Shown: positions 1 to 36,483 of the stretch, in pieces
Layout: every line of letters begins with the position of its first letter
Position numbering within the stretch: the stretch's first letter is position 1
Assembly: GCA_902532475.1 (NCBI GenBank)
Contig: CACAIE010000018.1
Location: forward strand, 1 to 36,483
Length of the DNA: 36,483 nucleotides
Direction: 5' to 3'
Source: an uncultured SAR116 cluster alpha proteobacterium
Lineage (GTDB): Bacteria > Pseudomonadota > Alphaproteobacteria > Puniceispirillales > GCA-002684695
The notes under the pieces: generated by a model
Told to the model about the DNA's origin: nothing
Databases searched by the model: none
The model's input: only the letters and a program-made list of their open reading frames with translations
Translations under genes and position numbers: made by a program

Positions 1-10
1 AAGTTATTTC

Positions 11-38
11 TTGACAAGTATTGCCTATAAAATAAAGT
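11..38 (+). promoter_or_regulatory. Candidate sigma-70 promoter for the sugar operon
   Basis: A perfect TTGACA lies at 11-16. After 16 bases comes a weak -10-like TAAAGT at 33-38. This would give a leader of about 140 nt before the first gene of the ABC operon. The -10 is poor and the region is AT-rich, so chance matches are likely. I see no other candidate as good between 1 and 183. Confidence 0.3.
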
Positions 39-150
39 TATTTTTACAGATTAATACTTACAAATTTAAGTTTAATTTCACAACGTTTAATATTTACTTT
101 TAGATTAAATTTAAAATTATATGTACTAAAAGAATTATAACAAATGTAAC

Positions 151-166
151 GCTCAAAAGTTTGAGC
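151..166 (+). repeat. Inverted repeat just upstream of the binding-protein ribosome binding site
   Basis: Two perfect 7-base arms, GCTCAAA at 151-157 and TTTGAGC at 160-166, are separated by two bases. They sit six bases upstream of the AGGAGG at 172-177. The near-contiguous dyad is too tight for a good RNA hairpin, so it looks more like a protein-binding site. The GntR/UTRA regulator encoded at 10112-10879 is a candidate ligand, by inference only. Confidence 0.4.
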
Positions 167-183
167 ATCACAGGAGGATATTA

Positions 184-1425
184 ATGATAAATAAAATTAA
201 AAAACTGTCTTTGGGAGCTTTGTTTGCATCTTCAGTGGCATTTTCTCCGGCAACTTACGCAGACACCGCTGACGGAGCGAGTTTAATGAGTAAGTCTTGG
301 GATGAAATTGTCGATACTGCTAAAGGCGGAGAAGTGAATTGGTTCCTTTGGGGTGGATCTGATACAATTAACCAATATGTTTCAGAGTATGTTGGTGGCA
401 TCTTAAAAGATCAATATGATATTACTCTTAATCGCGTTCCATTAACTGATACAGCAGCAGCAGTAAACATAGTGCTCAGTGAGAAAGAATCTGGAGTTAC
501 TGACAAGGGTACTGTTGATATGATCTGGATTAATGGAGAAAACTTCAAGACAATGAAGCAAGGTGACATGGCTTGGTGTGGATATGTCGATAAACTTCCA
601 AATAATAAACTAGTCAATTGGAACAACCAGGCTATTGCAAATGATTTTGGCGTTCCTGTTGATGGTTGTGAGTCTCCTTGGAATACTGCTCATTCTGTAT
701 TTGCTTATGACCCAGCTACGATGAAAAAACCTCCAATGTCAATTGCAGAGTTAATTGATTGGATTAAAGCAAATCCAGGGATGTTTACTTATCCTGCACC
801 TCCTGACTTCACAGGATCAGCATTTGTGAGACATGTATTTTATCATGCCGCTGGTGGTGTTGAAAACTTATTAGGCCCATTTGATCAGGCTAGATATGAT
901 GAAGCTGCAAAAAATGCATGGAAAATACTTAATGACTTAGAACCACACTTATGGCGCGAAGGCAAAACTTACCCTCCAAATTTAAGTCAACTTACACAAT
1001 TATTTGCAAATACTGAAATATCATTATATTTCAACTATAATCCTGCAAATGTTGCTACAGAAATTAGTAATGGTGTTTTCCCTGATAGCGTTAGAACTTA
1101 CAGGATGGATGACGGTAATTTAGGTAATACAAACTACACTATTATCCCATTTAACTCTCCAAATAAAGCTGCAGCACTTGTATTACAAAATGTTCTACTC
1201 TCCGGTGAAGCTCAATTAGAAAAAGCAAAGCCCGCAGTTTGGGGAACCAATCCAGGAATTGAAATGGACAGAACTGACCCAGCAATTCTGGCAGCATTTA
1301 ACGCTATAGAAAAACATCCAGCTGCCATACCAATGGATAATACAGATGGAGCTCTTCCAGAACTTCAAGGTGGATGGGTTACAGCCATTGAAAAAGGCTG
1401 GATCGAAAACGTTGGAAGCAACTAA
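184..1425 (+). CDS. ABC transporter periplasmic binding protein, YnjB-like
   Basis: This 413-residue protein starts with a clear Sec signal peptide (basic MINKIKK, hydrophobic core, cleavage probably after ATYA near residue 26). The mature part resembles the YnjB family of extracellular solute-binding proteins (cluster D type, two lobes joined by a hinge). Early sequence such as VNWFLWGGSD and later ENFKTMKQGD are of that type. It should bind the substrate in the periplasm and deliver it to the permeases encoded immediately downstream. AGGAGG at 172-177 fixes the ATG at 184. The next gene is 77 bp away, across a strong hairpin. The ligand cannot be read from sequence; the catabolic genes that follow argue for a sugar or sugar-like molecule. 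Confidence 0.85.
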   Translation: MINKIKKLSLGALFASSVAFSPATYADTADGASLMSKSWDEIVDTAKGGEVNWFLWGGSDTINQYVSEYVGGILKDQYDITLNRVPLTDTAAAVNIVLSEKESGVTDKGTVDMIWINGENFKTMKQGDMAWCGYVDKLPNNKLVNWNNQAIANDFGVPVDGCESPWNTAHSVFAYDPATMKKPPMSIAELIDWIKANPGMFTYPAPPDFTGSAFVRHVFYHAAGGVENLLGPFDQARYDEAAKNAWKILNDLEPHLWREGKTYPPNLSQLTQLFANTEISLYFNYNPANVATEISNGVFPDSVRTYRMDDGNLGNTNYTIIPFNSPNKAAALVLQNVLLSGEAQLEKAKPAVWGTNPGIEMDRTDPAILAAFNAIEKHPAAIPMDNTDGALPELQGGWVTAIEKGWIENVGSN

Positions 1426-1440
1426 AAAATAATTTATTAT

Positions 1441-1470
1441 TCTCACAGCAGTTATATTACTGCTGTGAGA
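1441..1470 (+). repeat. Strong hairpin between binding-protein and permease genes
   Basis: The arms TCTCACAGCAGT (1441-1452) and ACTGCTGTGAGA (1459-1470) form a perfect 12-bp stem with a 6-base loop (TATATT). It starts 15 bases after the binding-protein stop codon. No run of T follows it, so it is unlikely to be a simple intrinsic terminator. In transporter operons such hairpins commonly protect the upstream binding-protein mRNA from 3' exonucleases, giving it more copies than the permeases. That role is inferred here. Confidence 0.75.
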
Positions 1471-1502
1471 CATTTCTCTAAATTGAATGTTTTAGAAGAT
1501 AA

Positions 1503-2360
1503 ATGTCAGATCGAACGAAAATCCTATTGTTGCTTGCTCCTGCATTATCAATAATAATAATTTTATTTTTTGGAGGTTTATTTGCAGGACTTTTGCGCAG
1601 TTTTAACTACATGCCCATCATAGGCTTAACAGAACCAAATTTTGAAGCATATATTTCTGTATTTAAATCTAAAGAGTTCTACCTTTCATTTATATTAACA
1701 TTTCACATTGCCTTCACATCAACTGTTATATCAGCAATTTTAGCAATAGGCTCTGCCCTTCTACTGCGGCGTAATTTTTTAGGAAAATCAGTAATAAATT
1801 TTTTATTTCAAATAAACCTTACAGTGCCTCACCTAGTTGGTGCGATTGGAATACTTTATTTATTTTCTCAATCAGGGAGCTTTGCAAGACTTGCAGCTGA
1901 ATGGGGAATGATTGCCAGGCCCGCTGAATTTCCTGAACTTGTTTTTGATCCTTACGCAATCGGAATTATCTTGCAATACGTTTGGAAAGAAATCCCATTT
2001 ATAGGAGTTATAGTTCTTGCTAATATGCAGTCACTAGGTGAAGACTATGAGAGTGTAGCAAGATCTCTTGGAGCTAACAGATGGCAAGCATTTAGATACG
2101 TATTATTGCCACTCATTTTTCCTGGTGTCCTCTCAGCCTCTGTCATTGTTTTTGCCTTTACATTTGGCGCTTATGAAATACCTGCCATTTTGGGAGCAAA
2201 CTATCCTGCGGCCCTTCCAGTTTTGGCCTATAGAAAGTATACAGATGTAGATCTGGCAGCTCGTCCTGAAGCAATGGCAATGGCAATTGTAATTGCCATA
2301 TTGAGTGCAGTGATGATCTTTTATTATTTAAGATACACCAGAAAGAAGATAAGGGGATAA
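1503..2360 (+). CDS. ABC transporter permease, first subunit
   Basis: This 285-residue integral membrane protein has about six hydrophobic helices and is of the binding-protein-dependent permease family. The cytoplasmic EAA loop is visible around residues 185-205 (SVARSLGANRWQAFRYVLLP followed by LIFPG); this loop docks to the ATPase. It begins 77 bp after the binding-protein gene, beyond the hairpin, and is separated from the second permease by one base. Length and organisation fit the YnjC half of YnjBCD-like or spermidine/putrescine-like importers. Start ATG at 1503 is preceded by a modest AGAAG. Confidence 0.88.
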   Translation: MSDRTKILLLLAPALSIIIILFFGGLFAGLLRSFNYMPIIGLTEPNFEAYISVFKSKEFYLSFILTFHIAFTSTVISAILAIGSALLLRRNFLGKSVINFLFQINLTVPHLVGAIGILYLFSQSGSFARLAAEWGMIARPAEFPELVFDPYAIGIILQYVWKEIPFIGVIVLANMQSLGEDYESVARSLGANRWQAFRYVLLPLIFPGVLSASVIVFAFTFGAYEIPAILGANYPAALPVLAYRKYTDVDLAARPEAMAMAIVIAILSAVMIFYYLRYTRKKIRG

Positions 2361-2361
2361 A

Positions 2362-3183
2362 ATGATCGAAAAACCAACACTCTTATCGAATAGCTTCAGA
2401 TTTATAACTATAGCTATGTTGATAACTTGGCTTGTACTTCCGCTTATACCGTTGGCAATTTGGTCTTTCGCTAAAGGGTGGTTTTTCCCTCACATTCTTC
2501 CAAAGTACTGGTCCCTCAAGGCTTGGGAATATGCCTTATCTGATACTGCCGGTGTTCTTGATAGTTTATGGCTAACAATTTTTATCTCCGCAGTAGCAAC
2601 TTTTTTATCAATTTTAATAGGTGTTCCTGCGGGCAGAGCTTTAGGAATGTATAAATTCAAAGGAAAAGAAATAGTGGAGCTGTTAATATTAGCTCCTACA
2701 ATCGTCCCAGGAATTGCAGTTGTTTTAGGTATTCATAGTGTATTTATATCAATAGGCCTCACTAATACTGTAACGGGTGTTATACTCGTGCACTTGATAC
2801 CGACTTTACCTTATATGGTTTTAGTTATGTCTGGAATTTTTGCTAATTTCGATGCTGAATTTGAGGATCAAGCAAGAAGTTTAGGTGCGTCACCAATAAA
2901 AACTTTTTGGTATATAACTTTACCAGCAATTCTTCCTGGAATTATTGTTGGAGGCTTATTCGCCTTTTTAGTCTCTTGGAGCCAATACATTTTAACATTG
3001 TTAATTGGTGGTGGTAGGGTTTTAACGCTTCCCTTGCTTTTATTCAATTTCGCTACATCTGGAAGAAATGATATCACTGGAGCGATTGGAATGATCTATA
3101 TTCTTCCTGGAATTATAATTTTATTACTCACCGCAAAACATCTTTCTGGGAGGAGTGCCGTTGGAGGGTTTGGCCAAATATGA
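2362..3183 (+). CDS. ABC transporter permease, second subunit
   Basis: This 273-residue membrane protein has about six transmembrane helices and pairs with the preceding permease to form the channel. Its EAA loop reads DQARSLGASPIKTFWYITLP followed by AILPG, near residues 170-195. It starts one base after the previous stop and its last codons overlap the ATPase gene by four bases (ATGA), so the three genes are translationally coupled. The family is binding-protein-dependent transport permeases; nothing in the sequence reveals the substrate. Confidence 0.88.
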   Translation: MIEKPTLLSNSFRFITIAMLITWLVLPLIPLAIWSFAKGWFFPHILPKYWSLKAWEYALSDTAGVLDSLWLTIFISAVATFLSILIGVPAGRALGMYKFKGKEIVELLILAPTIVPGIAVVLGIHSVFISIGLTNTVTGVILVHLIPTLPYMVLVMSGIFANFDAEFEDQARSLGASPIKTFWYITLPAILPGIIVGGLFAFLVSWSQYILTLLIGGGRVLTLPLLLFNFATSGRNDITGAIGMIYILPGIIILLLTAKHLSGRSAVGGFGQI

Positions 3184-4223
3184 CGCATGTATCAATTAAA
3201 AAATTAACGAAAATTTATCCTGGCTCCACAGAACCTTCCTTAGATAATCTCTCAATAGAAATTGAAAGTGGCAGCCTTACAGCGTTGCTTGGGCCTTCTG
3301 GTTGTGGGAAAACCACCACAATGAAAATGATTGCTGGGCTTCTTTCTCAAACATCCGGGGATGTTACTTTTGATAATATTTCCATCTTGAATGAAAAACC
3401 TGAAAACAGAGGCGTAGTAATGGTATTTCAGAACCATCTACTTTTTCCTTATATGAACGTACTAGACAATATTGGTTTTGGATTGAAGATGCGTAATGTT
3501 GACAAGGAAGAAATACATCAAAGAGTAATTGAAATGCTAGAATTAGTTAAATTACCAAAACTAGAAAAAAGAATGCCTAAAGAATTGTCAGGAGGTCAAC
3601 AGCAAAGAGTTGCCTTGGCAAGAGCGTTAATTGTACAACCAAAAGTTTTACTTTTAGATGAGCCTTTATCTAACCTAGATGCACATTTAAGATTTGAAAT
3701 GCGTGATCTTATACGTAATCTTCAACAAAGTATGGGCATAACAACAATATTTGTAACTCATGATCAGGAAGAAGCAGTAGTCCTAGCTGATAAAGTTGCC
3801 TTAATACTCGATGGCAAACTTAAACAATATGATGAACCTGATGTTTTTTACAAGAGACCAATAGATGAGGCAACCGCAAGATTTTTTGGGGGGCAGAATT
3901 TTATTAATGGAGCATCCAAAAATGGGCTATTTGAAAGTTCTGTAGGAAAATTCAAAATCCCAGAAATTTGCATGAAAGGCAAAGGCATACTTACATTCAG
4001 GCCAGAAAATATTCAAATATCAAACTCAAAAAGCACGCTAAACTCTGTTAAAGCAAAGATAATTGAAAAAATTTTTCTTGGCACGCAAACTAGACTTAAA
4101 TTGTCCATAGATAGTGAAATCATTCAAGTAATAGCCAACCCAAATGAAGTGGAAAACACTGAAACAGGAGTGGAAATTTTTATCAATTTTCCTCCTTCTT
4201 CACTCTGGGTAATGCCTAAATGA
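3180..4223 (+). CDS. ABC transporter ATP-binding protein with C-terminal TOBE-like domain
   Basis: This 347-residue ATPase powers the importer. It shows Walker A GPSGCGKTT at 38-46, the Q-loop Gln84 in VFQNHLLFP, the signature LSGGQQQR at 136-143, Walker B VLLLDE ending at 161 and the H-loop His194 in FVTHDQ. After about residue 235 a beta-rich C-terminal region follows, as in PotA/MalK-type (CUT1-like) ATPases with a TOBE domain. It overlaps the second permease by four bases. The next gene is 40 bp downstream on the same strand, so the catabolic genes are probably cotranscribed. Confidence 0.92.
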   Translation: MTHVSIKKLTKIYPGSTEPSLDNLSIEIESGSLTALLGPSGCGKTTTMKMIAGLLSQTSGDVTFDNISILNEKPENRGVVMVFQNHLLFPYMNVLDNIGFGLKMRNVDKEEIHQRVIEMLELVKLPKLEKRMPKELSGGQQQRVALARALIVQPKVLLLDEPLSNLDAHLRFEMRDLIRNLQQSMGITTIFVTHDQEEAVVLADKVALILDGKLKQYDEPDVFYKRPIDEATARFFGGQNFINGASKNGLFESSVGKFKIPEICMKGKGILTFRPENIQISNSKSTLNSVKAKIIEKIFLGTQTRLKLSIDSEIIQVIANPNEVENTETGVEIFINFPPSSLWVMPK

Positions 4224-4263
4224 TTTCAGTTGAATTAATGGCAACTTTTATTGAGGATAAAAT

Positions 4264-5097
4264 ATGAAATTCGGTATTCACGCAGGCTTATGGATGGCAA
4301 AATGGACTGATGAAATATCACCTATTTTAAAAATAGTTGCGGACATCGGCTTTGATGGAGTAGAAATTTCTTTACTTGGAATGGACACTCACAAAGCGAA
4401 AGAACTCAATAAAATAATAAAAGACCATGGACTAGAAGTAACTTGTTCAGATGGACTTTCTGTGTCAGCAGACATAACATCTTCAGACCCAGCTCTTCAA
4501 GAAAAAGGTGAAGAGCATCTCAAATGGGCTGTAAAGACAACTGCAATTTTAGGGGCTAATAATTTAGCAGGTGTTATCTATGCTCCATGGGGTGTTTTTG
4601 ATCCAAAAAATAAGAAGAAGAGATCTGAAAATTCAGTCAAAGTTTTATCTAGGCTAGACAACTACCTAAAATCACATGATGTAAATTTAGGAATAGAAGC
4701 TATTAATCGATTTGAAACTGATTTGGTCAATACTTCTAACGAAGCAGTGTCAATGGCTAAAGCTTCAAACTCATCAAACATTGGTGTTTTACTTGACACA
4801 TTTCACCTGAACATTGAAGAGAAAGATATAAAATCAGCAATAGTAAATGCAGGCGAACATCTTAAACACTTTCATGTTTCAGACAATGACAGGGGCGTTC
4901 CAGGGTCAGGGCATATTCCTTGGAGTGAAATTAAATCGGGATTAAGTGATATCAATTATAATGGTTGGATAGTGGCAGAAATTTTTGTCATTTCTGGGAA
5001 CCCTGCTAGCTCAGATTTGAACATTTGGAGAGACATCGAGACTGACCCAACAAAGGCTGCAAAATTATCACTCGAATTTATGAGGAAGAATTTTTAA
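4264..5097 (+). CDS. Sugar isomerase/epimerase, ketose 3-epimerase-like TIM barrel
   Basis: This 277-residue protein belongs to the xylose-isomerase-like TIM-barrel (AP endonuclease family 2) superfamily. The expected metal ligands of ketose 3-epimerases are in place: Glu145 (GIEAINRFE), Asp178 (LLDTFH), His204 (HFHVSD) and Glu239 (VAEIF). Supporting residues are His181 and Arg210. D-tagatose/D-psicose 3-epimerases and hydroxypyruvate isomerases share this arrangement, so the substrate is not certain. GAGGATAAAATATG gives a good start. The stop overlaps the next start by one base (TAATG), linking it to the DhaL-like gene. It probably reshapes the ketose before phosphorylation. Confidence 0.8.
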   Translation: MKFGIHAGLWMAKWTDEISPILKIVADIGFDGVEISLLGMDTHKAKELNKIIKDHGLEVTCSDGLSVSADITSSDPALQEKGEEHLKWAVKTTAILGANNLAGVIYAPWGVFDPKNKKKRSENSVKVLSRLDNYLKSHDVNLGIEAINRFETDLVNTSNEAVSMAKASNSSNIGVLLDTFHLNIEEKDIKSAIVNAGEHLKHFHVSDNDRGVPGSGHIPWSEIKSGLSDINYNGWIVAEIFVISGNPASSDLNIWRDIETDPTKAAKLSLEFMRKNF

Positions 5098-5660
5098 TGA
5101 AAAAACTATTTTTTAATTCATTAAAAACTCACTTTGAAACTCTAGAGGTTAAACTGAACCAGATGGATTCAGTAATTGGAGATGGAGACCATGGGACGAC
5201 TCTTCTTAAAGGATTGAATGCCATACTAAGTAGTGACCTTCCTCCAGCAAAAGCTTTTCGCGTTGAGGCAGGTGGAGCGTCAGGTTCTCTGTTTTCTATT
5301 TTAATTGGAGCGATAGATGAAGCATTAGATAATTATAGTAGTTTTGGAAAATTATTAACAAATGCAGCAAATAAAATATCTATGATCGGCAATGCAAGAG
5401 AGGGAGATAAAACTATGCTAGATGCAATTATCCCTGCCGCAAAAGCTGCGCTTGAAAGCCCAAATAACTCAATTAAGAATGCTTCTCTTGCCTCTAAAAA
5501 GGGAATGAATAACACGCTCAATATGCCAGCACGAAAAGGCAGGGCAAAATACGTTGAAAATGCTGGCGTTGGGCATATAGATCCTGGGGCCTTTTCATCA
5601 TCTGAAATTTTAACTTTTTTTTATAATGACTATAGGTTGAAGAATGAAAAAACTGTTTAA
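5097..5660 (+). CDS. dhaL: DhaL-family kinase subunit (nucleotide-binding)
   Basis: This 187-residue protein is the ADP/ATP-binding subunit of a dihydroxyacetone-kinase-type enzyme. The Mg-binding motif DSVIGDGDHG is present with Asp24, Asp29 and Asp31. A nucleotide-loop GGASGS follows at 59-64, then EGDKTMLD. The C-terminal RKGRAKYVENAGVGHIDPGA matches the conserved end of the family. It is slightly shorter than the usual 200-210 residues. No DhaM phosphocarrier gene is in the window, so direct use of ATP is more likely than PTS coupling. It overlaps the DhaK-like gene by 17 bases. The order L then K is less usual. Confidence 0.87.
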   Translation: MKKLFFNSLKTHFETLEVKLNQMDSVIGDGDHGTTLLKGLNAILSSDLPPAKAFRVEAGGASGSLFSILIGAIDEALDNYSSFGKLLTNAANKISMIGNAREGDKTMLDAIIPAAKAALESPNNSIKNASLASKKGMNNTLNMPARKGRAKYVENAGVGHIDPGAFSSSEILTFFYNDYRLKNEKTV

Positions 5661-6645
5661 TAAAAAAGAAAGTATGCCAGATGACATGATAGACGGGTTT
5701 GTTAGCGCCTATCCAAAAATAGTAAAAAAAGGGAGCCACCCTAGAGTTGTACGCAGAGTTTCAAAAAAACATAAAAGTAAAGTATCTTTAATAATTGGCA
5801 ATGGTTCAGGGCATGAGCCAATTGCAATGGGTTTTGTAGGTGAAGGCATTCTTGATGCCAACATAGTTGGAGACGTATTTACTGCTCCATCAGCAGACTT
5901 GATTTTTGAAGGCATAAAAGAGGCTTACAATGAAGCTGGTTCAATATTGTTAATTTCTAGGCACGAAGGCGATGTGATAAATGGAAATGCTGCATGTCTT
6001 CTAGCAGAGGAAGAAGGAATGGTCGTTAAACCTCTTCTAATGTACGATGACATTTCTTCAGCGCCTAAAGGACAAGAGGACGATAGACGCGGTGCTGCGG
6101 GAACCATTTTCATCTACAAGATCTTAGGAGCGGCATCTGAAGAAGGTTTGTCTATCGAAGACGTTTTTTCATTAGGTGAAAAAGTTCGCTCAAATACAAG
6201 AACTTTAGGTGTGGCTATTAAATCTGGTGTATCTCCCATAACAAATAAACCTATGTTTTCTTTGCCTGAAGATGAAGTTTTCATTGGAATGGGAGTTCAC
6301 GGTGAGCCTGGTGTCGCAAGAAAAAAACTAAGCTCTGTTAAAGACTTAGTCACATTCATGATGGATAAAATCCTTGAAGACAGAAATATCGGATCTCAAT
6401 CTAAAGTAATTACTTTAATTAACGGCATGGGAGGAACGACACTAATGGAATTATATATGGTTTACAATGAAGTGAACCATTACTTAAGTTATAAAAATAT
6501 TAAAGCAATATCCCCAATGATTGGTTCGTATTCAACCACCCAAGAAACAGCAGGGTTTTCAATTTCTATATTAGTTCCTGACGAACTAATGTTAAAATAT
6601 TGGGGCGAGACCCATAAAACTCCTGATTTTCCATTAATTATTTAA
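5644..6645 (+). CDS. dhaK: DhaK-family kinase subunit (substrate-binding)
   Basis: This 333-residue protein is the substrate-binding subunit that partners the preceding DhaL. The residues used by dihydroxyacetone kinases are all visible: His57 in GNGSGHEP, Asp110 in HEGDVING, and His219 in MGVHGEPG, which in E. coli DhaK holds the carbonyl of the substrate covalently. The stretch around Asp110 (SRHEGDVINGNAA) departs from the common NYTGD...NF form, hinting at a substrate other than dihydroxyacetone. DhaK relatives that act on erythrulose and other ketoses are known. Given the neighbouring isomerases and aldolase, I infer a ketose kinase making a ketose 1-phosphate. Confidence 0.86.
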   Translation: MKKLFNKKESMPDDMIDGFVSAYPKIVKKGSHPRVVRRVSKKHKSKVSLIIGNGSGHEPIAMGFVGEGILDANIVGDVFTAPSADLIFEGIKEAYNEAGSILLISRHEGDVINGNAACLLAEEEGMVVKPLLMYDDISSAPKGQEDDRRGAAGTIFIYKILGAASEEGLSIEDVFSLGEKVRSNTRTLGVAIKSGVSPITNKPMFSLPEDEVFIGMGVHGEPGVARKKLSSVKDLVTFMMDKILEDRNIGSQSKVITLINGMGGTTLMELYMVYNEVNHYLSYKNIKAISPMIGSYSTTQETAGFSISILVPDELMLKYWGETHKTPDFPLII

Positions 6646-6649
6646 TGTC

Positions 6650-7573
6650 ATGGAGCGCCAAATTACTAAACATTTAGATAAAAAGATATTTGGAATAGCT
6701 ATTGACGCTGGAAGCGGCCTCAAAAAAGCATTAAAGCAGGCTCGTGCCAGGGACGCTAAAGAAGATGACTTACTTACCTTTAAAAGATCTGTAATATCAA
6801 TTTTAGGTCAATCTGCCTCAACAGTTCTAATAGATTCAACCTTCGGCCCAGATCTTATAAAACACTTTCCTACTAACTGTTCTCCTATGATGGCTTATGA
6901 GGCTGACGTGTACCATATTTCAGACAAGGACAGGATAACTCAATTACCTGAAAATATAAATATTTCAGACTTTTCAAAACTTGGGTACAAAGTTTTGAAA
7001 TTTTTTATGTATTACGCTCCTAATGACGATAAAAAAATCAACAAAAAAAAGGAAAGTATAATTGAGAAAATTGGAAAGGATTGTGTTGACAATAATATTT
7101 CTTTTTTAATGGAGCCTTTGGTTTACGATCCTTTCAAAAAACCTGGTAGCCTAGATTACGCCTTTCTGAAACCAAAGTTAGTTGAAAGAGCTACTAAAGT
7201 TTTTTCAAATCCAAAGTTTAACGTTGATATTTTAAAAGTAGAAGTGCCCGTGGACTTATCTTTTGTTGAGGGTTTTGGCGATCCAATTATGAAACAAAGT
7301 AAAGCAGTAAAATGTTTTAAAGATGCCTCAGATGCTGCCGGCGATATACCACTAGTATATCTTAGTGCGGGTGTTTCATTTAATTGGTTTAAATCTTCCA
7401 TCAAAATGGCTATTGAAGCTAAAGTGGATTGCTCTGGGTTCATGTGTGGAAGGGCTGTCTGGTCAGAAGCAATTAAAGTTTTTGGTGATAGCGGAGAAGA
7501 TGCACTAATTGAATGGTTAAATAAAGTTGGTCTTAATAGATTAAATCAGCTAATTTCATTATTTGAAAAATAA
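6650..7573 (+). CDS. LacD/YihT-like class I aldolase
   Basis: This 307-residue protein resembles the tagatose-1,6-bisphosphate aldolase (LacD) and sulfofructose-phosphate aldolase (YihT) family. The Schiff-base lysine is probably Lys196 in ILKVEVPVD. An EPLVYD element at 155-160 and the C-terminal phosphate-binding SAGVSFNWF...GFMCGRAVW region also match. The usual N-terminal AxDxRGS is changed to AIDAGSGL. It should release DHAP and an aldehyde from a ketose phosphate. It starts four bases after the DhaK-like gene, with no clear ribosome binding site, so translational coupling is likely. The acceptor aldehyde cannot be told from the sequence. Confidence 0.75.
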   Translation: MERQITKHLDKKIFGIAIDAGSGLKKALKQARARDAKEDDLLTFKRSVISILGQSASTVLIDSTFGPDLIKHFPTNCSPMMAYEADVYHISDKDRITQLPENINISDFSKLGYKVLKFFMYYAPNDDKKINKKKESIIEKIGKDCVDNNISFLMEPLVYDPFKKPGSLDYAFLKPKLVERATKVFSNPKFNVDILKVEVPVDLSFVEGFGDPIMKQSKAVKCFKDASDAAGDIPLVYLSAGVSFNWFKSSIKMAIEAKVDCSGFMCGRAVWSEAIKVFGDSGEDALIEWLNKVGLNRLNQLISLFEK

Positions 7574-7587
7574 TAATAGGGCAAAAT

Positions 7588-9006
7588 ATGAATACAAGAT
7601 TAAATATTTGTTTAGTAAAGACTTCCTTGCCCAGCTACTTCCCAGAAAAGCATAATGTTTGGAATAAGTGCTCAAATGGAGTTAAAAAAATTTGTGACGA
7701 AGTTGGGGTAAATTTTATAGAAATTTCTGAAATACCTATGAATTCGAATGAAGCGCATAAAGTATTAAAAAAGTGCAAGGATAACAATGCTGATTTCATT
7801 CTTGTTTTACATGGTGGATTTACTATGGGCGACGTTGCCCTCACCTTTGCAGCATCAAATTTCAGGCTAGGGTTTTGGTCTGTACCTGAACCAAAAAGAA
7901 TAGGTGACATACAATTAAATAATTTCGTTTCTTTAAATATGTCAATGTCAATTGCTCAAAAAGTGAGAGATGTCAAAAAATTTCCAATAAAATGGTTTCA
8001 TTGCAGCCCTGAGAGTAAAGACTTTCAGAAAAGACTTAAATTAACTTTAAAGTCACTTATAGCTCTTAAAACTTTATCAATAAGTAGAATTGGATTGATT
8101 GGTGGTTTGGCGATGACTTTTTACAACATGGAAGTTTCCATAACGGAGCTTAAGTCAAAATTAGGTATAGAAGTCTTCAATCACGACATACATGAGCTAA
8201 CGGATAGAATGTCACGACAACCAAAAGAAAAAGTTGGCATTGAAGTTTCCAAAATGCTTAAAGTAGCTCCATGTGACAATGTATCAAATGAGCAAATGGA
8301 ACTTTCCTCACGAGCTGCTCTATCACTTCGCGATATTGCAAACGAGAATAACTATAACGCTCTTGCAGTGAGTGACTGGCCTGCCCTTCAAGAGATTTCA
8401 AACATGCATCCAGGAGCAGCGTTTTCATGGCTGGAAGAAATAGATGAAATTCCTGTGGCTTCAGAAGGAGATGTTTTAGGAGCGGTAACTCAAATTATAG
8501 CAAAGTCGTTGACTGGGAAAGTGGGATATCTATTAGACATGACTGAACCTGATTTTGAAACTGGAAAACTGCTAATGTGGCATGGAGGGGGAGGTCCCCT
8601 GTACCTTGCTAATTCAGATGGTGTGAAATGGGTCAATCATCCCATGATTGGAAGAGGAACAAACGAAGGACCAATTTACGGAACAATTTCTGACCTCGTT
8701 TTCAAAGATGGACCCGTAACAGTTTTCAGGGTTTCCCAAAACGGAAATTCAATTTTTCAAATGACATCTGAAGTGAAAGGAAGAAACCCAAACGGTTTTA
8801 TAGGTTGCAGAGGCTGGTTAGAAAAATTTCAAATGGAAGATGAGAGCATTACTCTAAAGGATTTAGTGTCAACAGTTATGTATCACGGAATTGAGCATCA
8901 CTTTATACTAATACCTGGCAATCTTAGGGATGAATTGCATGAGTTAAGTGCCTGGTCTGGCATGCATAAGCTAGAACAGAAACATATGAAAAATTATGTT
9001 TTATAA
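7588..9006 (+). CDS. L-fucose/L-arabinose isomerase family protein
   Basis: This 472-residue cytosolic enzyme is of the L-fucose isomerase fold. Likely Mn ligands are Glu293 (ASEGDVLGA) and Asp317 (LLDMTE), spaced 24 residues apart as Glu337 and Asp361 are in E. coli FucI. A histidine comes from the C-terminal MYHGIEHH (433-438). A WHGGGGP loop at 331-337 stands where relatives have a WHCG-type loop. The family interconverts aldoses and ketoses. As the last gene of the operon it would supply the ketose for the DhaLK-type kinase. AATAGGG at 7576 serves as ribosome binding site. It ends eight bases before the convergent nucleoside hydrolase gene. Confidence 0.78.
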   Translation: MNTRLNICLVKTSLPSYFPEKHNVWNKCSNGVKKICDEVGVNFIEISEIPMNSNEAHKVLKKCKDNNADFILVLHGGFTMGDVALTFAASNFRLGFWSVPEPKRIGDIQLNNFVSLNMSMSIAQKVRDVKKFPIKWFHCSPESKDFQKRLKLTLKSLIALKTLSISRIGLIGGLAMTFYNMEVSITELKSKLGIEVFNHDIHELTDRMSRQPKEKVGIEVSKMLKVAPCDNVSNEQMELSSRAALSLRDIANENNYNALAVSDWPALQEISNMHPGAAFSWLEEIDEIPVASEGDVLGAVTQIIAKSLTGKVGYLLDMTEPDFETGKLLMWHGGGGPLYLANSDGVKWVNHPMIGRGTNEGPIYGTISDLVFKDGPVTVFRVSQNGNSIFQMTSEVKGRNPNGFIGCRGWLEKFQMEDESITLKDLVSTVMYHGIEHHFILIPGNLRDELHELSAWSGMHKLEQKHMKNYVL

Positions 9007-9014
9007 GTAAAAAA

Positions 9015-10115
9015 TCATAATTTATTTAGTTTTTCATAGAAATCTATGAAGATCTCATCTCGTCTTACGTCAAATGCTTCTCTCATCAGGTGCCTGTGAT
9101 CAGATTTTTCCCAAAGTAATTTATCATTTAAAACCGGTGAAGTCGTTAAAAAAGTTGGAACCCAATCAGGATTGATTAACCAAGCTATATTAATTATATC
9201 CCAAATAACCCAAGTTCTTCTGTATGTGTCATCAATAGCAAATTTCTTATGAAGAGGATTTTTTTCTGTATATAAATAATATAAATAATCTCCTATAGCA
9301 CCTTTTCCTTTAACAAATTTTTCCATTTCAGGCTCGGAGATCTTTAATTGTGCGCCCACATGGTATCCAGGCAAATATACATGTGGCACTCCACTATCAT
9401 ATATTAGCTTTGAAGAAATCGGATCCTGAACTAAATTCAATGAAGCACCATTGAAATGAGGGGAAAGTGAAGGATAGGCTGAAGTCCATATTACTACAAC
9501 ATCATTAATTATTTCAGGCGCCATTATTAGTGCAGAAGCAATATTTGTAGGGCACCCAATAGCAACGAGATAAAGCGGATCACTGCCGCTTTTTGCAAGA
9601 TCAATAATTAATTCAGAAGCGTCTGATTTAATTGGTCGATCTAATGACTTTAAGTAAGATGTTGAACCCCTGAATACTTTACCTTTAGACGGAATTGATA
9701 ACTTATCATAAACAGTTAAAATCTCCTGGTAACTTAGTTCCATCCCTTCATCTGTATTAACAAATTTTACTTCTTTGGCTTTAGCCCCCCTTTTGTGAAG
9801 TCTTTTAACCCACTCCAATGCGAAATTTGAAGGTGTCTCAGATATATTTTTCTCTATATTATTATTTTCTATATTTTCAAGATATTGTTCAGCTTCAACA
9901 ATTTCACGTTGATGATGAGCAAAAGAAAATGGTTCGGCTGTTACTGCCTCAATCTTTAACTTTTCTGGAGATAAAGCCGCCCAAGCAATTGCAAATTGAT
10001 CATCTATTTCATTGGCAGTATCTGTATCAATAATTACTCTAGTTAAGCCACTAGGATGCTCTAATTTTTCGATCATTTTATCCTTTGACAGCTTTGGAAA
10101 TTTTAGTTCTTTCAT
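9015..10115 (-). CDS. Inosine-uridine nucleoside hydrolase family protein
   Basis: This 366-residue protein carries the N-terminal metal-binding motif of nucleoside hydrolases in an extended form, IIDTDTANEIDD at 28-39. It also has a central AIGCPTNIASAL and NLVQDP, and a C-terminal WDIINIAWLINP near residue 325. In standard enzymes the last site reads HD; here Trp replaces the His. It is longer than the usual 310-320 residues. The family hydrolyses the N-glycosidic bond of ribonucleosides to base plus ribose, but this extended subgroup is less well defined. The start overlaps the GntR stop (ATGA), so the regulator probably controls this enzyme's substrate. Confidence 0.78.
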   Translation of the reverse strand: MKELKFPKLSKDKMIEKLEHPSGLTRVIIDTDTANEIDDQFAIAWAALSPEKLKIEAVTAEPFSFAHHQREIVEAEQYLENIENNNIEKNISETPSNFALEWVKRLHKRGAKAKEVKFVNTDEGMELSYQEILTVYDKLSIPSKGKVFRGSTSYLKSLDRPIKSDASELIIDLAKSGSDPLYLVAIGCPTNIASALIMAPEIINDVVVIWTSAYPSLSPHFNGASLNLVQDPISSKLIYDSGVPHVYLPGYHVGAQLKISEPEMEKFVKGKGAIGDYLYYLYTEKNPLHKKFAIDDTYRRTWVIWDIINIAWLINPDWVPTFLTTSPVLNDKLLWEKSDHRHLMREAFDVRRDEIFIDFYEKLNKL

Positions 10116-10879
10116 AATTTAATTTCTTGATCTAAAGACCTCTGCACTTTTGTTTGTTTAGATAAATTAAAACTCACTGTGTCATTGCGGTACACTTCTT
10201 CATGGAATACCGGCTTTCCTAGCTCATTAAATGCTGTGCAACCTAGTTTTAAAATCGGTTCTCCTGCCTTCATATTGAGAAGAGCAGCTACATCTTTATC
10301 AACTGACACTGGGCTGATATCCTCACAAGCAGCAGACCAATTCAATTTAAAGCGTTTACTTAATATTCTAAGAATTGACTGTCCAGGACCCTCCTCAGGG
10401 AAATCTTCTGGAGTTGCGTTTTGGATTAGATTAGAAGGTGCGTAAGTTATAACTAACATCCTAGGCTTTCCATTTACTATTCTAACTCTGGTTACTCTAG
10501 TAACATGGCTTGCTTCCAAAACCTCAGGTATTAAATCTTTAGTACTAGTATTGGGATCTAAATTGGTTATTGATATTAGCTTTGAACTTGGTTCGTGGCC
10601 AGCTCTTAACATTGCATCTGTAAATGATATCAAACAAGTATCCGATGCCGGTGATAATGTTAAAACTGTGTAACCGCTTCCCCTCCTACTTTCTACATAA
10701 CCATCTTTAACTAGCATGTCCAATGCATGACGAATTGTCACTCTACTCATATCGAACTGCTTAGCTAAATCTCCCTCTGTAGGCATCCTTGAACCAACAG
10801 GGTACCTGTCAGATTTAAGTCTATTAATTAAGGTGAAGTAAGCTTGTTCATATTTTGGCATATCATCAGTTATTTGCAT
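10112..10879 (-). CDS. GntR-family transcriptional regulator with UTRA domain (HutC subfamily)
   Basis: This 255-residue regulator has a winged helix-turn-helix at about residues 8-75 (PTEGDLAKQFDMSRVTIRHA is the recognition part, SRRGSGYTVL the wing). It is followed by a UTRA effector domain from about 90 to 245. Such proteins are usually repressors released by a small metabolite, often a sugar phosphate or amine. AAGGAG precedes the ATG at 10879. The gene lies 38 bp after the acyl-CoA synthetase and overlaps the nucleoside hydrolase by four bases. It is the only dedicated regulator in the window and may also control the adjacent sugar operon. Confidence 0.9.
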   Translation of the reverse strand: MQITDDMPKYEQAYFTLINRLKSDRYPVGSRMPTEGDLAKQFDMSRVTIRHALDMLVKDGYVESRRGSGYTVLTLSPASDTCLISFTDAMLRAGHEPSSKLISITNLDPNTSTKDLIPEVLEASHVTRVTRVRIVNGKPRMLVITYAPSNLIQNATPEDFPEEGPGQSILRILSKRFKLNWSAACEDISPVSVDKDVAALLNMKAGEPILKLGCTAFNELGKPVFHEEVYRNDTVSFNLSKQTKVQRSLDQEIKL

Positions 10880-10917
10880 AAAAACTCCTTTTATATATTA
10901 CGTTTGGTAAATTCGAC

Positions 10918-12582
10918 TTAACTTTTTGCTTTTCTTTCTTCTCTTTCTCTAAGAACCCTCCTGTTAATTTTTCCTGAAGAGGTCATTCTAAAATTCTCTA
11001 CAAATTCAATTTCTCTCGGTGCTTTGTAAGCCGCCAAATTTTCTTTCACAAATGCTGTGATCTTTTTTGAAATAACGTTGTCTGCTTTATAATTTTTACG
11101 TAATTTAATAAAGGCCTTAACTATTGACCCTCTATCGGGGTCAGGTTTACCAATGACAGCAGCTTCAGCTACAGCATAGTGAGAAAGTAAAGAATCTTCT
11201 ATTTCTGTTGGCCCAATTCTAAATCCAGATGACTTTATCAAATCATCGGACCTACCCTTATACCAGAAGTAACCCTTTCTATCTCTAGACGCTAGATCAT
11301 GCGTTCTTAAATACGGTCCTAATTTCATTTCCTCTTCTTTGTCTTTATTGTTAAAATACCCTAAAAACCTCGTCGGGGAATCCGCAGTGGTTACAATTTC
11401 ACCTGTGCTACCGCAATCTACTGGATTAAGCTTTTCATCAACTAAAAACACTTTATGGCCGGGGTAAACTTTTCCCATAGAACCAGGTTTTCTTGGGAAC
11501 AATGCTTTGCAATTACCCACAAGATGATTTACTTCAGTCATGCCATAAAATTCATTGCAAATAACACCCAAACTATTTTCTGCCCATTCCAACGTTTCAC
11601 TAGCCAATGCCTCTCCGCCAGTACAGATTACCTTTAAGGATAAATTAAAATTCTCATGGGGATTTTCTATTTGTGCTAAACGCTTTATAGCTGTCGGCGC
11701 TAGAAAAGTGTGCGTTACCTTATGCCTCTCAATAAACTTATACGCCCATTCTGCATTGAACCTATCTTCCGAAGTGGCAATAGTTTTTCCGGCCATCCAT
11801 GCAGGAAACATCATATCCAACAACCCACCGACCCACGACCAATCTGAAGGAGACCAAAAAACTGAACCCTCTTCTTGCATGGAGAGATTAAAAAATAAAT
11901 TAATTGATGGTTTATAAGATGCTAAAACTCTGTGTCCGTGAAGGATGCCCTTTGGCTTTCCTGTCGATCCCGATGTATACATCAATAAGGCTGGGTCATT
12001 TGCTTTAGAGTAAAATGGTTTAAAATTATCATCTCTACTTAAGTACGCGCCCTCCAATGATATTTCATTATTTTTAGGTTCCCTTAAAATAATGTGCTTC
12101 AAATATGGAAATGCATTGCTTTTAATGTTTCTTAAGTTGCCCCAAACTTTGTTACTTGTTAAAATTACTTCCACTCTGCAATCGTTCATTGCGTGTTTGA
12201 GTGTTTCTGGACCATACAACTGAGAGAGAGTTACAGCGATGCCTCCGATTTTACATATAGCCATATGTGCAATAGTAGTATCGGGGTGCTGACCCGTATG
12301 CACAGCAATATTGTCTCCAAATCCATAACCTAAATGAGTCAATCTTATAGCTAAACCAGTAGCTAGTTTTTCTATTTCCCCAAAACTGAAAGTTTCAATT
12401 TCACCGTTATCCTTTTCATATATAATGGCTTTTTTATTTATATCTTCAGTATTCAAGTATCTGCCTAAGGTCATTTTATAAATATTTGCTTCGTAAGGAA
12501 TTTTAATCTTGACCTCATTATTTTCTCTTTCAAGACCAATGGCATCAAGTTCTATATCAGAAAGTTTTGAGAGATAATCCAT
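10918..12582 (-). CDS. AMP-forming acyl-CoA synthetase
   Basis: This 554-residue ligase activates a carboxylic acid to its CoA thioester through an acyl-adenylate. It shows the P-loop YTSGSTGKPKGI at 202-213, the EFYGMTE core motif, the hinge region YKGRSDDLIKSSGFRIGPTEIE and the C-terminal catalytic Lys538 in SSGKINR. Its features fit acetyl- or medium-chain acyl-CoA synthetase-like members of the ANL superfamily. The start overlaps the DUF35 stop by one base. In this operon it would make the acyl-CoA that the thiolase-fold protein then cleaves. The acid is unknown. Confidence 0.9.
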   Translation of the reverse strand: MDYLSKLSDIELDAIGLERENNEVKIKIPYEANIYKMTLGRYLNTEDINKKAIIYEKDNGEIETFSFGEIEKLATGLAIRLTHLGYGFGDNIAVHTGQHPDTTIAHMAICKIGGIAVTLSQLYGPETLKHAMNDCRVEVILTSNKVWGNLRNIKSNAFPYLKHIILREPKNNEISLEGAYLSRDDNFKPFYSKANDPALLMYTSGSTGKPKGILHGHRVLASYKPSINLFFNLSMQEEGSVFWSPSDWSWVGGLLDMMFPAWMAGKTIATSEDRFNAEWAYKFIERHKVTHTFLAPTAIKRLAQIENPHENFNLSLKVICTGGEALASETLEWAENSLGVICNEFYGMTEVNHLVGNCKALFPRKPGSMGKVYPGHKVFLVDEKLNPVDCGSTGEIVTTADSPTRFLGYFNNKDKEEEMKLGPYLRTHDLASRDRKGYFWYKGRSDDLIKSSGFRIGPTEIEDSLLSHYAVAEAAVIGKPDPDRGSIVKAFIKLRKNYKADNVISKKITAFVKENLAAYKAPREIEFVENFRMTSSGKINRRVLREREERKAKS

Positions 12583-12962
12583 TACTCATTTCCAGATTTA
12601 ATTGGTATTAAATTGAGACTTGGTTTCGAGGGATCACAACTGGAGATTTTCCCATTCATTTCATCTATCTTGAAGCCTTTAAGTCTAACAACTGCAGAAT
12701 TATCAGAACCTTCAAATTTAGCAATTGCAAAGTCACCGTCAACTCCAGATGTTTTAACTAAAATGTTGGCTTTTCCACTCAATTCAAACCATTCATTTTT
12801 TGAAGAGCTGCAATCGCAAATTCTTTGTGGTGGGAAAGAAGATTTTTCACATTGACTACATTTTAAAGCAATTGCCTTGCCCTCTAATAACCCACTAACC
12901 CACCTCGTCATTTTACCAAATGATAAAGTATAATTAAGATCTAATTTTTGTTTAATTATCAA
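12582..12962 (-). CDS. DUF35 OB-fold/zinc-ribbon protein, thiolase partner
   Basis: This 126-residue protein has an N-terminal rubredoxin-like zinc ribbon with Cys35, Cys38, Cys49 and Cys51, then an OB-fold (about 55-120). That is the DUF35 architecture. DUF35 proteins form complexes with thiolase-fold enzymes, as in archaeal acetoacetyl-CoA thiolase/HMG-CoA synthase complexes and in Ltp2 with the DUF35 domain of ChsH2. It overlaps the thiolase-like gene by four bases and the acyl-CoA synthetase by one. The C-terminal part ends early, soon after CDPSKPSLNLIP. Confidence 0.85.
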   Translation of the reverse strand: MIIKQKLDLNYTLSFGKMTRWVSGLLEGKAIALKCSQCEKSSFPPQRICDCSSSKNEWFELSGKANILVKTSGVDGDFAIAKFEGSDNSAVVRLKGFKIDEMNGKISSCDPSKPSLNLIPIKSGNE

Positions 12963-14122
12963 TTTATATTACTTTCAAGAATTGAGGTTGCAGAGGTTGT
13001 CCCTATACCACCATGCGTGTCTGCCAAGGCATATTTAGGTATATTATTGATTTGTAATTCATCATGGTATTCTCCCTCCAAGAGCATAGAGCATGTAGCT
13101 GTTTGGCCTACTCCTGTCGCTCCAACCGGTGCCCCTTGCCCCATTAAACCTCCAGATAGATTAATAGGCATTTCACCCTCTTTGTGAAATCTTCTATTTC
13201 TAAAATCCTTTAGAAAATTTGAAGACAATCCTAGGGCTTTGATAGCTTGAAACTCTGCTCCAGCATAAGCATCATAAAGCTCTGCTAATCCGATTTCACT
13301 TGGCTTGATGTCAGCCATTTTACAAGCATTTTTCATGGAAATTGTTTTTGAGTTAAATTCACCCATTTCCAATCTTGCACCCAAATTTACTCGATCATTC
13401 GCAGAACCAATTCCAATCACTTCTGGAGCAGTCTTTCGTTTACTAGGAATATAATTTTTATGAGATAAAATAATTGATGCAGCACCATCACTAAGAGGAG
13501 AACAATGAAGTCGGCGGTAAGGTGAAGAAATTATAGTAGAATTGAGTATCTCATCTTGAGAATGATTAATTTTTAGATGCGCTCCTGGATTTAAACAGGC
13601 GTTCTCCCTATTATTTATAGTTAAGTTTGCCAAATCATATTCATTTAAACCAGTTTCTGACATAAAAATTTGAATAGATAAAGCGTATAAAGCGGTTGCA
13701 GACACTCCATTCATACCGTCAGTCCATGCGTCAAAAGAGTAACTGTAGAGTTTCTTTATAGTTTCACTTGGCAACTGTGACGCAGAAGGATCAAACCCTA
13801 TAATTGCGACATGCTTGGAGGCTCCAGATAAAATTGATTTTACGCCTGCATGGACAGCTAATTGACCGGATGCCCCTCCTCCTTCAACCCTTAATGCTTC
13901 AATGTTAAATAGTCCTAAGTCGTCTGCGATCACTGACGCTGGATTTAGTTGTAAAGTAAAAAAATCACTTTCAGAGGAAACTATCAAGGTATCAATATCT
14001 CTTCTGTCTAAACTTGAAGTCTCTAGAGAAGATTCAAATGTCTCACTTACCCAATCACGAAAAGATGACCCATCTTTTCTACGATTAAATTGTGTTAAAT
14101 TATATCCTGTAACAAATGTCAT
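12959..14122 (-). CDS. Thiolase-fold (SCP-x/Ltp2-like) protein lacking canonical catalytic residues
   Basis: This 387-residue protein is thiolase-like across its length (for example CSPLSDGAAS at 207-216 and SGGLMGQGAPVGATG at 323-337). The nucleophilic Cys of thiolases falls at Gly83 in VEGGGASG. The GHP histidine is Ala331 (GAP), and the HDAF histidine is Tyr283 (ELYDAY). Claisen thiolysis is therefore improbable. Ltp2, a thiolase-fold retro-aldolase for steroid side chains, also lacks the Cys, uses Tyr residues and needs a DUF35 partner. The same pairing here suggests a retro-aldol lyase acting on a beta-hydroxyacyl-CoA. It is the first gene of the - strand operon. Confidence 0.8.
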   Translation of the reverse strand: MTFVTGYNLTQFNRRKDGSSFRDWVSETFESSLETSSLDRRDIDTLIVSSESDFFTLQLNPASVIADDLGLFNIEALRVEGGGASGQLAVHAGVKSILSGASKHVAIIGFDPSASQLPSETIKKLYSYSFDAWTDGMNGVSATALYALSIQIFMSETGLNEYDLANLTINNRENACLNPGAHLKINHSQDEILNSTIISSPYRRLHCSPLSDGAASIILSHKNYIPSKRKTAPEVIGIGSANDRVNLGARLEMGEFNSKTISMKNACKMADIKPSEIGLAELYDAYAGAEFQAIKALGLSSNFLKDFRNRRFHKEGEMPINLSGGLMGQGAPVGATGVGQTATCSMLLEGEYHDELQINNIPKYALADTHGGIGTTSATSILESNIN

Positions 14123-14172
14123 ATTGCTAAAAAAAGATTAAAATTTAAGTAAAAAATTATGACTTAACATAT

Positions 14173-14184
14173 TTGTCATTACAA
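14173..14184. promoter_or_regulatory. Candidate GntR-type operator
   Basis: TTGTCATTACAA contains the dyad TTGT-N4-ACAA, which resembles half-sites bound by HutC-subfamily GntR regulators. It lies in the 105-bp divergent region between the thiolase-like operon, which includes a GntR gene, and the sulfatase gene. It is a short motif and could arise by chance in AT-rich DNA. Confidence 0.25.
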
Positions 14185-14192
14185 GTTAATAC

Positions 14193-14198
14193 TATAAT
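14193..14198 (+). promoter_or_regulatory. Candidate -10 element of the sulfatase gene
   Basis: A perfect TATAAT at 14193-14198 would start transcription near 14205, leaving a leader of about 23 bases before the ATG at 14228. No good -35 is seen at 16-18 bases. The element touches the upstream in-frame ATG at 14198, which supports the later start. Confidence 0.35.
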
Positions 14199-14227
14199 TG
14201 TATATTTTATTTTCTTTTGAGATTTTA

Positions 14228-15766
14228 ATGAATATTATTTTAGTTTTAGTTGATAGCTTAAATAAAAATTGCTTGAAAATTTACAATCCAGATACAATTT
14301 GCAGAACACCAGAATTAGAAAAATTTGCTCAAAAATCATTAGTATTTGAAAATCATTATATTTCTAGTTTGCCTTGCATGCCTGCTCGAAGAGAGATTTT
14401 TGCAGGAAGAAAAGAATTTATGTGGCGCCCATGGGGGCCACTAGAAATATTTGACCCCAGGATGCCACGAATTATTCAATCCGCGGGATACAATACAGGT
14501 ATCGTAACGGACCATTACCATTATTGGGAGGAAACCTCAAACGGTTACATTCAAGGCTTTGCTTCAAGTAAATTTATCAGAGGTCATGAAACAGACTTCT
14601 GGAAAATGCACGACAACAGCGTAGTTCCTAAATGGGTGGAAAAAATGTCCGAGTTCAGGGCGTCTGAGCATATGAACCAATATTATGCTAACGTAAAAGA
14701 TTTCAAAGGTGAAGAAGACTTTTTCCCAGCCAAGACTTTCTCTGCCGCCACAGAATGGCTTGATGAAAATGCAAGAAATGGTAACTTTTTTCTCCATGTT
14801 GAATCTTTTGATGTACACGAACCCTTTCATGTTCCAGAGCCTTACGCTTCAATGTATACTGACGGAAGTAGCGACAACTTCAATATCTGGCCACCATACC
14901 AAATATATGATGATTTAGAAAAATTTATGAAACAAACAACTCCTGAGGAACTGGAATTCCTTGAATCCCAGTATATGGGGAAAACTACAATGGCTGACAA
15001 ATGGTTTGGCGTTTTATGCGAAAAGCTCGATGAATTGTCTTTGTGGGAGAATACTGCCGTCATATTTACTACTGACCATGGTCACGATTTAGGAATAAGA
15101 AAATCTTTTGGGAAACAATACCCTCACTATGACAGTCACTCTAATATACCCTTGCTTGTTTGGCACCCTGAATATCCGGGAAATGGAAATAGAGTTAGTG
15201 CGCTTACTCAAAATGTTGATTTATTTGCTACACTAATTGAAACTGCAGGCGCAAATATCCCAAAAGAAAATAGACACAGTGAAAGTTTTTTGCCAATCAT
15301 TAAAGATCCAAACCATAGCAAACGTGACGCCATACTCTATGGAACCTACGGGCAAGGAGTTTGTCTATCCGATGGAGAATGGACACTATTTTGCTCTCCT
15401 GTTAAAGGAAAGCCATTATTTAACTACTCAACAATGATTTTAAGGCCTTTGATCGTTGACAACCCAGTTGACGGAAGAGTTGGGGATATGCCTAACCAAC
15501 CTGTTGACCAGGGTTTTTTTGATAATTCCGTACCCTACCCTCTTTGGAAAATGCCTATAAAAATTGACCCCAGAACTTATGAGAATTTTTTATTTAATAG
15601 AATTGATGACCCCGATCAAAAGGAAAATCTTTGGAATGTTGAGATTAATAAAAGGAATGAATTATTATTATTAATGAGGACCTTATTAGACGAAGAAGGC
15701 TACCCCCCAGAACAATTGGAAAGACTAAATCTAACTGACGAAGCACTAAAAAAATTAAATTCTTAA
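14228..15766 (+). CDS. Cys-type (formylglycine) sulfatase, cytosolic
   Basis: This 512-residue sulfatase hydrolyses a sulfate ester. The modification motif CMPAR at 50-54 marks Cys50 as the residue oxidised to formylglycine. Metal-site residues include Asp9 near the N-terminus (VLVDS, with the usual second Asp replaced by Ser) and Asp283-His284 in TTDHGHD. I start at ATG 14228 because MNIILVLVD is the typical sulfatase N-terminus and an upstream in-frame ATG at 14198 touches a TATAAT. No signal peptide is present, so it acts in the cytosol on an imported sulfate ester. No maturase gene lies in the window. It is followed after 25 bp by an SDR that may oxidise the desulfated alcohol. Confidence 0.88.
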   Translation: MNIILVLVDSLNKNCLKIYNPDTICRTPELEKFAQKSLVFENHYISSLPCMPARREIFAGRKEFMWRPWGPLEIFDPRMPRIIQSAGYNTGIVTDHYHYWEETSNGYIQGFASSKFIRGHETDFWKMHDNSVVPKWVEKMSEFRASEHMNQYYANVKDFKGEEDFFPAKTFSAATEWLDENARNGNFFLHVESFDVHEPFHVPEPYASMYTDGSSDNFNIWPPYQIYDDLEKFMKQTTPEELEFLESQYMGKTTMADKWFGVLCEKLDELSLWENTAVIFTTDHGHDLGIRKSFGKQYPHYDSHSNIPLLVWHPEYPGNGNRVSALTQNVDLFATLIETAGANIPKENRHSESFLPIIKDPNHSKRDAILYGTYGQGVCLSDGEWTLFCSPVKGKPLFNYSTMILRPLIVDNPVDGRVGDMPNQPVDQGFFDNSVPYPLWKMPIKIDPRTYENFLFNRIDDPDQKENLWNVEINKRNELLLLMRTLLDEEGYPPEQLERLNLTDEALKKLNS

Positions 15767-15791
15767 TTAACCATTATTAAAGGAGAAAATC

Positions 15792-16547
15792 GTGAACCTG
15801 AATGGAAAGGTAGCTCTGGTTACAGGAGCTTCAAGAGGTATTGGTGAAGCCCTTGCTATAGGATTGGCAGAGCATGGAGCAGATATAGCTATATATGATC
15901 TTGAATCTGAAGAAAAAGGCTTACTGAATACGAAAAAACTGGTGGAGAATACGGGTCAAAGATGCTGGTCATATTTTCTTGATGTAGCAAGCAAACCTCA
16001 AATTACTGAGACAATCAATAAAACGCTCAGTGATACAGATTCAATCGACATCCTTGTTAATAACGCAGGAATACTAACGCCTTCCTCTCTTGAAGGATTG
16101 GACGAAAAGACTTGGGACGCTCATTTTGATGTTAATACTAAGGGGGTTTTTTTGATGTGTCAGTCTGTCCTACCGCATATGAGATCAAAAAAATCAGGCA
16201 GAATCATCAATATAGCCTCAATTGCAGGTAGACAGGGTTCACCCACTCAAGGACACTACGCTTCTACAAAGGCAGCAGTTATAACTCTTACAAGAGTTTT
16301 TGCCCAGGAGGTTGGAGAGGCTGGAATTACGGTTAATGCAATATGCCCTGGAATAATATTAACTGAAATGGGGAAGAATAACTTAGGGAGCGAAAAAGAA
16401 ATAAAACACTGGTCAAATGTTGCAGCATTAAAAAGATTAGGATATCCAAAAGACATTATAGGCCCAACTGTATTTTTCGCTTCAGATCTTTCAGACTTTG
16501 TAACAGGGCAGTCTATAAACGTTTGCGGAGGTATATATTTTCACTAA
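15792..16547 (+). CDS. Short-chain dehydrogenase/reductase, complete catalytic set
   Basis: This 251-residue SDR interconverts an alcohol and a carbonyl with NAD(P). It shows the cofactor motif TGASRGIG at 11-18, NNAG at 90-93, Asn115, catalytic Ser143, Tyr156 and Lys160 (YASTK), and the PG motif after the active site. It looks like the FabG/glucose-dehydrogenase group, ending CGGIYFH. It uses a GTG start at 15792 with AAAGGAG eight bases upstream. It follows the sulfatase by 25 bp and is probably cotranscribed with it. Its stop overlaps that of the opposing SDR gene. Confidence 0.9.
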   Translation: MNLNGKVALVTGASRGIGEALAIGLAEHGADIAIYDLESEEKGLLNTKKLVENTGQRCWSYFLDVASKPQITETINKTLSDTDSIDILVNNAGILTPSSLEGLDEKTWDAHFDVNTKGVFLMCQSVLPHMRSKKSGRIINIASIAGRQGSPTQGHYASTKAAVITLTRVFAQEVGEAGITVNAICPGIILTEMGKNNLGSEKEIKHWSNVAALKRLGYPKDIIGPTVFFASDLSDFVTGQSINVCGGIYFH

Positions 16548-17236
16548 AAACTCTCTACCCAAGGCCTGAGGTCTACTTCCCATGCCCACGCGCTCCTGTG
16601 CTGTTTGTGAAAATCTAAGTAAGTTTTTGCAATTTCATCAGGGTTCAAAAGACTGTCATTGGAGTCTTCATTCCCTCCAAAATCTTTAGATTTCGCAATT
16701 CCTCCATCGATCACAAAATGGCCAATGTGAATGTTTTGAGGATGCAACTCTCTTGCTAGAGCTTGAGCCAACCCCCTCAATCCAAACTTTCCCATTGCAA
16801 AAACAGACGAGTTAGCGAATCCTTTTACTCCTGCTGAAGCACCTGTAAAAAATAAACTTCCACTGCCTCTTTTTAGCATTCTCTTGGCTGATTGCTGTGC
16901 AACTAAAAAAGCGCCGTAACTAGTAATATCAACTGCTTTTTTTACAGCGACTGGGTCTAAATCAGTTATTGCGCCTCTCACTCTATTTGAGGGGTTGTAA
17001 ACTACTAAGTTGGGTGTTCCTACATCAGTATCTAATTGCTCAAATAAATTTTTAACTTCTTCAATTTTACTGACGTCGCATTGATATAAACTGGCATTAA
17101 TTTCTGAGGAAGCATCTTTTAATTTATTAATATTTCTTGAAGCTAAAGATACTTTCATTCCTTCACTAGAGCAAGCTCTTGCAATAGAAAAGCTTAACCC
17201 AAAACCAGCTCCAACAATTAAAACGCTTTCAGACAT
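16544..17236 (-). CDS. SDR-family protein with Phe in place of catalytic Tyr
   Basis: This 230-residue Rossmann protein has a glycine-rich cofactor loop VGAGFGLS at 8-15 and an NP in place of the NAG motif (VVYNPSN). Its active-site region is FTGASAG...SSVFAMGKFGLRG. Ser134 and Lys150 are present, but the catalytic Tyr position is Phe146. I recall other proteins with the FAxxKF(A/G)LRGLAQ signature having the same change, so it may define a subgroup rather than mark decay. The C-terminal half (IHIGHFVIDGGIA) is intact. The gene is alone on the - strand and divergent from tctC. Confidence 0.82.
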   Translation of the reverse strand: MSESVLIVGAGFGLSFSIARACSSEGMKVSLASRNINKLKDASSEINASLYQCDVSKIEEVKNLFEQLDTDVGTPNLVVYNPSNRVRGAITDLDPVAVKKAVDITSYGAFLVAQQSAKRMLKRGSGSLFFTGASAGVKGFANSSVFAMGKFGLRGLAQALARELHPQNIHIGHFVIDGGIAKSKDFGGNEDSNDSLLNPDEIAKTYLDFHKQHRSAWAWEVDLRPWVESF

Positions 17237-17477
17237 TTAAGTTCCTCAACTTTTCTCTAAAGTAAGATAAAGTAACAATACAAATATTTATTTTATATTA
17301 TTTACATAGTTATATAGTCATAATAAACAAAAAGAGAGAAAATAATCATTAACATTGGGATTTGATCTAAAACATATTGAAAAACTTTAATATTTATAAA
17401 TTAAGGTTACTAGTTGATATTTTTTAAAAAGATAAATACCTTGTTCAATAAAGATTTAACAATTCTATGGAGGAATT
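17237..17477. promoter_or_regulatory. Divergent intergenic region between SDR and tctC
   Basis: This is the longest non-coding stretch of the window (241 bp), very AT-rich. It must hold the promoters of the SDR on the - strand and tctCBA on the + strand. GGAGG at 17469-17473 is the tctC ribosome binding site. I see several AT-rich -10-like words but no convincing paired -35, and no RNA gene or long inverted repeat. Confidence 0.5.
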
Positions 17478-18440
17478 ATGAAGATAATATTTAAAATATT
17501 TTTAGCAGCAATTTTTAGTTTAGGACTATCTATTCAATCTTTTGCAGCTGAGTGTATTGCCCCAGCAAACCCTGGTGGTGGTTGGGACTTTACCTGTAGA
17601 GCAATTACTAAAATTATGCATGACATAGGAGCAGTAGACTCTCCTATCCAAGTCACAAATATGGCTGGTGGAGGTGGAGGCCTTGCATACACCCATGTGG
17701 TTAATGAAAGAAATTCTGATGATAACCTAATTGTAGCGGCATCTTCAGCAACTGCTACTCGTTTAGCGCAAAATAAATATTCTGGAATGACATCAGATCA
17801 AGTAAGGTTCTTAGGAGCTATTGGCGCTGATCCAGGCGTTATAGTAGTTGGTAAAGATTCACCTTATCAAAATTTAAATGAACTTCTTGACGCTGTCATT
17901 GCTGACCCTTCAAAGGTTGCTTTTGCTGGAGGTTCTGCTGCGGGTGGATTTGATCATCTAAAAGTTCTTATGGCTTTAGGTCGAAAAGGATTTAAAGACA
18001 TCAGAAAAGTGAAGTATATTGGTGTTGACGGTGATGCTGATGCCATCGCACAGACTGTGGGTGGATTTACTGCTGCCATGACTGGTGATATCTCAGGAGT
18101 AGTAGGCTTTATTAAATCTGGAGACGTAAGAGTGCTTGCCTCATTTACTGACGAAAGAATTCCTGGTTTTGAAAGTATACCAACTGCTAAAGAACAAGGC
18201 ATAGATGTGGTCGCTGTTAACTGGCGTGGACTTTACACTCCTAAGGGTGCATCTGAAGCTTCTTATAAGAAGTGGACAGAAGCACTTAGAAAGGTTGGAG
18301 ATTCACCAGAATGGGATAAGACTATGAAAGAAAGAGGCTTAGCTCCATTCAACAAAGTTGGTGGCAACTTCCAGTCTTATGTTGATCAAGTAATTGGTGA
18401 AGTTAGAGCTTTATCAAAAGAGATAGGCGTAATTCAGTAA
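17478..18440 (+). CDS. tctC: Tripartite tricarboxylate transporter binding protein TctC
   Basis: This 320-residue periplasmic receptor has a signal peptide (MKIIFKIF, hydrophobic core, cleavage near SFAAE at about residue 24). A TctC-family body follows, with the carboxylate-binding loop ANPGGGWDFTCR and a second glycine loop NMAGGGGGLAY. It captures a carboxylate for the TctAB membrane pair. GGAGG lies four bases before the ATG. The tctB gene starts 27 bp later. The TctC family is broad, covering citrate, tartrate, terephthalate and other acids, so the ligand is open. Confidence 0.92.
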   Translation: MKIIFKIFLAAIFSLGLSIQSFAAECIAPANPGGGWDFTCRAITKIMHDIGAVDSPIQVTNMAGGGGGLAYTHVVNERNSDDNLIVAASSATATRLAQNKYSGMTSDQVRFLGAIGADPGVIVVGKDSPYQNLNELLDAVIADPSKVAFAGGSAAGGFDHLKVLMALGRKGFKDIRKVKYIGVDGDADAIAQTVGGFTAAMTGDISGVVGFIKSGDVRVLASFTDERIPGFESIPTAKEQGIDVVAVNWRGLYTPKGASEASYKKWTEALRKVGDSPEWDKTMKERGLAPFNKVGGNFQSYVDQVIGEVRALSKEIGVIQ

Positions 18441-18466
18441 AGCTAAACTATTTACGGTTTTATTGA

Positions 18467-18904
18467 ATGTCAGACCGATTAATTGGAATAATAATAGCTT
18501 TGATGGCACTTGCATTTTTTGCAAGTGCCACTCAGTTAGAGGCACCATTTTTCTCTGACCCTGTTGGGCCAAAGTTATTCCCTTATTTTATCTCAATAAT
18601 AGCTTTTTTGGCTTCATTTAGAATGATAATCATGCCAGATGAAAAACCAACCTGGCCAGTTTTATCAACCTTTGCTAGTTTGGGAATAGCTATAATTGTA
18701 TTAGTCTTTTACGCTTATAGTTTGCGTCCACTCGGATTTTTAGTTCCAACAGCTTTATGCGCTAGTATTTTATCTTACCAGATAAGGCCAAAGTACATTA
18801 CTTCGTTAATTACAGGCATCTCTTTGTCTATTGGATTATTTATTATCTTTAAGTTTTTATTAGGATTGGGTTTATTCGCATTTCCTAGATGGATTTGGGG
18901 TTAA
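18467..18904 (+). CDS. tctB: Tripartite tricarboxylate transporter small membrane subunit TctB
   Basis: This 145-residue membrane protein has about four hydrophobic segments and the TctB arrangement (N-terminal helix, conserved DPVGPKLFPY stretch near residue 35). It partners TctA in sodium- or proton-driven uptake. The start lacks a clear ribosome binding site, suggesting low or coupled translation. A strong hairpin lies at 18504-18530, within its first 22 codons. The stop is two bases before the preferred tctA start. Confidence 0.88.
   Translation: MSDRLIGIIIALMALAFFASATQLEAPFFSDPVGPKLFPYFISIIAFLASFRMIIMPDEKPTWPVLSTFASLGIAIIVLVFYAYSLRPLGFLVPTALCASILSYQIRPKYITSLITGISLSIGLFIIFKFLLGLGLFAFPRWIWG
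18504..18530 (+). repeat. Perfect 11-bp hairpin inside the start of tctB
   Basis: The arms TGGCACTTGCA (18504-18514) and TGCAAGTGCCA (18520-18530) are exact complements with a loop of five T. The hairpin lies 64 bases after the tctC stop and 37 after the tctB start. No T-run follows the stem. It could shield the tctC message, slow tctB translation, or both. Confidence 0.7.
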
Positions 18905-18906
18905 TA

Positions 18907-20409
18907 ATGGAATTGTTTGCAAATTTATCATTAGGATTTTCAATAGCGTTAACCACAACAACACTAATGCTTGCTGTTATTGGTTGTATTTTAGGAACCA
19001 TGATAGGAGCTCTTCCTGGGCTTGGACCAACAAATGGAGTGGCAATATTAATACCTATTTCATTTACCTTAGGCCTGGACGCTACCCAGGCGCTAGTCTT
19101 AATGACGAGTGTCTATTACGGCGCCATGTATGGCGGTCGTATTTCTTCCATTCTATTAAATATTCCTGGGGATGAGCCTGCAGTAATGACAACTCTTGAT
19201 GGTTACCCAATGGCTAAAAATGGAAGGGCGGGTGACGCTTTAGTGTTATCTGGTTTTGCTTCTTTTGTAGGAGCGTTTTTAGCTACAATTGGTTTAATGT
19301 TACTTGCACCCATGTTGGCTCAGGTTGCATTTATGTTTGGTCCAGCTGAATATTTTGCACTATACCTTCTTGCCTTCTGTACTCTGGGTGGATTGGGATC
19401 AAACAATCAAGCCAAGGCTGCAATCTCTGTTTGTCTCGGCTTAGGAATTGCCATGATTGGAGTTGATAGCTCAACTGGAATGACTAGATTTACAGGTGGA
19501 AATCTCCATCTTTTCGATGGCATTGATTTCCTTGTAGCAATCGTTGGTTTATTTGCTATTACTGAAATATTTGTCTTTATAGAAAGTCACGGCAAAGAAA
19601 CAGCTATCGGTGTTAAATTAGAAAAAATATCAATCCCAATAAAAGAAATTGTTTATACTCGTTGGACAGTATTACGTGGATCATGCATTGGATTTGTGGC
19701 AGGCTTGTTACCTGGTGCGGGAGCTTCAATCGGAAGTTTTTTGGCGTACATGTCTGAAAAAGCAATCGTAAAAGACAACTCATCTTTTGGGAAGGGAGAC
19801 CCAAGAGGAGTAGCAGCTCCTGAAGCAGGAAATAACGCTGCGGCTGGCGGCGCATTAATTCCAATGCTGACATTAGGAATTCCAGGCTCAGGAACCACTG
19901 CGGTACTTCTTGCTTTGCTTATGACTCTAAATATTACCCCCGGACCTCTTTTATTTACTGAACGCCCGGAAGTTGTTTGGGGATTGATAGCCACTTTGTT
20001 GATTGCAAATGTTATGCTTTTAATACTTAATGTGCCATTGGTTAAGTTTTTTACAAAAATCCTTCAAGTTCCAGCTTCTATTTTATTGCCTGGCGTAACA
20101 ATGATTTCCTTTGTAGGCATTTACTCATTAACTGGCAGTCACTTTGACCTGTTGCTGATGATTGGATTTGGTGTCTTAGGATATTTTCTTAGAAAATTTA
20201 GCATCCCCTCTGTTCCTGTAATTCTAGGTATTTTACTTGGAGGTCACATGGAAGTAAGTCTGAGACGGGCAATGGTATTATCAGATGGAGACTGGACTTA
20301 CTTGCTGTCATCTCCAATATCAATTGGTCTTTGGGTGGCTGCAATTTTAGGCTTTGTTGCTCCCATTTTTCTTAAATCTATATTAAAAAAACCAACTCCC
20401 AATCAATAA
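18907..20409 (+). CDS. tctA: Tripartite tricarboxylate transporter large membrane subunit TctA
   Basis: This 500-residue protein has 10-12 hydrophobic helices and the two conserved TctA glycine-rich segments, GALPGLGPTNG near residue 35 and AGLLPGAGASIGS near 260. I choose ATG 18907 (MELFANLSLGFSIAL) over the in-frame ATG 18889, because it matches the usual family N-terminus and leaves no overlap with tctB. It completes the tctCBA operon. It ends five bases from the stop of the convergent ureohydrolase gene. Confidence 0.92.
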   Translation: MELFANLSLGFSIALTTTTLMLAVIGCILGTMIGALPGLGPTNGVAILIPISFTLGLDATQALVLMTSVYYGAMYGGRISSILLNIPGDEPAVMTTLDGYPMAKNGRAGDALVLSGFASFVGAFLATIGLMLLAPMLAQVAFMFGPAEYFALYLLAFCTLGGLGSNNQAKAAISVCLGLGIAMIGVDSSTGMTRFTGGNLHLFDGIDFLVAIVGLFAITEIFVFIESHGKETAIGVKLEKISIPIKEIVYTRWTVLRGSCIGFVAGLLPGAGASIGSFLAYMSEKAIVKDNSSFGKGDPRGVAAPEAGNNAAAGGALIPMLTLGIPGSGTTAVLLALLMTLNITPGPLLFTERPEVVWGLIATLLIANVMLLILNVPLVKFFTKILQVPASILLPGVTMISFVGIYSLTGSHFDLLLMIGFGVLGYFLRKFSIPSVPVILGILLGGHMEVSLRRAMVLSDGDWTYLLSSPISIGLWVAAILGFVAPIFLKSILKKPTPNQ

Positions 20410-20414
20410 TTTAC

Positions 20415-21419
20415 TTATTTACTATCCGCTTTCATTTTCCAGGCTATTTGAGACATGATTTCAAATGCTATAGAACCTGCCACCATTGAAGTTATGTTAT
20501 TTGGATTATCTTTAGTCGGCATTAAGCAAACTATATCCCCTCCTATAACATTCAAACCTTTAACTGATTGGATTAGTGAAATTGCCTCATCAACAGAAAA
20601 GCCATTACAACCAGGCTCTAAATTTGATACCGCTGGAGCTATAGTTGGATCCAGGCAATCTAAATCAAAAGTGATGTAGACAGGGTTTTCGCCTAGGGTT
20701 GATTTTATTTTCTTTATTACTTGTTGAAGACCTTGTTCCTTATATTCATCCATAGTCACAACTTGGTATCCAAGATCGTAACTCGGGTTCAACCAATCCA
20801 ATGTCCTAGTATTCCCCCTCAATCCCACCTGAATAGAAGTTTTCGCATTAATCAACCCTTCCCTGACGCAGAAACTTGCCCAGTGAGCCGCGCTATCCTT
20901 AGCACCTAAAAAGTGGTCAAGATTATCGAATGTATCTGTATGAGCGTCAATGTGCAGCAATGAAACTGGCTTGCCATTTGTTAACTTTGATCCCGCACCA
21001 GATATGCCCCTCAGTATTCCTCCAGTAATAGAATGATCCCCTCCTATAGAAACTGGCTTTATTAAATTTTCTGATATATTTTTATAAAAATTAGAAATAT
21101 CTCTAATGCATGCTTCATTGTTATTTGCTTCTGGTAAGGGCACATCGCCTAAATCATTAACTTTTGCTTCTTCCCATGGAGAAAACTCATACTTCATGTG
21201 AACCCTTCTTAGACTTCCCGAAACATTTCTGACTGCCCTTGGACCGAGATGCTGGTCTCTTTCTGTTGTGCCGTTGCCTGTTGAGTGAGGAACACCAATA
21301 AATCCAATGTCAGTATTCTCTAAACTTTCTTGAAAGTTGCACTTAAAAAATGATGGGATGCCCCACCAATACATTGTGTCCATCATCAATTTATCTTGAT
21401 CAAATTTTTTGTTAGTCAT
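20415..21419 (-). CDS. Agmatinase-family ureohydrolase
   Basis: This 334-residue enzyme should split a guanidino compound to urea and an amine. All six Mn ligands are visible: His129 (GGDHS), Asp158, His160 and Asp162 (DAHTD), Asp252 and Asp254 (FDLDCLDP). The substrate loop after them reads APAVSNLEPG instead of the common APGTGTPE, so agmatine should not be assumed. Guanidinobutyrate or another guanidine compound is as likely. I use the ATG at 21419, with GGGAG upstream and an ATGA overlap with the cupin stop, rather than an in-frame TTG further out. It is the last gene of a three-gene operon. Confidence 0.85.
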   Translation of the reverse strand: MTNKKFDQDKLMMDTMYWWGIPSFFKCNFQESLENTDIGFIGVPHSTGNGTTERDQHLGPRAVRNVSGSLRRVHMKYEFSPWEEAKVNDLGDVPLPEANNNEACIRDISNFYKNISENLIKPVSIGGDHSITGGILRGISGAGSKLTNGKPVSLLHIDAHTDTFDNLDHFLGAKDSAAHWASFCVREGLINAKTSIQVGLRGNTRTLDWLNPSYDLGYQVVTMDEYKEQGLQQVIKKIKSTLGENPVYITFDLDCLDPTIAPAVSNLEPGCNGFSVDEAISLIQSVKGLNVIGGDIVCLMPTKDNPNNITSMVAGSIAFEIMSQIAWKMKADSK

Positions 21420-21841
21420 ATTTTCGGCTCCCAACCTTTTTTAGCCATTTCAAAACCATCAAATGAGAAAGCAGGGGAAACAATGCAACTTACTAATGAC
21501 CATTTCCCAATAGACTTAGCTGACTGCCAAATCGACTTTGGAATAACTACTTGTAATTTTTCATTCAGTTTTAAATTTGGGCCAAGTTTTATTTCTTTAT
21601 TTATAGCTTCATTATCTGAGTAAGAAAGTATTAACGGGTCACCCAAGTGCCAAAGCCAGATTTCATCTGCGTCATTCACTCTATGCCAGTAAGACACCTC
21701 TCCTTCTTGAAGCAAGTAGTAAATCATGGATACAATTGACCTTTTGTGAGAGATAATATTTGATTGAAAAGTTTCCTTGTACCACCCGCCTTCCGGGTGA
21801 GGAGTTAAATCTAAATCTTCAATTATTTTTTTTGCATTCAT
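21416..21841 (-). CDS. DUF985 cupin protein
   Basis: This 141-residue RmlC-like cupin has the DUF985 signatures: LTPHPEGGWYKETF near residue 11, SMIYYLL, then HRVNDADEIWLWHLGDPL. No enzyme activity is firmly assigned to the family. His53 in YWHRVND, Glu59 (DEIW) and a later His are candidates for a ligand or metal site. It overlaps the ureohydrolase start by four bases and follows the racemase-family gene by 16 bp, so the three are probably one transcript and act on related compounds. Confidence 0.83.
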   Translation of the reverse strand: MNAKKIIEDLDLTPHPEGGWYKETFQSNIISHKRSIVSMIYYLLQEGEVSYWHRVNDADEIWLWHLGDPLILSYSDNEAINKEIKLGPNLKLNEKLQVVIPKSIWQSAKSIGKWSLVSCIVSPAFSFDGFEMAKKGWEPKI

Positions 21842-21857
21842 TTATAACTTCACCAAA

Positions 21858-22607
21858 CTAAAATGTATACAATTGACCAAAGTCAGGCATTTTTTCCTGG
21901 ATACCTGCGAGCCTCATGCAATGCCAAGCCATGGCATGATTTGAAGTAGTAACTGGGATGCCTATTGATCTTTCTAATTCTGGTATGAATTCCATAAATC
22001 TAATGCTTGTGCAGGAAATAAAAACCATGTCCACCGTTTTATTAGCAATGATCTTCTTCACTCCAGAGATTATGCTTTGACTATCTATAGAAGCCACCAC
22101 CGGGTCACTTATTTCATTAAATGAACCAAAAGAAGAGATGTTGTATCCTTTTCCTTCTATGTAGTTAGTAATATGTGAATTTACTTCTTTAACGTATGGC
22201 GTAAGTACCGCTATATTTTTTGCTCGGAAAGAATCAAACGCTTCAAATGCTGCTGTTATAGGCGTAGTGCAATACGCTTCAGGGTGAACAGCTCTAATAG
22301 ATTTAGTAATTGCTTGTTCGCCCAATACAACTGTAGCAGAAGTACAAGCATAAGCCACGACATCTAATCTATCTCCTGGCAGAATAAGTTTCAATGTTGT
22401 TGAAATTTTTGATCCCATATCACTTAGAGATTCAGGAGTAATAATAGGGGAATTTTCTATTCTTGCGTGAAAATAATCGGTTCCATTTACAGGGAATATA
22501 GCTCTAAACTCATGATCAATTGTATAATCTGAAGCCAAAACGATTAAGCCAATTTTTTTTCTTGTTTCAATAAATTTATCAGTTGTAAATTTTAAATTTT
22601 CTATCAT
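21858..22607 (-). CDS. Asp/Glu racemase superfamily protein (maleate isomerase/EutA-like)
   Basis: This 249-residue protein belongs to the Asp/Glu racemase, maleate cis-trans isomerase and arylmalonate decarboxylase superfamily. Both active-site cysteines are present: Cys88 in YACTSATVVLG and Cys199 in ISCTSIRF. This favours a racemase or isomerase over arylmalonate decarboxylase, which has a single Cys. The ectoine-degradation protein EutA is a relative. It is the first gene of a - strand operon with a DUF985 cupin and a ureohydrolase, and lies opposite the tctCBA transporter. A carboxylate or amino-acid substrate is likely, but not fixed by sequence. Confidence 0.78.
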   Translation of the reverse strand: MIENLKFTTDKFIETRKKIGLIVLASDYTIDHEFRAIFPVNGTDYFHARIENSPIITPESLSDMGSKISTTLKLILPGDRLDVVAYACTSATVVLGEQAITKSIRAVHPEAYCTTPITAAFEAFDSFRAKNIAVLTPYVKEVNSHITNYIEGKGYNISSFGSFNEISDPVVASIDSQSIISGVKKIIANKTVDMVFISCTSIRFMEFIPELERSIGIPVTTSNHAMAWHCMRLAGIQEKMPDFGQLYTF

Positions 22608-22704
22608 CTGTAATCTCTATTTTTTTTTATTTTAATCTATATTAGTTTACTCTCAAATGATTTTTCTGATATTGATGATTAAAATTATTAATTTAGGAGT
22701 ATGT

Positions 22705-23112
22705 ATGAGTAATTTTACCGGAAGTTGTTTATGCGGATCAGTTAATTATAAATCAAACTCTGATCCTCTTGTCACTCAAAATTGCCACTGCGATGACTGC
22801 AGAAAAGCATGCGGAAGTGTTTACCTTACAAATGTTTTTATAAAGGAAGAAAATTTCGAATCATCTGGAAAACCAAACAGTTTCTCACATCAATCTGATG
22901 CAGGGAATAATATGACTAAATTTTTCTGCCCTAATTGCGGTTCTCAAGTTTTTGGAAAAAACTCTGGGAGACCAGGAATAATTACCATTAGAGCAGGATC
23001 AATTAATGAAACAGAGTTGATCAAACCAATTAGAAATCTTTTTTTAAAGAAAAAAGTTGCCTCCACTCCTCTAGATGACAACTTAGAAGCGTGTGACGGC
23101 ATGCCATTATAA
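22705..23112 (+). CDS. GFA-family (glutathione-dependent formaldehyde-activating enzyme-like) zinc protein
   Basis: This 135-residue protein has the GFA zinc-binding pattern: CLCGSV near residue 9, CHCDDCRKACGS, and CPNCGSQVF. Gfa catalyses S-hydroxymethylglutathione formation in some bacteria, but most family members have no proven role. I start at ATG 22705 because TAGGAG lies five bases upstream and MSNFTGSCLCG is the usual family N-terminus. An in-frame ATG at 22657 would add 16 hydrophobic residues with no such support. Confidence 0.85.
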   Translation: MSNFTGSCLCGSVNYKSNSDPLVTQNCHCDDCRKACGSVYLTNVFIKEENFESSGKPNSFSHQSDAGNNMTKFFCPNCGSQVFGKNSGRPGIITIRAGSINETELIKPIRNLFLKKKVASTPLDDNLEACDGMPL

Positions 23113-23145
23113 AGATGCTGTTAAATTAATTATATAAGGTAAAAA

Positions 23146-23688
23146 ATGAAAAAAATTTGTGTTTTTGCTGGATCATCAACAGGAAAAAATGAAAACTATA
23201 AAAATATTTCTAGAAAACTTGGCCACCTCATTGCTCAAAGTAGTTCTAAACTTTTTTATGGTGGAGCAAAAGTAGGTCTGATGGGAGAAGTAGCAGATGG
23301 CTGCCTTGAAGAAGGAGGTGAAGTCATAGGTGTAATTCCCAAGTTTCTTTGTGCAATTGAAGTAAACCATGAGAACTTAACTGAAATGATTATTACGGAG
23401 ACTATGCATGAAAGAAAAACACTCATGTATAATAATGCTTCCATGTTTATTGCATTGCCTGGAGGAATAGGAACACTTGAAGAGTTAATGGAAGTTCTTA
23501 CATGGAAGCAACTTGGACTGATTAAAGAGAAAGTTTTAATAGTAAATATTGACGGTTACTGGGATAATCTATTCAAACTTTTTAAAGATATAGTCAGCAA
23601 CAATTTCATGAGCAGCATGAACCTTGATAATTTTACTGAAGTAAAAAGTGAAATTGATCTTAAGAGAGAAATTAATAGTATTAATTAA
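23146..23688 (+). CDS. LOG-family nucleotide phosphoribohydrolase
   Basis: This 180-residue protein is of the LOG (Lonely Guy) family, which releases ribose 5-phosphate from (cytokinin) nucleoside 5'-monophosphates. It shows the nucleotide-loop GGAKVGLMGEVADG at 39-52, the catalytic Arg90 in MHERK, and the hallmark PGGIGTLEE at 105-113. Length is typical. In bacteria the natural substrate is often an ordinary nucleotide such as AMP. It lies 33 bp after the GFA-type gene and 26 bp before sat, probably in one transcript. Confidence 0.88.
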   Translation: MKKICVFAGSSTGKNENYKNISRKLGHLIAQSSSKLFYGGAKVGLMGEVADGCLEEGGEVIGVIPKFLCAIEVNHENLTEMIITETMHERKTLMYNNASMFIALPGGIGTLEELMEVLTWKQLGLIKEKVLIVNIDGYWDNLFKLFKDIVSNNFMSSMNLDNFTEVKSEIDLKREINSIN

Positions 23689-23714
23689 AGATAAATAATA
23701 AGGAAAAATTTTAA

Positions 23715-24887
23715 ATGTCTAAACTAGTAAATCCTCATGGGCAAACATCATTGAGACCTCTCCTGCTCAAAAACAAAGAAAGAGATGAAGAAATAAAGAA
23801 AGCTGTAAAACTCAAAAAAATACCCATGTCTTCAAGAGAGTTATCTGACTTACTAATGATGGGTATGGGAGCTTACACCCCATTAAATGGATTTATGTGC
23901 GAAGAGGACTGGAAAAGTTGTTGTTTAGATTTAAAAACTGCAGAGGGATTATTCTGGCCTATACCAATCACTTTATCAGTCAAGAAAAGTCTTGGGGATA
24001 GTATTCAAATTAATGAAGAGTTGTCCCTGGTAAATGAGAAAGGTAAAATTTTTGGGACTATAGAAGTAAAAGAAAAATATTCTATCGACAAGGATTTTGA
24101 ATGCAGAAATGTATTTAATACAATCGACACAAGTCATCCTGGCGTGGAAAAGGTTTTCAATCAGGGCGCTATAAATATAGGGGGACCAGTAAAAGTCATT
24201 GATGAAGATCACTACCCAAGTTCATACAAAGGCCTCTACTTTACTCCTGCAGAAACGAGATCTATATTTAAACAAAATGGGTGGTCAACAGTCGCTGCAT
24301 TTCAAACTCGAAACCCAATGCACCGTAGTCATGAATACTTAGCTAAAATAGCTATAGAAATCTGTGACGGCCTTCTGATCCATCAAGTGTTAGGTGCTCT
24401 TAAAAAGGGGGACATACCTGCTGAAATTCGCGTTAAATGCATTGACAATATGGTAAAGAACTATTTCGTTAAAGGAAGTGCAATTCAAGCTGGTTATCCA
24501 ATAGAAATGAGATACGGTGGGCCCAAAGAAGCGCTTCTGCATGCATTATTCCGTCAAAATTTTGGTTGCTCTCATCTTATTGTTGGTCGAGATCACGCAG
24601 GCATTGGAAGTTTTTACGGGCCGTTTGACGCTCATCATATTTTTGACGAAATACCTTCTGGAAGCATGGAAACCAAGGCCCTTAAAATTGATATTACGTT
24701 TTACTGTTACAAATGCAATGGAATGGCTACTGGAAAAACGTGCCCTCATGAAGAAAGTCAAAGACTTCATGTTTCCGGAACTCGATTTAGAGAAATGTTA
24801 GTCAATAATGAAGAAGTTCCAAAAGAGTTTAGCAGGCCTGAAGTTTTAGAAATTTTGAGAGGCTTTTATCAACAAGAAAATATGTAA
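23715..24887 (+). CDS. sat: Sulfate adenylyltransferase (ATP sulfurylase), dissimilatory type
   Basis: This 390-residue enzyme interconverts ATP plus sulfate with APS plus pyrophosphate. The active-site motifs [11 protein letters not shown] at 197-207 and GRDHAG at 291-296 are intact. A zinc-binding set (Cys331, Cys334, Cys343, His345) and [11 protein letters not shown] follow, as in the homo-oligomeric Sat of sulfur oxidisers and reducers. Next to aprMBA it most likely runs toward ATP and sulfate. There is no fused kinase domain; a separate APS kinase lies at 29320. AAGGAAAAAT precedes the ATG. It ends 63 bp before aprM. Confidence 0.95.
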
Positions 24888-24894
24888 TTTCACA

Positions 24895-24933
24895 TTGACT
24901 TTTGAATCAAATCAACTATTTAAATACTATAAT
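24895..24933 (+). promoter_or_regulatory. Candidate promoter of aprMBA
   Basis: TTGACT at 24895-24900 and a perfect TATAAT at 24928-24933 lie in the 63-bp gap between sat and aprM. The spacing between them (27) is too long to form one promoter. TTTAAA at 24919-24924 is 18 bases from TTGACT. A promoter here is plausible but not certain; AAAAGG at 24938-24943 serves as ribosome binding site. Confidence 0.3.
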
Positions 24934-24950
24934 TTTTAAAAGGTTTCTCA

Positions 24951-25736
24951 ATGTTTTCCCAAAATCCATTTGTAGAATTATTGAATTTAATTCCGGCTGA
25001 AGCAATGCAAGGTTTTGTAATTTTAATGTTTCTTCTTGTTTTTGGTGGAACAATTTACGACATGATTGAAAAGCAAAATGCTACTTACTTTTTCAGAAAT
25101 TGGAGAAAGTCAAAACTGAGCAAAGTCAGGGAAATCTCATTTAGTGAAATGCTGGTGATAATTTTTAAAACAGTAACTGTAGATGTTTTTTCTGCCGCTG
25201 AATTTTGTAGCTTCAACAGAAGGCTAGCACATTTGCTTACTTTTTATGGTTTTATTGGTTATGTAATTACCACAGTTATAATGGTTTTTGGGTACCTGCC
25301 TGAAAAATCAGCTACACCTGAAATTATTCCAACATTATGGTATTTAAGCGCGCTTTTAATTAGTATTGGTTGCTACTGGTTTTGGTTTTTTATACGAGTT
25401 GATGTCGCAGCAGAAGGCAACCCTAGACTTAGACTGGTTCAAGCTGATATTTTTGTTCTTTCTCTGGCAATTAGCTCTACTGTTGCAATAGTTTGGGGAT
25501 TAACCCAATCATCTAATCCACTTCTTTCAAATATATTTTTGTTATTATATATAGTATCGAATTTAGTTTTATTTGGATCAATACCATGGTCAAAATTTGC
25601 GCATATGTTTTATAAGCCTGGCGCAGCATTGCAAAAAAGGGTGGCTGATGCTGATGGGTCAAGAAGAAACCTTCCTGAACCTGCAGATAAACCTGCAATA
25701 CTAGGAACTGCTAAAAGAATTCCAAGAAATTACTGA
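24951..25736 (+). CDS. aprM: AprM-like membrane anchor for APS reductase
   Basis: This 261-residue protein has about five to six transmembrane helices (near 18-35, 90-112, 125-145, 165-185 and 195-212) and a basic cytoplasmic tail. It resembles AprM and the heme-b membrane subunits of the QmoC/HdrE type. In sulfur oxidisers such as purple sulfur bacteria, aprM precedes aprBA and is thought to carry electrons from APS reductase to the quinone pool. His residues within helices (for example RRLAHLLTFYG) could ligate heme. The position directly upstream of aprBA is the strongest argument for the name. Confidence 0.82.
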   Translation: MFSQNPFVELLNLIPAEAMQGFVILMFLLVFGGTIYDMIEKQNATYFFRNWRKSKLSKVREISFSEMLVIIFKTVTVDVFSAAEFCSFNRRLAHLLTFYGFIGYVITTVIMVFGYLPEKSATPEIIPTLWYLSALLISIGCYWFWFFIRVDVAAEGNPRLRLVQADIFVLSLAISSTVAIVWGLTQSSNPLLSNIFLLLYIVSNLVLFGSIPWSKFAHMFYKPGAALQKRVADADGSRRNLPEPADKPAILGTAKRIPRNY

Positions 25737-25758
25737 CTGAACAGGAGAAAATTAAAAT

Positions 25759-26220
25759 ATGTCAACTTTTGTATATATGACTAGTTGTGATGGTTGTGGG
25801 CACTGTGTAGATATCTGCCCTTCCGATATTATGCACATTGATCCAACCACTAGGAGAGCCTATAATATCGAGCCAAATTTTTGTTGGGAGTGTTACTCTT
25901 GCGTCAAAGCGTGTCCCCAAAATGCTATAGACGTTAGAGGTTACGCTGACTTTGCTCCGATGGGTCACAGCGTAAGAGTTCTCAGAGAGGAAGAAAAAGG
26001 AACTGTTTCTTGGAAGATAAAGTTTCGCGACGGCAGAGAAAAAAATTTCGTTTCACCTATAAGAACAACCCCATGGGGCTCAATCAAAGGTCCAGCAGAA
26101 TATGAGGATCCAAATACTCAAGATTTTGCTACTCAGCAACTAGCGCACGAACCAGATGCCTTAAAGATTGACTCATTGCCAACTATATCTAGAAGTCAGT
26201 TTGTAGAAGGCCCACTGTAA
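25759..26220 (+). CDS. aprB: Adenylylsulfate reductase beta subunit (2 x [4Fe-4S])
   Basis: This 153-residue ferredoxin-like subunit carries electrons between the AprA flavin and the membrane partner. Eight cysteines form two clusters: Cys10, 13, 16 and 20 (CDGCGHCVDIC) and Cys42, 45, 48 and 52 (CWECYSCVKAC). A C-terminal tail from about residue 75 wraps around AprA in known structures. CAGGAGAAAAT precedes the ATG. The stop overlaps the aprA start by one base (TAATG), which suits a 1:1 complex. Confidence 0.96.
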   Translation: MSTFVYMTSCDGCGHCVDICPSDIMHIDPTTRRAYNIEPNFCWECYSCVKACPQNAIDVRGYADFAPMGHSVRVLREEEKGTVSWKIKFRDGREKNFVSPIRTTPWGSIKGPAEYEDPNTQDFATQQLAHEPDALKIDSLPTISRSQFVEGPL

Positions 26221-28058
26221 TGGCATCACGAAAAACTATATATGTAGATTCTGATGTTCTGGTAATTGGTGGAGGCTTTGGTGGTTGCGGCGCTGCATAC
26301 GAATCACGTTACTGGGGTAGAGATAAGAAAATAGTTGTGGTTGAAAAAGCAAACATTGAAAGAAGTGGTGCGGTTGCACAAGGTTTATACGCAATCAATT
26401 GCTACATGGGTATGCAGTGGAATGAAAATAAGCCTGAAGACCATGTTAGATACGCCAGAAACGACTTAATGGGATTAGTGAGAGAGGATCTTGGCTATGA
26501 TATAGCTCGTCACGTAGATTCTACAGTCCATAAGTTTGAGGAATGGGGTCTGCCAATCATGAGAGACCCTGAAAATGGTCGTTACCAACGTGAAGGCAAG
26601 TGGCAGATAATGATCCACGGTGAAAGTTACAAGCCTATTATCGCAGAGGCTGCAAGAAAGGCAGCTACAGAAGTGTATAACAGGATTATGGTCACTCACC
26701 TATTGATGGACAAAAATAAGCCTAATCGTGTTGCGGGAGCGGTTGGTTTCAATGTCAGGACAGGTGACTTTTATATTTTTAGATCTAAAGCTGTCGTAGT
26801 ATCTGCGGGTGGAGCTTCACATATTTTTAAACCACACTCAGTTGGAGAAGGAATGGGTCGCACCTGGTATGCGCCTTGGAGTAGTGCTTCAGCTTACGCT
26901 CTCCCAATAAGAGTTGGCGCAAAAATGACACAAATGGAAAATAGGATTGTTCTGACAAGATTTAAAGACGGCTACGGTCCTGTGGGAGCATATTTTTTAC
27001 ATCTAAAGACTACAACAGAAAATGGCTATGGCAAAAGTTATGAGAATACATGGTATGACTCAATAAAAGCTATGGTTGGGGATTACGTTGATCAACAACC
27101 AGTCCCAACATGCCTTAGAAACCATGCGTTTTTAAAAGAGGTCCAAGCAGGAAGAGGCCCAATTAGAATGGTAACCAAGGAAGCATTCAAAGACCCTCAC
27201 AAAGAAACGATTGGATGGGAAAACTTCTTGGGCATGACTATTGGCCAAGCCGTTGTCTGGGCTTCACAAAATATTGACCCTAAAGAAACTAATCCAGAAT
27301 TAGTGATGTCTGAGCCTTATGTAATGGGATCTCACGCTACTTGTTCTGGGGCTTGGGCAAGTGGACCAAGTGACTATGCACCTGATGACTATCAATGGGG
27401 TTACAATAGAATGATGACTGTTGAAGGTCTATTTGGTTCTGGAGACACAATAGGCGGGACAGCACATAAATTTTCATCTGGTTCGTTTACGGAAGGTAGA
27501 ATAGCTGGGAAGTCTGCCATCAACTACGTCAACGACCTTGGCAATGACCAACCCGAAGTAAGTGAAGAAGAATATTCAAATCTAAAAGAATTAGTTTATA
27601 AGCCATTAGAAAATTATACAGTTGGAAGAAATGAAATCACTAGTGGCACTGTCTCTCCTAGTTACATTCTGCCGATCCAAGGCCTTCAAAGGCTTGAAAA
27701 AATAATGGATGAATACGTTGGAGGAACAAGTACTGACTACCTTACTAATGAACCCATGCTTTTAAGGGGAATCGAGCTTCTAACAATGCTGAAAGAAGAC
27801 TTAAGTAATATTGGTGCCGATAGTCTTCACCAACTCCAAAGAGCATGGGAACTCAATCATAGAGTTATAGCTTCTGAATGCGTGACACAGCATACTTTGT
27901 TTAGGAAAGAAACTAGGTGGCCAGGATACTATTATAGGGGAGATCATCCAAAATTAGATGATAAAGATTGGCATTGCTTCACATTATCTCAATTTGATGA
28001 AAAGGCTGATACTTGGTCAATGGAAAAAGCTCCTGTTCATCACATTATTGATAAATAA
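26220..28058 (+). CDS. aprA: Adenylylsulfate reductase alpha subunit (FAD)
   Basis: This 612-residue flavoprotein is the catalytic subunit. In the oxidative direction it joins sulfite and AMP to APS, passing two electrons to AprB. The N-terminal FAD-binding loop GGGFGGCGAAYESR is at about 17-30, followed by RSGAVAQGLYAINCYMG. Later blocks VSAGGASHIF and SHATCSGAWASG, and a C-terminal segment HRVIASECVTQHTLFR, are typical of AprA. Length is as expected. The order aprM-aprB-aprA with Sat upstream, and no Dsr or Qmo genes in view, points to sulfite oxidation, as proposed for SAR11 and SUP05-type marine bacteria. Confidence 0.96.
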   Translation: MASRKTIYVDSDVLVIGGGFGGCGAAYESRYWGRDKKIVVVEKANIERSGAVAQGLYAINCYMGMQWNENKPEDHVRYARNDLMGLVREDLGYDIARHVDSTVHKFEEWGLPIMRDPENGRYQREGKWQIMIHGESYKPIIAEAARKAATEVYNRIMVTHLLMDKNKPNRVAGAVGFNVRTGDFYIFRSKAVVVSAGGASHIFKPHSVGEGMGRTWYAPWSSASAYALPIRVGAKMTQMENRIVLTRFKDGYGPVGAYFLHLKTTTENGYGKSYENTWYDSIKAMVGDYVDQQPVPTCLRNHAFLKEVQAGRGPIRMVTKEAFKDPHKETIGWENFLGMTIGQAVVWASQNIDPKETNPELVMSEPYVMGSHATCSGAWASGPSDYAPDDYQWGYNRMMTVEGLFGSGDTIGGTAHKFSSGSFTEGRIAGKSAINYVNDLGNDQPEVSEEEYSNLKELVYKPLENYTVGRNEITSGTVSPSYILPIQGLQRLEKIMDEYVGGTSTDYLTNEPMLLRGIELLTMLKEDLSNIGADSLHQLQRAWELNHRVIASECVTQHTLFRKETRWPGYYYRGDHPKLDDKDWHCFTLSQFDEKADTWSMEKAPVHHIIDK

Positions 28059-28077
28059 TTTATAATTCAAACAATCT

Positions 28078-28848
28078 ATGATTATTGCTCAGATTTCTGA
28101 CACACATATTTTTTTACCATCAGATAATAATGAGCAAAGAATATCTGAAAAACGAATACAAAATTTAAAAGAATGTGTTAAAGGCATCAAGTCTCTGAAG
28201 ACAACACCCGATCTAATTTTACATACTGGTGACGTTACGCATAATGGCACAATAGAGGAGTATAAAATTGTGCACAATATCTTAGGCGACTTAAAAATTC
28301 CCATCTTTTATACACCTGGAAATAGAGACAACAGAAAAAATCTTTATAAAATTTTTAACCAAAAGTGCAATCTTGATTTAAAGAGTAATTTTCATATTTA
28401 TTTAGTAGAGTTATCTAATTTGAACTTAATATCTATGGATACACATTGCAGAGACAGCAATAAAGGTGAATTATCTTACGAAAGGCTTACAATTTTTTCG
28501 AACCTCTTAAAAAAAAGTAAAAACATTCCAACAGCAGTTTTTATGCATCACCCACCTTTTAACGTTTCAAAGTCATCTTCAGTAAATATTGAATTTGAGA
28601 CTGAAGATCGAGTATTTGAATTTATTGACATCTTAAAGAATCACAAACCATTGATTGGCTTATTTTGTGGCCATATACACAGGAACTTTGAAATAGAAAT
28701 TGGAAATTTTAATGCCTATACAATGCCTCCCATTGCCCTTGATTTAAGCTGGGAAAAACATAATAGACAAAACTCTAATCGACCTCAATATCTAATACAT
28801 ACTTATTCAAAAAATTCTGGGTTTAAAACTGAACGAAAATTGGTGTAA
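28078..28848 (+). CDS. Calcineurin-like metallophosphoesterase, CpdA/Icc-like
   Basis: This 256-residue protein has the five metallophosphoesterase motifs in order: DTH at residues 8-10, GDVTHNG, GNRDN, MHHPPF and GHIH. This is the class III cyclic-nucleotide phosphodiesterase (CpdA) arrangement, so hydrolysis of cAMP or another phosphodiester is likely. It begins 19 bp after aprA with no obvious ribosome binding site. A link to sulfur metabolism (for example a nucleotide produced from APS) is possible only by position. Confidence 0.8.
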   Translation: MIIAQISDTHIFLPSDNNEQRISEKRIQNLKECVKGIKSLKTTPDLILHTGDVTHNGTIEEYKIVHNILGDLKIPIFYTPGNRDNRKNLYKIFNQKCNLDLKSNFHIYLVELSNLNLISMDTHCRDSNKGELSYERLTIFSNLLKKSKNIPTAVFMHHPPFNVSKSSSVNIEFETEDRVFEFIDILKNHKPLIGLFCGHIHRNFEIEIGNFNAYTMPPIALDLSWEKHNRQNSNRPQYLIHTYSKNSGFKTERKLV

Positions 28849-28892
28849 TATAAGTTAATTTTTATTTTAATTAATATATTGGGTATTCGTTA

Positions 28893-29252
28893 ATGGCATT
28901 TAAAGAGAGCATAAAATTTAAAAAAATAATTAACCATAACGGTGTACCAATAACTAATTGTTTTTTCGAAGAAGCCCCAGAAAACATTTTGGCTACAATG
29001 GTTGAAGATGAACCTGAAGGATTTGAAGGACCTCTATTCCTTCAAAAAAGTGTTAAAGTTTCTATTCCCAACGATGATACAGAAACAAGAATAGAAATTT
29101 CAATTTGGTTTTCTCCTAATGAAGATAATGATAAAATGTCAGATATAATACAATCCTTTTTCGATTGGAGATTTAAAGATTTAAAATCAAAGGAAACTGC
29201 AATGTCTTTTGATGAAAGTGGAAAACTCATTTTAAACTTTAATAAAGTTTAA
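28893..29252 (+). CDS. Conserved-looking small protein of unknown function
   Basis: I do not recognise this 119-residue protein. It has no signal peptide, membrane segment or cysteine pair; only one Cys is visible (NCFFEE). The sequence alternates hydrophobic and polar residues (VKVSIPN, RIEISIWF, LILNF) as in a small beta-rich domain. A helical stretch DIIQSFFDWRFKDL lies near residues 84-97, and the protein is acidic. It lies between the phosphoesterase and cysC on the same strand, with no clear ribosome binding site. Its last codons form one arm of an AT-rich hairpin. Confidence 0.7.
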   Translation: MAFKESIKFKKIINHNGVPITNCFFEEAPENILATMVEDEPEGFEGPLFLQKSVKVSIPNDDTETRIEISIWFSPNEDNDKMSDIIQSFFDWRFKDLKSKETAMSFDESGKLILNFNKV

Positions 29253-29253
29253 A
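29231..29253 (+). repeat. AT-rich hairpin at the 3' end of the unknown small gene
   Basis: Arms TTTAAACTTT (29231-29240) and AAAGTTTAAA (29244-29253) are perfect complements around a three-base loop, spanning the stop codon at 29250-29252. A second smaller dyad, TAACTT/AAGTTA with a four-base loop, follows at 29261-29276. Together they may mark a transcript end or a processing site, though the stems hold little GC. Confidence 0.4.
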
Positions 29254-29319
29254 GACAACTTAACTTATAAAAGTTAGACAAAATTAAAATCTTAAAAATA
29301 TTTTAATTTAAGGAAAAAT

Positions 29320-29955
29320 ATGGAAACTAAAAAATTTACAACAAACGATAAGATAAAGAACAAAGTTTTCCACCATGAAATGAAAATCAACAAAGAGCAT
29401 CGCTCTAAAATTAAGAAGCAAACTCCTTGCATAATATGGTTTACCGGGTTATCTGGAGCAGGAAAATCAACACTTGCCGATACTTTAGAACAAAAATTAA
29501 ATAAGTTAGGGAAACACACATTTTCGTTAGATGGTGATAATCTTAGACATACACTCAATGAAGATTTAGGTTTTTCTGATCGTGATAGAAATGAAAACAT
29601 AAGAAGAATTGGACATGTGGGCAAACTTATGGTTGACGCTGGCTTAATAGTTATATCGTCGTTCATATCTCCCTTCAAAGAACAAAGGAATAATACTAGA
29701 AAACTATTCAATGAAAAAGAATTCATACAAGTGTTTTTAAATACATCAATTGATATTTGTGAAAAAAGAGATCCAAAAGGGTTATATAAGAAAGCTCGAG
29801 CAGGCTTGTTAAAAGATTTTACAGGCATAGATTCCGCTTATGAAATTCCAGAAAATTCAGAGATAGTTTTGGATGGATCTCATGGTAGTCCAGATGAGAA
29901 TTCTGAAATAATCATTAAATATTTAATTGAAAATGATATAATCAAACATGAATAA
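29320..29955 (+). CDS. cysC: Adenylylsulfate kinase (APS kinase)
   Basis: This 211-residue kinase phosphorylates APS to PAPS. It shows the P-loop GLSGAGKST at 43-51, the [20 protein letters not shown] block at 71-90 with ENIRRIGHV, and [10 protein letters not shown], where a serine is the known phospho-enzyme site in homologues. The first 35 residues are an extra basic, hydrophilic extension also seen in some CysC proteins. AAGGAAAAAT precedes the ATG. It overlaps the aldose epimerase gene by eight bases. It competes with Sat for APS, supplying PAPS for sulfation or assimilation. Confidence 0.95.
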
Positions 29956-30961
29956 AATTATCAATAATACCTTTGGTAGATTTAAAGATAGCGATGTCAT
30001 TCTCACTTCATTATTCGGTGGAAATAACACATGCATTTCAATAATGAATTGGGGTGCTTCAATACAAAATTGGACAATAAATAACTCAGAAAATAGGTCA
30101 AATTCTGTTGTATTAGGTTTTGAAAATTTTGACTACTACCCAAAATATAGTCCTTACTTTGGTTCTATTATTGGAAGAACAATTAATCGCATTAATAGAG
30201 GACGGTTTTCACTGAGTGAAAAAAAATATCAATTAGATATTAACCGGCCTCCTAATCACCTTCATGGAGGGGAAACTGGATTTGGAAAATTAATTTGGGA
30301 TTTTGAAATTAATCAACAAGACAATTCTGTCTCTTATTTTATCCAGAGTAAAGATGGTGAAGGAGGATACCCTGGAAATGTCGAGGCAAATGTCAAATAT
30401 CAATTAGACGATCAAAAACTTAAAATTGAAATTAGAGCTACTACCGATTGTGAAACCCCAATTAATATGGGGCAACACAATTATTTTAATTTATCCTCTG
30501 TAAAAGAGAGGCCTTACAATATTTGCAATCATTATCTTTATTTAAATTCTTCAAAATTTACAGAAACTAATCAACATTTAATCCCAACTGGAACAATTTT
30601 ACCAACCTTAGGAACTGAAATGGATTTTTCTATTAGTAAAGAAATTGGCGAAATTGAATTAGATGACAATTTTATCTTAAATAAGGCTGTGGTTAACAGT
30701 GAGCTTTCTGCTAAATTGTATAATCCTGATAATAAATTAACTTTAAAACTTTGGACTGACCAACCAGGCATTCAAGTTTATAATTCTCCTAAACTTGATA
30801 TTAAGGTGCCAGGCTTAAATAATATTACCTATAAAAATTTTGCTGGAATATGTCTTGAAGCCCAGAAGTTTCCAGACAGTGTAAATCATAATCATTTTCC
30901 ACCAATAATTGTATCACCCAATAACCCATACTTTCACAAAACAGAGATCGAAATACTATGA
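29948..30961 (+). CDS. galM: Aldose 1-epimerase
   Basis: This 337-residue mutarotase interconverts alpha and beta anomers of free aldoses. His104 and His106 (NHLHGG), the catalytic acid His177 ([10 protein letters not shown]) and the catalytic base Glu304 ([12 protein letters not shown]) are all present. The C-terminal SPNNPY motif is also typical. No signal peptide, so cytosolic. It overlaps cysC by eight bases and the cytochrome gene by four, so translation is coupled despite unrelated functions. It could serve the sugar pathway at the start of the window. Confidence 0.88.
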
Positions 30962-31362
30962 AAAATTTAATCGTAATTTTTATATTATTATCTATACCAG
31001 CAATTGGCGCTGGCATCGTTGATAAGAGAAAAGAAAACTTTCAGACAAATAAAGAAAGCATGAAAAACATCTACCAAGCGATCAAGGTAAATGACTTGCA
31101 ACAAATTATTGAAAGTTCAAATAAAATTGAATTGTTTGCTAGTGAAATGGTCGATTATTTTCCTGTAGATAGCTCATCCAGGGGTGCAAGCGATGACATC
31201 TGGACTAATTTTGATGGTTTTAAGGAAAAAGCGCAAAAAAACGAAACTGCTGCGAAGTTATTAAAGAATGCCGCTCAACAAAACAAAATTGATGAATTAA
31301 ATGAATTATTTAATCAATTGAGCATGACATGCAAATCATGCCACCGGTCCTTCAAAAACTAA
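30958..31362 (+). CDS. Cytochrome c' (class II c-type cytochrome), periplasmic
   Basis: This 134-residue protein has a signal peptide ([19 protein letters not shown]) and a four-helix-bundle pattern. A single heme-binding CKSCH at 125-129 sits close to the C-terminus, the hallmark of class II cytochromes (cytochrome c' or c-556). Residues around Phe80-Phe83 fit the soluble bundle. Roles in this family include NO binding and electron transfer. Here it could accept electrons in the sulfur module, by position only. It overlaps the epimerase gene by four bases. Confidence 0.87.
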   Translation: MKNLIVIFILLSIPAIGAGIVDKRKENFQTNKESMKNIYQAIKVNDLQQIIESSNKIELFASEMVDYFPVDSSSRGASDDIWTNFDGFKEKAQKNETAAKLLKNAAQQNKIDELNELFNQLSMTCKSCHRSFKN

Positions 31363-31370
31363 TTTGTGTT

Positions 31371-31997
31371 ATGGGAAAAATGACTCACCAAGATGCAATA
31401 AGTAATCTCGCTGAAAAAGATAACGGTATAAAAGAGGCTATTAAAAAATATGGTATGCCAAAAGATAGGATGACTGATGGTGGCTTTGAGACCTTGTTTA
31501 GGATGATTATCGGTCAACAAATATCTGTAAAAGCAGCAAATTCTGTTTGGGGAAAGTTAAGAAATATTGATGCAAATAATGTTAACACTCTACTAAATTT
31601 ATCAGACTTAAAGCTTAGGGAGGCAGGACTTTCAAGACAAAAGATTACCTATAGTAGAGATTTGGCCAAAAAAATAAAAAATGGGTCTTTAGTTTTAGAA
31701 AACCTTACTAAATTATCTAGTGAAGATGCACATAAAAAATTAACACAAGTTAAAGGAATAGGTGATTGGACAGCTGATATTTATCAATTATTTGTACTAG
31801 GAGATATGGATGCATTTCCTCAAGCTGACCTTGCAATCCAAGAAGGTGCAAGAAGATACTTTCAGCTTGAAAAAAGACCTTCAGCAAATAATCTTGTTAA
31901 ACTTGCTGAAAAATGGAGGCCCTTTAGGGGTGCGGGAGCATTAGTCATGTGGCAAATTTACAGAGTTGAAGTTCATGAAGGTTCAACTGTCAATTAA
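31371..31997 (+). CDS. DNA-3-methyladenine glycosylase II, AlkA-like
   Basis: This HhH-GPD glycosylase removes alkylated bases from DNA. The helix-hairpin-helix VKGIGDWTA is at 127-135 and the catalytic Asp153 in FPQADLAI follows 18 residues later. FRMIIGQQISVKAANSVW at about 43-60 is a further hallmark. It is 208 residues and lacks the N-terminal domain of E. coli AlkA, as in the shorter bacterial forms. I start at ATG 31371 (31380 is also possible), since codons further upstream would lie inside the cytochrome gene. The end overlaps the opposing yedK gene by eight bases. Confidence 0.88.
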   Translation: MGKMTHQDAISNLAEKDNGIKEAIKKYGMPKDRMTDGGFETLFRMIIGQQISVKAANSVWGKLRNIDANNVNTLLNLSDLKLREAGLSRQKITYSRDLAKKIKNGSLVLENLTKLSSEDAHKKLTQVKGIGDWTADIYQLFVLGDMDAFPQADLAIQEGARRYFQLEKRPSANNLVKLAEKWRPFRGAGALVMWQIYRVEVHEGSTVN

Positions 31998-32652
31998 AAT
32001 GATTGAACAAAGGAAGATCGCTGTTTTCTTTATAATCATACTTTTCAACTAGGGAGCTATTATCATTATTAACTTTTCCTAAAGCTGGGGATACCGGATG
32101 AAAATCAAAATTATTGCCGTTAATTGGTTTTAGTAAAGTTAAAGCCTCTTCATAACTAGTACCCGTCCATTTATAGTAATTTTTTTTATCAATCACTAAC
32201 GGAGTTCTTGAATGAAGAGACTTCAAATGCTGATTTGATTCAGAGGTAATTATTATAAATTGAGGATCTCCATTATTGCTTAATCTTTTAAGTCCTGCAA
32301 AGGCAATTAAATTACTATTTCTACTTTTAATAAGATATGGCTTTTTAGAAGATTTCCATTCAAACCAACTGTTAGCAGGGATAAGGCATCTCTGAAATCT
32401 AAGCAATTTACTAAATGTTACTTTTTGGTGCACTGTTTCAGATCTAGCATTAATAAGTAATTTACTTGTATTTAAAGAGTTAAAACCCCAATTCAAAATT
32501 TGCAAATTGAACTTTTTATCATACAAAGAAACCACCACTGAATCCTGCCCAGGTGCAATATTATATCTGGCAGGAAAATTTCCTGACAAATCATCAGAAA
32601 ATTCATTTTTCAATTCATTCAAATTAGATGAAAGTGAAAATCTTCCGCACAT
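31990..32652 (-). CDS. yedK: HMCES/YedK-family abasic-site shield protein (SRAP)
   Basis: This 220-residue SRAP protein crosslinks to abasic sites in single-stranded DNA through Cys2, which is present at the start of MCGRFSLSS. Other signatures are NIAPGQ, NARSETV, CLIPANSWFEWK (with the conserved Glu) and HSRTPLVI with the active-site His. GGAAAG precedes the ATG. It is monocistronic and tail-to-tail with the AlkA-like gene, so two genes acting on damaged bases and abasic sites lie together. Confidence 0.92.
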   Translation of the reverse strand: MCGRFSLSSNLNELKNEFSDDLSGNFPARYNIAPGQDSVVVSLYDKKFNLQILNWGFNSLNTSKLLINARSETVHQKVTFSKLLRFQRCLIPANSWFEWKSSKKPYLIKSRNSNLIAFAGLKRLSNNGDPQFIIITSESNQHLKSLHSRTPLVIDKKNYYKWTGTSYEEALTLLKPINGNNFDFHPVSPALGKVNNDNSSLVEKYDYKENSDLPLFNHFN

Positions 32653-32681
32653 AAACTTTCCATGTTTTTATTTTTTAAATG

Positions 32682-32699
32682 TATTATTATACAATAATA
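32682..32699. promoter_or_regulatory. AT-rich dyad in the yedK/tsaC divergent promoter region
   Basis: TATTATT (32682-32688) and AATAATA (32693-32699) are complementary arms around ATAC. The 72-bp gap must hold two divergent promoters, and the dyad may be overlapping -10 elements. I see no paired -35, so this is weak evidence. Confidence 0.25.
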
Positions 32700-32724
32700 A
32701 ATAATTACTTAATAAAAACTTTAT

Positions 32725-33696
32725 ATGTCAAAAATTATAACTAATAGTAATATAAAATCTTATTCTGAAGATATTTTATCGACAGCAGTAAAACTTCTAT
32801 CAAAAAACGATTTAGTCGCTTTTCCTACAGAAACTGTTTACGGTTTGGGAGCTGACGCAACATCAGACACTGCAGTTTCTCAAATTTATAAGTTAAAAAA
32901 TAGGCCTTTTATCAACCCTTTAATCACACATGTATCAAATGAAGAGATGGCTTATAGCTTTTGCAAAGAAACTCAATTATCAAATATTTTAGCCAAAGCT
33001 TTTTGGCCTGGCCCTTTAACCATAATAATGGAACAAAAAAAAAATACCAGTATTTCTAAATTAGCTGCAGCTAATTTAGGTAGTATCGCTGTAAGGGTTC
33101 CTAAAAGTAAAATTTTACAAGATATTATCTCAAAATTAAATAAACCAATTGCAGCTCCTAGTGCGAATAAGTCTGGTATGGTTAGCCCAACTTTAGCAGA
33201 ACATGTATTCGAAGAGTTTGGTGAAAAAATAAAATTAATAATTGATAATGGCCAAACAGAAAAAGGTATAGAATCTACTGTAGTAGATGCAAGAAGTGAT
33301 TGCCCCGTAATACTAAGACCAGGTCCCATCACGTTGGAGATGATTCAAGAAACAACCAATAGTCAAGCAAAACTAAATACTAGTTCAGAATTAATTGAAA
33401 GCCCTGGTCAACTTCTTAAACACTATTCAACCCAGAAACATTTAATTATAAATTCAACTAATTGTTCTAATGATTGCGCTTATTTAGGATTCAAAAATTT
33501 GATGCCTGATAATAAATTTAATGGCGTTTCTCTTAATTTAAGTAAGAAAGGAAATCTAAATGAAGCTGCAGCAAACCTATTTAACATGCTACGCACCCTT
33601 GATAAGAGTAATGCAAAGAATATAATGGTAGCACCAATTCCAAATAAGGGTATTGGTGTGGCTATAAACGATAGACTTAAAAGGGCAGCATTGTAG
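32725..33696 (+). CDS. tsaC: L-threonylcarbamoyladenylate synthase, Sua5 type
   Basis: This 323-residue enzyme makes threonylcarbamoyl-AMP for the t6A37 modification of tRNAs decoding ANN codons. The YrdC core runs to about residue 210 (FPTETVYGLGADAT, LKNRPFINPL, FWPGPLTIIM, APSANKSG, STVVD). The linker LESPGQLLKHYSTQKHL-like segment and a C-terminal Sua5 domain follow, distinguishing it from the shorter TsaC. It contains a perfect 24-bp palindrome in its coding sequence. The FAD oxidase gene begins four bases after its stop. Confidence 0.92.
   Translation: MSKIITNSNIKSYSEDILSTAVKLLSKNDLVAFPTETVYGLGADATSDTAVSQIYKLKNRPFINPLITHVSNEEMAYSFCKETQLSNILAKAFWPGPLTIIMEQKKNTSISKLAAANLGSIAVRVPKSKILQDIISKLNKPIAAPSANKSGMVSPTLAEHVFEEFGEKIKLIIDNGQTEKGIESTVVDARSDCPVILRPGPITLEMIQETTNSQAKLNTSSELIESPGQLLKHYSTQKHLIINSTNCSNDCAYLGFKNLMPDNKFNGVSLNLSKKGNLNEAAANLFNMLRTLDKSNAKNIMVAPIPNKGIGVAINDRLKRAAL
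33056..33079. repeat. Perfect 24-bp palindrome within the Sua5 gene
   Basis: The half CTAAATTAGCTG (33056-33067) is followed without spacer by its exact complement. It encodes LAAANL of the enzyme, and the repeated sequence is not required by the codons. It could be a dimeric protein-binding site or a coding coincidence. Confidence 0.7.
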
Positions 33697-33700
33697 TATC

Positions 33701-35140
33701 ATGACCTTCGGTAAAAATAAAATTGATGAGTTTCAATCACTAGTAAAAAATCAAATTCTTGTTAGTGAAGATGATAAGTACCTTTCAGATTGGAGAGGTG
33801 TCTTTAAAGGTAAAACTAACTTTGTAATATTTCCTGCATCCACCAAAGAAGTATCCAATGTAGTTAAACTAGCTTCTAATAATGAAATTCCAATCGTCCC
33901 TCAAGGGGGAAACACTGGATTATGCGGTGGAGCTACTCCAGATCAATCTGGTAATTCTATTCTAATGAATTTAACAAAATTAAATACAATTAGATCAATT
34001 GATTTAATAGGAAACACTATTACTGTTGAAGCAGGGTGCATACTTGAAAGCATCCATAATGAAGTGGATAAAAAGAATAAAGTATTTCCAATTAATTTAG
34101 CTGCCAAGGGTAGTTGCACAATTGGTGGGAATTTAGCTACAAATGCTGGGGGAAATAATGTACTCAAATATGGATCTACAAGTGATCTAGTTTTAGGTAT
34201 AGAGGCTGTACTTCCTGATGGTAAAATTATAAATACCCTAACAGCTCTTCATAAAGATAATACAGGTTATGCTCTCCATAAATTATTAATAGGCTCAGAA
34301 GGAACCCTTGCTATTATAACTGCTGCCACCATTAAGTTATTTCAAAAACCTAAGTTAAAATTATCTTCATTTATGCAAGTAAAAGATATATTTAAATCGA
34401 TTCAATTACTGCAATATTTACAGTCAGTTACTGGAAACGGTATAGAAGCATTTGAGATTATGACAAAACCAATTTTGGAAATTATTCATAAACAATTCCC
34501 ACAATATAATAAACCATTTACTAGTATTCCTGAAATGGCAGTACTGGTAGAGTTTGCAACAACATCTGATTTAGACTTAAAAAAAAATGAAGCAGGTGAA
34601 ACCATTTTCAAAAATAAAGTTATAGAGATAATGACAAATACAATTGAAAAAGAACTTATTGAGGATGCTGTTATTTCACAATCGAATCAACAGAATAAAG
34701 ATTTATGGGAAATAAGAGAAAGTGCAAATATTGCTCAAATGCAAGAAGGTTTTCAACTAAAGTTAGACATTTCTATTCCAATTAGCAAAATGGCAGAATT
34801 TTGGAACAATACATCTAAAGATTTAAACAAATTTCACAGCAAAGTAAAAATTTGTGTCTTCGGACATTTAGGGGATGGAAATTTACATTACAATCTTATG
34901 GATATTAGTAAAGATCACCCATACGTTCATCGGAATCAAAATTTACTTAAAGATTTTGTTTATGAAAGGGTTAAAAAAGTTGGTGGATCCTTTAGTGCAG
35001 AACATGGAATTGGGCAGTTAAAAATTAAAGAACTCAATAAATATAAAGATAAAACATCATTGGAATTGATGAAAACAATTAAATTATCACTTGACCCTAA
35101 AAATATTTTAAACCCAGGTAAGTTGTTTACTATAATTTAG
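33701..35140 (+). CDS. GlcD-like FAD-binding 2-hydroxyacid dehydrogenase
   Basis: This 479-residue flavoenzyme oxidises a D-2-hydroxyacid, such as D-2-hydroxyglutarate, D-lactate or glycolate, to the 2-oxoacid. The PCMH-type FAD domain shows PQGGNTGLCGGATP near residue 67-80 and GGNLATNAGG. The C-terminal catalytic domain has GHLGDGNLHYNLMD, with the metal/substrate His pair, and SAEHGIGQLK. No signal peptide, and no GlcE or GlcF partners nearby, so it looks like a stand-alone D2HGDH/DLD-type enzyme. Its end overlaps the Sel1 gene by four bases. Confidence 0.88.
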   Translation: MTFGKNKIDEFQSLVKNQILVSEDDKYLSDWRGVFKGKTNFVIFPASTKEVSNVVKLASNNEIPIVPQGGNTGLCGGATPDQSGNSILMNLTKLNTIRSIDLIGNTITVEAGCILESIHNEVDKKNKVFPINLAAKGSCTIGGNLATNAGGNNVLKYGSTSDLVLGIEAVLPDGKIINTLTALHKDNTGYALHKLLIGSEGTLAIITAATIKLFQKPKLKLSSFMQVKDIFKSIQLLQYLQSVTGNGIEAFEIMTKPILEIIHKQFPQYNKPFTSIPEMAVLVEFATTSDLDLKKNEAGETIFKNKVIEIMTNTIEKELIEDAVISQSNQQNKDLWEIRESANIAQMQEGFQLKLDISIPISKMAEFWNNTSKDLNKFHSKVKICVFGHLGDGNLHYNLMDISKDHPYVHRNQNLLKDFVYERVKKVGGSFSAEHGIGQLKIKELNKYKDKTSLELMKTIKLSLDPKNILNPGKLFTII

Positions 35141-36270
35141 CAATTTTTGAATGTTTTTGAAAAACAATCCAAAGACAATTTTTGACCTGTTGCTATCTCC
35201 AGATCCGTCAAAGTTTTCACTAATTTATCTCTTTCTTCAATACCTTTTTTATATCCTTGTGAAGCGGCAATATTCATCCACATAAAGGACTTTATTTTGT
35301 TTTTATCAACCCCCCATCCTTTCAAATACATTTTCGAAAGTTTGTACTGAGACATACTAAAGCCATTTAATGATGATTTATGATAAAATTCAAATGCTTT
35401 AGAAAAGTTTTGAACAACACCAACACCCTCAAAGTATATTGTTGCTAAGTTATATTGTGCTTCTGGAACCCCTTGTTCCGCAGCCAAAGAAAACCACTTC
35501 AAAGAAGTTAATGTATGTTCATAAATCGACTTTTCATTTAAAAAAATTATACCAAGATTATATTGAGCACTTTTATGCTTCTGCTCTGCGGCCAATTCGT
35601 ACCAATTAATAGCTTGATTTAAGTTTTTTTCAACACCAATACCATTGTCATACATCCAGCCTAAACCATTCTGGCAATCTGAAATACCTTTATCAGCACC
35701 CAAGTTAAATAATTTTAATGCTTCATTATAATTTTGAGGAACCCCCATACCTTCTAAATAGAATAAAGCAAGATTACAATATGCTTCAGGAATATTGTTA
35801 TCAGAAGCCATTTTAAAATAATTGAAAGAAGAATTAACATCTTTTTCAACTTGGAGGCCATTTAAATATATAAGGCCCAAGTAATAGTTAGCCCCAGGTA
35901 CATTTTCTTTGTTAGATAAAAGAAATAATTCTCTAGCAGATTTATAATCTTTTGTTACTCCTAAACCATTATAATAAAAAAGTGCAAGATTATAATGAGC
36001 TTCGGGCACTCCATTTGAAGATGCACTCTTTAATAAATCAAATGCTTTTGAATAGCTTTGTTCAACCCCAAATCCATGTTTGTATAAAAGTGCAAGATTC
36101 AATTGGGAGAATACATCACCATTTTTAGAGCTTTCAGACCAAAAATTAAAGGCTAAATTATATTTTTTTTCATTAAAGGCTTCTAGGCCTTTTAAAAAAT
36201 CCGCTTTTACTGTAAATGAGACCACCATGAGATAAAAACAGATTATAATTATATTAAATTTAGTTTTCAT
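35137..36270 (-). CDS. Secreted Sel1-repeat (SLR/TPR-like) protein
   Basis: This 377-residue protein has an N-terminal signal peptide (MKTKFNIIIICFYLMVVSFTVKA). About eight tandem 36-residue Sel1-like repeats follow, each with A.YNLA..Y..G.GV..(N/D)...A and an Ala-Gly-rich turn. The pattern runs from about residue 50 to 340, then a short C-terminal tail ending DCFSKTFKNC. Such repeats form a superhelical scaffold for protein binding, often in cell-envelope complexes. No enzyme motif is present. It stands alone on the - strand. Confidence 0.88.
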   Translation of the reverse strand: MKTKFNIIIICFYLMVVSFTVKADFLKGLEAFNEKKYNLAFNFWSESSKNGDVFSQLNLALLYKHGFGVEQSYSKAFDLLKSASSNGVPEAHYNLALFYYNGLGVTKDYKSARELFLLSNKENVPGANYYLGLIYLNGLQVEKDVNSSFNYFKMASDNNIPEAYCNLALFYLEGMGVPQNYNEALKLFNLGADKGISDCQNGLGWMYDNGIGVEKNLNQAINWYELAAEQKHKSAQYNLGIIFLNEKSIYEHTLTSLKWFSLAAEQGVPEAQYNLATIYFEGVGVVQNFSKAFEFYHKSSLNGFSMSQYKLSKMYLKGWGVDKNKIKSFMWMNIAASQGYKKGIEERDKLVKTLTDLEIATGQKLSLDCFSKTFKNC

Positions 36271-36379
36271 TTAACTTAACTTTTAAATTAATAATTTTTA
36301 TATGATAAACTAAATTATAATATATAATTTTAAAATTTTTTAGCTAATATAATAAATTATTTTATATAAGAATTCTTTT

Positions 36380-36483
36380 ATGCGCTTTGCTTTTATTTTT
36401 TTACTATTTGCCTCATCAGCTTTTGCAGAATCTAATTTAGATCACAATCGCCAAACTACTAAAATATTCAATACTTTTGAAAT
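36380..36483 (+). CDS. Start of a secreted protein, truncated by the window end
   Basis: An open frame from ATG 36380 reads 34 codons to the edge. It begins with a good signal peptide (MRFAFIFLLFASSAFA, cleavage before ES), then NLDHNRQTTKIFNTFE. The protein is exported, but too little is visible to name it. It is divergent from the Sel1 gene across 109 bp of AT-rich DNA. No clear ribosome binding site is seen. Confidence 0.65.
   Translation, partial: MRFAFIFLLFASSAFAESNLDHNRQTTKIFNTFE

Follow-up and report, generated by a model that had tools for sequence, protein, structure and literature searches.

A Thiolase-Fold Protein without the Cys-His-His Residues, a Putative DUF35-Dependent Retro-Aldolase in a Predicted GntR Sugar Regulon of Mostly Marine Bacteria

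Introduction

What can a protein with the thiolase fold do once it has lost the cysteine and both histidines of thiolase catalysis? The question is raised by a gene in a 36,483-nucleotide stretch of DNA from an uncultured SAR116 cluster alphaproteobacterium (contig CACAIE010000018.1 of assembly GCA_902532475.1; the whole stretch is called the window below). One possible answer lies with the DUF35-dependent retro-aldolases, for which the catalytic roles of Gly89 and Tyr302 of CtSal and of Tyr294 of TcLtp2 have been published; in Sal, the Gly contacts the β-hydroxyl of the substrate and Cys304 is the acid (PMC12329534). The combination of a CoA ligase with a thiolase/DUF35 retro-aldolase also exists in nature, in the breakdown of ibuprofen (PMC9195938). 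We describe here the active site of the window protein, its relatives and its gene neighborhood, which together suggest a related chemistry in a rather different metabolic setting.

The Thiolase-Fold Protein and Its Active Site

The gene is an open reading frame of 387 codons on the minus strand, at 12,959–14,122, where a preliminary description made from the DNA letters had placed it. That description also held that Gly83, Tyr283 and Ala331 take the places of the catalytic Cys and the two His, and both a direct reading of the translation and an alignment with solved relatives bear this out. In the alignment, Gly83 (codon 13,874–13,876, minus strand) falls on the nucleophilic Cys, so that CASG has become GASG, Tyr283 (13,274–13,276, minus) falls on the His of HDAF/HDCF, and Ala331 (13,130–13,132, minus) falls on that of GHP. 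The alignment can be trusted because the published residues of two characterized enzymes appear in the expected columns: Gly89, Tyr302, Cys304 and Gln352 of CtSal, after removal of a 24-residue offset, and Tyr294, His296 and Tyr344 of TcLtp2 in its published numbering. The Cys of the CxG loop has likewise been lost (DTHGG). The protein thus lacks the CxSG nucleophile, the HDAF/HDCF His and the GHP His of a Cys-dependent thiolase, while a Gly in place of the Cys and a Tyr in place of the HDAF His are the marks of the DUF35-dependent retro-aldolases of the Ltp2/Sal kind.

The thiolase fold itself is predicted with good confidence (AF2 model, pLDDT 87.9, pTM 0.91), except for low confidence in the loop with FDAWTDGM (128–139). 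Pfam gives a match to Thiolase_C_1 over the cut-off (64.5 bits), and all NCBIfam thiolase models score below their curated cut-offs, the top one being PRK06064 (249 vs. 420 bits). A sequence search of solved structures finds archaeal thiolases as the nearest, and one of these is DUF35-linked.

The residues are no product of chance, and the gene is not a broken one, because the same residues are retained in other genera. A scan using one genome per species returned 36 orthologs outside the genus of the window (48–63% identity), mostly from marine Rhodobacterales and Rhizobiales, together with two MAGs labelled Granulosicoccaceae, and two more within the genus (74–75% identity); the Gly, Tyr and Ala are kept in all 36 of the out-of-genus orthologs. 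Residues 83, 283 and 331 are also invariant across a 33-row alignment, in which the invariant positions gather around the former active site (G82-G83-A84-S85-G86, Y283-D284 and Y286, with further stretches at G328-Q329-G330-A331-P332 and D368-T369-H370-G371-G372). Invariant polar stretches are found at E51-S52-D53, Q58-L59-N60-P61, F130-D131 and T134-D135-G136-M137. The only invariant Cys of this alignment is Cys207, in CSPLSDG. Canonical relatives such as 6esq have a Cys at this position too, and there is none in 7yvy and 4yzo, so Cys207 finds no support as a nucleophile that has moved. A catalytic Cys at a shifted position, which the preliminary description had named as one finding that would count against it, is therefore rejected.

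This pattern of conservation bears on two other readings of the protein. In the first, the thiolase-fold chain would be a catalytically dead subunit serving as a structural or regulatory partner for its DUF35 and synthetase neighbors; every canonical catalytic residue has indeed been lost, and DUF35 has a scaffolding role in some other complexes (PMC12329534). A dead scaffold, however, has no need of the surroundings of the former active site, which are among the most conserved residues of the family, and we regard this reading as very improbable. The second is a Cys-free thioester chemistry, such as the decarboxylation of a malonyl-CoA-like substrate, the hydrolysis of an acyl-CoA, or direct thiolysis. 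TbSLP, which has the Tyr and no nucleophilic Cys, decarboxylates malonyl-CoA very weakly, at 0.005 per s (PMC12329534), and in our alignment ST0096 (4yzo) carries a Ser in place of the Cys while keeping both the GHP His and the HD His. The window protein, though, has lost both His as well, and the invariance of its new Tyr speaks for a specific gained function and not for residual thioester chemistry; the authors of the Sal paper, moreover, argue that TbSLP is an aldolase (PMC12329534). Such a chemistry seems distinctly unlikely to us.

The DUF35 Subunit and the Acyl-CoA Synthetase

The pairing with a DUF35 protein that had been proposed for the window protein is real, even though Pfam is blind to the partner: a Pfam search of the 126-residue product of the adjoining gene (12,582–12,962, minus strand; TTG start, 4-nt overlap with the thiolase-fold gene) gave no match. 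The evidence comes from elsewhere. A profile of five sequences matches DUF35 proteins, in some cases weakly, among them those of 6esq, CtSal, PhlABC, Ltp2 and benzoylsuccinyl-CoA thiolase. The four Cys of the zinc ribbon (C35, C38, C49 and C51), which is accompanied by an OB-like fold, are invariant in 19 sequences. In a fold search with the predicted structure (pLDDT 85.5), all 21 matches at E ≤ 0.001 were DUF35-family or related zinc-ribbon proteins, mostly partners of thiolases, and the top match was the DUF35 of TcChsH2. We therefore consider the gene confirmed as that of a DUF35 subunit.

The next gene encodes an AMP-forming acyl-CoA synthetase of 554 residues (10,918–12,582, minus strand; Pfam PF00501/PF13193). 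The trio of thiolase-fold protein, DUF35 and synthetase is adjacent in 38 of 38 loci, so that the synthetase noted in the preliminary description is an invariable neighbor. The DUF35 protein, which has the expected fold and is likewise adjacent in all 38, may form a complex with the thiolase-fold chain.

Relation to Known Thiolases and Retro-Aldolases

The window protein is neither an Ltp2 nor a Sal: it belongs to a clade of its own, is nearer to archaeal thiolase in fold, and is without the second catalytic residue of either enzyme. In the tree, the family forms one clade (support 100/96) with a sister group (L049/L050), likewise Cys-less with Tyr, and with a Cys-less pair (L051/L053), and Ltp2, Sal and 4u4e form a separate clade (100/100). 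All Tyr-type enzymes lie on one side of a branch whose support is just 79/65, so that the type may have had one origin or two. The L051/L053 pair consists of Tyr-type thiolase-fold proteins (LYDPF) of distant alphaproteobacteria, and beside it, in another frame, lies a weaker thiolase-like match. Cys-less thiolases that do resemble Ltp2 and Sal (LYDAF) occur in other members of the order to which the window belongs (L038–L040).

TcLtp2-ChsH2(DUF35), the retro-aldolase of the steroid C3 side chain (PDB 6ok1), shares with the window protein the thiolase fold, the DUF35 partner, a Gly replacing the nucleophilic Cys, and a Tyr (Tyr294, equivalent to Tyr283) at the HDAF His. The general acid of Ltp2, its second Tyr (Tyr344), is replaced by Ala331, however, and its His296 by Ala285, so that the YDHF motif of Ltp2 reads YD[A/S]Y in the family; the identity in a structural alignment is 18%, and Ltp2 sits in a steroid operon, whereas the window protein lies in a predicted sugar regulon. 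A steroid pathway was rejected, as no steroid genes were seen near the thiolase-fold gene. CtSal-CtShy(DUF35), which acts on the C5 side chain of bile acids (PDB 9myr), matches the window protein in Gly89 (Gly83), Tyr302 (Tyr283), DUF35 partner and architecture. It differs in its catalytic Cys304 (motif YDCY), which is Ala285 in the window protein and Ala, Ser or Pro in the family, in its Gln352 (Ala331), in its separate clade, and in the fusion of its DUF35 to a MaoC hydratase, which the window DUF35 lacks. The precedent of Ltp2, which the preliminary description had invoked, therefore holds for the Gly and Tyr positions, which match Ltp2 and Sal alike, but does not extend to the identity of the protein. 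In the fold comparisons, the DUF35 model is best matched by the DUF35 of TcChsH2, and the thiolase-fold model is closer to the archaeal structures 6et9/6esq (TM 0.91) than to CtSal (0.83) or TcLtp2 (0.80). These archaeal relatives, the acetoacetyl-CoA thiolase/DUF35/HMG-CoA synthase complex (6esq), which also has a DUF35 partner, and the thiolase of P. furiosus (7yvy), are nearest in sequence and fold, and yet are true thiolases with the Cys, the HDAF/HDCF His and the GH His in place.

A further set for comparison is IpfDE, in which IpfE is a DUF35 protein. With the CoA ligase IpfF of the ibuprofen-CoA pathway, it makes up a similar set of CoA ligase and thiolase-fold/DUF35 retro-aldolase, but one with an aromatic substrate, a dioxygenase step and no sugar genes (PMC9195938).

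Judged from these alignments, the family appears to be a third version of the active site, with the Gly and Tyr kept and both known second catalytic residues replaced (Ala285 and Ala331). The mechanism of Ltp2 or Sal cannot be transferred to it, because their second catalytic residue is missing. Asp368 and His370 (codon 13,013–13,015, minus strand) are common to the family and its sister clade and are found in no other member of the compared set; for this reason the former CxG loop, in which both are invariant, offers the best candidates for a replacement proton donor.

The sister clade is informative in another way. Its loci combine synthetase, thiolase-fold and DUF35 genes with an acyl-CoA dehydrogenase, an enoyl-CoA hydratase and a TRAP transporter, and the dehydrogenase and hydratase give the order expected ahead of a retro-aldol cut, which supports retro-aldol chemistry. 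One such locus (L079:227-11182) carries synthetase, thiolase-fold protein, DUF35, TRAP transporter, a second synthetase, enoyl-CoA hydratase and acyl-CoA dehydrogenase, and is an uncharacterized acid pathway.

The Gene Neighborhood

On the plus strand, the window begins with an ABC importer of the PotABCD/YnjB type (184–4,223), made up of a binding protein (184–1,425), two permeases (1,503–2,360 and 2,362–3,183) and an ATPase (3,180–4,223). It is followed on the same strand by a ketose 3-epimerase family protein resembling D-tagatose/D-psicose 3-epimerase (4,264–5,097), a DhaL-like kinase subunit (Dak2; 5,097–5,660), a DhaK-like subunit (Dak1; 5,644–6,645) with its GMGVHGEPG segment present, a LacD/DeoC-type aldolase of the tagatose-1,6-bisphosphate aldolase family (6,650–7,573), and a sugar isomerase-like protein distantly of the L-fucose isomerase/SftI type (7,588–9,006). 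The last scores 102 bits against the sulfoquinovose isomerase SftI model (NCBIfam NF048012), whose cut-off is 700, and a PDB sequence search with it gave no match. An enzyme matching the inosine-uridine nucleoside hydrolase family (9,015–10,115) and a GntR/UTRA regulator (10,112–10,879), both on the minus strand, lie between these genes and the synthetase. An Rfam search of the window gave no match.

Much of this neighborhood travels with the thiolase-fold gene. Among the 38 loci, several of which are cut at their edges, the SftI/L-fucose isomerase-like protein is found in 35, GntR in 34, the LacD-type aldolase in 29, DhaK in 23 and the nucleoside hydrolase in 21. A LacD ortholog is also present in nine of nine tested genomes that bear the cluster, including those where it is not adjacent; there it adjoins the epimerase, DhaKL and the ABC importer, and of the five stretches that were read, three also have GntR and nucleoside hydrolase. 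Three plasmid-borne islands, in Marinovum algicola, Parasedimentitalea marina and Paracoccus seriniphilus, hold the whole set: MFS, thiolase-fold protein, DUF35, synthetase, epimerase, DhaL, DhaK, LacD, (ALDH), GntR, isomerase, ABC importer and nucleoside hydrolase, with a hydrolase ortholog of 54% identity in one of them. The genes of the islands bear generic names (“thiolase family protein”, “hypothetical protein”), and the isomerase ortholog of M. algicola is annotated “L-fucose isomerase”.

Several genes were considered for the set and rejected. GH51 arabinofuranosidase-like and PNP/UDP phosphorylase-like genes, pentofuranoside-cleaving extras of some genomes, are additions and not replacements for the nucleoside hydrolase, since the genomes with them also have that enzyme. 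ALDH is not a core step: its ortholog was missing in 10 of the 11 cluster-bearing genomes searched, most of them picked for having no ALDH nearby. The sulfatase and two SDR genes that adjoin the thiolase gene (14,198–17,236) are conserved within the genus only, their synteny being seen in two relatives, G001 and G003.

A few other features of the region may be recorded. A second, divergent SftI-like isomerase lies beside the ABC operon at L102:72-518 and L104:101-1357, in genomes that also have the isomerase beside the thiolase gene; this copy is nearer to SftI (150 bits) than the window protein is. Farther along the window are a tripartite tricarboxylate transporter TctCBA (17,478–20,409), in whose place G001 has a TctCBA set that clearly differs, as if swapped; consecutive arginase-family, Cupin_5 and arylmalonate-decarboxylase-like genes (20,415–22,607), syntenic in G003; and genes that by sequence resemble sulfate adenylyltransferase, a membrane protein and the β and α subunits of APS reductase (23,715–28,058), which suggests sulfite oxidation.

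A Shared Operator

A conserved palindromic site, AA(C/T)TTGTAnnnACAAAT, precedes the thiolase gene. In the window it reads AACTTGTAATGACAAATA (14,170–14,187, minus strand), 48 bp upstream of the gene, in an intergenic region shared with the start of the sulfatase. A matrix was built solely from the sites upstream of the thiolase gene; this site is the one that it scores highest in the window, at 24.0 bits, with a runner-up of 11.3 bits. A weak operator-like site before the ABC operon, AATTTGTAAGTATTAATC (49–66, minus strand), scores 7.5 bits, and the equivalent position in a relative, L080, scores 15.9 bits.

The same matrix finds sites before other units. They precede the epimerase-kinase-aldolase unit in 14 of 14 group-2 loci (L022, L023, L025–L036), the ABC operon in L011/L105 and L080, the PNP-ABC-epimerase-DhaKL-LacD operon in L103, and gntR-nh in L102/L104. 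The three plasmid islands each have their strongest matches at the starts of three units, MFS-thiolase, epimerase-kinase-aldolase and ABC-hydrolase. Shuffled sequences of 36 loci gave seven matches above 11 bits in total. Since the sites upstream of the thiolase gene yield a matrix that also picks out sites ahead of the other units and has few matches in shuffled loci, the best reading of these sequences is that the thiolase-fold set, the sugar genes and the transporter form one GntR regulon, with the GntR/UTRA protein as the presumed binder of the operator. Four loci have no gntR nearby: L012 and L021 retain the operator, and their genomes have gntR elsewhere (L102 and L104); in L002 and L004, no strong operator was found before the thiolase gene. 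The short pathway of acid activation and carbon–carbon cleavage that had been proposed for the locus thus keeps its synthetase, which is always adjacent, but does not stand alone.

The Proposed Reaction and Pathway

The total and conserved loss of the thiolase residues and the match of Gly83/Tyr283 to CtSal and TcLtp2 favor, as the best reading, a protein that probably works like a DUF35-dependent retro-aldolase. That the thiolase-fold protein and DUF35 act as a CoA-dependent retro-aldolase within a regulon for the catabolism of pentofuranosides (nucleoside-like) is, in our view, somewhat favored overall. The adjacent synthetase would turn a hydroxylated acid into its CoA thioester; Tyr283 would take the β-hydroxyl proton, with the hydroxyl placed against the backbone of Gly83; and scission of the Cα–Cβ bond would release an aldehyde or ketone and leave an acyl-CoA enolate in the GG oxyanion loop. 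The enolate would be re-protonated by a group other than the Tyr344 of Ltp2 or the Cys304 of Sal, with His370 and Gln329 as the best candidates. What has been shown is the sequences and their conservation, the identity of the DUF35 protein, the clustering and the common operator; the reaction, its proton donor, the substrate and the order of steps are what we infer from the residues and gene content.

For the rest of the regulon, a plausible order is ABC import, cleavage of the N-glycosidic bond by the nucleoside hydrolase, isomerization, C3 epimerization, phosphorylation by DhaKL, and cleavage by LacD into DHAP and an aldehyde, a sequence like that of the DHAP shunt; the CoA synthetase and thiolase-fold/DUF35 pair would process an acid fragment. 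The DHAP shunt for 5′-deoxynucleosides (nucleosidase, kinase, isomerase and aldolase Ald2) likewise involves nucleoside cleavage, aldose–ketose isomerization, phosphorylation, and aldol cleavage to DHAP and an aldehyde (PMC12632272). The regulon differs in its unrelated enzymes (SftI-like, DhaKL, LacD and 3-epimerase in analogous steps, with no MtnK, MtnA or class II Ald2), in isomerization presumably before phosphorylation, and in the added CoA synthetase and thiolase-fold/DUF35 pair.

It is worth pointing out one difficulty with the retro-aldolase reading. The chemistry of ketopentoses or ketohexoses, leading to DHAP and glycolaldehyde or glyceraldehyde, yields no obvious β-hydroxyacyl-CoA for a retro-aldol cut, and the acid may for that reason come from the aglycone or another branch. 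It could be (a) the LacD-derived aldehyde after oxidation, (b) the sugar oxidized before isomerization, or (c) the aglycone. Option (b) may be compared with the deoxyribonate pathway of Klebsiella michiganensis, in which a sugar acid is CoA-activated and a thiolase then cleaves a carbon–carbon bond; that pathway, however, uses a β-hydroxyacyl-CoA dehydrogenase and a thiolase cutting the 3-keto intermediate, and DUF35 is not mentioned (PMC6365646). Of the branched or hydroxylated acid that had been suggested, “branched” is only one option. Apiose, deoxyribonate, methylthioadenosine and arsenosugar were considered as substrates, and none is supported; a literature search gave no link.

As aldolases are reversible, the complex might also run as a carboligase of the aldol or Claisen type, in which an acyl-CoA enolate is joined to an aldehyde or ketone derived from the sugar half; the removal of a toxic aldehyde would be one use. 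The regulon yields acyl-CoA through its synthetase and probably an aldehyde as the LacD product, the dedicated ALDH lies outside the core, and C-acylating DUF35/thiolase complexes such as PhlABC and MucABC exist. An importer, a hydrolase and a kinase in one regulon look catabolic, however, there is no downstream user for a condensed acyl-CoA, and the dehydrogenase and hydratase of the sister clade favor cleavage; we consider a carboligase unlikely. Returning to the retro-aldolase, a fuller version of the proposal can be put forward more tentatively, as a possibility to be entertained: that a third active-site solution, Tyr283 with an acid of the His370/Gln329 type, acts on a hydrophilic sugar-derived acyl-CoA, in an undescribed, partly plasmid-borne and mostly marine regulon degrading nucleoside-like pentofuranosides to DHAP, acyl-CoA and a carbonyl compound.

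Conclusions

The earlier interpretation of this locus was right in kind and too narrow in scope. The metabolic setting, an unstudied gene set for sugar breakdown in mostly marine bacteria, would be new for retro-aldolases of the thiolase-fold kind. Steroids or an aromatic drug are the substrates of the characterized thiolase-fold aldolases in the papers discussed here; the presence of a conserved family in a sugar/nucleoside regulon would carry this type of enzyme into carbohydrate chemistry, and the Tyr283-type family would represent a new pairing of catalytic residues. In mostly marine bacteria, about a dozen linked genes that currently go by “thiolase family protein”, “hypothetical protein” or “sugar phosphate isomerase” would gain a function. 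Their co-regulation offers a direct route to it: once the inducer is found, the substrate should follow.

Follow-up and report, generated by a model that had tools for sequence, protein, structure and literature searches.

An arginase-fold hydrolase with a clade-wide Cys-for-Glu change in a candidate racemase-cupin-ureohydrolase operon of one SAR116 genus

According to our analysis, three adjacent minus-strand ORFs of the window (the whole stretch of DNA that was analyzed, 36,483 nucleotides) look like one operon. The first, RAC (21858..22607), encodes a EutA-like protein of the Asp/Glu racemase superfamily with 249 aa and the cysteines C88 and C199 (Pfam Amdase, 72.1 bits). It is followed after a gap of 16 bp by CUP (21416..21841), a DUF985 cupin of 141 aa (Pfam PF06172, Cupin_5/DUF985, 153.3 bits against a cut-off of 25), and then by UREO, an arginase-fold hydrolase (Pfam PF00491, Arginase, 216.2 bits against a cut-off of 22). 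UREO can be read as 334 aa from an ATG at 21419 (20415..21419) or, as in the ORF call, as 339 aa from a TTG at 21434 (20415..21434). The shorter form is the likelier one because its ATG overlaps the stop codon of CUP as ATGA (21416..21419, minus strand); the residue numbers used here are nevertheless those of the 339-residue form. The short gap and the overlap confirm the tight coupling of the three genes noted in the first-pass annotation, and we infer that they are co-transcribed. Convergent with UREO, on the plus strand, lie the genes of a tripartite tricarboxylate transporter, TctCBA (17478..20409), consisting of TctC (17478-18440, 84.4 bits), TctB (18467-18904, 55.8 bits) and TctA (18889-20409, 507.4 bits), so that all six products have Pfam matches. 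At its other end, the operon adjoins genes named by eye as sulfate adenylyltransferase and AprM/AprB/AprA-like (23715-28058); orthologues of the three Apr-like genes (again named by eye) are close to the operon in two sister genomes, G003 and G004, too.

Four of the five genomes of the window's SAR116 genus, the window's own included, carry intact RAC, CUP and UREO genes in an unchanged order, and the trio is therefore more than a chance grouping. The order has been retained while RAC and CUP diverged to 67-74% identity among these genomes. The fifth genome (G002, 61% complete) had no match to any of the three and no ureohydrolase at E 1e-10. The linkage is narrow, being seen in this one genus only. 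RAC relatives occur in 45 of the 136 genomes of the order (E 1e-20), and among 30 loci of the order, taken with about 1.5 kb per side, CUP and UREO stood beside RAC only in the four genomes of the window's genus; 11 wider RAC loci from other genera of the order contained neither of them. Among the other UREO loci (47 rows from SAR11 plus those from outside it), none had RAC within 9 kb.

It had been proposed that TctCBA imports the substrate of the trio, and a survey of how well the three genes are conserved together with tctCBA had been suggested. The outcome was mostly negative: the trio was seen in a single genus, and sister species carry different Tct genes. TctA, TctC and TctB of G001 are 95, 92 and 72% identical to those of the window, respectively; the genes at the same place in G003 and G004 show 40-41% (TctA) and 33% (TctC) identity, with a class III CoA-transferase lying between TctA and UREO. 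The Tct genes have been replaced in these two genomes, so a Tct transporter still occupies this place, though not the same one; this rules out TctCBA as a conserved partner of the trio and makes it an exchangeable neighbor of the operon. A locus from another genus of the order (L084) speaks mildly for a transport link, since TctC- and TctA-like genes (26 and 32% identity) and a CoA-transferase are found no more than 7 kb from its RAC relative. It is the only one of the 11 wide loci of the order with Tct genes near a RAC relative, and a similar CoA-transferase occurs within about 8 kb in three of the 11. Of the first-pass annotation as a whole, the coupled genes and the unusual ureohydrolase thus stand, whereas an association of the three genes outside the genus, or with TctCBA, is not confirmed.

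The cupin is uninformative for the pathway. Its solved relatives (1znp, 1yud and 3loi) are unnamed proteins, of which 1znp aligns with the full length of CUP (128 bits). The DUF985 cupins Atu3615 (1znp) and SO0799 (1yud) belong to the same family and have no assigned function, and hence none can be transferred to CUP. Among the UREO loci compared outside the genus, the sole cupin nearby is a DUF985 protein in L061, 7.4 kb away and on the other strand. The suggestion that the cupin may gain a role from its context is not advanced here, and CUP is given no step in our proposal.

UREO has all six metal ligands of the ureohydrolases (H134, D163, H165, D167, D257, and D259), as had been stated of its Mn ligands, and the odd loop reported in place of the agmatinase motif APGTGTPE is likewise real, reading DLDCLDPTIAPAVSNLEPG. 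A larger departure than the loop, absent from the earlier description, is position 303, which is Cys in UREO and Glu in other ureohydrolases. We carried out a residue census of 112 distinct ureohydrolase ORFs, 87 nearest UREO and 25 others, after a coverage filter had removed the L050 row, which has a broken frame with a match of 217 residues and was odd in another alignment. In the UREO clade, 87/87 ORFs had all six metal ligands together with Asn271, Glu273 and Cys303, whereas 25/25 of the others had Glu at 303 and a gap at 273; Glu also occupies the 303 column in all eight solved ureohydrolase sequences compared. Asn271 and Glu273 are contained in a clade-wide two-residue insertion of the loop (VSNxE). 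His184 aligns by eye with the catalytic His and is invariant in 47/47 rows, while one of 17 rows of another alignment (L054) has Asn in this column. We take the 303 column to be that of Glu277 of arginase, placed by the DxVE motif. UREO thus combines a match to the PF00491 profile and the six ligands with the loss of the Glu that holds the guanidinium group in guanidinium-cleaving ureohydrolases. In arginase, Glu277 is described as orienting the guanidinium group (PMC9224512), and a Glu taken here as the same one is called essential to the human enzyme and is shared by AGMAT and GbuA (PMC9772407). Judging from the alignment, Cys303 would be placed in the pocket, and the residues speak against an ordinary agmatinase.

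The Cys proteins also separate in the phylogenetic tree, for which 51 of the 112 ORFs were removed at ≥90% identity and the motif columns were excluded. In the resulting 61-row tree, made by a quick method and with several long branches flagged, the 38 Cys proteins form one side of one branch with an SH-aLRT of 100 and a stem length of 2.1. The clade is distinct and apparently uncharacterized, with a substrate-binding residue changed throughout. An AlphaFold2 model of UREO from a 47-row alignment had a mean pLDDT of 83, with values <50 for residues 52-62 inside the GNGTTERDQH signature. Its best solved match was 3nip (Z 40.4, rmsd 2.3 over 299 residues), the 3-guanidinopropionase GpuA of Pseudomonas aeruginosa; the fold is also shared with the guanidinobutyrase GbuA of the same species (3nio, Z 30.7). 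Both enzymes have the same metal ligands as UREO at about 29% identity, but they carry Glu in place of Cys303 and the motif APGTGTPE without the two-residue insertion.

The clade is patchily distributed, as it was found in 4 of 398 genomes in a phylum-wide search (E 1e-105) and in 13 of 385 genomes of the class (E 1e-70), the window genome counted in both. Relatives with 49-67% identity come from the 12 other genomes of the class, from plasmid records and from SAR11. Of 54 matching plasmid records, at least five among the 20 listed carry one (Ruegeria pomeroyi, Alisedimentitalea, Rhodobacteraceae M382, and two Rhodococcus replicons), and at least 47 of the best 80 matching loci are assigned by their titles to Pelagibacteraceae, Pelagibacter or Pelagibacterales (SAR11). 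Nine SAR11 genomes, chosen for having UREO, encode two or three PF00491 proteins each, so that UREO is accompanied by one or two other members of the family and is an extra enzyme rather than the sole ureohydrolase. In public records, the genes of the clade are labeled arginase family protein. No published characterization of the clade was recognized in the full-text literature, a weak negative given that subscription journals are mostly outside it; the accessible text of a transporter-mutant study of R. pomeroyi (PMC10130141) contains neither the word arginase nor the locus-tag stem, and that of a paper on SAR11 polyamines names speB and speB1 (PMC8437039). The window genome itself (G000, 1.94 Mb, 65% complete) has nine ureohydrolase matches, located on contigs C18, C29, C1, C35, C5 (three) and C47 (two). 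Two of the three on C5 adjoin, and those of C47, one at each end of this 9.8-kb contig, make up an inverted near-repeat, possibly an assembly effect.

The neighborhoods of UREO in SAR11 were compared within 9 kb in 47 loci, which share one synteny and are not independent events. The names of neighbor families rest on one representative each, and many of them on sub-cut-off scores or reading by eye: the representatives of choline dehydrogenase, AptA and alanine dehydrogenase scored above the curated cut-off, whereas the HD, TauD, carnitine, Rieske, BHMT-like and DMGDH-like names lie below it. One or more genes from a betaine set (betaine, choline, carnitine) were present in 45 of the 47 loci. 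By family, a choline-dehydrogenase-like gene occurred in 40, an HD-domain oxygenase and a carnitine-route gene in 37 each, a TauD-like gene in 34, and a glycine-betaine-type ABC gene in 30. Most SAR11 loci have UREO and its neighbors on opposite strands, and in the 40 loci with the choline-dehydrogenase-like gene UREO is convergent with that gene and thus lies outside its operon. A DMGDH-like gene is beside UREO in five SAR11 loci (L112, L114, L115, L130, and L143), on the same strand except in L130. Elsewhere, the aminotransferase AptA and alanine dehydrogenase are encoded directly before UREO in 10 loci (L094, L096-L098, L100, L101, L103, L104, L106, and L118).

A betaine ABC transporter was found at L052, L053, L055, L060 (= L110), L092, L093 and L165, which include roseobacters. 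A second ureohydrolase gene follows UREO directly in the roseobacter records L052, L053 and L055 and lies within 7 kb of it in L163 and L173; these partners belong to one clade, and the window genome has a member of it on another contig (L002). On the roseobacter replicons, betaine-type ABC genes, the UREO-clade gene and the second ureohydrolase gene stand in a row (L052, 11977-13958; also L053 and L055), the two ureohydrolase genes of R. pomeroyi, where the UREO-clade member is SPO_RS21005, overlapping by 4 bp. Near the Rhodococcus copy of UREO there are creatininase-family and urea-carboxylase-associated genes. Genes in GC-rich loci were called with a simple purpose-made caller. A betaine-type ABC ATPase (≥42% identity) occurs in 8 of 50 distinct non-SAR11 UREO loci (nine matches in 55 rows less the duplicate genomes L088-L091 and L110), against 0 of 13 control loci of another ureohydrolase clade searched for betaine-type ABC genes at the same identity, four of which are shorter than 11 kb. 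These numbers are too few, and we claim no betaine association outside SAR11; in the window, no betaine gene was identified beside UREO. The recurring theme is small osmolytes and omega-amino acids rather than one partner, and it is patchy outside SAR11.

The RAC family has C88 in 30/30 and C199 in 29/30 aligned rows (one gap), and thus both cysteines of the two-cysteine Asp/Glu racemase superfamily. Aligned by eye, they are presumably the catalytic pair of two-base racemases. The nearest solved sequences, those of arylmalonate decarboxylase and maleate isomerase (3ixm and 2xec), are weak matches with 63 bits at best, and only one active-site Cys is present in wild-type arylmalonate decarboxylase, compared with two in RAC. 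The model for EutA of hydroxyectoine breakdown (NCBIfam TIGR02990) is matched nearly over its full length with 208.2 bits, below the cut-off of 318, a score that leaves an identification of RAC as the ectoine EutA unsupported; the racemase step of EutA is itself a proposal (PMC5924519). Unlike EutA, relatives of RAC sit with DadA and RidA. A DadA-like gene (≥48% identity) is beside RAC in six of the 11 wide loci from the order, and a RidA-like gene in six, both references being taken from L082, itself one of the 11; the reference DadA passes the NCBIfam cut-off for a D-amino-acid dehydrogenase subfamily (410 versus 383 bits). Class-wide, RAC relatives were found in 24 of 372 genomes (E 1e-60). 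Of the 22 outside the order, 21 were compared (G425 was left out), and 18 of the 21 loci had a DadA-like gene (≥43%) within 6 kb on either strand. Such neighbors point to RAC being a racemase of amino acids whose product usually passes to a D-amino-acid dehydrogenase. No close DadA was found in the window genome, 65% complete, the best match showing 23% identity. At L195 (about 7388-10500, minus strand; G192:C1), in an unrelated genome, a RAC relative (51%), a DadA-like gene (48%) and a ureohydrolase gene of another clade are adjacent.

Based on these comparisons, we tentatively propose, with a probability of roughly 40%, a catabolic operon assembled in one SAR116 genus, in which UREO is a C-N hydrolase of small zwitterionic guanidino or ureido osmolytes and not an ordinary agmatinase, and RAC is an amino-acid racemase. 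UREO would hydrolyze a C-N bond at a two-metal center with its substrate held otherwise than in arginase or agmatinase, Cys303 replacing the guanidinium-binding Glu and the inserted loop offering the invariant Asn271 and Glu273. The substrate, suggested by the neighbors of UREO in other bacteria, would most likely be a small zwitterionic guanidino or N-alkyl-guanidino acid (e.g., creatine, guanidinoacetate, 3-guanidinopropionate, or taurocyamine), handled alongside choline, carnitine, glycine betaine or omega-amino acids and split into urea and an amine. Because the lost Glu normally holds the very guanidino group proposed, a guanidino acid would need Glu273 or another residue instead: either Glu273 would stand in for it with a guanidino acid as substrate, which might carry an N-alkyl group as creatine does, or a neutral substrate would be used. 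RAC would most likely invert an amino-acid center by a two-cysteine mechanism, one stereoisomer entering or leaving the route. It is from the residues and gene neighborhoods that we infer the activity of UREO, its substrate and the direction of flux. A wider claim, that UREO represents a new arginase-fold activity in SAR11, SAR116 and other ocean bacteria, directed at a methylated osmolyte and hydrolyzing its neutral or tertiary C-N group, seems to us doubtful.

With the anionic Glu lost, a cation is no longer needed, and UREO may cleave a neutral group (a ureide, hydantoin, carbamoyl or other amide) instead of guanidinium. The Cys in 87/87 sequences fits this, as do a hydantoinase-like gene (by eye) after UREO in L092 and L093, a Zn-dependent hydrolase gene and an ADI/amidinotransferase-family gene upstream in the M382 and Alisedimentitalea clusters, Zn-hydrolase relatives (32%) in L147 and L161, and the genes near the Rhodococcus copy. 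Such neighbors are, however, in a minority of loci, the closest structures are guanidino-acid hydrolases, and the inserted loop offers the invariant Glu273, so we regard a neutral substrate as rather unlikely. Somewhat less probable still is that RAC, CUP and UREO are neighbors by history, with unrelated jobs and no common pathway. The restriction of the trio to one genus and the other company kept by RAC and UREO relatives elsewhere would agree with this; the ATGA overlap, the 16-bp gap and the order kept in 4/4 gene-bearing genomes despite the divergence of RAC and CUP to 67-74% identity argue against it.

The intact metal ligands leave UREO open to mislabeling as an agmatinase or arginase, and the Pfam Arginase match and the public family label would agree with such an enzyme. 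UREO scores 118.1 bits with the NCBIfam agmatinase model (TIGR01230, cut-off 174.3) and also falls below the cut-offs for arginase and formimidoylglutamase; together with the clade-wide Cys for Glu and the long separate stem, this makes an ordinary enzyme very improbable. Paired arginase-family genes are known from the metformin hydrolase MetCaCb, and the same-clade second ureohydrolase gene after UREO in three roseobacter records or within 7 kb in L163 and L173, from a clade also represented on a separate contig of the window genome, recalls this arrangement. A role of UREO as a non-catalytic partner subunit, as MetCb is for MetCa, appears the most remote of these readings: a partner is nearby in only 5 of 55 non-SAR11 rows, both members of the UREO pairs keep their metal ligands, and UREO has all six, whereas three to five of the six are mutated in the MetCb clade (PMC11271267). 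The genes of the window genome most like a MetCaCb pair (L005) fall on another branch than UREO.

Small dissolved compounds make up most of the diet of SAR11 and SAR116. Should an osmolyte be what UREO cleaves, as in the catabolic reading that we prefer, the generic arginase-family name would conceal a step of marine nitrogen turnover. Automatic annotation of this clade as agmatinase or arginase is unsafe. The invariant Cys-for-Glu change also offers a direct handle on substrate selection in the arginase fold.

No riboswitch was detected by Rfam at gathering thresholds in the window, L059 and L072-L076, where the search returned four tRNAs and one group I intron. The intron lies in L072 (10305-10515, minus strand; G000:C29 about 12304-12514) and scored 60.3 bits against a cut-off of 50, ARAGORN finding no tRNA there. 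Some 135 bp downstream of it, and on its strand, lies another ureohydrolase gene.
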